Source: Pseudomonas putida
Lineage (GTDB): Bacteria > Pseudomonadota > Gammaproteobacteria > Pseudomonadales > Pseudomonadaceae
Assembly (NCBI RefSeq): GCF_028682455.1
Contig: NZ_JANHLD010000002.1
Coordinates: forward strand, 558,001 to 622,000
Direction: 5' to 3'
Length of the DNA: 64,000 nucleotides
This document shows, in pieces, positions 1 through 64,000 of this stretch (position 1 is the first letter of the stretch; each line of letters begins with the position of its first letter). The notes under the pieces are model-generated. The model saw nothing but the letters and a program-made list of their open reading frames with translations, was not told where the DNA came from and ran no database searches. The translations under genes were made by a program, and so were the position numbers.

Positions 1-244
1 CAGCCGCCAGTACGTGCACGGCGAAATACTCGCCCTCCATGAACGCCGGCAAGCTCCCTGAGGTCTTGGTCAGACTCCAGAGCACCATGGGCGGCTCCAG
101 AGACACGGAATTGAAGCTACTGGCTGTCAGCCCCACATCCCGGCCTTCGGCATCCTGAGTGGTGACTATGGTAACGCCGGTGGCGAAGGCGCCCAGCGCG
201 TTGCGGAACTGCCGGCTATCAATAACCACATTTGACTGACTCAC
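1..244 (-). CDS. Flavin reductase family protein, 3' part outside window
   Basis: Reading the minus strand from a GTG at 242-244 gives 81 codons that run off the window edge. A GAGGAG ribosome-binding site lies just upstream. The translation contains FRNALGAFATGVTIVTT, GLTASSFNSVSLEPP and AVHVLAA, the N-terminal signature of the FMN-binding flavin reductase (HpaC/DIM6-NTAB) split-barrel family. Such enzymes reduce FMN or FAD with NAD(P)H and supply two-component monooxygenases. It diverges from the nitronate-monooxygenase-like gene across an AT-rich promoter region. The partner oxygenase is not visible here and may lie to the left. The family call is fairly firm; the partner is unknown. Confidence 0.8.
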   Translation of the reverse strand, partial: MSQSNVVIDSRQFRNALGAFATGVTIVTTQDAEGRDVGLTASSFNSVSLEPPMVLWSLTKTSGSLPAFMEGEYFAVHVLAA

Positions 245-297
245 GCTGCTCTCCTCGGTTCACCGCTGTCCGCCCTCTGCAGGCGAACGGTCTAGAA

Positions 298-380
298 AAT
301 CATATTAATTATATATCTATTAATCAAGCTATAAGGTCGTGATCTGGGCTTGTGTATTCATATTAATCATATATACCATA
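298..380. promoter_or_regulatory. AT-rich divergent promoter with cluster operator half-sites
   Basis: The region between the flavin reductase and the next gene is very AT-rich. It has AATCATATTAATTATA at 298-313 and AATCATATATACCATA at 365-380. The second is almost identical to the reverse complement of the site at 34344-34359, upstream of the second nitronate-monooxygenase-family gene. Both resemble the AATCA-N6-TGATT dyad that recurs through the cluster, with one well-kept half. Confidence 0.5.
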
Positions 381-416
381 ATGCACGGATCATCATCACT
401 GAGCAGAGCTATAACA

Positions 417-1529
417 ATGAAGACTCAAGTCTGTGAAATGCTAGGCATCGAATTACCCATCTTCGCCTTCTCCCACTGTCGGGACGTCGTGGCTGAAGTT
501 TCCAAGGCGGGCGGAATGGGGGTATTGGGCGTCAGTGGCTTCTCACCCGAGCAGCTTGAGCAAGAGCTGGCCTGGATTGACGAGCACATCGAAGGTCGTC
601 CCTATGCCGTGGACATCCTCATCCCAAATCGTTACGAGCAATCGGCCGCGCGCCTGCAAACACTGCCGCCACTGCCTGAAGTCAATCAACGCTTTCTTGG
701 CCAGCTCTGTGACGACGCCGGCATGGCTCCCCTACCGGCCGGCGAGTCGCAGCGTATGGTCCAGGAGTATCTGGAACGGCTGCACATGACCCCTGAATCG
801 GCTGAAGAGCTGATTGAAATTTCATTGCGCCACCCGCTGGTGAAACTGGTGGTCAATGCGCTAGGGACACCACCTCGGCACAAGGTCGATGAGCTTCACG
901 CCCGAGGCGTCAAAGTCGGCTCGTTGGTGGGACGCCTGGATCACGCCAAAGCACAAGTTGCAGCAGGTGTGGACATCATCATCGCCCAAGGTAGCGAGGC
1001 CGGCGGGCATACTGGCACGGTCAGTTCGATGGTGCTCTGGCCTCAAGTGGTCGATGCTGTCGCGCCGATTCCGGTATTGGCAGCCGGCGGCATTGGCCGC
1101 GGCAGGCAGATGGCCGCCGCCATGGCCATGGGCGCCGAGGGTGTCTGGTGCGGTTCCATCTGGCTCGGTACCGACAAAAGTGAACTGGCACCTGAAATGA
1201 AGCAGCGGCTGTTTGACGCCCGTTCGGAGGAGGCTATTCAGTCTCGCGTGATGACTGGTAAACCCTGTCGCATGCTGCGTAGCAAACTCACCGAGGCTTT
1301 CGAACAACCCGGTGCGCCCAAGCCTCTACCGATGCCCTTGCAGACTATTTCGGTATACGAAGCGCGCACCCGTATCGAGCGCTCCCATGCCGTGGACTAT
1401 ATGAGCCACCCGGTGGGCCAGATCGTCGGCGACATGCACGGTGAAACCACCGTGAAAGAGATCTTCTACAACATGCTCAGCGAATACTTGGACGCCACTG
1501 ATCGGCTGCAGACTCTGGTCGCCGAATAG
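417..1529 (+). CDS. Nitronate monooxygenase family FMN enzyme (copy 1)
   Basis: A 370-residue TIM-barrel flavoprotein of the 2-nitropropane dioxygenase/nitronate monooxygenase family. The FMN phosphate-binding segment AAGGIGRGRQ is near residue 222, and the glycine-rich AQGSEAGGHTG with the family histidine is near residue 190. The ATG at 417 is chosen because MKTQ...LGI matches the start of the paralogue at 34404; an in-frame start 26 codons earlier would overlap the promoter dyads. Family members oxidise nitronates, but others are NADH:quinone reductases or act on CoA-linked catabolites (IpdC-type in steroid degradation). Inside a beta-oxidation cluster the latter type of role is more likely than nitronate detoxification, which is inference. 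It is followed by a hairpin and the hydratase gene. Confidence 0.8.
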   Translation: MKTQVCEMLGIELPIFAFSHCRDVVAEVSKAGGMGVLGVSGFSPEQLEQELAWIDEHIEGRPYAVDILIPNRYEQSAARLQTLPPLPEVNQRFLGQLCDDAGMAPLPAGESQRMVQEYLERLHMTPESAEELIEISLRHPLVKLVVNALGTPPRHKVDELHARGVKVGSLVGRLDHAKAQVAAGVDIIIAQGSEAGGHTGTVSSMVLWPQVVDAVAPIPVLAAGGIGRGRQMAAAMAMGAEGVWCGSIWLGTDKSELAPEMKQRLFDARSEEAIQSRVMTGKPCRMLRSKLTEAFEQPGAPKPLPMPLQTISVYEARTRIERSHAVDYMSHPVGQIVGDMHGETTVKEIFYNMLSEYLDATDRLQTLVAE

Positions 1530-1543
1530 ACCCACGTGTTTCC

Positions 1544-1583
1544 AAGGGCCCGGTTCGTGTTCCCCACCGCCGGCCCTTTTTTT
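1544..1583 (+). terminator. Intercistronic hairpin with T-run
   Basis: AAGGGCC at 1544-1550 pairs with GGCCCTT ending near 1578, followed by a run of T. It lies between copy 1 of the nitronate-monooxygenase family and the hydratase, so it may attenuate rather than stop transcription. Confidence 0.6.
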
Positions 1584-1600
1584 CAAGTGAGGCTATCACC

Positions 1601-2371
1601 ATGAACGAACAGCACATCCACGCTTTGGCTGCCCGCTTGGTGACGGCCCGCCAGACTCTGACCCCCATAGAACCTCCCAAGGACATGACCAAGGCAGAGG
1701 CCGTCGCCGTCAAGCACCGGTCTTTGCAGCTAGTGACAGCAGGCAATCCGGCGCTCATCCGCGGATACAAAGTGTCTATGTCGATGACCTGGGGTGCGTT
1801 GACTGACGACATGATCATCCAGGGCCCTGCATCGTTGCACCGGGATCGACTATTCGACCCACTGGTGGAGACCGAAGTGGTGTTCTGCCTGGACGACGCC
1901 CTGGATCCGACGGCCACCCTGGAAGAGTTGCTTGGACAATCACATGTTTGCGCAGGGATCGAGATTGCTGATAGCCGATGGGCCGGATGGCAACCGAGCG
2001 CCAGTGAGCAAAACGCTCGTGGCATTCCGAACCGCACCCAGATCGAAGCCGACAACGCCCTGAGCGGTATGTTGGTCCTGGGCGGGCCGTGGATTGCGGC
2101 ACACACGCTGGGTGACTTCGACCTCAACATGGCAGCCTGGCATGAAGGTCGTCGTCTGGCTGAAGGTTCGCTTACTCACATCATGAATCATCCGGGTAAT
2201 GCCGTACTGTGGCTGGCCCGAGAATTGGCGAACAGTGGGTTGTTTCTGGAGTCCGGAACCCTGGTGTCGACGGGTAACCCCTACCGCGATTTGATCACCG
2301 TGCCCAAGCACGGCGGTTTATTCGAAGCCCGGCTTGCCGGGGTTGGCTCGGCCTTCGTGACCTTTGTTTAA
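1601..2371 (+). CDS. 2-keto-4-pentenoate hydratase family protein (MhpD/FAH fold)
   Basis: 256 residues, the usual length for the 2-keto-4-pentenoate hydratase/oxaloacetate-decarboxylase branch of the fumarylacetoacetate hydrolase superfamily. Visible family features are the IRGYKVSM segment near residue 53, the metal-binding VETEVVF motif near residues 88-95 and the C-terminal GNP..DLI segment. These enzymes hydrate 2-hydroxy-alkadienoates made by meta-type ring cleavage. No extradiol dioxygenase is seen in the window, so the true substrate may be another dienoic or enolic acid produced by the cluster. It has a good Shine-Dalgarno (GTGAGG) and lies 70 bp after the preceding gene. Confidence 0.82.
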   Translation: MNEQHIHALAARLVTARQTLTPIEPPKDMTKAEAVAVKHRSLQLVTAGNPALIRGYKVSMSMTWGALTDDMIIQGPASLHRDRLFDPLVETEVVFCLDDALDPTATLEELLGQSHVCAGIEIADSRWAGWQPSASEQNARGIPNRTQIEADNALSGMLVLGGPWIAAHTLGDFDLNMAAWHEGRRLAEGSLTHIMNHPGNAVLWLARELANSGLFLESGTLVSTGNPYRDLITVPKHGGLFEARLAGVGSAFVTFV

Positions 2372-2407
2372 GCCGGCGAGAGCCTGAGCTTGCCGCCAAT
2401 AAATACC

Positions 2408-2423
2408 AATGATATACATGATT
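2408..2423. promoter_or_regulatory. GntR-type operator candidate upstream of alcohol dehydrogenase
   Basis: AATGATATACATGATT matches the cluster consensus AATCA-N6-TGATT with one mismatch. It lies 49 bp before the alcohol dehydrogenase start. Confidence 0.55.
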
Positions 2424-2471
2424 TAGTCACTTCCCAGTATCACCTAGAAAAATAACAAGGAGTAGTGCCAC

Positions 2472-3578
2472 ATGAAAATCCAAGCAGCCCTGGCGTTCGC
2501 AAGCAACGGCCCTCTGACTATCGAATCGGTTGATATCGCGGATCCCGGCCCTCAACAGATTCTGGTGAGAGTGGTAGCCACCGGCCTGTGTCACACCGAC
2601 CTCAACGTATTGGCGAATCCGGCAATGCCCTGGCCAGTACTATTCGGTCATGAAGGGGCCGGTGTGGTGGAAAAGGTTGGCAGTCAGGTGAGCAAAATAG
2701 CTGTAGGCGATCACGTCATCATGACCACATCCTCCTGTGGTAAATGTCCGTCATGTCTGGCCGCTAATCCTTCGTACTGCACCAGCTTCCGCGCCTTGAA
2801 CATGTCCGGCGGGAAGACCTGCGATGGCGGATGCACGCACCAACACGATGCCAAGCCGGTGTTCGCCGGTTTCCTTGGCCAATCTTCGTTTGCCAGCCAC
2901 TCGCTGACCAGCGAACGCAATGTGATTAAAGTCGATGCAGATTTGCCGTTGGAGGTACTTGCGCCCCTGGGCTGCGGTATCCAGACCGGCGCCGGAGCGG
3001 TGTTGAACACCTTGCGACCGCGCGCGGGCTCCAACCTGGTTGTGTTCGGTGCCGGCGGTGTCGGTTTGGCTGCGCTGATGGCGGCGAAGATTGCCGGCTG
3101 CAGACAGCGGATCGTGGTCGATAAAGTGCAAAGCCGCCTCGACCTTGCCCAAGAGCTAGGCGCCACCCATGTGATCAATGCCAGCGACACCGATGCAGTG
3201 GCGGCGATCCATGAAATTACCCGAGGCGGCGCCGATTACAGTGTTGAGGCGACCGGTGTCCCAGTGGTGATGCAACAGGCCATTTCTGCCCTGGGTATTG
3301 GCGGCAATGTGGTGCTGGTGGGCATGGCCGGCGCCCAGGCCAGCGTCACGTTCAACCCCATCGAAGTGCAAAGCAAGAACATCAAGATCCAGGGCAGCAT
3401 CATGGCCGGAGTCGACGGTGTGCCGGACCTGTTCATTCCCGAACTGATCGGCTATTGGAAGGACGGACTGCTTCCCGTTGAGAAGCTGATTCGGTTCTAC
3501 CCATTCGATCAGATCAACCAAGCGATCCACGATGCCCATGACGGCAGCGCGATCAAACCTGTCCTGCGCCTGCCTTGA
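2472..3578 (+). CDS. Zinc-dependent aryl/allylic alcohol dehydrogenase (GeoA/XylB-like)
   Basis: A 368-residue medium-chain dehydrogenase. Catalytic zinc ligands are C40 (GLCHTDL) and H60-E61 (FGHEG). The structural zinc loop has C89, C92, C95 and C103. A Rossmann motif FGAGGVGL is near residue 195. The segment GFLGQSSFASH followed by APLGCGIQTGAGA is typical of benzyl alcohol and geraniol dehydrogenases, including GeoA of Castellaniella. The expected reaction is NAD-dependent oxidation of a primary allylic or aryl alcohol to the aldehyde. The neighbouring aldehyde dehydrogenase begins 10 bp after its stop, so the pair would take an alcohol to an acid. An operator-like dyad precedes it. The exact alcohol is inferred, not shown. 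Confidence 0.85.
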   Translation: MKIQAALAFASNGPLTIESVDIADPGPQQILVRVVATGLCHTDLNVLANPAMPWPVLFGHEGAGVVEKVGSQVSKIAVGDHVIMTTSSCGKCPSCLAANPSYCTSFRALNMSGGKTCDGGCTHQHDAKPVFAGFLGQSSFASHSLTSERNVIKVDADLPLEVLAPLGCGIQTGAGAVLNTLRPRAGSNLVVFGAGGVGLAALMAAKIAGCRQRIVVDKVQSRLDLAQELGATHVINASDTDAVAAIHEITRGGADYSVEATGVPVVMQQAISALGIGGNVVLVGMAGAQASVTFNPIEVQSKNIKIQGSIMAGVDGVPDLFIPELIGYWKDGLLPVEKLIRFYPFDQINQAIHDAHDGSAIKPVLRLP

Positions 3579-3588
3579 GGAAGAAGCC

Positions 3589-4929
3589 ATGTCCGTTGAA
3601 AACAATAATCATCGCATCGAACGGCTGTTCGCCCTTCAACGCGCCACCCGTGTGGCGCGCAAACAGGAAAGCGCCGACGTCCGTGGGGCCAAGCTTGCGA
3701 AATTGAAAGACGCCATCGTGGCGCGCATCCCGCAAATCGAACAAGCCCTGTATGAAGACCTTCGCAAGGCTCCCAACGGCGGCAAAGGCGGCGAAATCGC
3801 CTCGGTGTTGGGTGAGCTGGCGACGGCCATTGGCCAACTGGAGCAATGGATGGCACCTAAGCCCGTTGCGCAGTCGTCTTACCTGCCCAACACTGCCGCG
3901 CACATCCAGTATGAGCCACGCGGCGTCATACTGCTGCTCGGCGCCTGGAACTTTCCTTTTGCCCTGGTCATGGCGCCGCTGGTGGCGATCGTTGCCGCCG
4001 GCAACAGTGCCATCGTAAAGCCTAATGAACTTCAGCCTGCGACGAGCGCAGTGATCGCCGAGCTGATCGGCTCGGTGTTTGACGAACAAGACGTCGCTGT
4101 GGTCGAAGGCGGCATCGAAGTCGCAGAAGCGTTGCAAGAACTGCCATTCGACCACGTGTTCTTTACCGGCAGTCCGGCAGTAGGCAAACGTGTAATGGCT
4201 GCCGCCGCGCGGCATCTGACTACAGTGACACTGGAGCTAGGCGGCAAATGCCCGGCCATTCTCGACAGTGCGTACGACCTGCATGAAGCCGCCGCTAAAG
4301 TAGTCGGTGGCCGCTTCAACAACGCCGGCCAACTGTGCCTGTCAGTGGACCACGTATGGGTGCCCCACTCGCTTCATGAAGAGTTCTGCCGATTGTTGGC
4401 CGAAACCATCGAGAAGATGTTTTACGTCAACGGCGAACTGAGCCTCGAGCGCCTGCCGCGCATCGTTAACACGCGCAACTTCGAACGGGTGCTGGGCTAT
4501 GTCGAGGACGCTTGTCAGCGTGGTGCGCGGGTGTTGCGCGGTGGCCAATCCGAACGAGAAAGCCTGACCATCCACCCGACGTTGCTCGACAACGTGCCGT
4601 TGGATGCTCGCATCATGCAGGAGGAGATCTTTGGTCCACTGCTGCCGGTGCTGGCCTATGACAACTTGGACGAGGTACTCACGCAGATCGATCGCACGGG
4701 GAAGCCGCTAGGCATGTACATCTTCAGCCATGACCAGGCGTTCATCGACCAGGTCCTGTTGCAGACCTCCTCCGGCGGTGTCACGGTCAACCATGTGATG
4801 ATGCACTTCGTTGAGAAGAACCTGCCATTCGGCGGCGTGAACGGGAGTGGCATGGGTCGCTATCACGGGCACGCTGGCTTCCTCGAATTGTCAAATGCCC
4901 GCTCGGTATTGGTCCAGCAGAGCGCCTAA
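3589..4929 (+). CDS. Aldehyde dehydrogenase, coniferyl-aldehyde dehydrogenase type
   Basis: A 446-residue NAD(P)-dependent aldehyde dehydrogenase of the class-3-like, coniferyl aldehyde dehydrogenase branch. It has the LLGAWNFPF motif near residue 120, catalytic-base E216 in LELGGK and nucleophile C250 in NNAGQLCLS. The ATG at 3589 has GAGGAAGAA upstream and follows the alcohol dehydrogenase stop by 10 bp; an earlier in-frame codon would overlap that gene. It presumably oxidises the aldehyde made by the upstream enzyme. A second, different aldehyde dehydrogenase lies at 11193-12650, so the cluster handles at least two aldehydes or has redundancy. Confidence 0.87.
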   Translation: MSVENNNHRIERLFALQRATRVARKQESADVRGAKLAKLKDAIVARIPQIEQALYEDLRKAPNGGKGGEIASVLGELATAIGQLEQWMAPKPVAQSSYLPNTAAHIQYEPRGVILLLGAWNFPFALVMAPLVAIVAAGNSAIVKPNELQPATSAVIAELIGSVFDEQDVAVVEGGIEVAEALQELPFDHVFFTGSPAVGKRVMAAAARHLTTVTLELGGKCPAILDSAYDLHEAAAKVVGGRFNNAGQLCLSVDHVWVPHSLHEEFCRLLAETIEKMFYVNGELSLERLPRIVNTRNFERVLGYVEDACQRGARVLRGGQSERESLTIHPTLLDNVPLDARIMQEEIFGPLLPVLAYDNLDEVLTQIDRTGKPLGMYIFSHDQAFIDQVLLQTSSGGVTVNHVMMHFVEKNLPFGGVNGSGMGRYHGHAGFLELSNARSVLVQQSA

Positions 4930-4951
4930 ACCTTCTCAAGGACTCCATCAC

Positions 4952-5887
4952 ATGTCTCTTGATCCGCAAATGCAGGGATTGCTGAATGCTTTCGGCGCCC
5001 TGAAGTTACCGCCTTATGAAGAGCTGACCGCTGAAACCTTCAGGGCACTGGCTGACGCCAAGCGTGTCAACCGCGGCCAGGGCGAACCCCTGGCCGAGGT
5101 CAGCGATCGCCAGATTGCTGGCAACGGTTCGGATATCGCCGTGCGGCTCTATCGCCCACACACTAAAGGTGTGCTTCCAGCGCTGGTTTACTTCCACGGT
5201 GGCGGCTTCGTACTGGGCGACTTGGACAGCCACGATAACCTGTGCCGTGCTTTGAGCAACCGGCTTGGCGCCCTGGTCGTGTCGGTGGACTATCGACGCG
5301 CACCGGAGGCCAAGTTTCCGGCGGCGTTCGACGATGCCTGGTCAGCTGTGCAATGGGTAGCCGGACAAGCCTTGGAGCTTTCGATCGACCCGTCGCGACT
5401 GTTGGTGGGTGGTGACAGTGCTGGCGGTAACCTGGCTGCCAACGTCTGCATCAAAGCGCGTGACAGCGGTGGCCCGGCCATCGCGCACCAATTGCTTTTC
5501 TACCCGGTTTGCGACAATGACCTAGGTCGTACCTCCTACCACGAGGTGGGCATTGGTTATTTCCTCGAGACCGACATGATGCGCTGGTTCTGGGAGCAAT
5601 ACCTGACTGCACCACAAGATGCCGACAAACCCTATTGCTGCCCATTAAAGGCTGACGATCTGTACAACTTACCGCCTGCGACGCTAGTGGTGGGTGGTTA
5701 CGACCCGCTCAAAGACGAAGGTCTGGCCTACATCGAACGTTTGCGCTTGTCGGGTGTTCCGGTTCACAGCCTGGTATACCCCGGTGCGATTCATGGCTTC
5801 ATGAGTTACATCGGGATGCTTCAGCTTTCCAACCAAGCCCTGAATGAGACCATTGATGCACTGCAAACAGCGCTGGCTCGCGTTTGA
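4952..5887 (+). CDS. Alpha/beta hydrolase fold-3 (HSL-family) esterase
   Basis: 311 residues. The oxyanion-hole motif HGGGF begins at H82, and the nucleophile elbow GDSAGG has S156. A D near 252 in GYDPLKDEG and an H near 282 in AIHGF complete the triad, as in hormone-sensitive-lipase-type esterases. The ATG at 4952 has AAGGA upstream and lies 22 bp after the aldehyde dehydrogenase. It could hydrolyse an ester or lactone arising from Baeyer-Villiger or acylated intermediates. The substrate is not visible. Same operon as the alcohol and aldehyde dehydrogenases and the following SDR. Confidence 0.85.
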   Translation: MSLDPQMQGLLNAFGALKLPPYEELTAETFRALADAKRVNRGQGEPLAEVSDRQIAGNGSDIAVRLYRPHTKGVLPALVYFHGGGFVLGDLDSHDNLCRALSNRLGALVVSVDYRRAPEAKFPAAFDDAWSAVQWVAGQALELSIDPSRLLVGGDSAGGNLAANVCIKARDSGGPAIAHQLLFYPVCDNDLGRTSYHEVGIGYFLETDMMRWFWEQYLTAPQDADKPYCCPLKADDLYNLPPATLVVGGYDPLKDEGLAYIERLRLSGVPVHSLVYPGAIHGFMSYIGMLQLSNQALNETIDALQTALARV

Positions 5888-5927
5888 GTAACAAGTTCCT
5901 ACCCTAAAAATTCAATAGGACTGTTTC

Positions 5928-6689
5928 ATGGAAATCAAAGGCAAAAATTTTCTGGTAACCGGCGCTGCCTCAGGGCTGGGACTGGCTACCGCCAAACGAC
6001 TGTTGGCTGGTGGCGCGAACGTGCTGCTCAGCGACATCAGCGCGGACATCGGACGCACGGTGGAGGCGCTGGGCCCTAACGCCAAGGGCCTGCAAGGCGA
6101 TATACGCAGTGAGGCCGACATGGGGCAGGCCATCGAGGCTGCCAGCGGGACCTCTGGCCTGCACGGGGTCATCCATTGTGCCGGTGTTGCTGAAACCGAG
6201 TTTCTACTTGATGCCGATGGCAATCCGGCCAATCTTGCTAACTATCAACGAATTGTCGATATCAACCTAGTCGGCACCTTCAACGTTCTTCGTCTGGCTG
6301 CGGCACGGATGCGCAACAATCCGGTTGTCGGTTCCGATAACGAGCGTGGCGTGATCGTGACAGTCGCTTCGGTATGTGCTTTCGATGGCGGCGCGGGTCA
6401 AGTGGGTTATGGTGCTTCCAAGGCTGGTGTGGTGGGCATGACCCTCCCGGCTGCCCGGGAGTTGGGCAACCATGGCATTCGCGTAATGACTGTGGCACCG
6501 GGGCCATTTGCAACCGCCATGCTAGCCGACAAGCCCAGTGATCGCTTGCAGGCCTCTGCCCAGGCGACCCCTTTCCCACGTCGTTTGGGTCAAGCGGAAG
6601 ACTTTGCGCTACTGGCCGAGCAGATCATCGTCAACGTCATGCTCAATGGTGAAACCATTCGGCTCGATGGCGGGATCCGCTTGCGCTAA
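5928..6689 (+). CDS. SDR, 3-hydroxyacyl-CoA dehydrogenase type-2 (HSD17B10)-like
   Basis: 253 residues with the NAD-binding TGAASGLG motif at the N-terminus, the NNAG position read as HCAGVAE, S near 146 and the active-site YGASK near residue 160. The spacing and the segment PFPRRLGQAEDFALL resemble 2-methyl-3-hydroxyacyl-CoA and 17-beta-hydroxysteroid type 10 dehydrogenases. These oxidise branched 3-hydroxyacyl-CoA or cyclic alcohols with NAD. It is the last gene of the rightward unit starting at 2472. Its tail faces the ferredoxin reductase gene 60 bp away. Confidence 0.82.
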   Translation: MEIKGKNFLVTGAASGLGLATAKRLLAGGANVLLSDISADIGRTVEALGPNAKGLQGDIRSEADMGQAIEAASGTSGLHGVIHCAGVAETEFLLDADGNPANLANYQRIVDINLVGTFNVLRLAAARMRNNPVVGSDNERGVIVTVASVCAFDGGAGQVGYGASKAGVVGMTLPAARELGNHGIRVMTVAPGPFATAMLADKPSDRLQASAQATPFPRRLGQAEDFALLAEQIIVNVMLNGETIRLDGGIRLR

Positions 6690-6749
6690 ACACCCGACAG
6701 ATTCTGCGGGCGGCTGGTGCGTGAGCCGTCCCGCATTGCTAGCCGCCGC

Positions 6750-7988
6750 TCAGGCCAACCCTTTCAAACCTACGCACTCATCCGCCAATTGTTCAGCTTG
6801 CACCGGTACACGCTGCTGGATCAGACGCCGAGCCTGCATGAACTCCGCCGGGCGACCCACGCAATCGACAGCAATCAGTTGGCCGCCCTTGAGATAGAAC
6901 GCGCTGAACTGACCGTCGGCGAGCGAGCCACGCAGAACGAATTGGTCATGCCCTTCAGACAGCCCCGCCATTTGTAATTTCAAACCATATTGATCCGACC
7001 AAAACCAGGGCAATGCCTGTAGTTGCTGGTTCTGCCCGCACAAGTTTGCCGCGATGCAGCGTGCGTGCTCATTGGCGTTGGGCACCGACTCTAGGCGCAT
7101 ACGTCGCCCAAAGAAGCCACAGGGGTAATTCGCACAGTCCCCTGCAGCATAAATGTCCGGATCGCTGGTCTTGCAGAAAGCATCCACCCGAATGCCATTT
7201 TCCAGCGCCAGACCTGCCTGCTCAGCCAATTCAGTATTGGGAATCAACCCAACGCCCACAATCACTCGATCGGCAGGGATGACCCGGCCATCAGTCAGCA
7301 CCACTGCGGCAACGTTCTTGCCTAACGCATCGGCCTGGAATCCGACCACCGCGGCGTTGGTGAGCACTTCCACCCCGTGACCGCGATGAAGCTTCTCGTA
7401 GAACTGTGACAGCTGAGGCGCCGTGACCCTGGCCAGTACCCGTTCGGCCTGCTCCAGCACGGTAACAATGTGGCCACACCCTCTGGCTACTGCCGCCACT
7501 TCCAGCCCTACATAGCCGCCTCCGACGATGACAAGTCGTTGCTCCGCCTGCCAGCCGTCTCGAATTGCAAGCACATCCTGCTGAGTACGCAACACCTCAA
7601 CACCTGCAAGCTCCGCCCCCGGCAACGTCAGGCGCCGCGCCCTGCCACCCGTGGCCAGTACCAGCTTGCCATAGCCAAGTCGCTGCCCGCCTTGAAGCTC
7701 TACCTGGTGCAGATCGGGCAATAGCCGAACGACCGTAGTCCCCAGCATGCACTCAATCCGGCCTTGTTCATACGCTGCAGCGGGCCACAGTTGGAGGGAC
7801 TCCAGGGAAACCTCGCCGCGCAGGAACTGCTTGGATAACGGCGGGCGCTGATAGGGCAATACCGGTTCATCGCTGACTAACACAACGCTACCTGCGAAGC
7901 CCTGCTGTCGAAGGGCAAACGCTGTTTGTGCAGCGGCCTGGCCGCCACCGACGATCAGAACGTCGCAGAGCTTGATTGACTTGGACAT
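6750..7988 (-). CDS. Ferredoxin--NAD(P)+ reductase for class I P450
   Basis: A 412-residue two-dinucleotide-binding flavoprotein of the putidaredoxin/terpredoxin reductase type. The FAD motif VGGGQAAAQ is near residue 13, the NAD(P) motif VGGGYVGLEVAA near 155 and the FAD-ribityl motif YAAGDCA near 280. It transfers electrons from NAD(P)H to a 2Fe-2S ferredoxin, here most likely the one at 10645-10965, and then to the P450s. It is divergent from P450 gene 1, and the 134-bp intergenic region holds an operator-like dyad, so both halves of the system are probably co-controlled. Confidence 0.9.
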   Translation of the reverse strand: MSKSIKLCDVLIVGGGQAAAQTAFALRQQGFAGSVVLVSDEPVLPYQRPPLSKQFLRGEVSLESLQLWPAAAYEQGRIECMLGTTVVRLLPDLHQVELQGGQRLGYGKLVLATGGRARRLTLPGAELAGVEVLRTQQDVLAIRDGWQAEQRLVIVGGGYVGLEVAAVARGCGHIVTVLEQAERVLARVTAPQLSQFYEKLHRGHGVEVLTNAAVVGFQADALGKNVAAVVLTDGRVIPADRVIVGVGLIPNTELAEQAGLALENGIRVDAFCKTSDPDIYAAGDCANYPCGFFGRRMRLESVPNANEHARCIAANLCGQNQQLQALPWFWSDQYGLKLQMAGLSEGHDQFVLRGSLADGQFSAFYLKGGQLIAVDCVGRPAEFMQARRLIQQRVPVQAEQLADECVGLKGLA

Positions 7989-8029
7989 CGTTGCGCACCT
8001 TTTTTTGTTGACCTTGTTGCAATCACATT

Positions 8030-8045
8030 AATCATCTATAAGATA
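8030..8045. promoter_or_regulatory. Operator-like dyad between ferredoxin reductase and P450 1
   Basis: AATCATCTATAAGATA contains ATCT-ATA-AGAT and shares ATCATCTATA with the 13500-13513 palindrome read on the minus strand. It could serve a TetR regulator, or be a weak version of the AATCA-N6-TGATT site. Confidence 0.45.
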
Positions 8046-8122
8046 CAAATCAATGGCAGCGACTCAATTGCTGGAACACAACCGCTGATTTGTCTCACCC
8101 ACAACAAGAAGAGGTGTAATTC

Positions 8123-9436
8123 ATGAAGCTTGGTGATGTTGACCTGTCCGACTCTGGCGTATTTGAAGGTGGTGTTCCTTATGAGTACTTTGCCTTCTTG
8201 CGAAAAGAACACCCGGTAAGCTGGCAGACCCGTGCGGATGGCAGTGGGTTCTGGTCGGTAACCCGTTATAGAGACATCCAGGAAGTGGAGAACAACGTCG
8301 AAGTATTCAGTTCCGAGACGGGGGTATCGCCTTTGGATGTTCCTGAAGAGGTGTTGGCCGCAACCGTTGGAAAGATGATCATCCTTTCCGACCCGCCTCG
8401 ACACTCCACCTTGCGCAAGCTGATCATGAGCGGCTTCACCCCCAAGGCCATCTCGAAAATCGAGGACCGCATCCGCCAGTTGGCGGTGGAGTCCATCGAT
8501 GCGGTGATCGAGCAAGGTAGGTGTGACTTCCATGACCTGGCCGCTCATATGCCTATTGAAGTAGTCGCCGACCTGCTCGGTGTGCCCGCCGAGGATCGAC
8601 AGAGTCTGTTCGACTGGGCCAATGCCATGTTCGGCGGCGAAGATCCACGCATCTCTAGCGCAGGTGGCATGCACAAGGCGCAACAGGAAATGTTCGCCTA
8701 CGCCATGCAACTTGCCGCCAAGCGTCGCGCCCAACCTACTGAAGACGTGTTCAGCCTTGTGGCCAACGCCCAGCAGGACGGCGAGATGCTGTCCGAGTTC
8801 GATCTGGGTTGCTTCTTCCTGATTCTCGCCACTGCCGGTAACGAGACCACGCGCACCCAAATCCTGCATGGCACATTGCAATTGATCGAGAATCCCGACG
8901 CGATGCAGGCCCTGCGGGAGGACCTCTCGTTGCTGCCCAACGCCATCGAAGAAATGCTGCGCGTTACTACACCAGCGCTGTGCTTTGCACGTAAGGCGAA
9001 GGCTGATTACATACTCGACGGCCATACCATCAAGGCCGGCGACAAGGTAGTGATGTGGTATTGCTCGGGCAATCGGGATGAAACCGTCTTCAGCGATCCG
9101 GACAAATTCGATGTCCGTCGTGCCAATGCTCGCGAGCACCTGGCTTTCGGTCACAAGACCGGTATCCATCGCTGCCTCGGTGCCATGCTGGCGCGCTCCG
9201 AGCTGGTAGCCATGTTCAAGGAGCTCATCACACGCCTACCGGATATCCAGCTGGATGGCGAAGTGCAGCGCCTGCGCTCGAACTTCACCAACGGCATCAA
9301 CAAAATGCCGGTGCGTTTCAGCCCAGGTAAATCGGCAAACGCCGATAACAGCCTGAGCTTCTATGCCTCCAATGCCTCACGTCCACAAACCTGCCCCTTC
9401 ACTGGCGCCACTGCCCAACCGCACTCATCCCACTGA
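8123..9436 (+). CDS. Cytochrome P450 (gene 1), CYP124/125/108-like
   Basis: 437 residues, soluble bacterial class I P450. Substrate region DPPRHSTLRKLI is near residue 91, the I-helix oxygen-activation motif AGNETT is near 237, EEML-R in the K-helix is near 275 and the heme thiolate is C351. The DPPRH..LR and FTP.AI pattern is shared with CYP124, CYP125, CYP142 and CYP108, which hydroxylate terpenoid or steroid side chains. The heme loop reads FGHKTGIHRCLG, two residues longer than the canonical F-x-x-G-x-x-x-C spacing. The C-terminus extends about 30 residues past the usual end and includes TCPFTG. RBS GAGGTG. Co-directional with the DUF3237, TetR and ferredoxin genes. Confidence 0.92.
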   Translation: MKLGDVDLSDSGVFEGGVPYEYFAFLRKEHPVSWQTRADGSGFWSVTRYRDIQEVENNVEVFSSETGVSPLDVPEEVLAATVGKMIILSDPPRHSTLRKLIMSGFTPKAISKIEDRIRQLAVESIDAVIEQGRCDFHDLAAHMPIEVVADLLGVPAEDRQSLFDWANAMFGGEDPRISSAGGMHKAQQEMFAYAMQLAAKRRAQPTEDVFSLVANAQQDGEMLSEFDLGCFFLILATAGNETTRTQILHGTLQLIENPDAMQALREDLSLLPNAIEEMLRVTTPALCFARKAKADYILDGHTIKAGDKVVMWYCSGNRDETVFSDPDKFDVRRANAREHLAFGHKTGIHRCLGAMLARSELVAMFKELITRLPDIQLDGEVQRLRSNFTNGINKMPVRFSPGKSANADNSLSFYASNASRPQTCPFTGATAQPHSSH

Positions 9437-9450
9437 TAAGGACAATTAAA

Positions 9451-9873
9451 ATGAGCATTACCCTTACGCACCTCGCCACTGCCACACTCAAACTGGGTAC
9501 GCCAAACTACCTTCCCAACACACCCCGCGGTACACGCGCCATTGTCGATGTGTTATCGGCGCAGTGGGAAGGCGAACGCCTGAACGCCACCCTCAAGCCA
9601 GTTGCCGCGGCCGACTGGGCTCTGGTAAGTCCTGACGGTACCTTGCACGTCGATGTGCGCTGCACTCTGGAGACCCATGACGGTGCGTTGATCCATGTCA
9701 GTTATACCGGCCGCGCAAGCGTCGGCGCTGATGGCACTTCCCCACTCATGATCACACCGACCTTCGAAACCGGCGATAGCCGCTACGCCTGGCTGAATAA
9801 AGTCCAGGCCGTTGGGCGCGGCGTCAAGGGCGAGAACGATACCCTCGTCTACGACATCTACCAGGCGAATTGA
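9451..9873 (+). CDS. DUF3237 domain protein
   Basis: 140 residues, spanning one DUF3237 beta-barrel domain. The characteristic elements are GTRAIVDVLSAQWEGERL near residue 27, a DGTLHVDVR..LETHDGALIHVSYTGRA stretch in mid-protein and a C-terminal W..VQAVG.G. It has no signal peptide. The biochemical role of the family is not established. Members often sit in gene sets for hydroaromatic or terpenoid degradation, so a lyase, isomerase or accessory role is possible. It starts 15 bp after P450 gene 1 and its stop almost abuts the following TetR gene, so it is certainly in that operon. Confidence 0.8.
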   Translation: MSITLTHLATATLKLGTPNYLPNTPRGTRAIVDVLSAQWEGERLNATLKPVAAADWALVSPDGTLHVDVRCTLETHDGALIHVSYTGRASVGADGTSPLMITPTFETGDSRYAWLNKVQAVGRGVKGENDTLVYDIYQAN

Positions 9874-9878
9874 TCCTT

Positions 9879-10625
9879 ATGCTCCGGCCCCTGCCAAACA
9901 ACACTTCACTCTCTGGCACAGGTAGCGACGCGCGCGGCCTGAAATTGACGCCGCAATTCATCACCGTTGCCACCGACTGTGTTGTCCGGATGGGGCTGGA
10001 CAAAGTGTCTATGGATGATATCGCCCGCGCTACCGGGCTTTCCCGCGCTACCCTGTATCGCCGTTATGGCAGCAAGGAAGGTTTGTTTGCTGCCGTACTC
10101 GATGCCCAGTCACGCCCAATGGAAGCCAAGGCCCAACAGATTCTGACCGGGGCCGACTCGCTACCGGAGCGGATCGCCCAATTCGTCTGTTGGTCGGTCT
10201 TGGAAGTGCCCCGCAATGCGCTGCTCAGGGGCCTGCTCAATAGCGGTGTATCGCGCAGTGGCCTTGAACTTTTCAGTTCGGTATTTCGCGCCAAGATCAG
10301 TCGCATCCTGCTGCCGGTTATCGGCGCCGCCAAAGCCCGCGGAGAACTGCGTGCTGAGCTCGACGTTGATGAAATGATCGAGTGGCTGGTTCGCCAGCTT
10401 CTGCAGATCAAGGCCAGCGATGACTGGACTGCAGAGCGCCTGCGCCATCATTTGGATACTTTCGTGTTACCTGTGCTGATACCTCCCACTGCTGCTCTGC
10501 TGCCATCTTGTGAAGGGGCTGAAGGTGTCGAGTCGCGCCTGGCCAGGCTTGAGGCACGACTTATGGAAGTCCACCAATTGTTGGCACTGTTTCGTCAGGA
10601 AATCACCGGCCACACCCCTCTATAA
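9879..10625 (+). CDS. TetR/AcrR family regulator embedded in P450 operon
   Basis: 248 residues from ATG 9879; a TTG nine bases earlier overlaps the DUF3237 stop and is the alternative start. The N-terminal helix-turn-helix spans about residues 25-70 and contains VSMDDIARATGLSRATLYRRYGSK split over helices 2 and 3. The C-terminal ligand domain is unremarkable. It lies between the DUF3237 and ferredoxin genes, so it is transcribed with the P450 system and could give feedback control. A candidate target is the dyad at 8030-8045 in the divergent P450/reductase promoter. The effector is unknown. Confidence 0.85.
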   Translation: MLRPLPNNTSLSGTGSDARGLKLTPQFITVATDCVVRMGLDKVSMDDIARATGLSRATLYRRYGSKEGLFAAVLDAQSRPMEAKAQQILTGADSLPERIAQFVCWSVLEVPRNALLRGLLNSGVSRSGLELFSSVFRAKISRILLPVIGAAKARGELRAELDVDEMIEWLVRQLLQIKASDDWTAERLRHHLDTFVLPVLIPPTAALLPSCEGAEGVESRLARLEARLMEVHQLLALFRQEITGHTPL

Positions 10626-10644
10626 CAACAACGGACACAAACCG

Positions 10645-10965
10645 ATGCCAAACCTCACATACATCGAAGCCAACGGAACCGCACATACCGTGCAGGCCAA
10701 CGAAGGCACCAATCTGATGGAAATAGCGGTTGCCAATCTGATCCCGGGGATACTGGGCGACTGTGGCGGTAGCTGCAGTTGTGCAACTTGCCACACTTAT
10801 GTCGACCCTGGCTGGATGGCATGCGTACCAGCAGCCACTGATGAGGAGCTTGAAATTCTCGACGGCGCCCTGGACGTGCGGGAGAACAGCCGACTAGCGT
10901 GTCAGGTGTTCATGAGTAATGCCCTGGACGGACTGATAGTGCGGATACCGGAACGTCAGTTCTGA
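10645..10965 (+). CDS. 2Fe-2S ferredoxin (adrenodoxin/putidaredoxin type)
   Basis: 106 residues. Cluster ligands are C40, C46 and C49 in the C-x5-C-x2-C loop and C86 in RLACQV, the adrenodoxin-type arrangement. It carries electrons from the reductase at 6750-7988 to one or both P450s. The start at 10645 is 20 bp after the TetR stop. Together with P450 gene 1 and the reductase it makes a complete three-component class I system. P450 gene 2 has no ferredoxin of its own and probably shares this one. Confidence 0.92.
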   Translation: MPNLTYIEANGTAHTVQANEGTNLMEIAVANLIPGILGDCGGSCSCATCHTYVDPGWMACVPAATDEELEILDGALDVRENSRLACQVFMSNALDGLIVRIPERQF

Positions 10966-11166
10966 GTTGAGTTGGTTATTACGCCACTTTCGCCAACACG
11001 AACGCTGCGATGCGGCCACAGCGTCGCAGCTAACGAGTCAATGTAAGTCGCTCATGGCGGCAGCCGTGTTGTCCGCGGCAGGCGCGCTAGCTCATCGGCA
11101 CGGTAGAGCAAGCCCAGGCGAAATGCAGTGGTTTCAAATTCAGGTTCCTTTCAGCCACGATTACAT

Positions 11167-11193
11167 GGGCCCTCTGCGTCGAGGGCCCTTTTT
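11167..11193 (+). terminator. Rho-independent terminator after ferredoxin gene
   Basis: A perfect 8-bp stem, GGGCCCTC with GAGGGCCC around a 6-base loop, is followed by TTTTT. It ends the rightward P450 operon just before the convergent aldehyde dehydrogenase stop. Confidence 0.85.
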
Positions 11194-12650
11194 CACGCCG
11201 GCATGCTCACCGTTTTCAAACGGATGAACTCGTCCAATCCGGGACGTCCGCCTTCCTTGCCGTAGCCGGACAGGCCTATCCCGCCGAAAGGCGCGCAGGC
11301 CGGAATATTGCGCGTACCGTTGATGTGCACATAGCCGGTCTTCAGCGCCGCAGCCAGGCGGTTGGCACGGCCCAGGTCGTGGGTCTGGATATAGCCGCCC
11401 AAGCCATAGCCGGTGGAGTTGGCCAGGGCGATGGCTTGCTCTTCCGTTTGGAAGCGCTGGATCACCAGCACCGGGCCGAACACTTCCTGCTGCGAGATCT
11501 CACTGGCTGGATCGACGTCGGCGAACACCGTAGGCCGCAGGTAGTAGCCGTTGGCGTACTCGCCACCAAGTCGCTCACCACCCAGCACCAGGCGCCCAGC
11601 ACCACTGCGCTTAGCCCGCTCCACCATGCCGAGGATGCGCGTGCAGGCATCCTCGTTGATTACTGGACCGACAATGGTGTTCGGGTCGAAGGGATCACCC
11701 AGCGGCAGGTGCCCGGCTACCATCCTGACGGCCTCAACCATGGCATCATAGATGCTGTCCTGCACCAGCAACCGGGTCGGCAGCTCGCAACCCTGACCAC
11801 TGAGCAGGCCAACGCTCCAGAATGCTGCCATCTGTGCCACAGCCGCAACGTCCGCATCCTCGAAAACAATATTGGCGGACTTGCCACCCAGCTCCAGCAC
11901 AGCGGGCTTGAGCAGATCGGCACACTGGTGAAGGATCTTGCGTGCCGTCGCCGGGCCGCCTGTAAAGGTCACCTTTTGCACGTGCGGATGACCGATCAAG
12001 GCTTGCGCCGCCTCCGTGGAGCCCGGCAGTACGTTGATCACCCCCGGTGGAATCCCTGCCTGCAGCGCCAACCTGGCGAACAATTGGGCGACAAAGGGTG
12101 TTTGCTCAGCTGGCTTGATCACTACGGTGTTGCCAGCGGCCAGGGCCGGTGCCACCTTCATGCCGAGGGAGATCAGCGGGCCGTTCCAGGTGATGATGAT
12201 GCCGATCACCCCATAAGGCTCAGGCCGGGTGTAGATCAGTTCCTCGGCTGGCGGCATGGATACCACCTGACCATCGATCTTGTCGGCCCAACCGGCGTAG
12301 TAGCGCGTCCATTCCGCCCCCAGACGCGGACCACCAGCTCCGACTGTGATCGGCGTGCCACCTTCGATCGCGGCCAGGCGGATGAACTCGTCGGTATGTG
12401 TGTCGATAAGGTCGGCAAAACGGTTCAATAGTAACGCGCGCTGCGCTCCGGGCAGGCGCCGCCAGACCTCGAAAGCCTGGCTGGCACAGGCCACGGCCTG
12501 ATTGACTTCGGCAGGTCCAGCCAGAGGAATGTTGGCCTGGTGTTCACCAGTAGCCGGGTTGATATGGGCAAACACGCCGCCACTGGCACTGCTCAATTCA
12601 TGCTCGCCAATCAGCAGGCTGCTGGCAGGCGGGGTACGGTCTTGACTCAT
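11193..12650 (-). CDS. NAD-dependent aldehyde dehydrogenase (class 1/2 type)
   Basis: 485 residues, standard length for the classical ALDH family. It has the IITWNGPL Rossmann-entry motif near residue 165, general base E253 in LELGGKS and nucleophile C288 in SGQGCELPTR. The start at 12650 is chosen for its AAGGAG ribosome-binding site; a longer frame would overlap the SDR gene. It resembles geranial and betaine-type aldehyde dehydrogenases and would convert an aldehyde to the free acid. It is second in a two-gene operon with the upstream SDR (22-bp gap), an alcohol-to-acid module divergent from a TetR regulator. Confidence 0.88.
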   Translation of the reverse strand: MSQDRTPPASSLLIGEHELSSASGGVFAHINPATGEHQANIPLAGPAEVNQAVACASQAFEVWRRLPGAQRALLLNRFADLIDTHTDEFIRLAAIEGGTPITVGAGGPRLGAEWTRYYAGWADKIDGQVVSMPPAEELIYTRPEPYGVIGIIITWNGPLISLGMKVAPALAAGNTVVIKPAEQTPFVAQLFARLALQAGIPPGVINVLPGSTEAAQALIGHPHVQKVTFTGGPATARKILHQCADLLKPAVLELGGKSANIVFEDADVAAVAQMAAFWSVGLLSGQGCELPTRLLVQDSIYDAMVEAVRMVAGHLPLGDPFDPNTIVGPVINEDACTRILGMVERAKRSGAGRLVLGGERLGGEYANGYYLRPTVFADVDPASEISQQEVFGPVLVIQRFQTEEQAIALANSTGYGLGGYIQTHDLGRANRLAAALKTGYVHINGTRNIPACAPFGGIGLSGYGKEGGRPGLDEFIRLKTVSMPA

Positions 12651-12672
12651 CTTGCTGATCTCCTTGGCTGGG

Positions 12673-13425
12673 TCAGACGCGAATTTGCTGGCCGTCATCG
12701 ACCGCGATGATCTGCCCGCGCACGTAGCTCGCCGCATCCGACAGCAGGAACAGGCCCACCTGGGCGATCAGGTCCGGCGTAGCCACACGTTCGGTAGGAC
12801 GACCAAGCATCTGTCCCCACTGGGCCATCTGCTCCACGCTCATCAGCGGCTGCATACCCTCAGTGGCAACCGTACCCGGAGCGACAGCATTGACGCGGAT
12901 ATTATCCTTGGCCAACTCGCGCGCCAGATTGATGGTGAGTCCGTTGACCCCCAACTTGGTTAGCGAATACACGCCGGTGGCCTGATAGGCGCCGATCGAA
13001 GACACATTGACGATCGCACCGCCACCACGCCTACGCATCGCAGGCACCGCGGCACGAGCCATCCACAGCTGGCCGTTGAGCATCACCTCGGTGATCTGCC
13101 GGTACTTTTCCACTGGAATATCGATCAGCGACGTGAAGGCAGCCGCCGATAGCAAGCCGGCATTGTTGACCAGGTAATCGACGCCGCCAAAGCGCTCTTC
13201 GGCGGCCCTCACACAGGCCTCGCAAGAAGCCAGGTCGCCCACGTCGGTGCGGACCGCCAGCAACTGCTCTTTGAAACCCAGCTCAGCAGCAGCCCTCTGA
13301 GCCTGATCCTGGTTGATATCGGCGATCACCACGCAGGCGCCCTGCTCCACCAACAAACGAACATACTCGCGCCCCATGCCTTGGGCGCCACCGGTAACGA
13401 TCGCAACCTTGTTGTCGAAACTCAT
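12673..13425 (-). CDS. SDR family alcohol dehydrogenase
   Basis: 250 residues. TGGAQGMG binds the dinucleotide near residue 12, NNAG is near 88, the catalytic S is near 142 and the YSLTK motif begins near 155. D at the end of beta-2 (VIADIN) points to NAD preference. The start at 13425 has GGAGAG upstream. It probably oxidises a secondary or primary alcohol whose carbonyl product, if an aldehyde, is taken by the ALDH that follows. Divergent from the TetR gene at 13682. Confidence 0.85.
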   Translation of the reverse strand: MSFDNKVAIVTGGAQGMGREYVRLLVEQGACVVIADINQDQAQRAAAELGFKEQLLAVRTDVGDLASCEACVRAAEERFGGVDYLVNNAGLLSAAAFTSLIDIPVEKYRQITEVMLNGQLWMARAAVPAMRRRGGGAIVNVSSIGAYQATGVYSLTKLGVNGLTINLARELAKDNIRVNAVAPGTVATEGMQPLMSVEQMAQWGQMLGRPTERVATPDLIAQVGLFLLSDAASYVRGQIIAVDDGQQIRV

Positions 13426-13499
13426 GTGTTTGCTCTCCATCTTGTTGTTGTCACTCGTTAACGCGTCGAGCATGACGGACAGTCGGGCTCGCTACGCCA

Positions 13500-13513
13500 C
13501 ATCTATATAGATG
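13500..13513. promoter_or_regulatory. Perfect palindrome, likely TetR operator
   Basis: CATCTATATAGATG is a perfect 14-bp palindrome in the SDR/TetR divergent region. A related sequence occurs at 8030-8045. It is typical of a TetR-family binding site, and the adjacent regulator at 13682 is the obvious candidate. Confidence 0.6.
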
Positions 13514-13579
13514 ATACGCACGATTAAATTTGAAATACAAACTGCATCTGTAATCGCCGAGCATCTGCGAATAAATATA

Positions 13580-13595
13580 AATCATATGGATGTTT
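13580..13595. promoter_or_regulatory. GntR-type operator candidate upstream of TetR gene
   Basis: AATCATATGGATGTTT matches AATCA-N6-TGATT at 9 of 10 defined positions. It lies in the leader of the TetR/P450 2 unit. Confidence 0.45.
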
Positions 13596-13681
13596 TGTTG
13601 ACGAGCGCCCGGATCATAAATACGATAAAGATTCAGATGCGTGATGTATTTCAAATTCGCAACAACCAAAAGGAGAGTGCC

Positions 13682-14299
13682 TTGGCCAGAATCACCCGAC
13701 AGGAAAGCCAGGACATCACGCGGCAATGTCTGCGCGCCGCGGCGCGCAGCGAGTTTGCCCAGTACGGTATCGCCGGCGCTTCCATCGATCGCATCACCGA
13801 GGCCGCCGGCTACTCACGGGGCGCGTTCTACTCCAACTACTCCAGCAAAAACGACCTGGCCCTGGAACTGATGAGAGAAAACAACTCCCTGGCCATCACC
13901 CAGTGGCGCACGCTGATCGACGAGTCCCTGGACCCCGTCACACTGTTGCAACGCCTGGAACAACAATTCGACCTAGACGCCAGTCAGCGCCAATGGTGGT
14001 TGCTCGCCGTCGAACTGCGCCTGGAGGCCGAACGTTCCCCGGAGTTCGGCGAACGCTTTGAAGCCGTCAATGGCGAGACCATGCAACAGTTGCTGGAGAT
14101 GATTGGTAGCCTGTGCCGCGCCACCGGCTGCGAGGCAAGCGCCGACCCGGACTACATTACCTTCGTCGTCCACACCTTCACCCATGGCCTGCAGTTCGAA
14201 CGCAAAACCACACAGGATCGCTTCAGTAGTCCCGGGAGACTCTTCATCCGCCTGATCTATGACCTGCTCGGTCGCCCCGCAGGCATCGAGCTGTCCTGA
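13682..14299 (+). CDS. TetR/AcrR family regulator (TTG start)
   Basis: 205 residues beginning at TTG 13682, six bases after AGGAG. The frame stays open 57 codons further upstream, but that part reads through the AT-rich operator region and has no family similarity. The helix-turn-helix around residues 15-55 includes GIAGASIDRITEAAGYSRG and FYSNYSSK. It diverges from the SDR/ALDH operon and lies 32 bp before P450 gene 2, so it probably controls both directions through the palindrome at 13500-13513. The ligand is unknown. Confidence 0.82.
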   Translation: MARITRQESQDITRQCLRAAARSEFAQYGIAGASIDRITEAAGYSRGAFYSNYSSKNDLALELMRENNSLAITQWRTLIDESLDPVTLLQRLEQQFDLDASQRQWWLLAVELRLEAERSPEFGERFEAVNGETMQQLLEMIGSLCRATGCEASADPDYITFVVHTFTHGLQFERKTTQDRFSSPGRLFIRLIYDLLGRPAGIELS

Positions 14300-14331
14300 T
14301 ACGCCAGCCAAACAACAAGAGGGACACCACC

Positions 14332-15537
14332 GTGACCATCCCCGCCCATGTACCCGCAGACCGTGTGTTCGACTTCAACATCTACGACTTCGCGATCGAC
14401 GGCGCTGAATACCAAGCTGGCATGCAGCAATTGCTGCATGGCAAGGCCCCGGAGATTTTCTGGACGCCACACAATGGCGGTCATTGGGTGGTAACCCGCT
14501 CCGAACACATCAACGAAGTGCTCAATGATCACCAACACTTTTCTTCCCGGCAGATTGTCGTACCGAAGCCGACGATTGAGCGACCACTACTCAAACCGCT
14601 GCAGGTTGATCCGCCGCAGCACCTTAAGTACCGCAGTCTGCTGGCCGCCGCCCTTTCGCCGAAAGCCGTGGCCAGCCTGACGGAAAGTGCCCGCGTGCTG
14701 GCCATCCAACTTATCGAGGCGTTAAAGCCCCGGGGCGAATGCGAGTTCGTCAGTGAGTTCGCCCAGCACTTGCCCGTCGCCATCTTCATGAACATTGTCG
14801 ATTTGCCTGAACAGGATCGCGGCCTCCTCACTGACCTGGCCGAGATCGTAGTGCGCGAGGAGGACGAGCGGTTACGTGGCGAAGCGCTGATCAAGATTGC
14901 TGGGTATGGCATGCAAAAAGTCTTAGAGCGCCGCGCCAATCCGGGTAATGATCTGCTTAGCTCGATCGCTACCGCCAAGGTGGACGGTGAATTGCTGAAC
15001 GACTACGACCTGACCGGCATGCTCACACTGTTGTTGCTCGCAGGCCTGGACACCGTGGCCTCAATGATGGGCTTCTTCGCCCGCTTCTTTGCCCTCAACC
15101 CAGCGCATCGTCGCCAGTTAATAGAGGACCCAAGCCTGATCAACAACGCTGTGGAAGAGTTGCTGCGCCGCTACCCTATCGCCAACCTGGCCCGCGAGGT
15201 GACCCAGGATGTCGAATACCACGGCATCGACCTAAAGGCCGGCGATATGGTTGTCGTCCCCACCGCCCTCGACGGACTGGACGAACGCCGCTTCGAAGAT
15301 CCGCTGACCGTCAATTTCAACCGCGACAAGCCGATACACGCTACCTTCGGCGGCGGTGTACACCGCTGCATGGGCTCGATACTGGCACGCATCGAACTGC
15401 GCCTGTTCATCGAGGAATGGTTCAAGCGTATTCCTGACTTTGAAATCAAGCCTGGCACCGAAGTGAAGTTCGCGGCGCGCGCGGTCGCCACAATCACCTC
15501 ATTGCCGCTGGTTTGGAGCCCGGTAAATACTGACTAA
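14332..15537 (+). CDS. Cytochrome P450 (gene 2), CYP101/P450cam-like
   Basis: 401 residues from GTG 14332. I-helix AGLDTV is near residue 240, the K-helix EELLRR near 280 and the canonical heme loop FGGGVHRCMG has C346. The C-terminal stretch IEEWFKRIPDFEIKPG...LPLVW closely follows the pattern of P450cam (CYP101). PLQVDPPQHLKYR near residue 87 is also CYP101/CYP111-like. Members hydroxylate monoterpenoids such as camphor or linalool. It is only distantly related to P450 gene 1, so the two should act at different positions or on different intermediates. Electron partners are presumably the ferredoxin and reductase at 10645 and 6750. Confidence 0.92.
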   Translation: MTIPAHVPADRVFDFNIYDFAIDGAEYQAGMQQLLHGKAPEIFWTPHNGGHWVVTRSEHINEVLNDHQHFSSRQIVVPKPTIERPLLKPLQVDPPQHLKYRSLLAAALSPKAVASLTESARVLAIQLIEALKPRGECEFVSEFAQHLPVAIFMNIVDLPEQDRGLLTDLAEIVVREEDERLRGEALIKIAGYGMQKVLERRANPGNDLLSSIATAKVDGELLNDYDLTGMLTLLLLAGLDTVASMMGFFARFFALNPAHRRQLIEDPSLINNAVEELLRRYPIANLAREVTQDVEYHGIDLKAGDMVVVPTALDGLDERRFEDPLTVNFNRDKPIHATFGGGVHRCMGSILARIELRLFIEEWFKRIPDFEIKPGTEVKFAARAVATITSLPLVWSPVNTD

Positions 15538-15567
15538 TTACAGGGATATCTTGGTATCTATTGGCCG

Positions 15568-15594
15568 ATCGCTTGCTCGCTGGGAGCAAGCGAT
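15568..15594. terminator. Strong hairpin between convergent genes
   Basis: ATCGCTTGCTC pairs perfectly with GAGCAAGCGAT around a 5-base loop. There is no T-run. It lies between the P450 2 stop and the convergent lipoprotein stop, so it is a possible bidirectional terminator or mRNA 3' end. Confidence 0.5.
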
Positions 15595-15620
15595 GAGCGC
15601 TCTGTCACCAGGCAACTATC

Positions 15621-16061
15621 TCAGCCCAGCTTGCCGCAGAAAAGTTCGTGCCCCCCATCGGCTGGGCCTCCCCGTACAACCAATGCATAGCCTCCAGCGT
15701 GCAGCGTGTCATATACCACCGGTACGCTCTTGCGAAGATGGATGCCCGGGCCAGGCGAGTAGTACTGTGTGTTTACTGTTTGGTTCAGGTCGTAGACAGG
15801 TTTAGCCCCAAGGCTGCCACAGCTTCCCGAATACACATAAGTGTACAAGCGCGCAGGATAGGACGTTTGAATGGGCACACCACTCACAAACAACCAAAGG
15901 TCCGTTTGACTACCCATCGGGGTCAGAGTGGCTTCAGCGATACGGCCGGGATTACTCGTAGTCGCGTTCAGGGAAACGGAGGTGATCTGCTGCGGTGAAG
16001 TTGCGCATCCGACCATAGATCCGACGGCTACTACCAGCGCTAGCGAAAAAACGATTTTCAT
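15621..16061 (-). CDS. Putative lipoprotein of unknown function
   Basis: 146 residues. Residues 1-19 form a signal peptide ending in a lipobox-like VGSMVGC, so the mature protein should be lipid-anchored at Cys19. The mature part is small, contains two Cys (SGSCGSLGAKP and ELFCGKLG) that could form a disulfide, and is predicted soluble in the periplasm or at the outer membrane. I do not recognise a characterised family; similar hypothetical lipoproteins are common in Pseudomonas. It may simply flank the cluster, as it lacks an operator-like dyad and has its own 5' region. Confidence 0.7.
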   Translation of the reverse strand: MKIVFSLALVVAVGSMVGCATSPQQITSVSLNATTSNPGRIAEATLTPMGSQTDLWLFVSGVPIQTSYPARLYTYVYSGSCGSLGAKPVYDLNQTVNTQYYSPGPGIHLRKSVPVVYDTLHAGGYALVVRGGPADGGHELFCGKLG

Positions 16062-16223
16062 CGTAGACCTCTAGATTCGTAAGGACACATTGAAGTGATC
16101 CCCCTTATGAATTCTAGACGTCCGAGGTAAGCAGGTCGTACTTCGGATAGTCGGTCATGTGCGAAAGTTGATCAGCATTTCGATATCCATCAACCAGCGT
16201 GAAGCTATCTCGGTTATGTGCAC

Positions 16224-16267
16224 AAAAAAGCCGGATATCGGGCAAACCTCTGCACCCGACACCCGGC
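16224..16267 (-). terminator. Terminator downstream of DUF1329 gene
   Basis: On the minus strand a GCCGG...CCGGC stem with an inner CGGG/CCCG pairing is followed by TTTTTT (A-run at 16224-16229 on the plus strand). It closes the DUF1329 gene. Confidence 0.7.
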
Positions 16268-16292
16268 CTGAATTACAACTTTTATGCAGGAG

Positions 16293-17675
16293 TCAGCGCA
16301 CTCCTGTCCCCGCCATGGATTCGGAACGGAACGTGTAGTCCGGGCTGCGCGGTACTTGTTTTATGTAGCCATTTTTGGGGTTGATATAACTGCTGACGAT
16401 GTACTGACCTTTGCTCAGGTCGTAGGTAAGGGTGCAGAAGCTCATGGTGCCTGCCGCCCCCGATTCGTTGCGTACATACTGTGGAAAGCTGAAGTTGTAG
16501 CCGACACGGAAAATCTTGCCGGCATCATCCTTGGCCTCAGCAGCCACCAAGGCCCAGGAGTCCTCATCAATATAGAAGTTACGCTGGGCTGCGATGTGAC
16601 GCTTGCCCTCCTTGCGGGTTGCTTGAACTTCCCAAACCCGATGCAATTCCCAGCGCACGCCTTGTGGATTGACGAAACTCTTGTCCAGCAACTGTTCCGG
16701 CGTCATGGAAAGAAACTTGAACTGGTTGTAAGGCACGATAACTTCTTTCTTGCCTACCAATTTGAAGTCGAAGCGATCCATACGCCCGGAGAACAAGTTC
16801 AACTCGTCATAGTTGAGTGCGCCTGACAATGATGCACTCGGTGTGTCATAGGAAAATTCGGGTGCCAAGCGTGTACGACGCTGGCCGGTTGTGTAGGACC
16901 AGGTGCGCTGATCCTGTTGGTCGAAACGCGCGGGATACCAGATCAATGCCTTCTGCCCGGCGTCGCGCGATGGCGCTACTGTTCGGTTGAGCATGCGATA
17001 GTAATTATCGGCACTGCCCTCGTAAGGAGTTGCCTTGGAATCCCAATATGGATAGTCAGAGTTTTGGTAGGACTCGTTGGTCATTGTCCGGTTTCCGGCC
17101 GTATCGACCAACCAACTCTCCATCCGCAGTTCGTATTCTGTCTGGTCACGGGTCAAGGCATTCCACATCGCCTCATACCCACTTTTCGGAATCGGGAACG
17201 GTGTCCCAAACCAGCAGCCGCGCAAACCGACACCGCCGCCCTCGGTCTTGCATTCCGGATTGTTGACGTTTTTCAAGGTGCCGGCGATGCGGTCCTTGGC
17301 CATTTCCGGATAGCTGCGATGCGTTGGATAGACTTCGATTTTGAAGTCGTTGAAGCGCTTGAACAACTCTAGCGTGCCAGGGGTCAACTTGTCCCGGTAC
17401 TGATCCAAGTTGGCGTTGGTAATAGTGAAAATTGCCTTTTCGTCCGCATAAGGATCAGCGGGGCGTGTATCACCTGGTTTATAAGCGGCTGGTGGCGCTT
17501 TGATGCCCCCGGTGTATGCTGGAATGCTGCCATCCTTGTTACCAGCAACTTCCGCACCCCACGGGGTCAGGCTTTTACCCAGTTGATCGATTTCCTGCTG
17601 GCTCGGTTGGGCGTGGGCAGTAACGGCGACACTCAAGGCAATAGCTGCGGCCAATGCGTGAATCGAGTACGACAT
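16293..17675 (-). CDS. DUF1329 outer-membrane-associated protein
   Basis: 460 residues. Start 17675 has AAGGAG upstream. Residues 1-22 are a signal peptide with AHA cleavage before QPSQQEI. The mature protein shows DUF1329 hallmarks: LTPWGAEVAGNKDGSIPAY at its start, the SYPEMAKDRIAGT-type repeat region and a C-terminal W.LV..E..D..GK.FR. The fold is LolB-like and probably binds hydrophobic ligands in the periplasm. These proteins are often encoded beside DUF1302 proteins in steroid, terpene and Baeyer-Villiger gene sets; no DUF1302 gene is visible here. A role in uptake of a hydrophobic substrate is inference. Confidence 0.85.
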   Translation of the reverse strand: MSYSIHALAAAIALSVAVTAHAQPSQQEIDQLGKSLTPWGAEVAGNKDGSIPAYTGGIKAPPAAYKPGDTRPADPYADEKAIFTITNANLDQYRDKLTPGTLELFKRFNDFKIEVYPTHRSYPEMAKDRIAGTLKNVNNPECKTEGGGVGLRGCWFGTPFPIPKSGYEAMWNALTRDQTEYELRMESWLVDTAGNRTMTNESYQNSDYPYWDSKATPYEGSADNYYRMLNRTVAPSRDAGQKALIWYPARFDQQDQRTWSYTTGQRRTRLAPEFSYDTPSASLSGALNYDELNLFSGRMDRFDFKLVGKKEVIVPYNQFKFLSMTPEQLLDKSFVNPQGVRWELHRVWEVQATRKEGKRHIAAQRNFYIDEDSWALVAAEAKDDAGKIFRVGYNFSFPQYVRNESGAAGTMSFCTLTYDLSKGQYIVSSYINPKNGYIKQVPRSPDYTFRSESMAGTGVR

Positions 17676-17955
17676 GATGTTCTCCTTGGCTCTTCGAAAG
17701 GTAGGTTCAAGCGCGAGCGAACGAACGCGAGGCAACTGACTGCACGTCTGCAGGCAGGACCAGAGGTGATATCAAGACGGGGATCCGCGGAGTGGAACGC
17801 ACTCGAGATGTGCTGTTCACGGTTAACAGCAGGCTTGCATTCATTGAAACCTCCCCACCCTTTTGGATTTTTTGTAGGTGACGCTTATTCAACGGAGGTA
17901 CCGCAAGATGAGGGGGGAAAGACTCGATTCCCGGCCCTATCCTGTTAATGATCTT

Positions 17956-17971
17956 AATCCTATTGATGATT
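17956..17971. promoter_or_regulatory. GntR-type operator candidate in a 414-bp gene-free region
   Basis: AATCCTATTGATGATT matches AATCA-N6-TGATT at 9 of 10 defined positions. It is in the 17676-18089 gap between the DUF1329 start and the synthetase stop, about 280 bp upstream of DUF1329. The rest of this gap shows no convincing gene; a GC-rich inverted repeat near 18036-18065 lies just after the synthetase stop. Confidence 0.5.
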
Positions 17972-18089
17972 ATGCGTCAACGCTGAATAAGACATTTACC
18001 GATGTCTTGAGTGGATGCCGTGCAAAGAATGCAGACAGCCCGGCCGGTCAATACCGGTCGGGCCGTTGTACAGCGCAAATGTCCTCGGG

Positions 18090-19640
18090 TTAGGCGGTGG
18101 AGGGATAACCCCCACCGCCATGCAGCTCGTTGGCGGCATCACGGTCTAACTGACCGTCACGGCCACGTGGAAGGCTGTTCACGAACTCGACTACCTTCGG
18201 TTTTTTGTACGAAGCCATGCGTACCCTGCAATGTTCGATCAGCGCCTGGGCATCTAGATGCTGACCTGCGCGCAAAACCACCAGGGCCTTGACGTTTTGG
18301 GACCAGACGGGATCTGGCACACCTATAACGCAGGCATCCAGGACTTGCGGCAGCATTCGCAGGCAACTTTCGATCTCGGCGGGGTAGATATTCTCTACAC
18401 CAGACTTGATCATCGTGGTCTTAGGTCCCACGAAGGCAATGGCACCGTCTGGCAAGCGCTTGCCAAGGTCACGCGTACGGTACCAGCCATGCGCAGTGCG
18501 CTGCTGATTCTCCTCATCCCGATCGAAGTAGCCCGCCATGACTTGCGCACCACGTACGCTGATTTCCCCGACTGTGCCCTCGGGTACTTCCTGACCACCA
18601 TCGTCCAGGATGCGTACCTGAACCAATGGCGAGGGGCGTCCGGCACCTTCGCCACCCAGCCAGCCCATTACCGTAAAACCCATTAATTCGGTTTGGCCAT
18701 AGAGCCGAGGGGCCCGGTTGAGCGGCGCACTTTGCGGCATCACCATAGGGTTGGTCCACTCCGGAGCCAGTGGTGAAGACCACAGGCTTGAGACGTCGAA
18801 GCGGCCATCAGCATTGATTTGGCGAATCTGTTCCAGGGTCGGCTGCGCAACGAAGGCGTGGGTGACCCGTTCCTGTTCAATCAGTTGCAGCATGCGCTCA
18901 GCGTCCACACGAGCGATGAATACGTTCTTGCCCCCGAACTGATAAGTCGCCAGGGTCGACGTCAGGGTGCCCAGATGAAACAGCGGACCTGAGTTGAGGA
19001 AAACGGCGCTTTCACTGATGCTCTCGGTATAAGCCAGCATCAGGCCTTGATAAAGGATGGTGCCTTGCGTCAGCAGCGCCGCATTAGGGTGGCCTCCAAA
19101 GGCCGCAGTATAGATCGCCAGTAACGGGGTGTCCGCATCTACCCGGATATCGATATCGATATCCGGCTGTCCAGCGATCCACTGCTCGTAGCCCGTCTCA
19201 TCGTCGGCTTGAACCCATAACGCAGGGTGCTGACTTAACTCACGCGCATGGGCCACCGCCTCCCCAACCTCCAGCTGCTGCCAGAGCACTACAACGGGTT
19301 TGAAGTCTTCAATGACAAAGACCAGTTCGTGCGCGCTTTGGCGCCAGTTCGCGGGGCAAAAAATCGCACCCAGCTTAGCTGCCGCCAATAAACATTCGAG
19401 TACCCTGAAATCGTTCTGGCCCAGCCACAGTATTCGCTCGCCGGCTGTCACGCCGGCAGCTTGGAGGGCATGGGCCAGACGGTTCACCCGCGCATCAAGT
19501 TCCGGCCACGTCAGGCGTACGTCGCCATCCACGACTGCTTGCATGGTTGGGCGCGAGCGCCGGTGCTCACGCAAAACATCTGCTACGCCGTGCATGCGAA
19601 TCAGGGTGAAGTTATCTTGAGCCGTCTGGGCGTGTTGCAT
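18090..19640 (-). CDS. AMP-binding acyl-CoA synthetase with diverged P-loop
   Basis: 516 residues of the ANL superfamily. The A3 phosphate-binding motif reads IYTAAFGGHPNAALLT (about residues 173-188) in place of the usual YTSGTTGxPKGV, so the conserved Lys is absent. Later motifs are intact: YGQTE near 305, GWYRTRDLG near 395, and VENIYPAEIE and YKKPK near the C-terminus with the A10 lysine region. It is expected to form acyl-adenylates and then acyl-CoA from a carboxylic acid intermediate. Similar P-loop variants occur in some actinobacterial FadD proteins, from memory. Start 19640 is preferred (GAGGA upstream) over 19655. Last of a leftward operon from 22824. Confidence 0.85.
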   Translation of the reverse strand: MQHAQTAQDNFTLIRMHGVADVLREHRRSRPTMQAVVDGDVRLTWPELDARVNRLAHALQAAGVTAGERILWLGQNDFRVLECLLAAAKLGAIFCPANWRQSAHELVFVIEDFKPVVVLWQQLEVGEAVAHARELSQHPALWVQADDETGYEQWIAGQPDIDIDIRVDADTPLLAIYTAAFGGHPNAALLTQGTILYQGLMLAYTESISESAVFLNSGPLFHLGTLTSTLATYQFGGKNVFIARVDAERMLQLIEQERVTHAFVAQPTLEQIRQINADGRFDVSSLWSSPLAPEWTNPMVMPQSAPLNRAPRLYGQTELMGFTVMGWLGGEGAGRPSPLVQVRILDDGGQEVPEGTVGEISVRGAQVMAGYFDRDEENQQRTAHGWYRTRDLGKRLPDGAIAFVGPKTTMIKSGVENIYPAEIESCLRMLPQVLDACVIGVPDPVWSQNVKALVVLRAGQHLDAQALIEHCRVRMASYKKPKVVEFVNSLPRGRDGQLDRDAANELHGGGGYPSTA

Positions 19641-19659
19641 CTTACGAGTCCTCATCCAT

Positions 19660-19682
19660 CACCCCCGGCAGCGCCGGGGGTG
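19660..19682. repeat. Perfect GC-rich hairpin between operon genes
   Basis: CACCCCCGGC and GCCGGGGGTG form a 10-bp perfect stem with a 3-base loop in the 49-bp gap upstream of the synthetase. It may tune expression or stabilise the upstream mRNA. No T-run. Confidence 0.6.
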
Positions 19683-19689
19683 AAGCGTG

Positions 19690-20382
19690 TCATGCTGGAA
19701 CTACCCGAGGGTCTGCACTGCCGCAACTGCAAGCGCCGTGCAGCACCTGGCCGCGTAAACCGGTGTGGTAGTGATGGAATGGCTGGCAACGGTCCAGGCG
19801 GCTACTGAGTACGACTTCACCGTCGATCGCGTCGACTGCCCATTCGAAGCGGTCGATATGAGCCCCCGCACCGGCACTGCATTCGATGGCCACTGCCGGG
19901 CCTAACTCCAGGCAACGCAATACCCTCAATCCTGGTTGACCAGCCAATCGCTCGTAAGCATCAGGCCATGCCCAGACCACCATGCCGGCAAACAGTTGGA
20001 GCGGATCATGGCCAAGCCCTACCAATCCATCCAGCGTGGCGGCGGTGATGCCGTAAGCACCGACCAAGTGGAAGCGGCGAATGATCGACTCGACCCTGCG
20101 AGCATCGAACAATGAAGAGTCGGCCGAAACCGCCACCATGTTGAACTGCATCACCGCACGCTCCATGCCCAAGGCCTGTACACCCTGATCAAACAGCGCG
20201 GTAATCATCAGATTACTGCCCATATGGAAATCGAAGGTGTTGAGCACCCTGAGGATCGAACGTGTGGAACGCTCAACTTCCAAAGATGAATACATCAGGG
20301 CCTGGCGTTCGCCCTGGGCATCGAAGTAGCGGCCAACGGCCATGGGGGAAAGCGCGATTGATGGCTGAGCTGGACTCTTCAT
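19690..20382 (-). CDS. Truncated PaaK-like ANL-fold protein
   Basis: 230 residues. Its last third, with IDGEVVLSSRLDRC, HYHTGLRG and GACSCG, lines up with RGELVVTALLDDV, RYRTDDLV and KACSCG of the PaaK-like ligase encoded just upstream. It therefore seems to contain only the middle of the adenylation domain. It lacks the N-terminal part with the Thr/Ser-rich P-loop (SGTTG) and the mobile C-terminal domain with the catalytic Lys. It overlaps the ligase gene by 4 bp (ATGA), implying translational coupling and a 1:1 partnership. Catalysis alone is unlikely; a regulatory or structural subunit is inference. Confidence 0.7.
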   Translation of the reverse strand: MKSPAQPSIALSPMAVGRYFDAQGERQALMYSSLEVERSTRSILRVLNTFDFHMGSNLMITALFDQGVQALGMERAVMQFNMVAVSADSSLFDARRVESIIRRFHLVGAYGITAATLDGLVGLGHDPLQLFAGMVVWAWPDAYERLAGQPGLRVLRCLELGPAVAIECSAGAGAHIDRFEWAVDAIDGEVVLSSRLDRCQPFHHYHTGLRGQVLHGACSCGSADPRVVPA

Positions 20383-21692
20383 TGCTTGGTCACCCTCGGA
20401 ATCTTGTTTGGTGGCCCGTCCTTGAGCAAGGCCTGATTAGTCGCAAGGAGAACTTTCACCGGTACCTGCAATGCGGTAGAAACCGCATCTGCAACCCGCG
20501 CTTCCAACTGTTCGAGGCTGCCTTGCAGTGCGGTCTCTTCATAGCCCACGCGCAAGGTCAGTACATCGGCCTCGCGCTGCGGACGGACCAGCTGGAATAA
20601 GCCGGTACGAGTTTCGGCGAACTGCTCCATCAGGGGGAAAATGTCAATCGGCAGAATCGAGCGCCCCTGAATCAGCATCTCATCACCTTTTCGCCCAATG
20701 GGTTTGAGCCGCCCGTGTGTCCGTCCACAACTACATGCCTTGCGGGTGAACTGCACCAAGTCATCGGTACGGTAACGAATCAACGGCCCAACATCGTCCA
20801 AGAGCGCGGTGACAACCAGCTCGCCTCTAGAGTCATCGGGCATCTCGGCACCACCGCTTGGGTCCAGGTGCTCGATAAGGGCTATGTCTTCCCAGGTATG
20901 CATGCCGTCATGGGCGCGGCAGTCCATAGTCGTGGTGATATCACCCAAGGAGCTCAACTCGAAGATTTCGAGGCCCCAGCCTTCGACCACAGCACGAAAA
21001 TGCGGGCTCATCGGCTCGCCGCCGAACACAACGCCCTGATAAGAGCTGAATGCCTCCTTGAGGTCATCACCGGTTTCTTTCTCATATTTCTCCAGCGCGA
21101 TAATCAGTGGCGTGGAGAGCATGAACATGGCTTTAGGGCGCAATTCACGGGACAACTTGACCAAATGAGGCATCTCGCTGGGCAAGTGCTGCAGCGAAAC
21201 TGGGCGAAAGCCACTGTCCAGCCACTTGTCAGTGTTCAGGCCTTCACGGAAGGTGAACAGTGCATAGGTGAAGAAGTCATTGGTCCGAACGCCAATGTGC
21301 CAAAGCTCGCGCTTGAGCCCTGCGATCGCAACGTGGTATTCCGACCGCGGCAACGGGGTCGGATCGCCGGTCGTTCCGGACGTGAAACCGACGCCTCGCA
21401 AATGGGGTGGACCGACACAGACCAGGCCGCCATATGGATCGCCATGTTCATCGCGAAACTGACGGATACGGTCCTTGTCGATGAACGGCACCTTGGCCTT
21501 GAAGTCTGCAAGGCTTTTGATGTCTTCAGGCTTGATGCCTGCCTCATCCCAAACCTCACGAATCAATGCCGAACGGCTGTAGACATACGGGATCAACTTA
21601 AGAATCCGTGCCTCCTGCAGCCTCTCGATATCAGCCCGAGACATCGTTTCAATGTCGGGGTCGAAAAACCTGTCGTCGTCCAGTCGTGTCAT
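20379..21692 (-). CDS. Phenylacetate-CoA ligase (PaaK)-like AMP-binding protein
   Basis: 437 residues, the usual length for PaaK-type ligases. P-loop FTSGTTGDPTPL is near residue 104. Then come the EPMS motif in FGGEPMSPHF, IRYRTDDL near 325, the zinc-type CSCGRTHGR motif near 342 and GRKGDEMLI at the domain hinge. It would activate a carboxylate to its CoA thioester with ATP. RBS AAGGTAA. It is in an operon with an upstream amidohydrolase (46-bp gap) and the downstream truncated homologue. The substrate need not be phenylacetate: no paa genes are present in the window. Confidence 0.87.
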   Translation of the reverse strand: MTRLDDDRFFDPDIETMSRADIERLQEARILKLIPYVYSRSALIREVWDEAGIKPEDIKSLADFKAKVPFIDKDRIRQFRDEHGDPYGGLVCVGPPHLRGVGFTSGTTGDPTPLPRSEYHVAIAGLKRELWHIGVRTNDFFTYALFTFREGLNTDKWLDSGFRPVSLQHLPSEMPHLVKLSRELRPKAMFMLSTPLIIALEKYEKETGDDLKEAFSSYQGVVFGGEPMSPHFRAVVEGWGLEIFELSSLGDITTTMDCRAHDGMHTWEDIALIEHLDPSGGAEMPDDSRGELVVTALLDDVGPLIRYRTDDLVQFTRKACSCGRTHGRLKPIGRKGDEMLIQGRSILPIDIFPLMEQFAETRTGLFQLVRPQREADVLTLRVGYEETALQGSLEQLEARVADAVSTALQVPVKVLLATNQALLKDGPPNKIPRVTKQ

Positions 21693-21738
21693 AGCGTTAC
21701 CTTATTATTGTCGTGGCTATCAGTGGTCGGGCGCCGGG

Positions 21739-22824
21739 TTACAGAAACTCCGGTCGAGCAAGGCGGAAAAGTCGGGCCGCATTCCCGCCGAGAATATCGG
21801 CCTTTTCCTGTTCGCTGATATCGATACCCTCGAACAGTGAAGCAATGATTTTTCGTGAGTTGGGGAATGTGCCCTCGGCGTGCGGATAGTCCGAAGCCCA
21901 CATCAGCGCCCCCGTACCGGTCACTGCCCGGGCAGCGATACAGGCGCGATCGTGCTGAAAGGATGCCTTCACCTGGCGGCGAATAATGTCGCTGGGTTTG
22001 GTCGAAAGTTTGGGTTGAACAAATGCTGCATGGGCAAAAAAGACTTCGTCCATGCGCTCTGCCAACGCTCCGAGCCAACTGGCACCACACTCGATCACAG
22101 CTATTTGGGTTTTGGGGTTGCGATCCAGAACCCCGCCGGCAACCAGGTAAGTGACAGCTTCGATGCCGTCACTCATCTGGCGGGTATAGTTGACGACTGC
22201 CGCGCCCGGGCCGCGCTCGTGAATCACGGTTTCAAGGCCGGTACCGGTGTGCATTACCAGAACTACCCCCAGCTCTCCTGCCGTCCTGAACACAGGATCC
22301 CAGGCAGGATCGTTATAGCGAGGGATGCCCCTGCTGGTAACCGAAGGCAGCATGGCGGCAGTAATACCTTTGGCCGCGATCCGCTTCAACTCGGCGATGG
22401 CATTCGCCAAATCACGAACGGGCAGGATTGCGCAGCGTACAAAACGGTCTAGGTGGCCTTGGAAAAACTGGTTATTCCAGTCGTTATACAGTTGACACGT
22501 CGCAAGCTCGGCCTCGATATCTTCCAGTGCATAAGTCCACAACCCGAGACTTGGGAAGCAGATCTCCGCATCGACACCGTCTTTTTCCATGTCCTCCAAA
22601 CGCCCGTCGAGATTGTGAAGGCCGACGCGCTTGCTGCCCCCAATGTCAGCGACATTCAAGCGCATCTTGAAAATGACTTGCTCATCAGTTCGCGTGACCA
22701 GCGTATCGCCCTGCTTTTCAGCGCGGATCGCGTGGCGCCGCAAAGAGGGGGGCAGGCCTTGAACAAACAGGTCGTGGGGCTCAAGCACATGTGAATCGGC
22801 GCTAAAAATGAAATGGCCGGACAT
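21739..22824 (-). CDS. Amidohydrolase-2 family TIM-barrel enzyme
   Basis: 361 residues. The N-terminal FSADSHVLEPHDLF is the modified metal motif of the amidohydrolase-2 (ACMSD-like) family. ASDYPHAEGTFPNSR near residue 300 carries the conserved Asp-Tyr-Pro-His. Relatives hydrolyse or decarboxylate cyclic acids, and several occur in steroid and aromatic catabolic operons; the reaction here is not predictable. The start at 22824 is chosen for GGGAG upstream. It is the first gene of the leftward operon, with two perfect operator dyads 28 and 79 bp upstream. Confidence 0.84.
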   Translation of the reverse strand: MSGHFIFSADSHVLEPHDLFVQGLPPSLRRHAIRAEKQGDTLVTRTDEQVIFKMRLNVADIGGSKRVGLHNLDGRLEDMEKDGVDAEICFPSLGLWTYALEDIEAELATCQLYNDWNNQFFQGHLDRFVRCAILPVRDLANAIAELKRIAAKGITAAMLPSVTSRGIPRYNDPAWDPVFRTAGELGVVLVMHTGTGLETVIHERGPGAAVVNYTRQMSDGIEAVTYLVAGGVLDRNPKTQIAVIECGASWLGALAERMDEVFFAHAAFVQPKLSTKPSDIIRRQVKASFQHDRACIAARAVTGTGALMWASDYPHAEGTFPNSRKIIASLFEGIDISEQEKADILGGNAARLFRLARPEFL

Positions 22825-22851
22825 CTGGATCTCCCTCTTGTTTTTAGTATT

Positions 22852-22867
22852 AATCATTATGCTGATT
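22852..22867. promoter_or_regulatory. GntR-type operator, perfect consensus (proximal)
   Basis: AATCATTATGCTGATT has both arms AATCA and TGATT exact. It lies just upstream of the amidohydrolase start, where it would block RNA polymerase. Confidence 0.65.
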
Positions 22868-22902
22868 ATGCTGTAGCCGATACGGCTCCCGCAAGCCGCT
22901 CA

Positions 22903-22918
22903 AATCATATTGATGATT
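22903..22918. promoter_or_regulatory. GntR-type operator, perfect consensus (distal)
   Basis: AATCATATTGATGATT is a second exact match, 51 bp (about five helical turns) from the proximal one. The spacing suits cooperative binding of two dimers on one face of the DNA. Confidence 0.65.
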
Positions 22919-22987
22919 AATATTTTAAATGGGTCTTTCAGGTGTCCTTCTTCAACTCCATCTCCACCCCACCTAACCTCAAGCCAT

Positions 22988-24169
22988 TCAATTCAACTGG
23001 TTGAAGGGTGTGTCGCGATCGTTGCGCAGCTCGGCAGGTAAGCCAAGCACGCGCTCGGCAATGATATTGCGCAGAATTTCGTCGGTACCACCGGCAATAC
23101 GCAGGCCTGCTGACCACAAGTACCAATAGTTGTAACTGCGTGCCCGAGGGTCGTCGAACTCACGCAATCCGTCGACACCAAGCTGTTCCAGTGCATAACC
23201 GCTCATGTCCTGCAACGTCTTGGCCATCACCAGTTTATTGATGGAGGCTTCCGGCCCTGGCACCCCGCCGCGCGATACCGCAGTCATCGAACGCAGGCGT
23301 GTCAGGGCGATACCTTCGTCGGCCACATAAAACTTTGCCAACGCTTCAGCCTGGCCAACATCAACCAACCCCTGGGCCAGCAAGTCACGGGCATCGGGTG
23401 CCCCGGCCGGCTTGCCGCCGACAGCCAAGCGTTCGAACATCAGGGTACTCAAGGAGACCTTCCAGCCGTCGCCTACTGCACCCAGTCGCTGGCTGTCAGG
23501 AATGCGTACATCGGTGAAAAACACCTCGTTGAACTCGGCATCACCGAGTAGCGTGCGAATCTGCCGTACCTCGACGCCTGGGGCGCGCATGTCCACATAG
23601 AACATGGTCAGGCCCTTGTGCTTGGGTTGGCTGGGATCGGTACGCACCAGTACGATGCCGTAGTCCGCCTCGTGGGCATAGGATGTCCAGACTTTCTGCC
23701 CATTGAGCACCCACTGGTCACCATCACGTACGGCCCGGGTGCGCAATCCTGCCAGGTCCGAACCGGCTGCAGGCTCCGAGAACAACTGGCACCAAATTTC
23801 CTCACCGCGCATCCCTGGGACCATGAAGCGTTCGACCACATCGGCAGAGCCGTGGGTGAACAAGGTCGGCAGGCACATGCCAATGCCCACGGCGAAGGGG
23901 ACATTGGGCACACTCCAGGCTTCTTCCTCCTGGTGGAAGATGACATGTTCGATGGGGGAAGCACCCTGTCCGCCGACTTCCTTGGGCCACATGATGCCGA
24001 CAAAACCGGCATCGTACTTGTGTGCCTGCCAAGCACGGGCACGCTCCATGAAGCGATCTTCCGACAGATCTTCCTCGGCTTTGACCTCACAGGCCGGCGC
24101 ATGCTCGATTAGCCACTGCCGGACACGGGTACGGTAAAGCGCTTGTTCGGGGGTATCCAGGAAATCCAT
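22988..24169 (-). CDS. Acyl-CoA dehydrogenase, large-type subunit (pair 1)
   Basis: 393 residues starting MDFLDTPEQ. CQLFSEPAAGSDLAGL near residue 130 and the FAD/substrate loop VWTSYA near 165 mark the family. The C-terminal segment AGGTDEILRN occupies the place of IEGTxxIxR, so the usual catalytic Glu position is Gly. Its ATG overlaps the TGA of the preceding acyl-CoA dehydrogenase. Tightly coupled pairs of this kind form alpha2beta2 enzymes in steroid side-chain degradation (FadE/ChsE type), so a heteromer that dehydrogenates a bulky acyl-CoA is likely. Last gene of the leftward beta-oxidation operon. Confidence 0.87.
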   Translation of the reverse strand: MDFLDTPEQALYRTRVRQWLIEHAPACEVKAEEDLSEDRFMERARAWQAHKYDAGFVGIMWPKEVGGQGASPIEHVIFHQEEEAWSVPNVPFAVGIGMCLPTLFTHGSADVVERFMVPGMRGEEIWCQLFSEPAAGSDLAGLRTRAVRDGDQWVLNGQKVWTSYAHEADYGIVLVRTDPSQPKHKGLTMFYVDMRAPGVEVRQIRTLLGDAEFNEVFFTDVRIPDSQRLGAVGDGWKVSLSTLMFERLAVGGKPAGAPDARDLLAQGLVDVGQAEALAKFYVADEGIALTRLRSMTAVSRGGVPGPEASINKLVMAKTLQDMSGYALEQLGVDGLREFDDPRARSYNYWYLWSAGLRIAGGTDEILRNIIAERVLGLPAELRNDRDTPFNQLN

Positions 24170-25287
24170 CAGTGCGTCTCCTCTAACTGTTCGCGGGCCA
24201 ATGCCGCCACCAATCGCTGTGCCCACAGTGCTCGCCCGCCCAGTTGAGTGGCCAGCAATCGGGCGCGCCGGTAGAACAGTTGGGTGTCGCTTTCCCAGGT
24301 AAAACCAATGCCACCGAATAATTCGACTGCTGCCTCGGCGGCTACGTTGAGGGCATCACTGGCGGCCAATCGCGCCCCAGCAGCGGCACGAGGCAATTGA
24401 TCGGGGGCTTGGGTCAGAGCCCAGGCACCGTAGTAGCAATGGCTGCGAGCCAGTTGGTTTTTTACGTACACATCGGCGAGCGTGTGCTTGACCGCCTGGT
24501 AGCCTCCGATCGGGCGATTGAAGGCCTTGCGGGTTTTGACATACTCAAGCGTCATCGCCAAGGACGCTTCCGCCGCGCCCAATTGCTCGAATGCCGTCAG
24601 CACAGCACTGGCGTCCAGCGCACGCTCGCTCAGTGCTTGCCAGTCTTGCCCTGCCGCCAGTGGCGTTGCCAATGCATTGGCAAAATGAACATCGGCATGC
24701 CGGCGGATGCGGTCGATCGACTCGACAGCTACCAGGCTGACCCCGTCAGCACGTGCGTGCACTTGCCACCAGCCAGGTCGATTCTGTTCGTCGAGTGCCG
24801 AGATAATGAACACATCAGCCAAATGTGCATCGGCAACCATGACCTTGATACCCGTTAGTCGCCCTGCAGCGACTCGCGCTGTCGGCAATTCCACCCAACT
24901 GCGCTGGCCACGCTCGTTGAACGCCACAGTGGCGATCAATTCACCAACTGCCAACGCACCCAGCAAGGATTTACTGTCTTCGCACCCGGGAGCTTGCTGC
25001 AAAGCCATGCTGGCATGCTGAACGGAGCTGGCAAAAGGAATCGGCGCCAAGGTGCGTCCGGCCTCCTCGGCCAGTACACACCACTCCAATGCAGACAAGC
25101 CTAGACCGCCATCTTCCTCGGCTATGCCTGCGGCCGGCCAGCCTAGCTCTACAATCGAACGCCACAATGTCTGATCGTGGGTGGATGTAGATTCCAGCAG
25201 TGATCGGGCACTGGCCAGGCTATTGGCAAATACGCGCCGGGCTTGGTCGCGCAGTTGCTCTTGATCGGCAGAAAAATCGAAATTCAT
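24169..25287 (-). CDS. Acyl-CoA dehydrogenase, small-type subunit (pair 1)
   Basis: 372 residues, starting MNFDFSADQEQLRDQARR. It has the typical three-domain layout: helical N-domain, a beta middle domain about residues 120-215 and a helical C-domain with RKAFNRPIGGYQAVKH and GGIGFTWESD. It ends shortly after this point and lacks the terminal EGT segment, as is usual for one subunit of heteromeric acyl-CoA dehydrogenases. The start at 25287 has GGAG upstream and lies 2 bp after the FadB-like stop. It is paralogous to 37412-38515. Confidence 0.87.
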   Translation of the reverse strand: MNFDFSADQEQLRDQARRVFANSLASARSLLESTSTHDQTLWRSIVELGWPAAGIAEEDGGLGLSALEWCVLAEEAGRTLAPIPFASSVQHASMALQQAPGCEDSKSLLGALAVGELIATVAFNERGQRSWVELPTARVAAGRLTGIKVMVADAHLADVFIISALDEQNRPGWWQVHARADGVSLVAVESIDRIRRHADVHFANALATPLAAGQDWQALSERALDASAVLTAFEQLGAAEASLAMTLEYVKTRKAFNRPIGGYQAVKHTLADVYVKNQLARSHCYYGAWALTQAPDQLPRAAAGARLAASDALNVAAEAAVELFGGIGFTWESDTQLFYRRARLLATQLGGRALWAQRLVAALAREQLEETH

Positions 25288-25289
25288 AT

Positions 25290-27446
25290 TCAGGCTCCAC
25301 TGTCACGTGGGTAGAAGCGCTCGCCACGTGTGGCACGTTCACGTAACCAGGCCGATGGCTTGAAGTGCTCCCCTGCAATTTCGGCCAGATTCTCACAGCG
25401 CTCGACAAACACCTCGGCACCGACCGTATCGATCAAACTGAAAACGCCGCCAGTCCAGCTTGGGAAACCAATTCCCAGGATAGAGCCCACATCGCCTTCG
25501 GCAGGATCAGTGATCACGCCCTCCTCCATGCACCGGGCTGCCTCCAATGCTTGCGAATACAGCATGCGTTGCTTGATTTGCTCCACAGATGGTTGTTCGG
25601 CCAGCGGGGCATAAACGTCAGCCAGCCCGGCCCACAGCTCACGCTTTGCGTCCGGGTAGTCGTAGAACCCCTTGCCGACACGGCGGCCGATTCGACCCAG
25701 CTCGTCACAAAAACGTTGCTGTACGGCGAAACCTGGTGACGGTTTCCACTGCTCGCCCAGGGCACTGCGTTCTGCCTTGGCCGCCTTGTAGCCGTTCTCC
25801 AGGCCAATATCGTCCATCAAGCACAGCGGCCCGATGGGAAAACCGGCCAGTTTCGCCGCGTTGTCGATCAATGCCGGCTTCACCCCTGCGGCTACCATCG
25901 CCAATACGTCTTGCAAGTAAGCGGCGATAACGCGCGAAGTGAAGAAGCCTCGTGAATCCTTGACCACAATGGGCGTTTTACGCAGCAAGCGGATGTAATC
26001 CAGAGCATGCGCCAGGGTTTGTTCGCTGGTTTGCTCACCGACCACAACTTCGACCAGCGGCATGCGGTCCACCGGGGAGAAGAAGTGCAACCCGATAAAC
26101 CCGGTCGGCGCCTTAAGATCACGGGCCATTCCGCTGATCGGGAGCGTCGAGGTATTGGATGCCAGGATCGTTCCGGGGCGTAAGTGCTGTTGGGCTTTGG
26201 CGAATACCTCGGCCTTTACCTTGACGTCTTCGAAGACCGCTTCGACCACCAAGTCGCAATCGCCCAGCGCGGCGTAGTCACCGGTGGTCTGTATGCGTTG
26301 CAAAATCGCATCGGCAGTCGCTTGCTGCATTCGGGCTTTAGCGATCCGTTTGGCGAACTCATCGGCCAAACGCTGCTTGCCGTTGGCAGCCTGTTCGGCG
26401 CTGGCGTCGAGCAACACCACTTCAAGTCCGGCAATCGAAGAGCTGTGGGCGATACCTGCTCCCATCAGCCCAGCACCAATCACACCAATTTTGCGCAGGC
26501 TGGCCGGAGGGATATCTTTGGGCCGGCGACTGAGCTTCTCCAGCTCACCTTTGTTGACGAACAGCGTGCGGACCATGTTGCACGCCGTAGGGTCCATGAC
26601 CAATTTGGCGAACTCACAAGCCTCAATGTGCAAACCCGCATCGATGGGCACCGCGGTGCCACGCGCCACCGCGCTGAGCAAGGCAATCGGTGCCGGCAGG
26701 TTGCGGCCGGTATCACGAGCGATTTGAGTCGCGTTGAGGTTATAGAGATTGCCCAATTCGACATCGGCGAAACCGGCGCCCCCGGGCACTTGATAACCTT
26801 TCTTATCCCAAGGTTGCTGAGCATCGCCGTGCTCCAGAACCCAGGCCTTGGCCGTTGCCAACAGCTGATCGGCTGCGACAACTTGGTGCACGATTCCCTT
26901 GTCGAACGCCGCCTGCGGGCCCATCAGGGTGCCCTTGAGCATCAGTGGCAGAGCTTGTGCAACACCAATCAGCCGAGGGAGGCGCTGGCTACCGCCGGCA
27001 CCTGGCATCAGGCCGAGTGTTGCCTCGGGCAAACCCAGCAGGATTTTCGGATTATCCACGACGACACGGTGCTGGCAGGCCAGCGCAATTTCCAGCCCGC
27101 CCCCCAGCGCCGAACCGTTGATCGCAGCTACAAAAGGTTTACCGCAGGTCTCCAACTTTCGCAGCAACGGACTAAATGCCGTGGCCATCGCAAAAGCTTC
27201 CTCTGTGGAGATATCGCGCGCCAGGTCGCGAACAATCTGCTTGAGATCACCGCCGGCAACGAAATCTTTTTTCGCCGAGGTGATGATCACACCGCGCACG
27301 CCCGCATCACCGGTTACCCGGTTGACCACTTCAGCCAGTTCGTCGCGCAGTTGAGTCGTGATGGTATTGGCCAATTGGCCGGGAACATCCAGGGTGACCA
27401 CGGCGATACCCGCGTCATCCAGGCAATACTGAATACTTTCGAACAT
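25290..27446 (-). CDS. FadB-like enoyl-CoA hydratase/3-hydroxyacyl-CoA dehydrogenase
   Basis: 718 residues in two parts. Residues 1-190 are a crotonase domain with oxyanion-hole motif [17 protein letters not shown] near 110 and an [14 protein letters not shown] stretch. Residues about 310-715 are a 3-hydroxyacyl-CoA dehydrogenase with the NAD motif [19 protein letters not shown] and a catalytic His in GLHFFSP. It hydrates enoyl-CoA and oxidises the 3-hydroxyacyl-CoA, the middle two steps of beta-oxidation. It stands between the thiolase (30-bp gap) and the acyl-CoA dehydrogenase pair, so this operon encodes a complete cycle. Confidence 0.92.
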
Positions 27447-27476
27447 GGAAATGCCCTGCTCCGTAAAGTGAGGTCT

Positions 27477-28700
27477 TCAGACGCGCTCGATGATCGTCGC
27501 TGCGCCCATACCGATACCGACGCACAAGGTGACCAGCGCGGTGCCGGCGCCGCTGCGCTCCAATTCGTCCAGGGCGGTACCCAGCAGCATTGCGCCTGTA
27601 GCCCCAAGGGGATGGCCCAGAGCGATTGCTCCACCGTTGACGTTGATACGCTCATGGGAAATGTCCAGGACGCGCATGTATTCGAGTACTACCGATGCGA
27701 AAGCCTCGTTGAGTTCGAACAAATCGATGTCGGCAACGCTCATTCCGGCGCGTTTGAGGGCTCGCAACGAAGCAGGAGCCGGGCCATCGAGCATGATGGT
27801 CGGGTCAGAACCAATCGAGGCAAAGCTGCGGATGCGCGCCCTCGGCTTGAGTCCCAAACGCTCACCTGCTTCGCGGCTGCCCACCAGCACGGCGGCGGCA
27901 CCGTCAACAATCCCCGAGGAGTTACCGGCCGTATGCACATGGTCGATTTCGAAGACTTCCGGGTACTTCTGCAAGGCAATGGCGTCATAGCCGCCCAACG
28001 TGCCCATTTGTGCAAATGCAGGTTGCAATGCGGCGAGGTCTTCGGCGCGTGTTTCAGGGCGTAGGTGTTCGTCACGATTGAGCAAGGTGCTACCGAGGGC
28101 ATCCACTACCGGGACCACTGAACGGGAAAAACGCCCTTCATTCCACGCCCGGGCAGCGCGCTGTTGGCTATGCAGTGCATAGCGGTCAACATCCGCCCGG
28201 CTAAACCCTGAACGGGTTGCAATCAAATCAGCACCTATGCCCTGGGGCGCAAAGTAAGTGCTATACGCCACCGCCGGGTCACGTGCCCAGGCGCTGCCCT
28301 GCGAGCCCATTGGCACTCTGGACATGGATTCGACACCGCCGCCGATCGCCAGGTCCAACTGACCAGCCATCACTTGCCCTGCCACCAGGTTAATCGCATC
28401 CAAGCCCGAGGAGCAGGCACGGTCGACATGAAAACCAGGCACCGACTGGTCATAACCAGCCATCAGAATCGCCGGACGGGTCAGGTTCGAGCCCTGTTCA
28501 CCAAAGGGCGTGACGATGCCGAAGCCGACCTCCTCTACCTCACGTGTATCGAGTTGACTGCGTCGCTGCACTGCACGTAATACCTGAGCCGCTAGCTCCA
28601 CGGACGGCACGGCGTGCAATCCGCCGTTGGCGCGACCACGACCGCGAGGCGTGCGTACATGATCAAAAATATAGGCATCAACCACCGTCTCTCTCCCCAT
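27477..28700 (-). CDS. Acetyl-CoA acyltransferase (thiolase)
   Basis: 407 residues from ATG 28700; a GTG seven codons earlier is possible, and neither has a strong ribosome-binding site. Active-site Cys is in [15 protein letters not shown] near residue 92. [17 protein letters not shown] with the catalytic His is near 357 and the second Cys is in TLCVGIGMG near 390. It cleaves 3-ketoacyl-CoA with CoA to acetyl- or propionyl-CoA. First gene of the leftward beta-oxidation operon, preceded by an extended inverted repeat at 28747-28771. Confidence 0.9.
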
Positions 28701-28746
28701 CCGATTCAACCCATTCAGCACAAGGCACCGTGCCGATATTTGTTTT

Positions 28747-28771
28747 AATCATATATATCCTTTATATGATA
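28747..28771. promoter_or_regulatory. Extended inverted repeat upstream of thiolase operon
   Basis: ATCATATA at 28748-28755 mirrors TATATGAT at 28763-28770. The left part AATCATATATA is the same half-site found at 365 and 34344. It lies in the 108-bp gap between the TetR stop and the thiolase start. Confidence 0.5.
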
Positions 28772-28808
28772 AACAACCGTCACTGACAATCGCCCGACGC
28801 TTTGGCAT

Positions 28809-29519
28809 TTATGCCTGAGTCAACAGGCTGTGAAGCATGTGTGCTACCTCTCGCAAGGTGCTCTCGTCACCCAGGTAGTGCGGGCGCTCCATGGCAATGG
28901 AGCGCACCAGCAGATGCAAGGTGCGGCAAAAAAGATAGAGGGACTTGTCTGGATCACGGGCCTGAATGTCCCCAGAGAAGCGCTTGAACAACAGCCGAGC
29001 CGAACCATCCAACGGCGGCATGTAGCCATCATCTCTGGGTAGCAGCCGCAGCTGTTCGTAGTAGCGCACCTGTCGGCTGTTGGTCTCAGGATCAAGTGAG
29101 TGCAGTCGATGCCGCAGACCCAATGCGTGGCGGGTAATCACACAAACGCCGTCGAACAACGATGCATCGCTGGGAAGTTGTAAAACATCGGCCTGCATCT
29201 GCTGGCCTGTTTCATCGCAATATTCAGCGAATAGCACGTCCACGAGGCTATCCATGCTTGGGAAATATTCGTAGATCGAACTGGCAGCGACACCGGCATA
29301 TTCAGATAAGCGGATCAACGTCAGGGCTGGGCGCCCTTCGTGTTCCAGCAAATGTCGGGCAGCATCCCTGAGCGCCACCACTAGCGCCTCCGATCGCGCC
29401 TGACGCGGCTGCTTGCGCAATTGACCAAAATGCTCAAGTACCTGGCTGGCCTCGGCAAGAAGGGCGACCGGCGGAATAGGGTCGCCTGAAGGAGTAAGGT
29501 TGCGAGGAATGTATCCCAT
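28809..29519 (-). CDS. TetR/AcrR family regulator
   Basis: 236 residues. The helix-turn-helix lies at about residues 48-95, with LTLIRLSEYAGVAASSIYEYFPS giving helices 2-3 when read in two parts. It has an N-terminal extension of about 40 residues before the DNA-binding domain. The C-terminal domain is typical of PsrA/FadR-like TetR proteins that bind acyl-CoA, but this is only a resemblance. Same strand and directly upstream of the thiolase operon, divergent from the metallohydrolase gene at 29715, so it may control either. RBS AGAAGG. Confidence 0.84.
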   Translation of the reverse strand: MGYIPRNLTPSGDPIPPVALLAEASQVLEHFGQLRKQPRQARSEALVVALRDAARHLLEHEGRPALTLIRLSEYAGVAASSIYEYFPSMDSLVDVLFAEYCDETGQQMQADVLQLPSDASLFDGVCVITRHALGLRHRLHSLDPETNSRQVRYYEQLRLLPRDDGYMPPLDGSARLLFKRFSGDIQARDPDKSLYLFCRTLHLLVRSIAMERPHYLGDESTLREVAHMLHSLLTQA

Positions 29520-29643
29520 TTTAAAACCTTCTGGCCGAAGCTCCGGGGGCAGAATCCGGAGCTGCGTGCTGAGTTTTTTTTAAATTTCTTATATTTCAGC
29601 TAATTAGCCATCGCTCGAAAAGGATGATTTCCGGATAGGGCTT

Positions 29644-29659
29644 AATCAGCTAGATGAAT
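29644..29659. promoter_or_regulatory. GntR-type operator candidate upstream of metallohydrolase
   Basis: AATCAGCTAGATGAAT matches AATCA-N6-TGATT at 9 of 10 defined positions, 55 bp before the metallohydrolase start. Confidence 0.5.
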
Positions 29660-29714
29660 ATCATGAAAAGGCGCTGGAGACAAAAACAACAGATGCCTGC
29701 ATGAGGTACCCGCC

Positions 29715-30968
29715 ATGCATAAAAACTACGACCTGATACTCAAAGGCGGACGAGTAATCGACCCTGCCACCGGTCTCGACGGTATTCACGACCTGGCCGT
29801 CACGGCGGGTCGCATTGTCGCCATCGAGGCAAACCTGCCTCCCAGCCACGCTACGGAGGTCATCGACGTTCGTCAGAAATTGGTCATCCCAGGCATGATC
29901 GACCCCCACGCACATGTGTTCCGTTACATCACAGGTGTCCTGGGCATGGACGCCAATTGGGTGGGGGTTCAGTCCGGCGTAACAACACTGGTGGAGCAAG
30001 GCGGTGTAAGCGCAGCCACCCTGCCCGGCTTCGTGGAGTACGTGGTCAAAGCCAAGGCCAACCGCGTCCATGCGTTCCTCGCACCCTATGCTGCGGGCGG
30101 AGTTGGCGGCTTTTCTTACCCTGACCAGTTCACACCCGGCACCATCGATGTCGAGGCCACGCTCAAGGCGTTCGAAACCAGTCCGCAAGTAGCTAAAGGT
30201 ATGAAGTTCTGGGCTGAACAAGCGAGCCTGCTGAAATTTGGCGATGCCTCGATACGCAAAGTACGAACCATCGTCGATCAGGCCAAAGTGCCGATGTACG
30301 TGCACATGGGTGAACTGTGGCGCTTACCTGCAGAGGTTCATGCGCAATTCCCGTCTGAGCGGGTGCTGGAGACCGTACTGCCATTCATGCGTGCCGGCGA
30401 TATTTTCGCCCACGCCTATACCGATCGCCTGGGGGGCTTTTTCAACGCTGATGGCTCAGTTCGTTCCCTGGTTCGCCAAGCCATCGCCAGCGGTATCCAT
30501 ATCGATTTGGGCTACGGCGCAGCGACCAACTTCAAATTGGTTCGCCAAGGCCTGGAGCAGGACTTCCTGCCACAGACGCTGGGTGCCGACATCCATGCCT
30601 ATAACACCGCGATCAAGGACCCTCATATCGATACCGGCGGGCGCGGTCGGTTCAATGGCCATCCCGGTGTAGCCGCCGGCATGAACCTGTTGATGGCCTT
30701 TGGCGTTCCCCTGGAGCGAGTCATTCCGATGGCCACGTCAAATCCAGCAAGGATATTTCTGAGGGAGCAAGATGGTGTCGGCACGTTGAAAATCGGCGCA
30801 GTGGCCGATATCACGGTACTCGACGATCTGCGCGGCCGCTGGCGATTGACCGATACCTCTGACGATCAGGTTCTTACCGAGCGACTGCTGCATCCCAGCT
30901 TCTGCCTCAAGGACGGGCTGTACCACGTCGCCGATTCGGCGCTGTTGTCACTTCCGGAGGAAGTCTGA
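29715..30968 (+). CDS. Amidohydrolase/deacetylase-type metallohydrolase
   Basis: 417 residues, with the dihydroorotase/urease-like amidohydrolase layout. GGRVIDPATG at the N-terminus and VIPGMIDPHAHVF near residue 60 give the HxH metal pair. A lysine region is in KGMKFWAEQ near 157. Later His positions are in MYVHMGE near 196 and FAHAYTD near 231. The C-terminal Asn-Pro-Ala-Arg and GADI-type segment (AVADITVLDD) completes the barrel. Relatives act on cyclic amides, N-acyl groups or lactone-like bonds; the true substrate is unknown. Its stop shares a base with the following ATG, so it is coupled to the FAD oxidase. Confidence 0.82.
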   Translation: MHKNYDLILKGGRVIDPATGLDGIHDLAVTAGRIVAIEANLPPSHATEVIDVRQKLVIPGMIDPHAHVFRYITGVLGMDANWVGVQSGVTTLVEQGGVSAATLPGFVEYVVKAKANRVHAFLAPYAAGGVGGFSYPDQFTPGTIDVEATLKAFETSPQVAKGMKFWAEQASLLKFGDASIRKVRTIVDQAKVPMYVHMGELWRLPAEVHAQFPSERVLETVLPFMRAGDIFAHAYTDRLGGFFNADGSVRSLVRQAIASGIHIDLGYGAATNFKLVRQGLEQDFLPQTLGADIHAYNTAIKDPHIDTGGRGRFNGHPGVAAGMNLLMAFGVPLERVIPMATSNPARIFLREQDGVGTLKIGAVADITVLDDLRGRWRLTDTSDDQVLTERLLHPSFCLKDGLYHVADSALLSLPEEV

Positions 30969-32356
30969 TGGGCGGGTTGTTTGCCAGTGATTTTGCCGAC
31001 TTGCTCGAACCCTCGGCGATATTGAATGCCGAACAGGCCGCCCAGCGCAGTGTAGCGCCCAGTAGGCCGGAGCAGGCGCTACAAGTACGCTGCTTGCTGC
31101 GTCCGAGCAGTACCGAACAAGTCAGTGCCATTCTCAAGCGCTGCCACTCAGCTGGCCAGCCCGTTACGGTGTTGGGGGGTATGGGTGGCGGTGGCGGTTT
31201 CAGCCACGCCAATGAGGTAGCGATATCCACAGAGCGCTTCAATGCCATCGAGCACATCGACACCCGCTCCAGCATCGCCTTGGTGCAAGCCGGATGCGTA
31301 CTTCAAACACTGCATGAGCAGCTGCAACCTCTGGGCTTTGGCTACGGCGTCGACTATGGCGGGCGCGGCTCCGCGACCCTGGGTGGCAACATTGCCACCA
31401 ATGCCGGCGGCAGTCAGGTGCTTCGCTACGGAATGACCCGCGAACAGGTACTTGGACTCGAAGTGGTACTGGCTGACGGGACCGTCTTGTCTTCGCTAAA
31501 TCGTATGCTCAAAAACAATGCAGGCTACGACCTGAAGCAGCTTTTCATCGGTAGCGAGGGCACTCTGGGCATCGTCACCCGTGCGGTACTGCGCCTACGG
31601 CCGCTTCCTATCAGTCAAAACACTGCATTGCTGGCATTATCGGGCTTCGACGAGGTCACTGAACTGCTTGCCCATTGCCAACAGAACTTTCCCGGCAGCC
31701 TGACGAGCTTTGAAGTCATGTGGAAGGGTTTCTACCGCGGTGCAATCCAAGGGCATGTTGCCCCCCTGCCTGCTGATCAGCCTTTCTATGTATTGGTTGA
31801 GACCAGCGGCGCAACACCCGAGCGTGATAGAGAGCACTTCGAGACCATCATGCAGCAGGCTTTGGAGCACGGGTGGGCAGTCGATGCCGTACTGGCCAGT
31901 TCGCACGACCAGCGCAATGCGCTGTGGGAGGTACGTGAACGGGTGTTGTGGATCATGACCGCGCCAAGCTGGTTTGTGTTCGACATCAGCCTGGCCCCCT
32001 CGGCAATGTCAGATTACCTGTCCACCGTTGCGCAAAGGTTGGCTGACCAGTGGGCGGCAGCCGAACTGGTGGTGTTCGGCCATATCGCCGATGGAAACCT
32101 GCATGCATTCGTGCGTTTCGCCGAAAAAATGCCGGAGGAAACCTACGAGCAACTCTGCACCTTGCTTTATTCGCCATTGACGCCCTTGGGGGGATCCATG
32201 GCTGCCGAACACGGTGTCGGACAGAGCAAGGTCACGCACTTGCACTACTCACGAACTCCCGAAGAGATGTCGCTGATGTACGCGCTCAAATGTAGCCTCG
32301 ATCCCAAGAACATCCTCAACCCCGGCCGAGTGCTGAGCGCTCAGCCTCTTACCTGA
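30968..32356 (+). CDS. FAD-linked oxidase, GlcD/D-lactate dehydrogenase type
   Basis: 462 residues. A PCMH-type FAD-binding domain covers about residues 35-215 with VLGGMGGGGGF and GGRGSATLGGNIATNAGG. The C-terminal cap ends in the metal-binding and flavin-side region AAEHGVGQSK and DPKNILNPGRV. Such enzymes oxidise D-2-hydroxy acids to 2-keto acids and pass electrons to the respiratory chain or an electron-transfer protein. Start ATG overlaps the metallohydrolase stop. An FMN-type 2-hydroxy-acid dehydrogenase follows two genes later, so the operon may handle both stereoisomers of one hydroxy acid (inference). Confidence 0.88.
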   Translation: MGGLFASDFADLLEPSAILNAEQAAQRSVAPSRPEQALQVRCLLRPSSTEQVSAILKRCHSAGQPVTVLGGMGGGGGFSHANEVAISTERFNAIEHIDTRSSIALVQAGCVLQTLHEQLQPLGFGYGVDYGGRGSATLGGNIATNAGGSQVLRYGMTREQVLGLEVVLADGTVLSSLNRMLKNNAGYDLKQLFIGSEGTLGIVTRAVLRLRPLPISQNTALLALSGFDEVTELLAHCQQNFPGSLTSFEVMWKGFYRGAIQGHVAPLPADQPFYVLVETSGATPERDREHFETIMQQALEHGWAVDAVLASSHDQRNALWEVRERVLWIMTAPSWFVFDISLAPSAMSDYLSTVAQRLADQWAAAELVVFGHIADGNLHAFVRFAEKMPEETYEQLCTLLYSPLTPLGGSMAAEHGVGQSKVTHLHYSRTPEEMSLMYALKCSLDPKNILNPGRVLSAQPLT

Positions 32357-32367
32357 GTGACTCCTGT

Positions 32368-33156
32368 ATGCAAATTGATATGAGCGGACGCGTGGCATTG
32401 ATCACTGGTGGCAGCAAAGGCCTGGGGTTCGCCACCGCAGAGCGGTTCATCCGTAGTGGTGCGAGCGTCGCAGTGATCGCCCGCGACTCAGTGCAATTGG
32501 ATTCGGCAGTCGCACGGCTAAATGCCCTCGCGCCCGGCCACGCTGCCGGATTTGTTTGCGACGTGACTCAGGCCGAGCAAGTCGAAGCAAGCTTCGCCGC
32601 CGTCCTGACACGTTTCGCCAAAGTCGATATTTTGCTCAACAACGCCGGCGAACATGCCCACGGTGAATTCGAGACCTTGACTGATGCCCAATGGCAACAC
32701 GACCTGGACCTAAAGCTATTTCCGGTTATCCGTTTTAGCCGGCTGGCCCTGCCTGGCATGAAGGAGCGACGCTGGGGGCGGATTCTCAACAGCATTAACG
32801 TGTTCGCCAAGGCACCTCGCGCTAATACCGCGCCGACCTGCGTCAGCCGTGCGGCGACCATGGCGTTGACCAAAGCGCTCGCCGGAGAGTGCGCACCCTA
32901 TAACGTACTGATCAATGCGCTGGCGATCGGGATTATTGAAAGTGACCAGTTTCGCCGAGGTTATGCAAATAGCGACGGCAAACAATCCTACGAGCAATAC
33001 ATGCACGCAAAGGCTGTCAGCCTGGGCATTCCACTGCAACGCGCAGGACAACCGCGGGAATTCGCCGATCTCGCCTGTTTTCTGGCCAGCGAAGCAGGCT
33101 CGTTCATTACGGGTAGCGTCATCAACGTCGACGGCGGTATGAGCCCGGTGGTGTGA
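32368..33156 (+). CDS. SDR-fold protein lacking the YxxxK catalytic motif
   Basis: 262 residues. The cofactor motif TGGSKGLG near residue 12 and NNAGEHA near 90 are intact, and the C-terminal GSVINVDGGMSPV is classical. Where YxxxK should appear, near residues 157-165, the sequence is TAPTCVSRAATMALTK: the Tyr position is Thr and the Lys position is Arg. The preceding Ser also sits in an unusual NSINVFAKAP context. It may use a different mechanism, bind substrate without reducing it, or act as a lyase-like enzyme. It sits 11 bp after the FAD oxidase and directly before the FMN dehydrogenase. Confidence 0.8.
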   Translation: MQIDMSGRVALITGGSKGLGFATAERFIRSGASVAVIARDSVQLDSAVARLNALAPGHAAGFVCDVTQAEQVEASFAAVLTRFAKVDILLNNAGEHAHGEFETLTDAQWQHDLDLKLFPVIRFSRLALPGMKERRWGRILNSINVFAKAPRANTAPTCVSRAATMALTKALAGECAPYNVLINALAIGIIESDQFRRGYANSDGKQSYEQYMHAKAVSLGIPLQRAGQPREFADLACFLASEAGSFITGSVINVDGGMSPVV

Positions 33157-33158
33157 GC

Positions 33159-34334
33159 ATGCCTCGAATGACACTGAACAAAGCTGTCACGGTCTCGGAT
33201 TTGGTGGCGATTGCGCGTCAGCGAATTCCAGGCTTCGCATTTGATTACCTGGATAGCGGTGCCGGCGATGACGCGGGTGTCCAACGCAACGCGCGTGCCT
33301 TCGAGCAAGTGCTCCTTAAGCCGCGCTACCTGCGAGGTCTGAACGTCCAGAAGGTAAATACCGGCATTGAACTTTTCGGTCAGACCTACGCCTGGCCTAT
33401 CGGTATTGCCCCCACAGGAATGAACCAGTTGATCTGGCCCAGCGCTGACCATGATCTCGGAATGCTCGCGAAAAAGAACGGAATTCCTGTGGTCAATAGC
33501 ACACTGGCGACGCTGAGTGTTGACAAGGTTGCAGCGCTTGCCCCCACGCAAACCTGGTTTCAACTCTACTCACGGAACCACGCCGCATTAAATCGCGAAC
33601 TGTTACGCAAGGCCTGGGATGCGGGCGTCAAGGTCCTGGTGGTGACAGCCGACCTTCCCAGCGCCCCGAACCGCAATCGCGACGCCCGCAATGGCTTTGG
33701 TGTCGCAACGTTTCACATGACTCCCCGCACCGTGGCTGCTGCACTCAAGCGCCCAGTCTGGTTATGGCACTGGTTGCGCCAAGGGCGCTTGAGCTTCGAA
33801 AACCTGAGCCACTTGATCGGTACCGGCAGTGGCAATCCGGTACTCGCGGCACTGGCGCGACAAACCAAACAAGACCTGAGCTGGAGCGATCTGGACGAAC
33901 TGCGTCATGACTGGCCCGGCTACCTGGTTATCAAGGGCATCCTGGACACAAATGATGCGCGAGAGTGTGTCAAGCGAGGCGCTGACGGGGTCTGGGTTTC
34001 CAATCATGGCGGTCGTCAACTGGAGTCCGCGCCCGCGGCACTGGACTGCCTTGCCGCGGTAGTCGACGGCGTCGGCGACTGTACCAAAGTACTTTTCGAT
34101 AGCGGCGTGCGCAGTGGCGAAGACGTAGTCAAGGCCCTCGCACTGGGAGCCGATTTCGTTTTCAGTGGGCGTAGTTTTCTCTACGGCTGTGCGGCTGCAG
34201 GAATGGAGGGAGCACAAAAAGTTTGCGACCTGTACACCCGTGACATCGCTCGCACCATGGCTCAGATCGGTTGCGCCCGCGTGAGCGAACTCAACCGAGA
34301 CTGGCTCATCGATCCGCGCACCATAAACTCATAG
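33159..34334 (+). CDS. FMN-dependent 2-hydroxy-acid dehydrogenase (LldD/mandelate type)
   Basis: 391 residues from ATG 33159; a GTG six bases earlier overlaps the SDR stop. FDYLDSGAGDD near residue 28 and IGIAPTGMNQL near 82 fit the family. The catalytic His is in SNHGGRQLE near 284, and FDSGVRSGEDVVKAL with FSGRSFLYG forms the FMN phosphate site, as in the lactate/mandelate/glycolate oxidase family. It oxidises an L-2-hydroxy acid to a 2-keto acid; the sequence does not show whether oxygen or quinone is the acceptor. Last gene of the 29715-34334 unit. The next gene has its own operator-like site. Confidence 0.88.
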   Translation: MPRMTLNKAVTVSDLVAIARQRIPGFAFDYLDSGAGDDAGVQRNARAFEQVLLKPRYLRGLNVQKVNTGIELFGQTYAWPIGIAPTGMNQLIWPSADHDLGMLAKKNGIPVVNSTLATLSVDKVAALAPTQTWFQLYSRNHAALNRELLRKAWDAGVKVLVVTADLPSAPNRNRDARNGFGVATFHMTPRTVAAALKRPVWLWHWLRQGRLSFENLSHLIGTGSGNPVLAALARQTKQDLSWSDLDELRHDWPGYLVIKGILDTNDARECVKRGADGVWVSNHGGRQLESAPAALDCLAAVVDGVGDCTKVLFDSGVRSGEDVVKALALGADFVFSGRSFLYGCAAAGMEGAQKVCDLYTRDIARTMAQIGCARVSELNRDWLIDPRTINS

Positions 34335-34343
34335 TTGCGGCAT

Positions 34344-34359
34344 AATGGTATATATGATT
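34344..34359. promoter_or_regulatory. GntR-type operator candidate upstream of second nitronate-monooxygenase-family gene
   Basis: AATGGTATATATGATT has an exact TGATT arm and a weaker left arm. Its reverse complement matches 365-380 in 15 of 16 bases, and both sites precede paralogous genes. Confidence 0.5.
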
Positions 34360-34370
34360 ATTATAATTGA

Positions 34371-35375
<1,005 letters not shown>

Positions 35376-35434
35376 TTGAAAGCAAAAGTAAGTCGCACAC
35401 TTTCAGCCACGACAAAACGAAAGCGTTTATCGTC

Positions 35435-35471
35435 ACGTACCCAGGCCCTGCCAGCCAGTCTCTGGGTACGT
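35435..35471. repeat. Inverted repeat upstream of ComB-like gene
   Basis: ACGTACCCAG at 35435-35444 and CTGGGTACGT at 35462-35471 are perfectly complementary with a 17-base spacer. It could be an operator or an mRNA leader hairpin; it is unlike the AATCA dyads. Confidence 0.5.
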
Positions 35472-35497
35472 CACGTTGGCCGCGAGGAAACTGCACA

Positions 35498-36220
35498 ATG
35501 GCAAGAATAAATGTGGTCCTGCGCAAGGAAGACTTAGAGCCCAGCTTTCTGCACGATAAAGTGGCCGTGGTTATTGACGTGCTGTTCGCCACTTCCAGCA
35601 TCGTCACCGCTCTTAACCAGGGAGCTACTGATGTCTACCCCGTATTGAACCAGCAAATGGCGCTAGAGACTGTTCGGGGCTTCGCTCAAGACAGCTTTGT
35701 CCTTTCGGGTGAACAGCACCTGCGCAGTATTGCCGGCTTCAGTGCGTATACGCCTCTGGCCTTGTCACGTCAGTCGTTGCGCGGGCGCAGCCTGGTCTAT
35801 GCCACCACTAATGGCACTGTAGCGTTGCGTCAGGCCAATAGCGCAGCGCAAGTCTACGCCGCCGCCCTTCTCAACGCTCCAGCTGTCGTCAACCAGCTGC
35901 AACAGCATAAAGAGCAGACCCTGGTGCTGATTTGCTCCGGATCGGCAGGACGAGTGAATCTGGAAGATCTGTACTTGGCCGGTTACCTGATCGAACAACT
36001 CAGTACCCAGCATTCCGGCAGATGGCAGCTAACGGATACCTGCCAGATCGCTCTGGCGGTATACCGTCAGTATGAATCCCCAGAACACTGCCTCCGTGAG
36101 AGCCAATTGGGCAGGGCCCTGTCACTGACGGACATGAATGAAGAAATAAACTATTCGGCACGCCTGGGCTGCATCGACTTGGTACCTAAGCTCAACGGCG
36201 CAAGCCTTCAAGTCGCATGA
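35498..36220 (+). CDS. 2-phosphosulfolactate phosphatase (ComB) family protein
   Basis: 240 residues, normal length for the ComB family. The signature near residue 25 reads VVIDVLFATSSIVTALNQGA, close to the family pattern VVIDVLRATTT..ALA.GA but with Phe in place of the usual Arg. The central TTNGTVAL stretch near 104 and the LICSGSAGRVNLED.Y.AG motif near 144 are intact. Characterised members dephosphorylate 2-phosphosulfolactate in coenzyme M synthesis, with Mg. No other CoM gene is seen and the cluster is aerobic in character, so the substrate may be another phosphorylated acid. RBS GAGGAA. Confidence 0.82.
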   Translation: MARINVVLRKEDLEPSFLHDKVAVVIDVLFATSSIVTALNQGATDVYPVLNQQMALETVRGFAQDSFVLSGEQHLRSIAGFSAYTPLALSRQSLRGRSLVYATTNGTVALRQANSAAQVYAAALLNAPAVVNQLQQHKEQTLVLICSGSAGRVNLEDLYLAGYLIEQLSTQHSGRWQLTDTCQIALAVYRQYESPEHCLRESQLGRALSLTDMNEEINYSARLGCIDLVPKLNGASLQVA

Positions 36221-36316
36221 ACTCCTGTCGATCTGCCGATGCCTAAGTGATCGCTTGCTCTGCACCAACGGGCTCAGGGCCGACGTGCAGGCAAGCAATA
36301 CTCAGGTCGTACTCAA

Positions 36317-37126
36317 TCAAAATTCTTGGAACAGCTCGGATATCAGCATGTGCTCATAGCCGGTGACCCAAACCTTGTTTGCGCGAACCATGTGCTTGCG
36401 CCAATGGGCTTCAGCCATGTCTATCTCGCGTGCCTCGATCAGTTGGATCAGCTTATCCTGAGACTTAAGCCCTGCAACCGCTGCCAAACGAGCACCTTCG
36501 AGCGATACGTCGCGGCGCTTCAAGGCAACCACTGCAGCCTGATGACGCTCTATCACTTCGTGCATAGCGCCCCACAAATGGATGAGCGGTTTATTGCCCG
36601 ACAGCTCCACCAGCAAGCGGTGAAAGCGCGCTACTTCGGCAGCGAACACCACCGGATCCTCGAAGCATTCTCGCTGCTGCTCAAGCACTTCACGCAGTAG
36701 CGCTGGCGCCTGTTGAGCTGCATGCTCGACGACAAACCTCACCGCCGAAGGCTCGAAAGCCATACGCGCCTGATAAACCTCGGCAACGGTAGTACCTTCA
36801 AACTGCAGCACCATCAGTGCGTAGCTGGCAATCAGCTGGGGATCCGGAGCGTGGACGATTGCCCCGCCCTTCGCACCTCGGGCAACTGTAATCAGGTGCT
36901 CTGCCTCCAGAATGCGAAAGGCTTCACGAATGGTAGGACGGGAAACCCCGAACTCCTCCATCAGTCGGCCTTCGGCCTGCAAAGTATCCCCTTCCTTCAA
37001 CTCCCCTCGAACAATTTGCTTCTTAATCCGAGCGGCAACAATTTGTGGCGCCTTGGGTATGTGCAGCACCTGGCGACGCTCGACACCGCGACTCGCCCGA
37101 AGCTGTAAATCCTTCATTTCACTCAT
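36317..37126 (-). CDS. GntR/FCD family regulator (copy 1)
   Basis: 269 residues. The winged helix-turn-helix at about residues 20-85 contains LMEEFGVSRPTIREAFRILE. The FCD all-helical effector domain follows to the end, with the usual metal or acid-binding His positions in EVARFHRLLVELSG and EAHWRKHM. The start at 37126 has GGGGAC upstream. FCD regulators are typically repressors released by an organic acid or CoA ester. It is paralogous to 41637-42437, with a nearly identical recognition helix, and diverges from the second acyl-CoA dehydrogenase pair. Confidence 0.9.
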   Translation of the reverse strand: MSEMKDLQLRASRGVERRQVLHIPKAPQIVAARIKKQIVRGELKEGDTLQAEGRLMEEFGVSRPTIREAFRILEAEHLITVARGAKGGAIVHAPDPQLIASYALMVLQFEGTTVAEVYQARMAFEPSAVRFVVEHAAQQAPALLREVLEQQRECFEDPVVFAAEVARFHRLLVELSGNKPLIHLWGAMHEVIERHQAAVVALKRRDVSLEGARLAAVAGLKSQDKLIQLIEAREIDMAEAHWRKHMVRANKVWVTGYEHMLISELFQEF

Positions 37127-37209
37127 GAATATCGTCCCCGCAATTGAAATTGGAACCGCCCGAAGCCACACAACCGCGCAGGTCGCCAGCGACTAGCCGC
37201 TATAGTATT

Positions 37210-37225
37210 AATGATAGCTATGATT
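37210..37225. promoter_or_regulatory. GntR-type operator candidate in regulator/dehydrogenase divergent region
   Basis: AATGATAGCTATGATT matches AATCA-N6-TGATT with one mismatch and is a near-perfect palindrome. It lies 84 bp upstream of the regulator start, a good place for autoregulation. Confidence 0.6.
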
Positions 37226-37360
37226 TAAATGTAACACATCTTATTTAAGAAATGACTCTGACGTGGCGAGCGTAGCGCCGGATCACTAGCACTCCCTAAG
37301 GATCCCGAAACTCTGGCAACATCGAGCAATACCCAATCGGCATCCTAGACAACTACAAAT

Positions 37361-37376
37361 AAACGTGTATATGATT
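37361..37376. promoter_or_regulatory. Weaker GntR-type site upstream of acyl-CoA dehydrogenase
   Basis: AAACGTGTATATGATT has an exact right arm TGATT and a poor left arm. It is 36 bp before the acyl-CoA dehydrogenase start. The same TGTA-TATGATT form recurs near 47829. Confidence 0.4.
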
Positions 37377-37411
37377 ATTACGTATACAGTCGATCCTAGC
37401 CAGGGACCATC

Positions 37412-38515
37412 ATGAACTTTGATTTTTCAGATGAGCAGCAAATGCTGCGCGAGCAAGCCCGCCGGTTTTTAAGCGAAACGAGTACTTTCCATGCCCTGCG
37501 CGAACGTATCGCGCAGGGTGCGCTCATAGACCACGAACTGTGGCGACAAGTGGCTGAACTTGGCTGGTTGGCGGTAGCGATTCCAGAAGAGCAAGGAGGC
37601 CTGGGGCTAGGGGCCTTGGAACTATGCGTACTGGCCGAGGAGTTCGGCCGCAGCTTAGCGCCCGTGCCATTTCACGGAACCGTCTTCCTCGGCGCCGAAT
37701 TGCTTAAACGTTGTCAGGTGCCAGAAGCAGCAATCTGGTTGAGTCGAATTGCCAGTGGCGAAGCGATCATTGCTGCCCAGCCGACTTTAAGGTGGGATAG
37801 CGTCAGCCTGCACCTGGATAGCGGTGTAGTAACAGGCAACTGCGAGCCCCTGGCCTACGCCGCGCAAGCCCATGCAGCGATCCTTCCGGTGCTACAAGCT
37901 GGCCAGCCGGCGTTGGTTTTAGTCGACCTTGAGCAACAGCCGCTCCCGAGTCGTGGGGCTCGCAGCCTGGACGATGTTGTACCTTATGCAGTGCTGGAGC
38001 TGGATCAGACTCCTGTAGTGGTTTTGGCAGAAGGCGAAGCAGCCCAAAGAGCCATGCGGCAGGTAGTTGACCAGGACGCAATTCTTACCGCCTTCGAACA
38101 GATCGGCGGCGCGGACGCAGCCTGTCAATTGGCTCGCGACTATGCCCTCGAGCGGCATACTTTTGGACGTCCAATTGGCAGCTACCAAGCGGTCAAGCAT
38201 AAGCTGGCCGATATGGCCGTGAAGATCGAACTGGCCCGCTCCAATGCTTACTTTGGTGCCTGGGCCATGTATGCGGGAGAGAACGCCGATCGCAGCCTCG
38301 CCGCTGCCGCCAGCCGATTGAGCGCCACGACTGCGTTCGAATATGCCGCTCGCGAATGCATCCATTTACATGGGGGCATTGGCTACACCTGGGAAGCAGA
38401 TTGTCATTTCTTTTATAAGCGTTCACGCCTTCTAGCAGTGATCTTGGGCCAACCTGGCGCCTGGGTTGACCAGTTACTGGCTGATACCTCGCTCAATCAA
38501 TTGCAGATTCGCTAA
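37412..38515 (+). CDS. Acyl-CoA dehydrogenase, small-type subunit (pair 2)
   Basis: 367 residues starting MNFDFSDEQQMLREQARR, clearly paralogous to 24169-25287. ERHTFGRPIGSYQAVKHKLAD in mid C-domain and GGIGYTWEADCHFF near the end are conserved. As in its paralogue, the protein stops before the terminal EGT segment. RBS AGGGA. It is followed 9 bp later by a large-type subunit, so a second alpha2beta2 acyl-CoA dehydrogenase is likely, acting on a different chain length or a later intermediate. Confidence 0.88.
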   Translation: MNFDFSDEQQMLREQARRFLSETSTFHALRERIAQGALIDHELWRQVAELGWLAVAIPEEQGGLGLGALELCVLAEEFGRSLAPVPFHGTVFLGAELLKRCQVPEAAIWLSRIASGEAIIAAQPTLRWDSVSLHLDSGVVTGNCEPLAYAAQAHAAILPVLQAGQPALVLVDLEQQPLPSRGARSLDDVVPYAVLELDQTPVVVLAEGEAAQRAMRQVVDQDAILTAFEQIGGADAACQLARDYALERHTFGRPIGSYQAVKHKLADMAVKIELARSNAYFGAWAMYAGENADRSLAAAASRLSATTAFEYAARECIHLHGGIGYTWEADCHFFYKRSRLLAVILGQPGAWVDQLLADTSLNQLQIR

Positions 38516-38524
38516 GGAGCTCCC

Positions 38525-39706
38525 ATGGATTTCAATGATTCTCCGTCCGAAGCTGAATTCCGCGGGCAGGTCCGCACGTGGCTCGATACCCATGCGAAGG
38601 ACTTCATGAGCTCCAGCGACCATACCGACGTGATTTCCTTCATTGCAAAGGCAAAAACCTGGCAAGCGAAGAAGGCCCGCGAAGGCTACGCTGCCATCCG
38701 ATGGCCAAAAGCCGAAGGCGGTCTCGATGGTACGCCAATGCAGGAAGTGATCTTTCAGGACGAAGAGGCCCGATACGATGTACCCGTCGGCCCTTTCGTC
38801 ACGATCGGTACACAACTGGCCGTGCCAACGTTGCGCACTCATGGTACACCCGAACAAATCGAGCAATTCACCCAGCCGACCCTGCAAGGTGAGCTACTGT
38901 GGTGCCAATTGTTCTCTGAGCCTTCGGCAGGGTCGGACCTGGCCAACGTCCGAACCCGTGCGGTCAAGGATGGTGGCGACTGGGTCATCAACGGCCAGAA
39001 GGTTTGGACCTCCTGGGCGCATGTCGCCGACTGGGGCATCCTGCTGGCGCGCACCGATCCAGAAGCAACCAAACACAAGGGACTGACATTCTTTGTAGTG
39101 GACATGCGTAGTGTTGGCATCGAGGTGCGTCCAATTCAACAGATTTCAGGTGTGTCGGAATTCAATGAGGTGTTTCTCACTGACTTGCGGATTCCTGACC
39201 GCTACAGAATTGGTGCCGTAGGCGATGGCTGGAAATGCGCAATGACCACGCTTATGAATGAGCGGGTCAATGTCGGTGGAGAGAGCCAAGCGCTACCAAA
39301 CGTACTGGAGCTGATCGAGCGTGCACAGGATCAGTCATCCGGTGCCAGTTTGGATCGCTTCAAGATGGCGCAATTGCTGACCCAGGAAATGGGCCTGCGC
39401 TATTTCCGCTTCCGTTTGTTGACTTCGCTGTCCAAGGGCGAAACGCCCGGCCCCATTGCGGCGATGAGCAAGCTGGTTTACGCCAATACTTTGCAGGAAC
39501 TCAGCGCGATGGCTCTGGATGTCACAGGGCTACAAAAACTTCAAGCTGAAGGCGACAAGTTCCAGCATGGCTACGAATGGGCAGCAGCATTGCGTATTGC
39601 CGGCGGCACGGACGAGATACTGCGCAACCAGATTGCGGAACGGGTCCTGGGGATGCCCGGAGAAATCCGGGTCGATAAAAACATTCCCTTCTCCCAGTGC
39701 CGCTAG
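38525..39706 (+). CDS. Acyl-CoA dehydrogenase, large-type subunit (pair 2)
   Basis: 393 residues, paralogous to 22988-24169 and of the same length. CQLFSEPSAGSDLANV near residue 130 and VWTSWAH near 165 place FAD and substrate. At the C-terminus AGGTDEILRNQIAERVLG again has Gly at the usual Glu position. The ribosome-binding site AAGGAG lies between the upstream stop and this ATG. Together with 37412-38515 and the hydratase that follows it makes a partial second beta-oxidation set. Confidence 0.88.
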   Translation: MDFNDSPSEAEFRGQVRTWLDTHAKDFMSSSDHTDVISFIAKAKTWQAKKAREGYAAIRWPKAEGGLDGTPMQEVIFQDEEARYDVPVGPFVTIGTQLAVPTLRTHGTPEQIEQFTQPTLQGELLWCQLFSEPSAGSDLANVRTRAVKDGGDWVINGQKVWTSWAHVADWGILLARTDPEATKHKGLTFFVVDMRSVGIEVRPIQQISGVSEFNEVFLTDLRIPDRYRIGAVGDGWKCAMTTLMNERVNVGGESQALPNVLELIERAQDQSSGASLDRFKMAQLLTQEMGLRYFRFRLLTSLSKGETPGPIAAMSKLVYANTLQELSAMALDVTGLQKLQAEGDKFQHGYEWAAALRIAGGTDEILRNQIAERVLGMPGEIRVDKNIPFSQCR

Positions 39707-39714
39707 GATGCATC

Positions 39715-40467
39715 ATGGCTGAATTCATCGAAGTACAGCAGCATGAAGGCTGGCTGGGAATCACGCTACAGCGCCCAAAAAAATACAACGCCCTTACATT
39801 GCAAATGTATGACGATCTCGCGACGCTGATTCGTTCAGCGCAGGCGGATGACTGCATCAATGCGGTGGTAATCAGTGGAGGCGAGCATTGCTTCACTAGT
39901 GGCAATGATCTGCAGGAGTTCTTGCAGTCGCCACCGGAAAGTCTCGATGCGCCGGCCTTTCGTTTCATGGACGCTGTAATCGATCTGGATAAACCACTTA
40001 TCGCCGCAGTTTGCGGTGCAGCCATCGGTATCGGCACCACCCTCTTACCTCACTGTGACCTGGTGTACACCAGTGTCGACTGCCAGTTCGCCACGCCCTT
40101 CGTCAAACTTGGGCTTTGCCAGGAATTCGGCGCTAGCCTGCTGTTCCCTCAGCGCTTGGGGCATGGCCGTGCTGCGCAGTTAATCCTGGCCGGCGAGAGC
40201 CTGGATGCGCGCACGGCAGTGAACTGGGGTCTATGTACACACCTGCTCGATACCCCGGCACAGTGCCTAGCCGCTGCCACCGCCCAAGCCGAACGCTTTG
40301 CAAAGGCTCCACTTGCTTCGCTGCAGATCAGTAAACGCTTGCTCAAATCGCCTTTGCTGGAGTCTCTGAAGGCGGTGGTACGGGAGGAAAACCTGCAGTT
40401 CATTGCCCGCCTGCAAAGCGAAGAAACCAAAGCAGAACTGCAGCGGATACTTGAAAAGCGCAAATAG
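39715..40467 (+). CDS. Enoyl-CoA hydratase/isomerase (crotonase)
   Basis: 250 residues from ATG 39715. Oxyanion-hole segments are SGNDLQEF near residue 63 and VCGAAIGIGTTLLPHCD near 100, followed by FATPFVKLGLCQEFGAS. The acid Glu positions of classical crotonases fall on other residues here, so isomerase or another crotonase chemistry is equally possible. It follows the acyl-CoA dehydrogenase pair by 8 bp and presumably acts on their enoyl-CoA product. Confidence 0.85.
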   Translation: MAEFIEVQQHEGWLGITLQRPKKYNALTLQMYDDLATLIRSAQADDCINAVVISGGEHCFTSGNDLQEFLQSPPESLDAPAFRFMDAVIDLDKPLIAAVCGAAIGIGTTLLPHCDLVYTSVDCQFATPFVKLGLCQEFGASLLFPQRLGHGRAAQLILAGESLDARTAVNWGLCTHLLDTPAQCLAAATAQAERFAKAPLASLQISKRLLKSPLLESLKAVVREENLQFIARLQSEETKAELQRILEKRK

Positions 40468-40524
40468 TTGGCCGTCAGACGGCCATGGAACACCATGACC
40501 GTCTAATCAATAACGACTTGCAAA

Positions 40525-40558
40525 ATACATATACATCATTACAATCATAAATACCTAC
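40525..40558. promoter_or_regulatory. Operator-like dyads upstream of small lipoprotein gene
   Basis: The reverse of 40525-40540 reads AATGATGTATATGTAT, and 40543-40558 reads AATCATAAATACCTAC. Both are degenerate members of the AATCA family, placed just before the gene at 40594. Confidence 0.4.
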
Positions 40559-40593
40559 GTTCACAGCCCGAACCACAAATAAGAGGGATGAAC

Positions 40594-40755
40594 ATGAGCG
40601 CGCTCTACGCATTGGCAGGAGCTGTCCTGCTGGCCCTTGTTGCCTGCTCGGAGGTCTATAGCGGCCGCCGCCAGTACGAGTATCCGCCGCAGACGCAACA
40701 AGTCGACGCCGACCCACCCGCGTATTCCCCCTCCTGGTTTGGTGTCTTTCATTGA
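40594..40755 (+). CDS. Small lipoprotein (53 residues)
   Basis: A short gene with an upstream GAGGGATGAAC ribosome-binding region. The protein starts MSALYALAGAVLLALVAC, a signal peptide with lipobox LVAC, so Cys18 should be lipidated. The mature 36 residues are rich in Tyr, Pro and Gln and end in SPSWFGVFH. Its TGA shares a base with the ATG of the Cache protein, implying translational coupling. I do not recognise a family. It may be a membrane anchor or partner for the periplasmic Cache protein. Confidence 0.6.
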   Translation: MSALYALAGAVLLALVACSEVYSGRRQYEYPPQTQQVDADPPAYSPSWFGVFH

Positions 40756-41633
40756 TGAAAAAAATACTGCAATTGACGGCCCTGACTCTAGGGCTTGCCT
40801 CTAACTATCCGGCGTATTCAAGCACGGTCGGTGAAGACGCAAGCTACAGTCAACAATCTGATCAGGCTCGTGCTCTGCTTGAAAAAGCAGTAAGCCATTA
40901 TCGAGAGAGCGGTGAGGCTGCATTGGCGCAAATCAGTCGCCAGGGTGAATTCACACGTGATGAGCAATATGTTTATGTGATCGACACTCGAGGCGTGATG
41001 CTCGCCAGTGGTGGTTTGTCCGCGATCTACATTGGCCGAGACATCCGCCCTATTCTGGACGACGATCGAAAGCCCGCTTTTGATCATGCTCTGCTCCAAC
41101 CAAGCGATGGTCAAATGCACAGCGAAGAGTACCGATGGCTCAATCCAAAGGATGGCGAGATCGAACGCAAAAAGATCTGGTATCAGCGGGTAGACGACAA
41201 GATCTTTGCAGTGGGTTATTACTTGCCACGCTCAAGCCCCCACGCTGCCCAGGTTCTGCTCGACGAAGCGATCACGGCCATGGATCATGCCCCGGCAACC
41301 ACCCTAGAACGCATTAACCGATTGGATAAGGCATTCAATCGTGATGACCTGTATGTGTTCGTCGTCGATACCGATACGCTCAAGATGGTAGCGCACGGTT
41401 ACAACCCTAGGCTTGTTGGCACTGACTTTCGCCGCCTTCAAGCCGTTGACGGCCAGCCGATTGGCCAGCAGATGCTAAAGGCAATAGACGGCAAAAAGGA
41501 GGCTCAGATCAGCTACGCCTGGCGTAATCCAGTCACCGGCAAACCAGAGCCGAAAAACACGTTGATACGACGTAGCGGTCGCTTTCTAGTAGCCGTCGGG
41601 TACTACGCACAACCGCAAAACGCAGTGCACTGA
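40755..41633 (+). CDS. Periplasmic double Cache-domain protein
   Basis: 292 residues with a signal peptide (about 1-25, MKKILQLTALTLGLASNYPAYSS). Two similar Cache-type modules follow. The first, about residues 45-155, has YVYVIDTRGVMLASGG and the end pattern DDKIFAVGYYLPR. The second, about 165-290, has LYVFVVDTDTLKMVAHG and SGRFLVAVGYYAQ. There is no other membrane segment, kinase, cyclase or methyl-accepting domain, so this is a free or partner-bound ligand-binding protein. In a catabolic island it may present the substrate to the chemoreceptor or a transporter (inference). Confidence 0.78.
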   Translation: MKKILQLTALTLGLASNYPAYSSTVGEDASYSQQSDQARALLEKAVSHYRESGEAALAQISRQGEFTRDEQYVYVIDTRGVMLASGGLSAIYIGRDIRPILDDDRKPAFDHALLQPSDGQMHSEEYRWLNPKDGEIERKKIWYQRVDDKIFAVGYYLPRSSPHAAQVLLDEAITAMDHAPATTLERINRLDKAFNRDDLYVFVVDTDTLKMVAHGYNPRLVGTDFRRLQAVDGQPIGQQMLKAIDGKKEAQISYAWRNPVTGKPEPKNTLIRRSGRFLVAVGYYAQPQNAVH

Positions 41634-41636
41634 GCT

Positions 41637-42437
41637 TCAGTCCTGCATAATCTCGGCAATTGTGGTTTCTTCGTAACCGGCTATCCAAGTCTTGTTGGCC
41701 GCTTGCATATGCTTGCGCCAATGCAGCTCAGCGCCATCCTCGTCGCCCGCTTCAATTAGCTTGATCAGCTTCTCTTGGGAGCGCAGACCGTAGGCAGCAT
41801 TAGCAACGATTTCCTCGGCTTGCGTGGTACGTCGATAAGCCGACACTGCTAATGCCTGGTGCTGCACAACTACCTCATGAATAGCGCCCCAGAGATGGAT
41901 CAGCGGGCGATTCCCCGACAGCTCAACCACCAGACGATGGAACTCTGCGATGGCTTGGGCGAAGGCGGCGGCGTCCTCGACCACTGCGCGTTCGGCCTCC
42001 AGGGAGGCCCGCAGGATTGCCGGGGCAGTTTTCTTGGCCTTTGCGGCCACCATACGTACTGCAGCCGGCTCAACAGCCAAGCGCGCCTGATAAACCTCAG
42101 CTACCCGTGTACCTTCGCACTGCAGCACCATGAGCGCATAATTAGAGATGAGACCCGGGTCCGGTGCATGAATCACGGCACCACCCTTGGCCCCCCGAGA
42201 AACAGTAACCAGACGCTCAGCCTCAAGAATCCGGTACGCCTCTCGAATAGTCGGGCGCGACACGCCGAACTCTTCCATCAGCTTGCTTTCGGCGGGCAAG
42301 AGATCGCCCTCTTTAAGCTGTCCGGATACGATCAATTTCTTGAGTCGGGAAGCCACGATCTGCGGAGCCTTTGGGATCTGCAACGGTTGTTTCCGAGGAC
42401 TGGAAGAAAGAGCGATCGTTGCACTTGCGTTGGTCAT
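41637..42437 (-). CDS. GntR/FCD family regulator (copy 2)
   Basis: 266 residues, paralogous to the regulator at 36317-37126. The helix-turn-helix reads LMEEFGVSRPTIREAYRILE, differing by one residue in this stretch. IPKAPQIVASRLKKLIVSG just before it is also shared. The FCD domain carries EFHRLVVELSGNRPLIHLWGA and ELHWRKHM. Because the DNA-reading helices match, both regulators should recognise the same AATCA-N6-TGATT operators, while differences in the FCD domain may give different effectors. RBS AGGA. Confidence 0.9.
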   Translation of the reverse strand: MTNASATIALSSSPRKQPLQIPKAPQIVASRLKKLIVSGQLKEGDLLPAESKLMEEFGVSRPTIREAYRILEAERLVTVSRGAKGGAVIHAPDPGLISNYALMVLQCEGTRVAEVYQARLAVEPAAVRMVAAKAKKTAPAILRASLEAERAVVEDAAAFAQAIAEFHRLVVELSGNRPLIHLWGAIHEVVVQHQALAVSAYRRTTQAEEIVANAAYGLRSQEKLIKLIEAGDEDGAELHWRKHMQAANKTWIAGYEETTIAEIMQD

Positions 42438-42502
42438 GCTTGAGTCCTAGAGGTCATGGGCATCCACGAATGAATAGCTGCCGACGCCAGTGGACCCGGT
42501 GG

Positions 42503-43264
42503 TCAGCAGTCTTTGAACACCGGCTCGCGCCGTTCCACGAATGCCTGGATACCCTCCTTGGCATCGTGGTTCGTACCAATGCGGCGGCCAAGACCTGCTT
42601 CCAATGCAAGGCCTTGCGTTAGCGAAAGTTCATTACCTTCGCGAACTGCCTGACGTATTGCCTGTTGGGCTGGCAGACTGTAACGGCTGTACTTAGCCGC
42701 AAATACACAGGCTGCATCCAGCAGATTATCGTCGCTATCAGTAAGATGATCTATCAAACCTACACTATAGGCAGTTCGGCCGTCCAGCGCTTCTCCATCC
42801 AGCATCATGCGCAAAGCAGGTGATCGACCAATGAGTCTAGGGAGTAACTGAGTAGCGCCATATACCGGTATCAAGCCCAACCTTATCTCCGGGACAGCCA
42901 GTTTAGCCTGTGCAACACTGACTCGGAACGTGCAGCCCAACGCAACTTCAAGGCCACCGCCCATGGCGGCCCCATTGATTGCAGCTACGCTGATTTTCGG
43001 ATACTCGGCCAGGCGCAAAATCAGGCGGTGCATACGCGCAATGCGCAAGGCCGGATCGCCCTCTCGTTCGTTGAGATCAGAGCCTGCGCAAAATGCCCGA
43101 CCTCGGCCGGTGATAATCAGTGCGCGACTGTCGTCATTCGCTATGCGTTCCAGATGCTGGTCCAGCTCATCAAGCAAGGAATCATTGAGTGCATTGAGTA
43201 CGCTTGGGCGATTTAGGGTCAGAACAGCACAACTGCCCTGGCGTTGATGCTCGATCAGATTCAC
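42503..43264 (-). CDS. Enoyl-CoA hydratase/isomerase
   Basis: 253 residues from GTG 43264 (AGGAA upstream). Crotonase motifs are GRAFCAGSDLNERE near residue 57 and AAINGAAMGGGLEVALGC near 93. VPEIRLGLIPVYGATQLLPRL follows, where the catalytic Glu of hydratases would lie near VPE. It is the last gene of the leftward run from 47788, 4 bp after the MDR oxidoreductase. It probably hydrates or isomerises an enoyl-CoA from the ring-opened intermediate. Confidence 0.86.
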   Translation of the reverse strand: MNLIEHQRQGSCAVLTLNRPSVLNALNDSLLDELDQHLERIANDDSRALIITGRGRAFCAGSDLNEREGDPALRIARMHRLILRLAEYPKISVAAINGAAMGGGLEVALGCTFRVSVAQAKLAVPEIRLGLIPVYGATQLLPRLIGRSPALRMMLDGEALDGRTAYSVGLIDHLTDSDDNLLDAACVFAAKYSRYSLPAQQAIRQAVREGNELSLTQGLALEAGLGRRIGTNHDAKEGIQAFVERREPVFKDC

Positions 43265-43268
43265 GATT

Positions 43269-44267
43269 TCATTCCTGCTGCAGGTTCACTATGGTTTTGC
43301 CGATACGCTGGCGACTGAACGTTGAGGCGAGCGCCGAGCGAAAATCGTTCAACCCATAGGTGATGCCTGCATTCGGCTGCAAAGCACCAGCATCTACCCA
43401 CTGGGCCAATTGCTCACGGGAAGCAGCGGCTTTTTCCGGCTCGCGCAACGCAAACTGACGGATATCGACCCCCATCAGAGCAGCGCCCTTCAACAGCGCC
43501 AGGTTAGTTGCCAGATTCGGAATACTGCCTCCGGCAAATCCCATGACCAAGTAACGACCGCCCCAGGCCAGGCGCCGGAATACCCGCTCAAACCCATCGC
43601 CACCAACGGGGTCAACTATCACATCCGCACCGTTTCCATCGGTCAGCACCTTCAATTGCTCCGTCCAATCGGCTGCGCTCGAGTCTACGCAGTGATGTGC
43701 ACCTGCAGTCCGTGCTGCTTCTCGCTTGTCGGCCGTGGATGCTGTAGCTATCACCTGGGCGCCCAGCAGGCGGGCGATCTGAACTGCCGCGAGGCCAAGA
43801 CCACCGGCGGCACCGAGAACCACTACTCGTTCACCAGGTTGCAGGCTCGCACGGTCCTGGAGGGCATGAAATGCTGTGGTGTAATCGACCCAGAACGCCG
43901 CAGCGCGCGAAAAATTCAGCCCCGAAGGCACAGGCACAAGGCTTGAAACCGGCACCACGGCATATTCTGCACAGCCGCCTCCCATAGCCAAAGCGGCGCA
44001 CCGCTGGCCAAGCCCGTAACCACTTACCTCAGGCCCCAGAGAATCGATCACTCCGGCAAATTCACAACCGGGAACGTAGGGCAAAGGTGGCTTGAGCTGG
44101 TAGCGGCCGGTACAAAGCAAACCATCGGCGAACCCAAGACCGGTGCTGTAGATCTTCAGTCGTACATGACCTGGCCCCGGCTCCGGCACCGGTACATTCT
44201 CAAGCGTATAATCGTCCAGGTTTTCAAGGCGTCGGCCCAGCACGGCCCTCATACGCGGGGCGCTCAT
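43269..44267 (-). CDS. MDR-family NADPH:quinone oxidoreductase-like protein
   Basis: 332 residues. It is a medium-chain dehydrogenase fold without the zinc ligands (GFADGLLCTGRY replaces the Cys-His motif), with NADP-binding VLGAAGGLGLAAVQIARLLGAQVIA-type Rossmann near residues 145-170. These enzymes reduce alkenals, enoyl-CoA or quinones. VLGRRLENLDDY and ENVPVPEPGPGHV at the N-terminus are typical of the quinone oxidoreductase-like 2 branch. It overlaps the upstream copy 3 nitronate-monooxygenase-family gene by 4 bp (ATGA). Confidence 0.85.
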   Translation of the reverse strand: MSAPRMRAVLGRRLENLDDYTLENVPVPEPGPGHVRLKIYSTGLGFADGLLCTGRYQLKPPLPYVPGCEFAGVIDSLGPEVSGYGLGQRCAALAMGGGCAEYAVVPVSSLVPVPSGLNFSRAAAFWVDYTTAFHALQDRASLQPGERVVVLGAAGGLGLAAVQIARLLGAQVIATASTADKREAARTAGAHHCVDSSAADWTEQLKVLTDGNGADVIVDPVGGDGFERVFRRLAWGGRYLVMGFAGGSIPNLATNLALLKGAALMGVDIRQFALREPEKAAASREQLAQWVDAGALQPNAGITYGLNDFRSALASTFSRQRIGKTIVNLQQE

Positions 44268-45211
44268 GATGCTATCGCCTGGGCTTGTCGCAAGGCGGCA
44301 CGGTACTGCTGCTCCAGGTCATCGACCAAAGAGGCAACACGTGGCAAGCCGTCGATCGCACCGACCCCCTGCCCGGCCGCCCAGATGTCCTTCCACAATT
44401 TGAAATTGCCATGGCCACCGGTGCCGACGCCGGGTCGCGGCGGTGCTGGCAAACATTCGGGATTCAAACCCGTGCGAGTAATACTGGCCTTCAGATAATT
44501 GCCATGCAGCCCACTGAACAGATCGGTGTAAACGATGTCGTCGGCACAGGAATCCTGCAGCATCTGTTTATATACAGCATCAATTTCACATTCGGCTGTA
44601 CCTAGAAAGCGCGTTCCCATATAGGCCAAGTCCGCTCCGAGCAGTTGCGCTGCCAGAATGTCCTTGCCATGAGCCAGCGCGCCGGACAACAACAGGGTGC
44701 CTTGGAAGAAGCGGCGGATTTCACTGACAAAGGCAAACGGATTAAGCTGACCACCATGCCCGCCCGCCCCTGCACACACGGCCACGATGCCATCGACCCC
44801 AGCGGCGGCCGCTATTTCTGCATGCCGCACACTGACCACGTCATGGAATATCAAACCACCGTAATCATGCACTGTGGCAACCACCTCACCCGGCGAACCA
44901 ACACTGGTGATAACCACCGGCACTCGGTGCTTTGCCAGAATATCGAGGTCACGATCTTGGCGCAGATTGGCAGGGGCCAATATCTGGTTGATGGCAAACG
45001 GGGCAGCGTACGGAGTGGCTGCTAGACCTTCCACAATCTCCCCCAACCAGTCATCCAACTGCCCACTGCTACGTGCATTCAACGCAGGCATCGAACCGAC
45101 GATACCCGCCTGGCACTGGGCGAGCAGCAATTTCGGACTGCTAGCCAGAAACATCGGGGCAGCAACCAAGGGCAAACGTAAGCTGTCACGTAGCAGCGTG
45201 GGTAATGGCAT
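44264..45211 (-). CDS. Nitronate monooxygenase family FMN enzyme (copy 3)
   Basis: 315 residues from ATG 45211, which has GGGAG upstream; longer in-frame starts lack support. LVAAPMFLAS near residue 17, VCAGAGGHGGQ with the family His near 140 and the GADLAYMGTRF phosphate region near 190 are present. It is only distantly related to copies 1 and 2, with a different C-terminus (GVGTGGHGNFKLWKDIW). It is translationally coupled to the MDR oxidoreductase, so the two flavin/NADPH enzymes may act on the same conjugated intermediate. Confidence 0.82.
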   Translation of the reverse strand: MPLPTLLRDSLRLPLVAAPMFLASSPKLLLAQCQAGIVGSMPALNARSSGQLDDWLGEIVEGLAATPYAAPFAINQILAPANLRQDRDLDILAKHRVPVVITSVGSPGEVVATVHDYGGLIFHDVVSVRHAEIAAAAGVDGIVAVCAGAGGHGGQLNPFAFVSEIRRFFQGTLLLSGALAHGKDILAAQLLGADLAYMGTRFLGTAECEIDAVYKQMLQDSCADDIVYTDLFSGLHGNYLKASITRTGLNPECLPAPPRPGVGTGGHGNFKLWKDIWAAGQGVGAIDGLPRVASLVDDLEQQYRAALRQAQAIAS

Positions 45212-45308
45212 AAACTCTCCCGTCTCAGGAATGAGTGATGTCGTGCAAAACTCGAAAACGGATTGCTGTAGGCCGACCGCTGGCCCTGGCGTGGCAGCAG
45301 TCAAGTGC

Positions 45309-46124
45309 CTACCAGTGTGAATCACCACGCTCAAGTACTTCGGTGCCACCATCGATGCACAGGAGTTGACCAATCATCAGGCTGTTGGCGGGACTGGTGA
45401 GCCACAACATCAGCTCTGCCACTTCATCTGGACGGCCGTAGCGGCCCAATGTCTGTGGATGCATGTCCCGCACAACCTGACTGCGCACGGGATGATCGCG
45501 CAACGCCAAGCCTGCCTCGGTTTCAATAAATCCGGGGGCGACGGCGTTTACAATAATGCCACTGCCCCCCCAGCGAGGGCTGACGGCTGCACGGCGAGCC
45601 CAACGGGCAATGGCGACCTTGCTGCTGGCATAGATCCCCACAGGCGTTCGCTGGTTGACCAGGCGGCTCTCGGTTTGTGCTTCGACACGGGCAACTAGAT
45701 CTTGAGCCCTTTCTCTGGCGGCCTTCTCATTTCCAGCCAGGTAGAATTCGACCAAGGCTGAGTCGGCCGCGTTGGCATACGCCATGCGTGAAGACACTAG
45801 AACCACTCGCGGTGATTGCGACTTGAGTAGTAACGGCTGCAACCCTTCCAGAACGTCGACAGTGCCAAAGTAATTCAAGCTGGCACTGGCCGTACTGGAC
45901 ACCAGCAAGCCGGCGCAGGTAATAACTGCATCAAGCCCGTTAGGGCACAATGCCTGCACACTGGCAATCAGTTCTGCCCGTCCTTCGGGGGTAGAAAGAT
46001 CCGAAGCCACATCGCCTTCGTGCAAATCCGCGCGAATAACTTTGTACCCCTTGGCCTCAGCCAGCTCAGTAGTGGCCTTGCCAATCCCATTGGCAGCACC
46101 TGTAATCAATACCGTGCGAGTCAT
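45309..46124 (-). CDS. SDR, 3-alpha-hydroxysteroid/coniferyl-alcohol dehydrogenase-like
   Basis: 271 residues. TGAANGIG near residue 8 binds the cofactor. The active site SSRM...YASSK has an insertion of about 45 residues between the Ser and the Tyr, a feature of 3-alpha-hydroxysteroid dehydrogenase/carbonyl reductase and coniferyl alcohol dehydrogenases. It should interconvert a secondary cyclic alcohol and a ketone, or an allylic alcohol and aldehyde. Start 46124 has AGGAGG upstream and overlaps the monooxygenase gene by 4 bp. A ketone product would be a natural substrate for that monooxygenase. Confidence 0.84.
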   Translation of the reverse strand: MTRTVLITGAANGIGKATTELAEAKGYKVIRADLHEGDVASDLSTPEGRAELIASVQALCPNGLDAVITCAGLLVSSTASASLNYFGTVDVLEGLQPLLLKSQSPRVVLVSSRMAYANAADSALVEFYLAGNEKAARERAQDLVARVEAQTESRLVNQRTPVGIYASSKVAIARWARRAAVSPRWGGSGIIVNAVAPGFIETEAGLALRDHPVRSQVVRDMHPQTLGRYGRPDEVAELMLWLTSPANSLMIGQLLCIDGGTEVLERGDSHW

Positions 46125-47788
46125 GCCAATTCCTCCTGATGAGCCGTTGCGCCAGCGGCACAACCTGATAACACAAAGCCTTCATAGCCGTTGGCGGCTA
46201 CGGCATCGCACAGGCGCCGGTAATTACCGAAGCCACCGACAAAGGGCATGAACACCCGCGGCTTACCAGGAACGTTCGCCCCGGAGTACCAGGATGCGCC
46301 TTTGCGATGAAGCGTAATCTGGGCTAGCGACGCGACTTTTTCTACCCAAGCGTTTTCAGCGTCCGGAGTCGCTTCGATCAAGGTCTTTTTTTGCTGGCCC
46401 AGGTAACTAATGCAGTCCATGATCCAGTCGCTATGCTGCTCAATGGCCACAACCACATTTGCCAGCGCGCCGGGGCTCTGCGGCCCCGTCATGATGAACA
46501 GGTTCGGGAAGCCCGCTGTCGCCAGGCCAAGATAGCAGCGCGGGCCATCCTTCCACTTGTCCTTGAGTTTCAGCCCATCCCGGCCGGTCACCTGAATGCG
46601 AGACAGCGCCCCGGTTATGGCGTCGAAGCCGGTTGCGAACACCAGCACATCAAACGCCAATGCCTCTTCACTCGTGCGCATACCCTGGGCGGTAATGCAC
46701 TCAAGCGGCGTGCGCTTCAAATTTACCAGGCTCACGTTCGAGCGGTTGAAGGTTTCCAAGTAGTTGCTGCCGATGCACAAGCGCTTGGAGCCCAGAGGAT
46801 GATCATTTGGGCACAGGTCCTCGGCCACTTGTGGATCCTTTACGACACTGCGAATCTTGCCGCGTACAAAGTCCGCCGCAGTGGCGTTGGCTTCTTCGCT
46901 GATCAGCAGGTCATTGAACGAGCCTAGGAACGCGAGGCCATTGATCCGGTAGTTTTCTTCATAGATGGCTTCTCGCTCTTCGGGCGTTGCAACGAGGGCC
47001 GATTTGTCATTGAACTGATAGTGAGAACCACCACTGGAATACCGGGTTTTTTCACGGATTTGCGGGTAGGTTGCGCGGTAATGACGTTGTTCGTCTTCGC
47101 TGAGCGGTCGATTCCCAGCGGGCAAGACGAAATTGGCAGTGCGCTGAAACACCGTCAGATGTTCCGCCTGCTGGGCGATAAGTGGAACCATTTGTACGCC
47201 CGTCGATGCCGTACCCACCAGGCCCACGCGTTTGCCAGTAAAGTCCACGCCCTCAGCAGGCCAATTGGTGCTGTGGTACCAAGCGCCTTTGAAATCCTCC
47301 AGACCTGGGATGTCCACTGGCTTTGGAATGGTCAGCGAGCCGGTAGCCATGATAAGGAAACGGGCTTTTATCTGCTGCCCCTCCTGAGTTTCCACCGTCC
47401 ATCGCTCAAGATGCTCATCGAATGTGGCAGCACTGACGCGAGTATTGAACTGGATATCCCGGCGCAACTCAAAGCGATCGGCAACATGCCGGATATAATC
47501 CAGGATTTCAGCTTGAGTGGCGTAGCGCTCCGACCAGCGCCACTCATCTTGGAGCTCGTTGGAGAAAGAATAGGAGTAAATGACGCTCTCGATATCGCAG
47601 CGAGCACCTGGATAACGATTCCAGAACCAAGTACCCCCTACATCGGAGCCGGCCTCGAAAGCGCGCACGCTCAGACCTCGCTGACGTAAGCTGTGGACTA
47701 GATACAACCCGGCGAAACCTGCCCCGACGACGATGACATCGAATTCACCCGGGCAGGCGCTGGCCTTGCCTTGCTGCGCTTCACTCAT
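46121..47788 (-). CDS. Baeyer-Villiger monooxygenase (CHMO family)
   Basis: 555 residues, class B flavoprotein monooxygenase. FAD motif GAGFAGLYLV is near residue 22, GGTWFWNRYPGARCD near 52 and the Baeyer-Villiger fingerprint FKGAWYHSTNWP near 167. The NADPH motif is GTASTGVQ near 192 and a terminal ATGFD segment near 390. It inserts oxygen next to a ketone to give an ester or lactone. Start 47788 has AGGAG. It is coupled to a ketone-forming SDR and divergent from an alpha/beta hydrolase, which gives a complete alcohol-ketone-lactone-hydroxy acid module. Confidence 0.92.
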   Translation of the reverse strand: MSEAQQGKASACPGEFDVIVVGAGFAGLYLVHSLRQRGLSVRAFEAGSDVGGTWFWNRYPGARCDIESVIYSYSFSNELQDEWRWSERYATQAEILDYIRHVADRFELRRDIQFNTRVSAATFDEHLERWTVETQEGQQIKARFLIMATGSLTIPKPVDIPGLEDFKGAWYHSTNWPAEGVDFTGKRVGLVGTASTGVQMVPLIAQQAEHLTVFQRTANFVLPAGNRPLSEDEQRHYRATYPQIREKTRYSSGGSHYQFNDKSALVATPEEREAIYEENYRINGLAFLGSFNDLLISEEANATAADFVRGKIRSVVKDPQVAEDLCPNDHPLGSKRLCIGSNYLETFNRSNVSLVNLKRTPLECITAQGMRTSEEALAFDVLVFATGFDAITGALSRIQVTGRDGLKLKDKWKDGPRCYLGLATAGFPNLFIMTGPQSPGALANVVVAIEQHSDWIMDCISYLGQQKKTLIEATPDAENAWVEKVASLAQITLHRKGASWYSGANVPGKPRVFMPFVGGFGNYRRLCDAVAANGYEGFVLSGCAAGATAHQEELA

Positions 47789-47828
47789 CTCACTGTCTCC
47801 TGAATACCTCGGCTTCACTTTGCCGAAT

Positions 47829-47862
47829 TATTGTGTGTATGATTTATAGCATACACATCATT
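47829..47862. promoter_or_regulatory. Operator-like dyads between Baeyer-Villiger and hydrolase genes
   Basis: TATTGTGTGTATGATT at 47829-47844 has an exact TGATT arm. The reverse of 47847-47862 reads AATGATGTGTATGCTA, close to the 40525 site. They sit in the only divergent promoter region of this block. Confidence 0.45.
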
Positions 47863-47934
47863 ATTCGAAGAGTAAGAAATTATTCCAGCTGTTCGACGTC
47901 GACGGTGATGAAGAGAATTCCTTGGAGCAGTCAA

Positions 47935-48774
47935 ATGACACTGTTTACCCATTACCTCGATGGCGATCACGTCACGTTGTGCGCAGACGTTGGCGGAAAC
48001 CCCAAGGCTCCGGCGGTAGTTTTTTTACACGGGGGTGGCCAGACGCGTCATTCTTGGAGCAAGGCAGCGCGCAGCCTGGTGGACCAGGACTACCATTGCC
48101 TGGCACTTGACTTGAGAGGTCACGGTGATAGCAAGTGGGCTGAAAATGGAGATTACAAAGTCGACGCCTTCATCGCCGATCTTAAAGCCGTTATCTCCAC
48201 TCTCCATCACCTCCCCGTTCTGGTGGGTGCTTCGTTAGGTGGAGCCACCTGTTTACTGGCGGTTGGTGAATCGAGTGAGCCTCTGGCTAAAGCTCTGGTG
48301 CTGGTCGACGTAGTTCCACGCATGGTCCCAGTGGGAATACGACATATCCACGACTTCATGCGTGGCAACCCGCAAGGCTTTGCCACACTGGAGGACGCCG
48401 CGGATGCTGTTGCAGCCTACATTCCAGACCGCCCACGTCCTTCCTCACCTCAGGGCCTCCTGAAAAACTTAAGACTTAAGGGCGATGGTCGTTATCACTG
48501 GCACTGGGACCCGCAATTCCAGAACGACCGCTCCAGAACCGACATGGGAGAACTGACTATCCGAATGGAGAATGCGGCCAGGCACGTGCATATCCCCACC
48601 TTGCTCGTACGTGGCAAGCAAAGCGAAGTGGTTAGCCAGGAAGGTGTACAGCACTTGCTGGAATTGATTCCTCATGCGCAGTATGTCGATGTCGAAGGGG
48701 CCGGACACATGGTCGCGGGTGATCGCAACGATGTGTTCAATCAAGCGATTGAAGGCTTTTTGCGCGGTTTTTAA
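47935..48774 (+). CDS. Alpha/beta hydrolase, possible lactone/ester hydrolase
   Basis: 279 residues from ATG 47935 (GGAG seven bases upstream). FLHGGGQTRHSW near residue 28, the nucleophile Ser in VGASLGGAT near 98, an acid region near 220-225 (VRGKQSEVV) and the catalytic His in GAGHMVAG near 257 complete a triad. It resembles peroxidase-type and lactonase-type alpha/beta hydrolases. Divergent from the Baeyer-Villiger gene with a shared promoter region, it probably opens the lactone or ester that enzyme makes; this is inference. Confidence 0.87.
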   Translation: MTLFTHYLDGDHVTLCADVGGNPKAPAVVFLHGGGQTRHSWSKAARSLVDQDYHCLALDLRGHGDSKWAENGDYKVDAFIADLKAVISTLHHLPVLVGASLGGATCLLAVGESSEPLAKALVLVDVVPRMVPVGIRHIHDFMRGNPQGFATLEDAADAVAAYIPDRPRPSSPQGLLKNLRLKGDGRYHWHWDPQFQNDRSRTDMGELTIRMENAARHVHIPTLLVRGKQSEVVSQEGVQHLLELIPHAQYVDVEGAGHMVAGDRNDVFNQAIEGFLRGF

Positions 48775-48846
48775 CAGTCATCCCGCTTGCCCCCTGCGCG
48801 CTCGATCACAAGGGGCGTTTACTCGGAATTGCCTTAGGAATGCCAG

Positions 48847-50877
48847 TCAAACCCGAAAGGCACCAATCAGTTGTTTTAACTGGCCTACCTGCTCCGACAA
48901 CGCACGACTGGCCTGCTCGGTCTGACTGGCTCCGTGGGCTGTACGGTCGCCCGCATGGTTGATCTGCACAATGTTGCGGTCTATGTCGTGCGTCACTGTT
49001 GTTTGTTCGTGGGCAGCAGTTGCAATTTGTTGATTCTGGTCGACGATGCTGGCCACGGCCTCGAAGATCTTCTCTAACGACAATCTCACCTGAGTGGACT
49101 GGTCGACGGTGCTGCTAGCCATTTGATGACTCGCATTCATCGCTTTGACGGCGGCGCTGACACCCGTTTGCAGCTTGCCTATGGTGAGCTCGATTTCTTC
49201 AGTGGAGATTTGTGTGCGCTTGGCAAGGCTGCGCACCTCATCAGCTACCACTGCGAATCCGCGTCCTTGCTCGCCTGCCCGAGCAGCCTCGATGGCTGCG
49301 TTGAGTGCGAGCAGGTTGGTCTGCTCAGCAATGGCCTTGATGACATCGAGCACTTGACTGATCGTACTGCTATCACTTGCGAGCTGATTGATGACCGCCA
49401 CCGACTGGTCTATCTCTCCGGCCAGTTGCTCAATGCTGCCGACCTGAGACTCGACCAGGGTACGGCCAATAACGGTTTCCTCGTTGACACTCTGGGCGCT
49501 GTCTACCGCAGCAGTTGCACTTCGTGCCACGTCTTGCGCGGTGACGGACAGTTGATTCATCGCCGTCGCAATCAGTTCAATCTGCTGACGTTGGTCAGAT
49601 ACGGCTTGGCTACTCTCATTGGAAATGGCCTCAACCCGGCAAGCTTGGCTTTCGACCTCCGCGACCGTCTGCCCTACCCTTTGAATCAACTGATGCACCT
49701 TGACGATAGTGCCGTTTATAACCTTACCTAGCTCACCCAGTTCGTCTTGGCTTTGGGTCCCCACTTGGACTGTCATATCCCCGGCCGCCATATCGTCCAT
49801 CACCAGGCTGAAGTTCTTCAACGTACTGCGGATTGACGCATAAAAAGCAGCGTATAAATACCCGATCGAGACGAATACCAACAGTAATGCGGCCACGAGC
49901 AAGATCATGCGCTGTTGATCAGTGACTAAGCGCTGCCTCAGCTCAGAATCCAGGTAGGAAAGGATCGCACTGTAGAACTGGTCGGTCTTATCGATCTCGA
50001 CGCTCATCTGATCGTAAAATTTTTCCCAGGAAGCACTGGTGTCAGTGTCCTGCAGCAAATACTTATCCAGCAGGGCGCTGCTGGCCGCCAGAGAGTCGCG
50101 GCTAGCACTTGCCTTGGCTGTCAACATCGAGCTTGCACGGCCATTGCCAGCCAGCGCCCCCTCAATGTGCTGGCCATATTCGGCCTGCAGTTTTTCCATC
50201 TGCTGCAAAGCACTTTCCACTTTCCCAAGGGCACCCGAACTTCTCGAGCCGCTAGCCAACAAAAACGCACCGAGTGACCGAGCTTCACCCAGCGCAAGGG
50301 TTACATCGGCGGCGCTATCAACCATCAGATCGACTAGCTTTCGTTCATCGGGACCTGGATCAAGCGACAAACCACCGACGGAAACACCGGACATGAGCAA
50401 CAGTTGCACGTTTCCTAGCTGTTGTTTGATCTGATGCTGTTGTTTGGCTTGTGTAGCGTCGTCGTGTGCCTCTTGCAACCACTGAACAAGAGCGGCCCGC
50501 TTGGCGTTGATGTCGTCACCTTGTGCAGGGGTCAAGGCGACAACCTGCAGCTCTCGAAGACTTGAAATCAAGCTCAACTCCAGACGCTTGATACGATCGT
50601 TCAGCTCCTCGTTTTGATTCGCTACACCCACTTGGACTTGAATCCGTATCAAGTTCTCTAGGTTTTCCATGTCGCTACGAATGTTCAGGCTCGTGGCCAA
50701 CGGCCCAAGACTGGCTAGCTCTGTTTTCGTGATGATGTACTGGGCATAGGCATCGCGAATTAGAAAGTAATTGGTAGCCAGCATAGGCACGAAAAACAGG
50801 ATGCTGATCAGGCTGAATTTCATGCCGAAACTCAGGCGATTCATGAGTGAGGTGGCGGGATGCAAGAGAGTTGTCAC
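48847..50877 (-). CDS. Methyl-accepting chemotaxis protein
   Basis: 676 residues. One membrane helix is at about 20-40. A long periplasmic helical sensor region follows (about 41-325), then a second membrane helix at about 328-352, a HAMP domain to about 405 and the signalling domain. [18 protein letters not shown] marks the hairpin tip. The large all-helical ligand domain is unlike PAS- or Cache-type sensors and is probably a helical-bimodular or similar type. It diverges from the linalool-isomerase-like gene across 213 bp containing a perfect operator, so it is a good candidate receptor for the pathway substrate. Confidence 0.9.
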
Positions 50878-50948
50878 TGAGCGCCTCTGATTTTTATGAT
50901 TATTTCGCAGACTGTGGATTGCTCTTGAGAATTACCGACCAGGTGTCA

Positions 50949-50978
50949 GATGCCGATGCCGATGCCGATGCCGATGCC
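50949..50978. repeat. Hexanucleotide tandem repeat (GATGCC) x5
   Basis: Five exact copies of GATGCC lie in the 5' region of the chemoreceptor gene, about 70 bp before its start. Tandem hexamers of this kind can vary in copy number and alter promoter spacing. Confidence 0.75.
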
Positions 50979-51032
50979 GCGCAGTCGCTGGCGTGATTCC
51001 CTGGCGCAATTCAATGGGTGTACAAACATAAT

Positions 51033-51048
51033 AATCATATCTATGATT
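51033..51048. promoter_or_regulatory. GntR-type operator, perfect palindrome
   Basis: AATCATATCTATGATT has 7-bp perfect arms (AATCATA/TATGATT) around two bases. It is the best copy in the window and ends 42 bp before the linalool-isomerase-like gene. Confidence 0.7.
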
Positions 51049-51090
51049 TACTTGCTTATACACTCATAAATCGTCTGGAGAATAAAAATA

Positions 51091-53007
51091 ATGTCCAGCC
51101 TCAACCGACCGGCCGCGGACGTCAGTGCCCCGGTTCATCTTGGTGCCAGCCAAGAAGGCCCCATGACTCGAGCAAAGAAACGCCGTACCAGCATTGTCTA
51201 TATCCTCTGCGCATTGCTCGGCCTGGTGCCCTCGGTTCTTGGGGCACATACAGCCCTGCAAGCCTTCGGTCTCGGCCTGCTGTTCCCTGGAGCCGGCTTT
51301 TTTTCTGTCGGCGGTTGGGCCCTGTTGCTGGTGCCACTGACACTGGCTTTGTATCTGGTAGCGCTCATCGCTTGGTTCGGCTCGGGAATGATCGTCGCGC
51401 CAATCATCATCTGGCTCGGGTCCGCGCTGCTCGCTGCAGGGTTGGTCGGCGAGACGAGCTCACCCATAGGCGCAGCGTTGGCAGTGGGGCTGTTCGTTCT
51501 CTATCGAATTCGTGGGACGATCAAGCAGCGCAAGGCGCAGGCTCAACTGCTGATGCGTCGTGAAGAGCGGAGTACCTACCTGCCAACAGCTACTCGCGCA
51601 GTTACCACTCGCGCAACTGAAGCCCCACCCGCTGAGCAGCGGGAGTTGAGCCTGGACGAACTGCAGGCTTTGCGCTTCAACTTGGATTTGGCACTGCAAC
51701 CGATCGGTTCGTTCGAGGGTTTCCAGACCATCGAGCAGTTTCAGACCTCCGCGCTGCGCTATCAGTTGAACAGCATCGGCTATTCGCTAGCTGTAATGCA
51801 GACCGTCTACACACCCAACTTCCAAGGGTACGTAAACTGTGCTCAGCGTAACGCGATCGACAAGGCGCTGAATAAGAGAGTGTGGGGGTACTGGCGCTGG
51901 GAACGGCTGTGGGGCCATTTCTCCTGGCGTTACGATCCGGTAGGCCGTGACAACATCATGCTGACAGGTTTTCTTGGCTTGCAAGTCTGTCTGTACATGG
52001 CATCAAGTGGTGATCGACGTTACACCGAGCCGGGCAGCCTGACTTTCACCTGGGGCAAACGCCGCTTTGCCCACGACATCCACAGCATCGCGCGCTCTAT
52101 TGATGAAAATTTCAGCCGCGCTGATTTCTGCCTCTATCCGTGTGAGCCGGGTTGGATCTACACGCCGTGCAACTTCATGGGCATGATGACATTGATTGCC
52201 TATGACCGATTGTTTGATACCCACTTGGCCGTAAAGCACATGCCCCGTTTCCGGGAAAATCTGGAAAATGAATTTACACTGGCAGACGGTGATCTGATCG
52301 TACTCCGCAATGAGATCACCGGTACATCAGTAGCCTTCCCATTCGGTAATGAAGGTCTTGCTCTGCTGGCACATGCATTGTTGCCTGAGCGAGCACGCCA
52401 GGCGTGGGCCCTGGCCAGGCGAGACTATGTAAAAGAACAGGACGGTGAGACCACCATTGAAGGGATGGAAAAAGGTGTCGACTTCGGTCGCTATCGCAAG
52501 GCTCCGATAGGACACATCCAACATATGCTGGGTGCGGCTGGGGAAATGGGCGATACCGCCGTGGTGAATGAGTTGCTGCGCCTGCTGGAAGATATCGGCA
52601 AGCCAACTCGCGAAAACGGTGTACTGAAGTATGAATGCTCCAGTGGACTGGCCGCCGACATGGTCCGCAGTCGCATCTTGCGCAAGGGTGACTGGAGTCG
52701 AACTGTAAATGAAGGGCCGTTACCGTGCACGCAACGAGGACCACTGCTCACCCAGGCACGCTACCCGCAAGTACTCGTAGCCCGAGCATTCAGTCATGGC
52801 GATGACCTGGATATGACACTTTACCCTGGTCTGGAACCAGGTCCCGAGGTCATAGTGGTTGAACGCTTGAAGGCTAATGCTCACTATCAGCTGGTCGTTT
52901 GCGACTCGCAGACCAGCGTCCAGGCCGACGCGAAGGGGCAATTGAAACTGACCGTGATGCTGTCAGGGCGCACTTCGATATCACTGAAACCCGAATTGCA
53001 GAGCTGA
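51091..53007 (+). CDS. Membrane-anchored linalool dehydratase/isomerase-like enzyme
   Basis: 638 residues. The N-terminal ~135 residues hold about four hydrophobic segments, then a basic linker (RIRGTIKQRKAQ). Residues about 190-530 match linalool dehydratase/isomerase (Ldi) of Castellaniella. KRVWGYW, RDNIM and CEPGWIYTPCN correspond to KRVWGDW, KENIM and CEPDNYFVQCN there. C351 and C360 keep the exact nine-residue spacing of the catalytic Cys pair, and D199 aligns with the catalytic Asp. The His after NIM in Ldi is Phe294 here. Length and membrane anchor recall the linalool isomerase of Thauera linaloolentis. Expected chemistry: isomerisation or dehydration of a tertiary allylic alcohol. 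RBS GGAG. Confidence 0.85.
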   Translation: MSSLNRPAADVSAPVHLGASQEGPMTRAKKRRTSIVYILCALLGLVPSVLGAHTALQAFGLGLLFPGAGFFSVGGWALLLVPLTLALYLVALIAWFGSGMIVAPIIIWLGSALLAAGLVGETSSPIGAALAVGLFVLYRIRGTIKQRKAQAQLLMRREERSTYLPTATRAVTTRATEAPPAEQRELSLDELQALRFNLDLALQPIGSFEGFQTIEQFQTSALRYQLNSIGYSLAVMQTVYTPNFQGYVNCAQRNAIDKALNKRVWGYWRWERLWGHFSWRYDPVGRDNIMLTGFLGLQVCLYMASSGDRRYTEPGSLTFTWGKRRFAHDIHSIARSIDENFSRADFCLYPCEPGWIYTPCNFMGMMTLIAYDRLFDTHLAVKHMPRFRENLENEFTLADGDLIVLRNEITGTSVAFPFGNEGLALLAHALLPERARQAWALARRDYVKEQDGETTIEGMEKGVDFGRYRKAPIGHIQHMLGAAGEMGDTAVVNELLRLLEDIGKPTRENGVLKYECSSGLAADMVRSRILRKGDWSRTVNEGPLPCTQRGPLLTQARYPQVLVARAFSHGDDLDMTLYPGLEPGPEVIVVERLKANAHYQLVVCDSQTSVQADAKGQLKLTVMLSGRTSISLKPELQS

Positions 53008-53012
53008 ACATT

Positions 53013-53040
53013 AAGGGGACTGTTAACCGTCCCCTTCTTC
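53013..53040 (+). terminator. Terminator after linalool-isomerase-like gene
   Basis: AAGGGGAC and GTCCCCTT form a perfect 8-bp stem around TGTTAACC, followed by a T-rich stretch (CTTC). It marks the right end of the catabolic cluster. Confidence 0.75.
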
Positions 53041-53101
53041 ATCTCAATCTGGATTCACTCCAGACTTAGCAAACGCTGATTCTGCGTGACAGGATACTAT
53101 C

Positions 53102-53350
53102 ATGGGCTGCTGCATTCTGATCGCATTGGTAATGTCTGAACTTATTCGCACCTGGAATGTTATCCAACAGCGTATATGGCTAAAACTGCTTTCTGCTGCG
53201 TGCCTGATAGTGTCCGTTACGCTCCTCGGTTGGCATTGGGACCATTTGTGGGAGCTTTTACTAGATCCCTTTGCTTTCTCCTTCGTTTCGGATCTGTTGA
53301 AGCAAACGGAAAATTATTGCCGGTCAATTATCAGCGTGGGGGCTCCCTAA
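53102..53350 (+). CDS. Small hydrophobic hypothetical protein
   Basis: An open frame of 82 codons with no clear ribosome-binding site. The translation has one or two hydrophobic stretches (residues 3-12 and 28-45) and no recognised motif. It lies just past the terminator, at the junction between the catabolic cluster and the decayed region. It may be chance. Confidence 0.3.
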   Translation: MGCCILIALVMSELIRTWNVIQQRIWLKLLSAACLIVSVTLLGWHWDHLWELLLDPFAFSFVSDLLKQTENYCRSIISVGAP

Positions 53351-53446
53351 CGTACTGAATCCTTTACCACAAGTCTGGGTCGAATCCGAATGCCGAGTTT
53401 AAGTAGCAAGTGAGATGCAACCCCCAAGATGTCCCGCTTGAAAATA

Positions 53447-53611
53447 TCAATAGACGCCATGCTCAATTCTGAGTAAATGGTCTTGCACCTGCGCGTAGCC
53501 ATCGGGATCTGCCAGAATGCTCATGGGTGTCCGCCTATTTAAACCCAGCGCCGGCCGAGTCATCCATTCAAAAGCTAGTCGCTCATTGCCCAGGATTTGA
53601 GCAACCCTCAT
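53447..53611 (-). pseudogene. Remnant of Xre/MbcA/ParS-family antitoxin
   Basis: About 54 residues from a Met at 53611 read RVAQILGNERLAFEWMTRPA and continue LGLNRRTPMSIL..PDGYAQV..HLLRIEHGVY. This is the toxin-binding C-terminal domain (DUF2384) of RES-Xre type antitoxins. The N-terminal helix-turn-helix domain is missing: the upstream in-frame sequence is hydrophobic and unrelated. No RES toxin gene is visible. It is most likely a decayed toxin-antitoxin locus. Confidence 0.65.
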
Positions 53612-54283
53612 CAACACTTGATCCCGGCGTGCCACGTAACACCGATTTTGAGCGCTCCAGCAACACACGAGTGGGAGCGAGCAAAGCGCTACGATGCTAA
53701 TTACAGCCATACCCGTCACCTCCTTTGGCCCCTTGGCGATGGACATTACATTAATGCAGCGGAATGTCACTTGCCAAACTCAATTCCCAAAGTGCGCCTC
53801 ATTTTCTAGGTGGAGCCACCCTGGTAGTTGAAATCGCAGTACGCTGCGAAATTACACTGCGGAACGATGGTCCAAGTCAGGCCACCCTATCCGAGCCCAT
53901 CAGTAATCAGACTGCTCTGGTAAAATCTTCACCACAGCACTTCCATGCTCAGCCTGGCTGGAGTTTGAAGTCAGATCGGACCTGGGTCGCTCTCCGTAGG
54001 GAGTTTCTTCAAACAGCCAAAACATTTGCCTAAGTCAGCGCGCCTTAGGCAATAGAGTAAGATCAGCGACGGGAGTTGTACGCGGCATAGCACTGCCTCA
54101 ATAGTGAAAGCCGCAGCTGATTACTGTAACCATACATGCGCCGAAATAATATTCGGTGGTAAAACACGGCGTGACTAGTAGCAAGTCACTTGAGCAAGGG
54201 GCTGACAACCCTAGGAGCACACGATTAATGCGTGCCCTCCTCCTCTTTCTAGTGATCTTTGCGCCTGCACCTTCTACCTTGAA
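53612..54283. other. 672-bp region without convincing genes
   Basis: Several short open frames occur on both strands, but none has a ribosome-binding site, codon pattern or motif that I can support. It lies between two toxin-antitoxin remnants and is probably degraded island DNA. Confidence 0.4.
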
Positions 54284-54916
54284 CTAGTTCGACGTCGCAC
54301 GCTCCTGAGTCAATAACCTGTCCAGGTTGCCAACCTCAGTTCGCATTAAGGCTGATTTCATCCAGCGCGGCATTTTGCACGCTAGCAGCAACCGCTTCTC
54401 ACCTTCGTTTAACATACCGTAGATCTGGGCGATCACCGCGTCGCTTACTTCGGTTTTGCCCAGAAAATGGAGCGCGGTTAGCGCAAGCCCCACCCTGGTT
54501 CCGGCATACTGCAAACGATTGGAGCTCACATGCTTCAGTCGAATAAGAGCTCGGTCCACTTGAATCACTCGGCTTCGGCCGCTGGTGTAATAGATAGGCT
54601 GGACCTGTATTTGTGTGCTCAACCTGAACATTCTAACGGCTTCTGCGCCATGGCACTGAATGACCTCTCCTCGCGCGCTGGCGATGACTTTCATTACTTG
54701 CGTTGGACACGGTCGAACATTGCCTATGTACACGTTCCATTTGGGGCGCATGTAAACTCCACGAACCACTCGCTCCAAGACGCCTGCTCGAGCGAGTCGG
54801 GCCAAGACGCCGTTAATACTCGCTGGTGTTCCCAAGTCCTTAAACACGAGGCGAGTAAAAGCGGAACCTTTACGCATGCCAAGCAATTTTTTGATAATTG
54901 AGAGTGTTAAGTTCAT
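54284..54916 (-). CDS. AbiEi/DUF6088-like antitoxin-type transcription factor
   Basis: 210 residues from ATG 54916. The N-terminal winged helix covers about 1-70, with FKDLGTPASINGVLARLARA followed by GVLERVVRGVYMRPK. The second part has the family pattern GEVIQCHGAEAVRMFRLSTQ followed by a QVQPIYYTSGRS segment. These proteins are antitoxins of type IV systems or orphan regulators. The nucleotidyltransferase toxin that normally follows is absent: 670 bp downstream shows only debris. It is therefore an orphan, either selfishly retained or decaying. Codon use is less GC-rich than in the catabolic cluster. Confidence 0.75.
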   Translation of the reverse strand: MNLTLSIIKKLLGMRKGSAFTRLVFKDLGTPASINGVLARLARAGVLERVVRGVYMRPKWNVYIGNVRPCPTQVMKVIASARGEVIQCHGAEAVRMFRLSTQIQVQPIYYTSGRSRVIQVDRALIRLKHVSSNRLQYAGTRVGLALTALHFLGKTEVSDAVIAQIYGMLNEGEKRLLLACKMPRWMKSALMRTEVGNLDRLLTQERATSN

Positions 54917-55720
54917 TTTACCGTGATCCCGCCTCCAAATCATTGGACGATGGAAATCCAATATGTACGTACATTTCCCGCGGTTCTGGAACACTTCCTT
55001 GCCCTAATGCGGCATATGTAACGCGGGTAACTACGGTGCTTTAGCGTGATTGCCTCGCGTGCGTAACCAGGAATCGTTCACTATTCCTTGCGACCGACTG
55101 TTTCGCTCACGGCCCGCCAATGATAGGACAGACAGCGCTACAGCTTCTTCGAGCATCGCTCTTACTGGGCATTGCCATCCTCCCATATCGCCAATGGGCT
55201 GTCTCAGCGTTCACACCACGGTCCAACGTCAGTTGGCCCATGCGTGTACACCCCGTTCTGCACTCGTACCACAATAATCACGCACAGCCACAAAGAGCGA
55301 CGGGGTGGCCAACATCGGGCGTTGCTGGTACCAAAATCGAACGAAGGGTTGTAATTCTAAATGGCGCGTTCGATAGGCTTACCACCGGACCGGCTAGAGC
55401 TCTGCTGACATGTGCCTCGACGCTAACGACGCCCAATGGGCCATTGCTACTGCTCACGAGCCTAAGATCTGGAAGCCATGCAGCGTTTTGAGCCAAACCG
55501 CTACAGAGGAAACGAGGAGCACGTCGGTGACATAGGCATTTCGGTGTAGAAGGGAGCCACTTTAGACATGGAATCTTTTACGGATGTCTACGCTGCTCCC
55601 CAGCGTTCTCGCAGGAGAGTGTCGCGATGGTAAACGATAGCGCACTCATTGAACACTATGGCGCTCATAATTGGCTCGCGGCGCCTCCCCCTCATTCAGC
55701 TTCAGACTCTGAACAATGCC
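54917..55720. other. About 800-bp region without convincing genes
   Basis: Open frames of up to 123 codons overlap on both strands (55120-55491 plus, 55278-55496 minus). They lack start signals and known motifs, so I do not call them. Possible gene debris. Confidence 0.4.
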
Positions 55721-55996
55721 TCAAGGCTCGATGGCCTCCTCTCTAAGCCGGGTGATCAGATCGTCCATGCTGGACTCAGGCGCTTGGATCAAATAGGCGG
55801 TCACGATGAGGCTCAGCGGGTGAATACCAATTCTGCCGGCTAGGTCGTCGATTTTTTGTAGGGTCGGCGCCTTTTTTCCCCGTTCGAGGGTGCTCACATA
55901 GGTTCGGCTGCTCACCAAAGCGAAATCCTCCTGGGTCAGGCCATGCGCAGTACGCATGCGCCGCAGGGCTTCTCCCAGGGCTTCACGGATATCCAT
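55721..55996 (-). CDS. XRE-family transcriptional regulator
   Basis: 91 residues from ATG 55996, which has AAGAGGA at good spacing; another ATG six bases upstream lies directly on that site. The helix-turn-helix near residues 10-60 reads LTQEDFALVSSRTYVSTLER, followed by GKKAPTLQKIDDLAGRIGIHP. A C-terminal tail of about 30 residues may mediate dimerisation. The 12-bp inverted repeat at 56033-56063 upstream is a probable autoregulatory operator. A decayed second copy lies at 57455-57585. Confidence 0.82.
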   Translation of the reverse strand: MDIREALGEALRRMRTAHGLTQEDFALVSSRTYVSTLERGKKAPTLQKIDDLAGRIGIHPLSLIVTAYLIQAPESSMDDLITRLREEAIEP

Positions 55997-56032
55997 CGTC
56001 ATTCCTCTTAAAAGGAATGATGAAGAACTATC

Positions 56033-56063
56033 GAACACGATAGAACTACAATCTATAGTGTTC
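56033..56063. promoter_or_regulatory. Inverted-repeat operator upstream of XRE gene
   Basis: GAACACGATAGA at 56033-56044 mirrors TCTATAGTGTTC at 56052-56063, with 11 of 12 pairs. A similar arm, CCTATAGCGTTC, is found near 57645 beside the decayed XRE copy. Confidence 0.6.
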
Positions 56064-56429
56064 ATTTCTAGTGAAATCGAGACTCCAACTGGCGACAGGC
56101 CACTCAACGGCCAAAAAATGCCCAGCGGAGCGCGTCTTGAACGCTTTGCCTGAATCTCATACTCGTACTGCTGATACGGCTCTCCCTGTGAAGTTAAGAG
56201 ATTGTAAGTCTCGGTCACCTGCACTGAATCTCAACACCTGGCATGCGCCCGCCCCCTCGCAAACTGCAAGCGCTGTTGTTGAAGCTCGTATCATGAACCT
56301 GAATATTCATTGTTCAGGGCGGAATTTTACATGCTTCGGGGGAGCTGCTGCATACGCCGACGATTGCCCCTGAGTGTCGCTAAAGCGAGATTTCGCCGTG
56401 GCCGTTGTAAAGCGCGGCTCATCAGGTGT
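56064..56429. other. 366-bp region without convincing genes
   Basis: No supported gene. The right part leads into an IS3-like transposase remnant. Confidence 0.4.
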
Positions 56430-56663
56430 TTTCATGACAGCCTGATGCTGATCCGATCATCAACGCTTTGGACATGGCTTATGAGCAGCTTGGACGGCCT
56501 CAATAGGTTCTGATCCACAGCGGGCCGGTTCATGGTGCAGCGCTACAACTGGCAGCGACTACGTCAGTTCAATAGCGAGAGGCTTGCTTGGGCTTCTGAA
56601 AAGAAAGTCGGATATCGAACGTTTTGGTTGAGCGGTATCGAAGAGGTTCCGGCGACTGATGCC
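56430..56663 (+). pseudogene. IS3-family transposase (OrfB) remnant
   Basis: The plus strand reads PDADPIINALDMAYEQLGRPQ over a little more than 60 bases, then a stop, then VLIHSG. This matches the DDE-core region of IS3-family OrfB, where ALDMAYEQRGRPQ is followed by VLFHSDQGSQY. The D of HSDQG is already lost and frameshifts follow; a short piece reading YNWQRLRQF continues it. No terminal repeats were found. A dead fragment. Confidence 0.5.
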
Positions 56664-56857
56664 TGATGTTCGGTCTGCGTCGAACACTTGATCACTGCAA
56701 GCAGTCTAGCGGCATTGCCCTCGCTATCATTGGGTTACCGCTCAGGGGTTCCCGCCCCGATCTTCTGGCACGATGTTGCAGAAGGCGAGGAAACGTTCAG
56801 TTCTCCAGGCAAACCCATCTTGGCTTCACGCTGGTGAAGGCCGATACTAGTGTGCCC

Positions 56858-57115
56858 ATGCCTTTGAAATATGCCCATATGACCATACCCCGCGAACGCT
56901 CTCGTGCAGTCGTTGCGACCCGTGAGTTCCTTATCGAACTCGCGAAAAATGACGCTTTACCCGACCAGGTACGACAGGATGCTAAATTTTTGCTAAGGCA
57001 TTTTCCTACGGCGGATGACATAGATCGGGCTGGTAGGATTGAGGCGAGCGCAGAAGGATTGGAAGTGGATTTCATAGGACCCGTTTTCAGCCCCGTATTT
57101 AAGGAATTCCAATAA
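56858..57115 (+). CDS. BPSL0761-type small hypothetical protein
   Basis: 85 residues from ATG 56858, or 78 from ATG 56879. The core MTIPRERSRAVVATREFLIE with a following VRQDAKFLLRHFP resembles the small BPSL0761 family, as I remember it: (T)xPxERTRAV...FLxxL...R..A..LLRHYP. That family is common in Burkholderia and Pseudomonas beside mobile or XRE genes, and no function is known. No strong ribosome-binding site is seen for either start. Confidence 0.55.
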   Translation: MPLKYAHMTIPRERSRAVVATREFLIELAKNDALPDQVRQDAKFLLRHFPTADDIDRAGRIEASAEGLEVDFIGPVFSPVFKEFQ

Positions 57116-57140
57116 TCAGGTAGGCCGTCAAGCGGGCCTA

Positions 57141-57344
57141 AATGGCAGGCTTTCTCACCCTCCAACCTCCAGCGTAAGTGCGATGCTGCTCGCGAACTTT
57201 AAAGCAAACCCCGTTACGCTTGCAGTCAGAATTTTCAATGTGCCAATGACCTCTAATCCCGCGCCGTTTCAAGCCTGGGTCATCCCAGAATACCCACTCC
57301 CCGAAACCACGCTCTCCAGTGTCACCCAGATCATTGGGCGCTTT
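57141..57344 (-). pseudogene. Unrecognised gene-like fragment without start codon
   Basis: A minus-strand frame of 68 codons between two stops, with gene-like composition (GFGEWVFWDDPGLKRRGIRG, then HWHIENSDCKRNG) and no start codon. It may be the tail of a lost gene. No family recognised. Confidence 0.25.
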
Positions 57345-57454
57345 CTATTTTGAGGCGATCGACGAGCGAAAATAGATCCACCAGGGGCCCAAGTGCCGAC
57401 TAGGAGGTTCAGAGGATCAAAGCCAAGCGGGGAGTGAAATCGCGATCACTTTTT

Positions 57455-57585
57455 CAAGGTTTAACCTCGATACCTTTCTCAAGGCTGCTCAGATAGGTCC
57501 TGCTGCTGGCAATCGCCGAATCTTGCTGCGTGAGTCCTTGCCGTCCTCGCGCTTCCCGCAAGCAGTACCAAGCGATTGGTTTGGG
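57455..57585 (-). pseudogene. Decayed duplicate of XRE regulator
   Basis: The minus strand reads LREARGRQGLTQQDSAIASS and then RTYLSSLEKGIEVKP before a stop. This parallels LRRMRTAHGLTQEDFALVSS and RTYVSTLERGKKAP of the gene at 55721-55996. The C-terminal half is missing and no good start is visible. A partly matching operator arm lies upstream near 57645. Confidence 0.65.
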
Positions 57586-57719
57586 TCCATATTACGTACC
57601 CGACAAAAGGAGCAATACGCCATAATGAGCCCTATCGAGCTACAACCTATAGCGTTCATTTTGCATTGGCAGTATCCTTGAGGCTCATTTGAGGTAGCTG
57701 TTCGCGCGACCTCGACAGC

Positions 57720-58241
57720 TTGACATTGCTAGCTCTCTCGCCGCGTACCACCCCTTACCTGGAGCCATTCGTGATTCTGCTTTTTGACCCCGTGCCTCGG
57801 GAAGTACGTACGTGGACGCATTGCGAGATTGAGGGGCTTTGCTTTGTAATCACAATAACCTGCATGCACACGGGGCTGAAAAACCGTGCGGCAATTGTCG
57901 AGTGCGCGTATGAGCTTCTTCATTATCTGCAAGTGGCCAAGGATGTCGAAATCCAGCACGTTCAGATGATGTGTCCGCCATCAATCAGCGGACAAAGCCA
58001 TTGGATTCTAGAGGAACTCGATAGCGTCATTGTTCATTCGGGTGTCGACACTCGTGAGAGCGCCGTTGTCTATCGCACCAAAAGTGGATCTTACAAACTT
58101 GGAGATCTGGACCTAAGAAAACGTAAGGCCTCCCGAAAACTTTACACAAGAAAGCGATTTCTTGATCACCAAGGTGAAAAGAGCGATGTCAAAGCTCCTG
58201 AAAATGATATTAAACTCTATTCAGCGCTTTGGCGGGATTGA
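57720..58241 (+). CDS. Hypothetical protein
   Basis: An open frame of 173 codons; the true start may be internal. The C-terminal 50 residues are Lys/Arg-rich (LRKRKASRKLYTRKRFLD). No family is recognised and no signal peptide or membrane helix is evident. The first 30 codons overlap a DNA segment repeated at 58770-58842, so the beginning may not be coding. It stands beside the decayed XRE copy. Confidence 0.4.
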   Translation: MTLLALSPRTTPYLEPFVILLFDPVPREVRTWTHCEIEGLCFVITITCMHTGLKNRAAIVECAYELLHYLQVAKDVEIQHVQMMCPPSISGQSHWILEELDSVIVHSGVDTRESAVVYRTKSGSYKLGDLDLRKRKASRKLYTRKRFLDHQGEKSDVKAPENDIKLYSALWRD

Positions 58242-58391
58242 GGAGAGGTGAGCACGATTGATTCCAATTTGAGAATACTCCCGTTTGGCGGGTCAGATCC
58301 TCTGGCTGCGATTAACAGCTTAGGATGTTAATTCAGTACACCAGCGATGGCTGAAAGGGACGGAAATACACATAGGATTGAACCAGAACGG

Positions 58392-58613
58392 ATGACAGTT
58401 ATATGCCAAGACTCCGGCGATAGCAGCGGGGATGTCATCATTGATCTCCCACCTGAGGTCCTTGCAGGTTTGAACGTCAAGCTCGGTGACTCACTTTCTA
58501 TCGAGTTGGTTGAAGGTGCGATAGTGCTTAAACCAATCCGCAATGCTGCCCAAGAAATCTTGAGACAGCCATCGACTCGAAAAGTCGACGGGAGTCCGAA
58601 GCCAGGTCGTTGA
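58392..58613 (+). CDS. AbrB/MazE-like (SpoVT-AbrB) DNA-binding protein
   Basis: 73 residues from ATG 58392; an ATG 15 codons earlier is possible. MTVICQD, then GDVIIDLPPEVLAGLNVKLGD, then LSIELVEGAIVLKPI form the swapped-hairpin AbrB fold. Such proteins are antitoxins or small regulators. No toxin gene of the MazF or PIN type follows within the next 400 bp. It may be another orphan antitoxin in this region. Confidence 0.68.
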   Translation: MTVICQDSGDSSGDVIIDLPPEVLAGLNVKLGDSLSIELVEGAIVLKPIRNAAQEILRQPSTRKVDGSPKPGR

Positions 58614-59073
58614 TATGGCGAACTACGCCCTCAATGAGTGCATCCCAATCCCATGCTAAAGGGAACGGCTCACCGGAGCTACTGGTGTTCATTATTAGTT
58701 CGCAGTTTCTTTACAGGGGCTGCACGCTATTTCTCTCGCAGGTCTAGGAGTAGCCTTTCCTGCGTTAGCCCTCTCGACGCGCACCATTCCCCCACCCTCG
58801 AGCCTATAATAATTCTCCTTTTTAATCCCGTGCCCAGGGAAAGTTGGCGCTGATACGAGAATGCCCTTACATCGGCTTTGAAGTCCCGCGCAAGGTCATC
58901 ATTTCTGAGTCTTCGGGTGGATAATCGAATTCAGGCAGCATAGGCAAAATCGCATCAGCCAATAAGACGCGCGCATTCGCTTGCAACCTTACGCGCACCA
59001 AAACAGCTGCTCTCCAAGGCTGGCACGTTTGCGACCTACCCGTGCGGGTAATGTGCGCCACCTCATCCCATCG
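58614..59073. other. 460-bp region without convincing genes
   Basis: No supported gene. It contains the right copy of a diverged repeat (58770-58842) and short open frames with no start signals. Confidence 0.4.
58770..58842 (+). repeat. Diverged direct repeat, second copy
   Basis: The segment around CTTTTTAATCCCGTGCCCAG resembles CTTTTTGACCCCGTGCCTCG in 57738-57804, with roughly three quarters of bases alike over about 70 bp. TTCATT-containing sequence precedes both copies. It suggests duplication of a regulator module. Confidence 0.5.
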
Positions 59074-59355
59074 TCATTGAAATCTACAGATCCCTGGTAT
59101 CCGACAGTCATGCGCACCCTTGTCGGTAGCGGTCTTTATGTTGTCGTAGATGCTACGACGCGGCAGCCCACCTAACCCACCAAACGAGCAGGCATGGACA
59201 TAGAGCAACATCTCGGGGCCTTGCCTGGGAAAGGCAACCAACCAAAATGCGCGAGCGACGCACAAATTCATATGCGGGACCTGGATGCATGGGAACAGGC
59301 CGCCGATCAGTGGACCTTCTACACTCCAATCGCAATGCAACCTCACCGAGTGCAA
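59074..59355 (-). pseudogene. IS21-family IstA transposase fragment
   Basis: 93 codons on the minus strand include ARAFWLVAFPRQGPEMLLYV and then GGLGGLPRRSIYDNIKTATD, which match the catalytic core of IS21 IstA (H.L..SRAF...P.Q..EML and GG.PRRGIYDN.KTAVDK). It ends abruptly after KTATDKG with no IstB and no terminal repeats, so it is a dead fragment. Confidence 0.65.
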
Positions 59356-59438
59356 GGTTGCCAGTACAAAGGCTTGTACAGACTTATTTTGCTTCCAGCG
59401 CCACGAGCGCTACGCCCGTACGGCAGCTCAGCTGTCAG

Positions 59439-60431
59439 TTATTTCCTACGGGTTGATTTATTCGATGCTCGACTGCGCTCGCCTGCTCCCGGGCCAGCCG
59501 TTGCCTCCGCTAGTTGCTGACTCAACAATTCGGCACGCGCGCCCAAAGCAGCTGCCTGCTCTCGCGCATCAGCCAACTCACGGTGCTTCAATTGGTGTTG
59601 TTGACTCGCAGTGGCGAGCGCCTGAATGGCGTGGTCGTGCTCGCGCTGCAACGCTTCGCTCCGCGCCTGAGCGATCCCCCGCTGCTCGCGCGCCTCGGCC
59701 TGCTCTGCCTGGACCGCCAGCAAAGCGCGCTGAAGGGCCTGGTCGCGTGTGGTGGCCTGCTTGAGCTGGACGGTCAACGCCCTGCTCTCTTCGCGCGCTC
59801 GATCAATCTCGCGGTAGGCTCGGTCCTCGACATCGCGGGTGTAGCGCTGCTGCTCTTCGCGCACCTGCTCGACCTTATCGCGGCTGTCCTGCAGGTGTTG
59901 GCGGACCTCAATCAGTTGCGCTCGCGCATCGTCGCGCTGCCCCAGGAGTTCTTCGCGCTGCTTGCGCAGATCGTCGATCTGCGCCTGACGCTCGGTCAGC
60001 AATTGCTCAAGGTCAACCATGCGTGTCTCGGCATTCTGGTGCGCGGCCAAGGCTTCAGCCGTTTGCTGGCGGGCCTGCGCCGCTTCCAAACGGGCGCGGG
60101 CCTCCAGGGCTGCCAACGCCTCCCGCTCATCGGCCAACACCTGTCGCTGAGCAGCCAACGCTTGCTCGGCAACGCCCTGGGCCAGCGTGGTCGCCTGCTG
60201 CCACACCGCGACAAAGGCCTGCGCCACCTCCGTCGGCAGCCCGGGCAGTCGGGTTTCACCGCGCAAGCGCCCGGCTAGCTGTTCCCACCACTGATCAAGC
60301 AACGCACCGACCCGAGCCGGACTGCCGCGCCCCAGTTCCAGGCGCACCCGCTCCACCGTTGGCCGTTCGCCACGGGCCAGTACCGCGTCCGCCGCAGCGA
60401 ACACGTCGTTTTCCGGTACGCCTACCGCCAT
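59439..60431 (-). CDS. KfrA-like DNA-binding coiled-coil protein
   Basis: 330 residues. The N-terminal ~100 residues form the KfrA DNA-binding domain (ENDVFAAADAVLARGERPTV, then VRLELGRGSPARVGALLDQWW). The remaining ~230 residues are a continuous Ala/Gln/Arg/Glu-rich coiled coil. The base composition is distinctly GC-richer than the preceding 6 kb. KfrA proteins are plasmid- or island-borne transcriptional repressors and organisers. It diverges from an integrase gene, with an 11-bp inverted repeat between them as a probable operator. RBS GGAGGG. Confidence 0.87.
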   Translation of the reverse strand: MAVGVPENDVFAAADAVLARGERPTVERVRLELGRGSPARVGALLDQWWEQLAGRLRGETRLPGLPTEVAQAFVAVWQQATTLAQGVAEQALAAQRQVLADEREALAALEARARLEAAQARQQTAEALAAHQNAETRMVDLEQLLTERQAQIDDLRKQREELLGQRDDARAQLIEVRQHLQDSRDKVEQVREEQQRYTRDVEDRAYREIDRAREESRALTVQLKQATTRDQALQRALLAVQAEQAEAREQRGIAQARSEALQREHDHAIQALATASQQHQLKHRELADAREQAAALGARAELLSQQLAEATAGPGAGERSRASNKSTRRK

Positions 60432-60451
60432 ACCCCGCCCTCCGCTATATT

Positions 60452-60480
60452 AGGTCTGATAATCATAGTTTATCCGACCT
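60452..60480. promoter_or_regulatory. Inverted repeat between KfrA and integrase genes
   Basis: AGGTCTGATAA at 60452-60462 mirrors TTATCCGACCT at 60470-60480 with one mismatch and a 7-base spacer. Its position suggests a KfrA operator controlling both genes. Confidence 0.65.
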
Positions 60481-60518
60481 TATAAAATTAAAACTCAATT
60501 AATAATACGTTGAACGTA

Positions 60519-61622
60519 ATGGATAATACACAATCCTTCGAGAACGGATTGAACACCCCATTGGCACTGCACGACCTGGCCGACAGTACCCGTGCCGCCG
60601 CCGAGGCATTTATTGCCGCCGGTACTGCCGTCAACACCGTGCGCAGCTATCGCAGCGCCCTCGCCTATGGGGCCGCCTGGCTGCGCCTGCGCTACGGCCG
60701 GGCGCTCGGCGACGGCGCCCTACCACCGGAAGTGGCGGTGCAGTTCATCGTCGATCACCTAGCGCGCCCAGACGGTGCCAACGGCTGGTGCCAGCAATTG
60801 CCCACTGAGGTCGATGCCGCTCTGGTCGCTGCCGGGGTCAAGGGCAAACCCGGACCGCTGGCCTACAGCACGGTCAGCCACCGCCTCGCCGTCCTCGCCA
60901 AGTGGCATCGTCTCAAAGACTGGGAGAACCCGTGTGAGCAGGCATCGGTGAAAACCCTGCTGCGTGAAGCGCGTAAGGCCCAGGCCCGTCAAGGCGTTTC
61001 AGTCCGGAAGAAAACGGCGGTGGTACTGGAGCCGTTGCAGGCGATGCTCGCCACTTGCACCGACGGGGTACGCGGCGTGCGTGATCGCGCCTTGCTGTTG
61101 CTGGCCTGGAGTGGCGGCGGGCGGCGGCGCTCGGAAGTCATCGGCTTGCAGATTGAGGACCTGCGCCGACTGGATGCCGGCACCTGGTTGTATGCGCTCG
61201 GGGCGACCAAGACCGAAACCGGCGGCGTACGGCGCGAGAAGCCGCTGCGCGGCCCAGCAGCGCAGGCCCTGGATGCCTGGCTGGCCGCAGCCCCGGCAAA
61301 CAGCGGGCCGCTGTTTCGGCGCTTGTACAAGGGTGGCCGGGTCGGCACCACTGGCCTATCAGGCGACCAGGTCGCGCGTATCGTCAAACGCCGGGCTGCA
61401 CTGGCCCGGCTTGAGGGTGATTGGGCCGCCCATAGCCTGCGCTCGGGCTTCGTTACCGAAGCCGGACGCCAGGGCGTGCCGCTGGGCGAGGTGATGGCGA
61501 TGACCGAGCACCGCAGCGTGACCACAGTAATGGGCTACTTTCAGGCCGGGGCCTTGCTGGATAGCCGCGCCAGTCAGTTGTTTGGCGAATCACCCGGTAC
61601 TGAAACACCACCCGAAACATGA
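60519..61622 (+). CDS. Tyrosine recombinase/integrase
   Basis: 367 residues from ATG 60519; a TTG three codons earlier is possible. SAM-like core-binding domain at about residues 15-140 (TVRSYRSALAYGAAW). In the catalytic domain, Arg I is in SGGGRRRSEVIGL near 205. HSLRSGFVTEAG near 308 supplies His and Arg II, then MTEHRSVTTVMGYF supplies His III and the Tyr nucleophile. All catalytic positions are present, so it should be active. It resembles integrases of plasmid- and ICE-like elements. GC-rich, like the KfrA gene. Confidence 0.9.
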   Translation: MDNTQSFENGLNTPLALHDLADSTRAAAEAFIAAGTAVNTVRSYRSALAYGAAWLRLRYGRALGDGALPPEVAVQFIVDHLARPDGANGWCQQLPTEVDAALVAAGVKGKPGPLAYSTVSHRLAVLAKWHRLKDWENPCEQASVKTLLREARKAQARQGVSVRKKTAVVLEPLQAMLATCTDGVRGVRDRALLLLAWSGGGRRRSEVIGLQIEDLRRLDAGTWLYALGATKTETGGVRREKPLRGPAAQALDAWLAAAPANSGPLFRRLYKGGRVGTTGLSGDQVARIVKRRAALARLEGDWAAHSLRSGFVTEAGRQGVPLGEVMAMTEHRSVTTVMGYFQAGALLDSRASQLFGESPGTETPPET

Positions 61623-61698
61623 TTGCTGATAACAGTGGCGTAGGTAAAAACCTCAAGGCATCTCTTTTACCATCTGAATGAGCACAGCCATAGATTCA

Positions 61699-62376
61699 CT
61701 ACAGCTCGGCGTCGCTCGCCATGGCTTGATTAGCATCGGTAGCTACCGCTGCAGCTCTGCCGCCCCGCTTTGTAAAATCGATGCCGACGATCTTGATGTC
61801 CTCAACGTTTGGAAACTTCAGAGCGATAGCCAGCCAGTAATCTTGCAAAGCGGTGACCAGATCATCGAATTGTACCTGGTCATTGCGCGGCGACGCCCAA
61901 GTGGTTTGACCACCTTGGTTCACTAGCAAAAAAATGCCGCAGCTCGAGCCGACGCCGCGTAGATAGTCGCCACACAGCTGATTCTCGAGTCGCTCGAAAT
62001 GTTCGGGGCCACTCCAGTTTTGCAAAAGTTTCAGTTCGACAGGTACGGGGCCGTCGAACTGACTGTTCTGGATTCTGTAATCAGGACGCTTGTCATCGGT
62101 TAGCTGTTCTTCCTGGGTAACGACGTAGCGCCCTGCCGCACGATCTCTTAACCAACTGCCGATAAATTTGCAGATGGAAGTCTCCTGGTTCGTCTTAAGC
62201 AGGATCTCGGCATATCTCGAGTCGCCGTCATCCAGCTCATGCTTCAAGTCTAGGAGGCGATCGATCGCTAGGTTCCAAAGTTCACGATGGGTGGAGGGGA
62301 TACTTTCCAGGTACTCGTGGAACTCAATGACCTTTTCCGGCTGCAGGGAGGCGTTTTCTACGAAACTAGGGGCGAT
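61699..62376 (-). pseudogene. 5'-truncated C-terminal nuclease-like (PD-(D/E)XK) protein
   Basis: The frame is open from a stop at 62377-62379 to 61699, 226 codons, but has no ATG/GTG in its first 43 codons; the first usable codon is TTG at 62247. The protein carries KRPDYRIQNSQFDGPVPVELK, a D...ExK nuclease-type pattern. LENQLCGDYLRGVGSSCGIFLLV follows. This looks like the C-terminal effector domain of a much larger NTPase or defence protein whose front was lost, perhaps when the recombinase region was assembled. The exact parent family is not certain. Confidence 0.55.
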
Positions 62377-62505
62377 TCACTTGCCTCCGCAACGCTGGTG
62401 ACTAATATCAGAGGGTTAGGAGCCACCTTAGCTTGATGGACTAGCCATTGCTCAGGGCAGGGTTGAATCCAACCCACAATACGCCCGTCAAGTCGGAGTA
62501 GCCAA

Positions 62506-63732
62506 ATGGCAGACATCGTAACGGTGTATTTTATTCCCAGCCTAGGTCAGGAAATTTCAGATTTCCTTGTTCAAACCGTGCCAAAGTACAGGCGACGCAA
62601 AGTAACTCGCTACCTACAACATTTCGATCTATGGCTGCGCCACACACAGTACAAATCCCTCAGTGATAGCCTTCCCCTGGAAGCTTATGTCTATTTTTAT
62701 CTCACACACATCAGCCTCTATCTGGACCCAGTAGAACCTAGCGAATTCGCGTGTGAATACTTACGAACAGATATTGATACTTTACTTATCAGGCGCAAAC
62801 TTAAGGGCTACGGTCGACTCACCAGCAGACAGGCTGCATCCAGAATTGCCGCAGCCATGAACTGGCAGGAACATTGTTTCCGCAAAAATCTGGACCCCTT
62901 CCGCTCCAGTATGAAAAAGCTCTACAAACACGCTAAGCATTTCGTCCATCTTACAGAGCTAACCTCAAAGCCCAAACTGTACTCGGCCGATCTCCTTGAA
63001 TTAATAAGCAGAACGGGCAGAGGTCTAGGATCTTGGGTGAGGGATCTAGCGATGCTCCGTTTGTTGCAGGAAACTGGATGCACAACATCCGACTTGGCTG
63101 CGGCCTTAAGCCTTGATTTTGAGCGCCAAGAAAATGATGACTGGCATTTCAAATATGGTAACGAGCTAACGGCTTGCCTCAATGAGGATACAGCCACCCT
63201 CGTTGAAGTACTGCTTGGCCGGTATTTCCACCTTTCGAAGTATCGAGACGATCACCAACATCTTTTCACCATGGGCTACGCTGAAGTCGAACTCAAGATG
63301 AGCGCCCATGACATAGAGATGGAAATAGAGCGACGCTATCGCTTTGCGCTGATGGTGACAAGCGTGATCTGCCCCACAGATACCAAACTGTACGTAAAAG
63401 GAGCAACTCCTTTCCCGGAAGGGTTTATTGGTGAACGTACCATGCCCATTTCACCCCATGAAAAGATCAACACCGTTGTAAACCTTCAATTTTCTGAGAG
63501 CTTAAATACGGCAACGAAGCATTCGGCGTCGGCGACACTAGAGGCTCAATACTTTTACGAAGACTGGGACACTGCGATCCGCAACTCTACCTTGGTGTTG
63601 CCCGAATCAGAAACATCAGACAGCGGAAAGATAACTGACAATACTCATTGCCCCAAGCTGCAAAAAAAACGTTTACTTATTGTCGGTGAAGATATCGATG
63701 AATCGGCTTGGGCCGATTGGGGCGAAAATTAA
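62506..63732 (+). CDS. Divergent tyrosine-recombinase-like protein
   Basis: 408 residues. The first ~170 resemble a core-binding domain (LWLRHTQYKSLSDSLPLEAY, ASRIAAAMNWQEHCF). At about residue 185 WVRDLAMLRLLQETGCTTSD aligns with the start of an integrase catalytic domain, but the Arg normally following TG is replaced (TGCTTSD). A later His-x-x-Arg and Tyr nucleophile are not evident. It may be a catalytically dead partner recombinase, as found in multi-integrase island modules. AT-richer than the integrase at 60519. Call is tentative. Confidence 0.55.
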   Translation: MADIVTVYFIPSLGQEISDFLVQTVPKYRRRKVTRYLQHFDLWLRHTQYKSLSDSLPLEAYVYFYLTHISLYLDPVEPSEFACEYLRTDIDTLLIRRKLKGYGRLTSRQAASRIAAAMNWQEHCFRKNLDPFRSSMKKLYKHAKHFVHLTELTSKPKLYSADLLELISRTGRGLGSWVRDLAMLRLLQETGCTTSDLAAALSLDFERQENDDWHFKYGNELTACLNEDTATLVEVLLGRYFHLSKYRDDHQHLFTMGYAEVELKMSAHDIEMEIERRYRFALMVTSVICPTDTKLYVKGATPFPEGFIGERTMPISPHEKINTVVNLQFSESLNTATKHSASATLEAQYFYEDWDTAIRNSTLVLPESETSDSGKITDNTHCPKLQKKRLLIVGEDIDESAWADWGEN

Positions 63733-63739
63733 TCGTTTA

Positions 63740-63973
63740 TTAATGTGACAGCGACAGATACGTCTCTCGCTGAGCTGGTTTGCTCACCTTCAACCAACTG
63801 AGTTCGGCGAAACCGGAGCGGGCTGAAAAGTGGAATTCACAAGCGGCCTGTTGGGGAAGGACAATCAATGCCCAAGCAGTGGGCCCTACCCAGCGGTGAT
63901 AGACGACATGACTGGCATTCGTCCTAGAGCAGATTTTCTCCAATTCGGATAGCCGGAGTAGCTGCCTACTCAT
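63740..63973 (-). CDS. Small hypothetical protein at window end
   Basis: 77 residues from ATG 63973, beginning MSRQLLRLSELEKICSRTNAS. It is convergent with the recombinase-like gene, 8 bp apart. The first 25 residues could form a short helix-turn-helix-like segment, but no family is recognised. The gene may belong to the same mobile module. Confidence 0.4.
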   Translation of the reverse strand: MSRQLLRLSELEKICSRTNASHVVYHRWVGPTAWALIVLPQQAACEFHFSARSGFAELSWLKVSKPAQRETYLSLSH

Positions 63974-64000
63974 GAAAAAAATAATTTCATGAGCTAATAT

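Follow-up and report, generated by a model that had tools for sequence, protein, structure and literature searches.

A membrane-anchored relative of linalool isomerase in an aerobic Pseudomonas gene island that probably degrades a bulky plant terpene alcohol

Introduction

At least two enzymes of the linalool dehydratase/isomerase chemistry have been characterised, each, as described in the sources cited here, from a denitrification-capable bacterium. Linalool dehydratase/isomerase (Ldi) of C. defragrans is reported as a periplasmic protein (PMC6600392) with both dehydratase and isomerase activities (PMC4097962), and GeoA as a medium-chain dehydrogenase (PMC3490891). The linalool isomerase Lis (ENO87364, EC 5.4.4.4) of Thauera linaloolentis 47Lol is described as a protein of 644 residues with four transmembrane segments and a cytosolic Ldi domain, with GRAVY values of 0.94 for the membrane part and -0.41 for the rest; it shares about 20% identity with Ldi and differs from it in dehydratase activity (PMC4791888). 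In Thauera, lis lies downstream of atuCFE and geoAB upstream of atuA (PMC4847356). An earlier reading of the DNA studied here, made from the letters alone (the sequence-only reading), assigned Ldi and Lis to anaerobic hosts, which overstates the case: monoterpene use by C. defragrans is reported both with and without oxygen (PMC4109377), and T. linaloolentis is able to respire oxygen (PMC4847356).

Here we describe an Ldi-like gene of Pseudomonas putida within a stretch of 64,000 nucleotides (GCF_028682455.1, contig NZ_JANHLD010000002.1, positions 558,001-622,000, forward strand), hereafter the window, to which all coordinates refer. Judged by its sequence, the encoded protein is a membrane-anchored relative of linalool isomerase, a kind of enzyme already known; what is probably new is the aerobic gene setting and the likely substrate, rather than the enzyme architecture. 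Among the literature matches listed by title and start of abstract, subscription journals and patents aside, none concerned an Ldi of an aerobic pseudomonad or a sclareol isomerase.

Results

An Ldi barrel behind a hydrophobic anchor

The gene and the parts of its product are the following.

51091..53007, plus strand: Ldi-like membrane-anchored enzyme, 638 aa, uninterrupted ORF with a GGAG ribosome-binding sequence ahead of the ATG
51169..51540, plus strand: N-terminal hydrophobic region with four segments (residues about 27-150), from hydropathy; AlphaFold confidence is low here
51622..52734, plus strand: Ldi alpha/alpha barrel, residues 178-548, from the structural match to Ldi
52723..53004, plus strand: C-terminal beta-domain of the model, residues 545-638 as folded, outside the part covered by Ldi

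Across this ORF, stops are present in frame 1 of the reverse strand. A Pfam profile search placed the Ldi family (PF18566) on residues 223-517 (5.6e-80; 269.6 bits for a cut-off of 26.1), and phmmer matched the Ldi PDB chains at E 2.8e-10, the identity to Ldi of C. defragrans being about 20%. That Ldi is a homopentamer, and its PDB entries list five chains or multiples. The AlphaFold2 model (pLDDT 72.7, pTM 0.75) superposed on Ldi chain 5i3t_E with Z 29.2 and an rmsd of 2.8 over 329 aligned residues, compared with Z 18.6 for the best unrelated chain. The profile search and the structure prediction, two of the checks called for by the sequence-only reading, agree with its claim of a 638-residue Ldi homologue.

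The four N-terminal segments, called from hydropathy rather than by a dedicated transmembrane predictor, are likewise in line with the proposed membrane anchoring, GRAVY being 1.09 over residues 1-139 and -0.34 over the remainder; this trait is not new, having been published for Thauera Lis (PMC4791888). The C-terminal beta-domain alone gave no Foldseek match to known structures at E <= 0.001. Its VIA-align rows (best Z 8.6) mix a phage tail protein with glycoside hydrolases that have beta-sandwich parts, and for this reason we draw no function for the domain.

Positions of the Ldi site and the membrane-anchored clade

Three positions were located by alignment.

52141..52170, plus strand: codons C351 to C360, the conserved Cys-Glu...Cys family motif
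51970..51972, plus strand: codon of F294, at the Ldi His129 position
51685..51687, plus strand: codon of D199, conserved in the clade

The alignment and tree set had 41 rows, 28 from what we label the membrane-anchored clade and 13 others. Not in it were L013, L014 and L018, for which no ORF matched; L048, L054, L055, L060, L063 and L092, which were near-duplicates, short or not chosen; and, as duplicates, L001, L003, L019-L023 and L026. The clade label covers 28 rows, 25 of them with at least 10 hydropathy windows over 1.6 before the barrel; the rows below that number are L011, whose ORF has no N-terminal part, L042 (4 windows) and L093 of Rhodococcus (1 window). The tree carries long-branch warnings, and in it the Ldi of C. 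defragrans and the Ldi-like protein stand far apart.

In the alignment, C351 and C360 fall on cysteines 171 and 180 of Ldi (5g1u numbering), a pair kept in all 28 clade rows. The Glu after the first cysteine is common to both proteins, and Ldi Met125 is retained as M290. F294 does occupy the position of Ldi His129, as the sequence-only reading had it, which took the Phe for a possible mark of isomerisation only or of a new substrate. We dropped it as a sign of altered chemistry, since all 28 clade rows have F, W or Y there; His is found in 5 of the 13 other rows. The same reading also had D199 aligned with the Ldi aspartate, a correspondence that was not confirmed: D199 falls two residues ahead of Asp39 in the profile-profile alignment, and MAFFT places it alike. 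Even so, 23 clade rows have D in this column and 3 have E, the other two having N and a gap.

Clade members were found in Pseudomonas, sphingomonads, actinobacteria, Aureimonas and one gammaproteobacterial family (f93). In a search for Thauera Lis that went by way of genomes with benzoyl-CoA reductase (8 of 369 over the cut-off), PF18566 was present in 4 of 53 and then in 0 of 41, and three of those four, on inspection, had no multi-segment hydrophobic N-terminus.

Gene content of the island and of related loci

The island contains genes for alcohol and aldehyde oxidation, oxygenation and acyl-CoA turnover.

2472..3578, plus strand: Zn alcohol dehydrogenase; closest named solved relative benzyl alcohol dehydrogenase 1f8f (326 bits)
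6750..7988, minus strand: ferredoxin reductase
8123..9436, plus strand: P450a; closest solved relatives of CYP125 type
10510..10965, plus strand: 2Fe-2S ferredoxin, true start probably within the ORF
11193..12737, minus strand: ALDH2, aldehyde dehydrogenase; in Pseudomonas sp. GM21 its 90% counterpart lies two genes past the Ldi-like gene
12673..13473, minus strand: SDR2; its 90% identical counterpart directly follows the Ldi-like gene in GM21
14332..15537, plus strand: P450b; closest solved relatives CYP101J2 and P450cam
18090..19655, minus strand: acyl-CoA ligase
25290..28721, minus strand: FadB-like protein and thiolase
37412..39706, plus strand: ACAD3-ACAD4 pair; in the PDB each best matches one subunit of an acyl-CoA dehydrogenase entry that has two sequences
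46121..47818, minus strand: Baeyer-Villiger monooxygenase (BVMO); closest solved relatives steroid monooxygenase and phenylacetone monooxygenase
47833..48774, plus strand: alpha/beta hydrolase, divergent from the BVMO gene

The alcohol dehydrogenase that the sequence-only reading called geraniol-type, here a Zn alcohol dehydrogenase, and beta-oxidation genes are present in the window. Its picture of a P450-rich cluster stands in part: there are two P450s, but about 36 and 42 kb away from the Ldi-like gene, and in the P. izuensis and GM21 loci as read only P450a has a counterpart (best match of P450b 33-34%). The direct neighbours are a chemoreceptor, the hydrolase and the BVMO, which that reading did not mention. 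The Ldi-like gene stands by itself on its strand, with SDR2/ALDH2 about 38 kb away, and no further gene separates it from a lower-GC stretch that has integrase-like ORFs, as judged by eye.

An Ltp2-type aldolase is encoded about 10 kb before the window. Ltp2-like proteins with YDHF, described as the Ltp2 motif (PMC12329534), occur in all three Pseudomonas, followed by ChsH2 (DUF35) and ECH partners; the best NCBIfam model for the Ltp2-like protein scores under its cut-off.

In Pseudomonas izuensis, an environmental strain, the Ldi-like gene is 90% identical and has the same neighbours as in the window. A membrane-anchored Ldi-like member was present in 2 of 298 Pseudomonas genomes, and a BVMO counterpart (88%) co-occurs with it in the same two. 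The Ldi, SDR and ALDH genes of GM21 are consecutive, with gaps of 20 and 27 bases. In sphingomonads a Zn alcohol dehydrogenase follows the Ldi-like gene, with BVMO, ALDH, acyl-CoA synthetase, ECH and esterase close by, and on a Rhodococcus opacus plasmid the gene is accompanied by ALDH, P450, ferredoxin, ADH, NAD(P)/FAD oxidoreductase and hydrolase genes. The first neighbour lists kept only the longest among overlapping ORFs, so some genes were hidden in them.

A putative operator shared across the island

A palindrome ahead of the Ldi-like gene supplied the pattern for the sites listed here, together with the two candidate regulators.

51033..51048, plus strand: putative operator AATCATA-NN-TATGATT, 42 bases ahead of the Ldi-like ATG
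298..380, plus strand: operator-like sites 298 and 365, both with 3 mismatches, at the nitronate-monooxygenase-like gene 339-1529
2408..2423, plus strand: operator-like site, 2 mismatches, ahead of the Zn alcohol dehydrogenase gene
8030..8045, plus strand: operator-like site, 3 mismatches, between ferredoxin reductase and P450a
13580..13627, plus strand: operator-like sites 13580 and 13612, which lie between a TetR-like gene and SDR2/ALDH2 and fall within the TetR-like ORF if this is read from its longest start
17956..17971, plus strand: operator-like site, 2 mismatches, upstream of a DUF1329 gene
22852..22918, plus strand: operator-like sites 22852 and 22903, downstream of ACAD1 and at the start of an amidohydrolase-like gene
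28747..28762, plus strand: operator-like site with 2 mismatches, flanked by the thiolase gene and a TetR-like gene
34344..34359, plus strand: operator-like site, 2 mismatches, ahead of the gene at 34395
37210..37376, plus strand: two operator-like sites (37210, 37361) between a GntR-like gene and the ACAD3-ACAD4 pair
36317..37171, minus strand: GntR regulator with FCD domain, one candidate regulator for the putative operator
41637..42437, minus strand: GntR regulator with FCD domain, the other candidate

The window holds 14 operator-like sites, against 1.0 expected, and none of 100 shuffles reached this number; as the gene's own exact site matches by construction, the other 13 are the evidence. 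A control with 104 permuted palindromes gave a mean of 1.05 sites and a maximum of 6. Thirteen of the 14 sites are intergenic, while the intergenic share of positions 1-53007 is 8.7% on our own gene map, where the starts of some over-long ORFs were trimmed by eye (13511, 10510, 36317, 44264 and 47833 among them); sites 13580 and 13612 count as intergenic because of such trimming. The 20 kb lying 20-40 kb before the window carry 5 further sites (0.22 expected; 0 of 200 shuffles with as many), and the Ldi-like gene of P. izuensis has an exact copy of the palindrome.

Since the putative operator recurs at 13 other sites, the Ldi-like gene appears to belong to an island regulon with P450a and the alcohol, aldehyde and acyl-CoA dehydrogenases. 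Directly before the window BVMO gene there is no site with 3 mismatches or fewer; the P. izuensis BVMO has one with 3. None precedes the Ltp2 operon in any of the three Pseudomonas, the sole match at L082 lying inside the Ltp2-like gene, and the Ltp2 operon and BVMO are therefore tied to the Ldi-like gene by synteny and co-occurrence only. Neither of the GM21 Ldi-like genes has a site directly upstream. A FadR-type operator (TGGT...ACCA) was also considered for the Ldi-like gene and rejected, with 13 matches in the window and none within 50878-51090.

Discussion

A proposed route for a bulky terpenol

The island probably degrades a bulky plant terpene alcohol. Our best explanation, to which we give an even chance, is a hydroxyl mutase of the Ldi/Lis kind that feeds an aerobic regulon for a bulky polycyclic terpenol; we lowered it to this level from slightly better than even because no operator was found at the Ltp2 and BVMO genes. 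The substrate is most likely a tertiary allylic alcohol, probably a polycyclic terpenoid of the sclareol or manool type. The core of the sequence-only reading was an Ldi-type enzyme that probably takes a tertiary allylic alcohol as its substrate and that is set, together with a P450, among aerobic catabolic genes; the operator, the GM21 gene run and the sphingomonad and Rhodococcus companions speak for this.

From the observed fold, cysteine motif, hydrophobic anchor, gene order, operator and companion families we infer the reaction, the step order and the substrate. Mechanistically, the Ldi-like enzyme, anchored in the inner membrane, would shift the hydroxyl in its cytosolic barrel by 1,3-transposition, turning a tertiary into a primary allylic alcohol. 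SDR2 or the Zn alcohol dehydrogenase, and then ALDH2, would oxidise the primary alcohol to the acid. The ligase would form the CoA ester, and hydration would then set a tertiary hydroxyl on the beta carbon, allowing an aldolase of Ltp2-ChsH2 type to release acetyl-CoA and leave a methyl ketone. This ketone would be converted by the BVMO to an acetate ester, opened in turn by the hydrolase, while P450a and the steroid-type acyl-CoA dehydrogenases may handle the remaining bulky polycyclic skeleton. A labdane diterpenol (sclareol, manool) would fit every proposed step.

A more specific version is put forward tentatively, as a possibility with well under an even chance. Here a polycyclic terpenoid tertiary allylic alcohol such as sclareol or manool would first be isomerised, in an aerobic route, to a primary alcohol of the labda-13-en-15-ol type. 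This would pass through the acid to a bisnorlabdane methyl ketone and on in the direction of the ambrox precursor skeleton, with the whole clade serving as a general entry for tertiary terpenols. The Ltp2-type aldolase would replace the Atu carboxylase at the beta-methyl block, and the steroid-monooxygenase-type BVMO and the hydrolase would shorten the bisnorlabdane methyl ketone.

Several observations count against the proposed pathway: P450b has no counterpart in the P. izuensis and GM21 loci as read, no ALDH or P450 relatives were found in the 17 f93 loci, D199 falls two residues off Asp39 in both alignments, the Ldi-like gene is alone on its strand and no operator-like site was found directly upstream of either GM21 Ldi-like gene.

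Alternative explanations

The enzyme could be an ordinary Lis, converting linalool or nerolidol to geraniol or farnesol for an Atu/Liu-type carboxylase route as in Thauera linaloolentis, which we consider unlikely. Architecture and size are the same and the GRAVY is close to that published for Lis (PMC4791888), but Thauera lis is described beside atuCFE (PMC4847356), whereas a genome profile search gave no match to the carboxyltransferase PF01039 in the island. The sole full-length match of the genome lies about 506 kb away, in a carboxylase cluster whose adjoining hydratase scores over the cut-off of the NCBIfam model gamma-carboxygeranoyl-CoA hydratase; this name leaves room for an Atu-like carboxylase use and was counted against the proposed pathway. 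For an acyclic terpenol, moreover, the Ltp2-type aldolase, the steroid-type acyl-CoA dehydrogenase pair and the BVMO of the island would be superfluous. Because of the missing PF01039, with the only full-length one so distant, the larger terpenol in the substrate list of the sequence-only reading is likelier than its linalool or nerolidol.

It is rather improbable that the enzyme acts mainly as a dehydratase or hydratase, hydrating a terpene diene to a tertiary alcohol or removing water, with isomerisation minor. The Ldi of C. defragrans does both (PMC4097962), and the cysteines are shared. Lis, on the other hand, the closest characterised relative by architecture, differs from Ldi in dehydratase activity (PMC4791888), and the SDR and ALDH genes directly beside the GM21 gene would require a product alcohol that can be oxidised.

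An action of the clade on a lipid or prenyl chain, such as a polyprenol, with the catabolic neighbours secondary, also seems improbable. On an Aureimonas plasmid a polyprenyl diphosphate synthase gene shares 4 bases with the clade member, which a diacylglycerol kinase family gene follows, and two actinobacterial members adjoin cytochrome c oxidase assembly (CtaG-like) genes; both contexts would suit such a role. So would f93, where tblastn on 17 wider loci of 3.5 to 20 kb found ALDH or P450 relatives in 0, ADH/SDR in 3 and BVMO relatives (29-53%) in 5 (3 of 17 when gene lists held only the longest ORFs). The shared operator and the GM21 SDR-ALDH run argue against it, and a housekeeping lipid role agrees poorly with 296 of 298 Pseudomonas genomes in which no membrane-anchored member was found.

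That the gene is a mere passenger at the island edge by apparent mobile-element genes, as its place before the lower-GC stretch and its isolation on the strand might suggest, is highly improbable. In P. izuensis the gene has 90% identity, is flanked by the same neighbours and comes with an exact copy of the operator; the BVMO counterpart is found in the same 2 of 298 genomes as the membrane-anchored member, and in GM21 the SDR/ALDH genes adjoin it.

Implications

The data provide a clade of 28 aligned relatives and one case in which a shared operator links the gene to an oxygen-dependent catabolic regulon. Should the proposed substrate be right, aerobes would have a way into tertiary allylic terpenols that needs no prior oxidation elsewhere in the molecule, and the clade would offer new mutases for cyclic terpenols together with enzymes toward ambrox-type fragrance intermediates.

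Comparison with known systems

Compared by published description rather than by aligned sequence, the protein resembles Lis in its hydrophobic N-terminal anchor followed by an Ldi domain, its length (638 and 644 aa) and its hydropathy. The settings differ: lis belongs to a denitrifier and has atuCFE beside it and geoAB near, whereas the Ldi-like gene sits in an aerobic P450/BVMO/Ltp2 island. With Ldi of C. defragrans 65Phen it shares PF18566, the fold (Z 29.2), both cysteines, the Glu and Met125; at 20% identity, it has F294 in place of His129, and it has a transmembrane region and a C-terminal beta-domain, both of which Ldi lacks.

The ldi-geoA-geoB logic, an isomerase followed by alcohol and aldehyde dehydrogenases, is matched by the GM21 Ldi-SDR-ALDH run, although this has an SDR where GeoA is medium-chain, and the downstream steps differ. 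Finally, steroid side-chain degradation, with CYP125, two-subunit acyl-CoA dehydrogenases and ChsH2-Ltp2, is where the closest solved relatives of the island enzymes are found, and to this scheme the island adds the Ldi-like enzyme and a steroid-monooxygenase-like BVMO.

Fold and active site of the Ldi-like protein

The enzyme under study is encoded by a single uninterrupted frame, with GGAG preceding its ATG:

51091-53007 (+), Ldi-like gene, 638 codons

The sequence-only reading had proposed a homologue of the linalool dehydratase/isomerase (Ldi) of Castellaniella defragrans, and both domain search and predicted structure bear this out. PF18566 (Ldi) is the sole Pfam family above cut-off (269.6 bits, residues 223-517); an NCBIfam search at E <= 1e-5 gave no family. 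PDB matches by phmmer at E <= 1 are Ldi entries only (best 2.8e-10), and searching with a six-row profile retrieves Ldi at 2e-17, besides one weak unrelated row at 0.38. An AlphaFold2 model built from six sequences (pLDDT 72.7, pTM 0.75, low confidence in the membrane region; mean pLDDT across the five models 72.7 to 51.7) superposes on Ldi with Z 29.2 and rmsd 2.8 over 329 residues, the first unrelated chain following at Z 18.6. Its barrel spans residues 178-548, preceded by a membrane anchor of four hydrophobic segments and followed by a beta-domain of about 90 residues, which lies outside the portion that C. defragrans Ldi covers and reaches a pLDDT of 91.6 when folded alone.

We take the roles of the Ldi active-site residues as given. 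The cysteine pair aligned earlier with Ldi belongs to a Cys-Glu...Cys motif (C351, E352, C360) present in 28/28 rows of the protein's clade and in all 13 other rows. D199 is conserved within the clade, offset by two residues from Ldi Asp39 in both hhalign and MAFFT. The replacement of the Ldi histidine by Phe294 also holds, but not its use as a pointer to isomerisation only: the His129 position carries Trp (12), Tyr (9) or Phe (7) in all 28 clade rows, and thus Phe294 alone is no argument for that restriction. In this alignment Phe is an ordinary state; the 13 non-clade rows have Tyr in six, His in five (Ldi, L012 and L089-L091) and Phe in two.

Relatives and distribution

Phylogenetic analysis of 41 rows unites the window protein with its counterparts from P. 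izuensis (90%) and Pseudomonas sp. GM21 (64%) at a support of 100/100, within the 28-row set (100/100). Ldi groups away from that set with L012, a homologue with a single hydrophobic segment at its N-terminus; long-branch warnings apply to this tree. PF18566 is rare, occurring in 3/298 Pseudomonas genomes, 6/369 in the class and 3/398 in the phylum (window's genome counted in each), and one of the three Pseudomonas carriers (L002) has no hydrophobic N-terminus.

One gammaproteobacterial family (f93, that of G388 and relatives) has PF18566 in 18 of 36 genomes; in seven of these it occurs two or three times, and some of the copies are divergent and lack the hydrophobic N-terminus. Three loci of another family, f121 (L089, L090, L091), encode 546-residue PF18566 proteins that keep the Ldi histidine and lack the multi-segment N-terminus; these are possible further Ldi-like enzymes, and the genome of one family member (G629) encodes a benzoyl-CoA reductase.

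A shared putative operator

Upstream of the Ldi-like gene lies the palindrome AATCATA-NN-TATGATT. With up to three mismatches the window holds 14 sites, this one included, against 1.0 expected, a count reached in 0/100 shuffles of the window; permuted palindromes (n=104) gave at most 6. With up to two mismatches there are 8 sites (control mean 0.07). Twelve sites are wholly intergenic, compared with a mean of 0.34 and a maximum of 3 in 500 Markov shuffles of the same stretches. Sites precede these genes, together with the DUF1329, amidohydrolase-like and NMO2 genes:

2472-3578, Zn-ADH
8123-9436, P450a
11193-12737 and 12673-13473, ALDH2 and SDR2
25290-28721, FadB/thiolase (site before the thiolase gene)
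36317-37171 and 37412-39706, GntR-FCD and ACAD3-ACAD4

Five further sites occur in the 20 kb lying 20-40 kb before the window (0.22 expected); the 20 kb after it hold one, at chance level. In P. izuensis the palindrome recurs without mismatch ahead of the Ldi-like gene, and the BVMO gene is preceded by a site with three mismatches. In GM21, sites precede a P450 and an ALDH gene, and none stands directly before either Ldi-like copy.

Between the chemoreceptor and Ldi-like genes, upstream of the operator, a hexanucleotide repeat (50949-50978) has five GATGCC copies, whose number could be variable.

Island content and neighbours in other genomes

Further island genes are:

14332-15537, P450b
46121-47818, BVMO
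47833-48774, alpha/beta hydrolase

Among window genes recognised in the locus comparison, those from the one at 339 (nitronate-monooxygenase-like) to the Ldi-like gene keep their order in the P. izuensis loci at 77-97% protein identity, with an extra ADH-like ORF inserted. Both P450s named by the sequence-only reading are present in the window, but P450b has no counterpart in those loci. The nearest PDB chains are of CYP125 type for P450a (424 bits), CYP101J2 and P450cam for P450b, and steroid monooxygenase (629 bits), also phenylacetone monooxygenase, for the BVMO. ACAD4 best matches 4x28_A and ACAD3 Tcur3481 of 6wy8, which we take to be members of steroid-type acyl-CoA dehydrogenase heterotetramers. 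The island also holds FadB and thiolase genes, and about 10 kb before the window an Ltp2-like gene is followed by ChsH2-like and ECH genes. The Ltp2-like proteins of all three Pseudomonas carry YDHF, described in PMC12329534 as the motif of Ltp2 aldolases (YDCY being that of Sal); it is absent from the thiolase-like genes examined in two sphingomonad loci.

The Ltp2-like protein (L082, the stretch before the window, 10224-12668; G000:C2 about 548-551 kb) is 99.5% identical to the P. izuensis copy, its neighbours 86-96%, and on this pattern the gene was perhaps recently exchanged. Just past the window (L083 9066-17277), a second DUF1329-like gene stands with an ALDH-like gene and what looks by eye like a gene for an RND-type exporter; together they may form another hydrophobic-compound cluster. 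GC drops from 0.573 in 1-50877 to 0.540 in window 53008-64000, where the ORFs at 60510 and 62506 resemble integrases. In P. izuensis the Ldi-like gene is followed by a ParA-like ORF and by further ones reminiscent of an integrative element. Judged by eye, the island may lie beside or on a mobile element.

In GM21 the Ldi-like gene is followed by an SDR (90% to SDR2) and an ALDH (90% to ALDH2), with gaps of 20 and 27 bases, and the Ltp2 operon lies about 20 kb off on the same contig. Within Pseudomonas, the BVMO (at least 88% identity) and the membrane-anchored protein co-occur in the same 2/298 genomes; among the BVMO matches listed at E <= 1e-100, all the others stand at 53% or below. Two sphingomonad loci place a Zn-ADH directly after the Ldi-like gene and also contain BVMO, ALDH, NDP-type acyl-CoA synthetase, ECH, thiolase-like, TonB receptor and Abhydrolase_3 genes (Pfam assignments for locus L007). 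On a Rhodococcus opacus plasmid, one side of the gene has a cytochrome c oxidase assembly protein, ALDH, P450, ferredoxin and, farther, an ADH; the other has an MFS transporter, hydrolases, ADH, NAD(P)/FAD oxidoreductase, SDR and ALDH. The order in Mycobacterium innocens is CtaG-like, Ldi-like, ALDH. A CtaG-like gene adjoins the Ldi-like gene in both actinobacterial loci (L009, M. innocens; L093, R. opacus), making its product a possible partner.

The 17 f93 loci with an Ldi-like gene count against this catabolic setting, with ALDH and P450 relatives in none, ADH/SDR in three and BVMO relatives in five. On Aureimonas sp. AU20 plasmid pAU20b (L095 10751-13900), the Ldi-like gene shares 4 bases with a gene for a polyprenyl diphosphate synthase, and the next gene belongs to the diacylglycerol kinase family; this setting looks like prenol or lipid metabolism rather than catabolism.

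Proposed pathway

Sequence or fold establishes the family, the anchor, the Cys motif, the gene order, the operator and the Ltp2 motif. Beyond these, we propose a membrane-anchored mutase that would convert a tertiary into a primary allylic alcohol and feed the aerobic island. SDR2 or Zn-ADH, then ALDH2, would oxidise the primary alcohol to an acid, whose ordinary beta-oxidation would be blocked because of the methyl group on the beta carbon. In Thauera this block is reported to be removed by the Atu carboxylase (PMC4847356). PF01039 has no match in the island. Elsewhere in the genome, a single gene matches it over its full length, at a distance of about 506 kb; three more matches are partial and score 58-65 bits, and the closest of these lies about 57 kb from the Ldi-like gene, in a 339-aa open frame. 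The partial matches are presumably of acetyl-CoA carboxylase type. The full-length gene adjoins acyl-CoA dehydrogenase, hydratase and biotin carboxylase genes, an order we take to be that of liuABCD, with some doubt from the hydratase's NCBIfam name; the 14 kb around this carboxylase hold one palindrome site.

With an Ltp2-type aldolase the block would be overcome differently: after CoA ligation, hydration would yield a tertiary beta-hydroxyacyl-CoA, and retro-aldol cleavage a methyl ketone and acetyl-CoA. The BVMO would turn the ketone into an acetate ester, to be hydrolysed afterwards. Such methyl ketones are the substrate type of steroid-monooxygenase-like BVMOs, and sclareol, manool and like labdanes have the corresponding side chain. 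Acinetobacter is reported to transform Z-abienol, a labdane, by way of intermediates that include sclareol, through enzymes proposed from annotation (PMC12117261). According to a review, the yeast Hyphozyma roseoniger turns sclareol into ambradiol (PMC7504449).

No palindrome site precedes the window BVMO or the Ltp2 operon, the lone match in L082 (0.19 expected) lying inside the Ltp2-like gene. For this reason our confidence in the mutase pathway as a whole falls from slightly better than even to evenly balanced, and an isomerise-first route for polycyclic terpenols such as sclareol or manool, rather unlikely before, now seems slightly less likely still.

Comparison with known enzymes

Among the papers listed by searches on aerobic pseudomonad Ldi and on sclareol isomerase, judged by title and opening of the abstract, none covers this context, regulon or likely substrate class. 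The enzyme kind itself is already known: Thauera linalool isomerase (Lis), the one characterised membrane-anchored member, is, by its description in PMC4791888, like the window protein in architecture and length.
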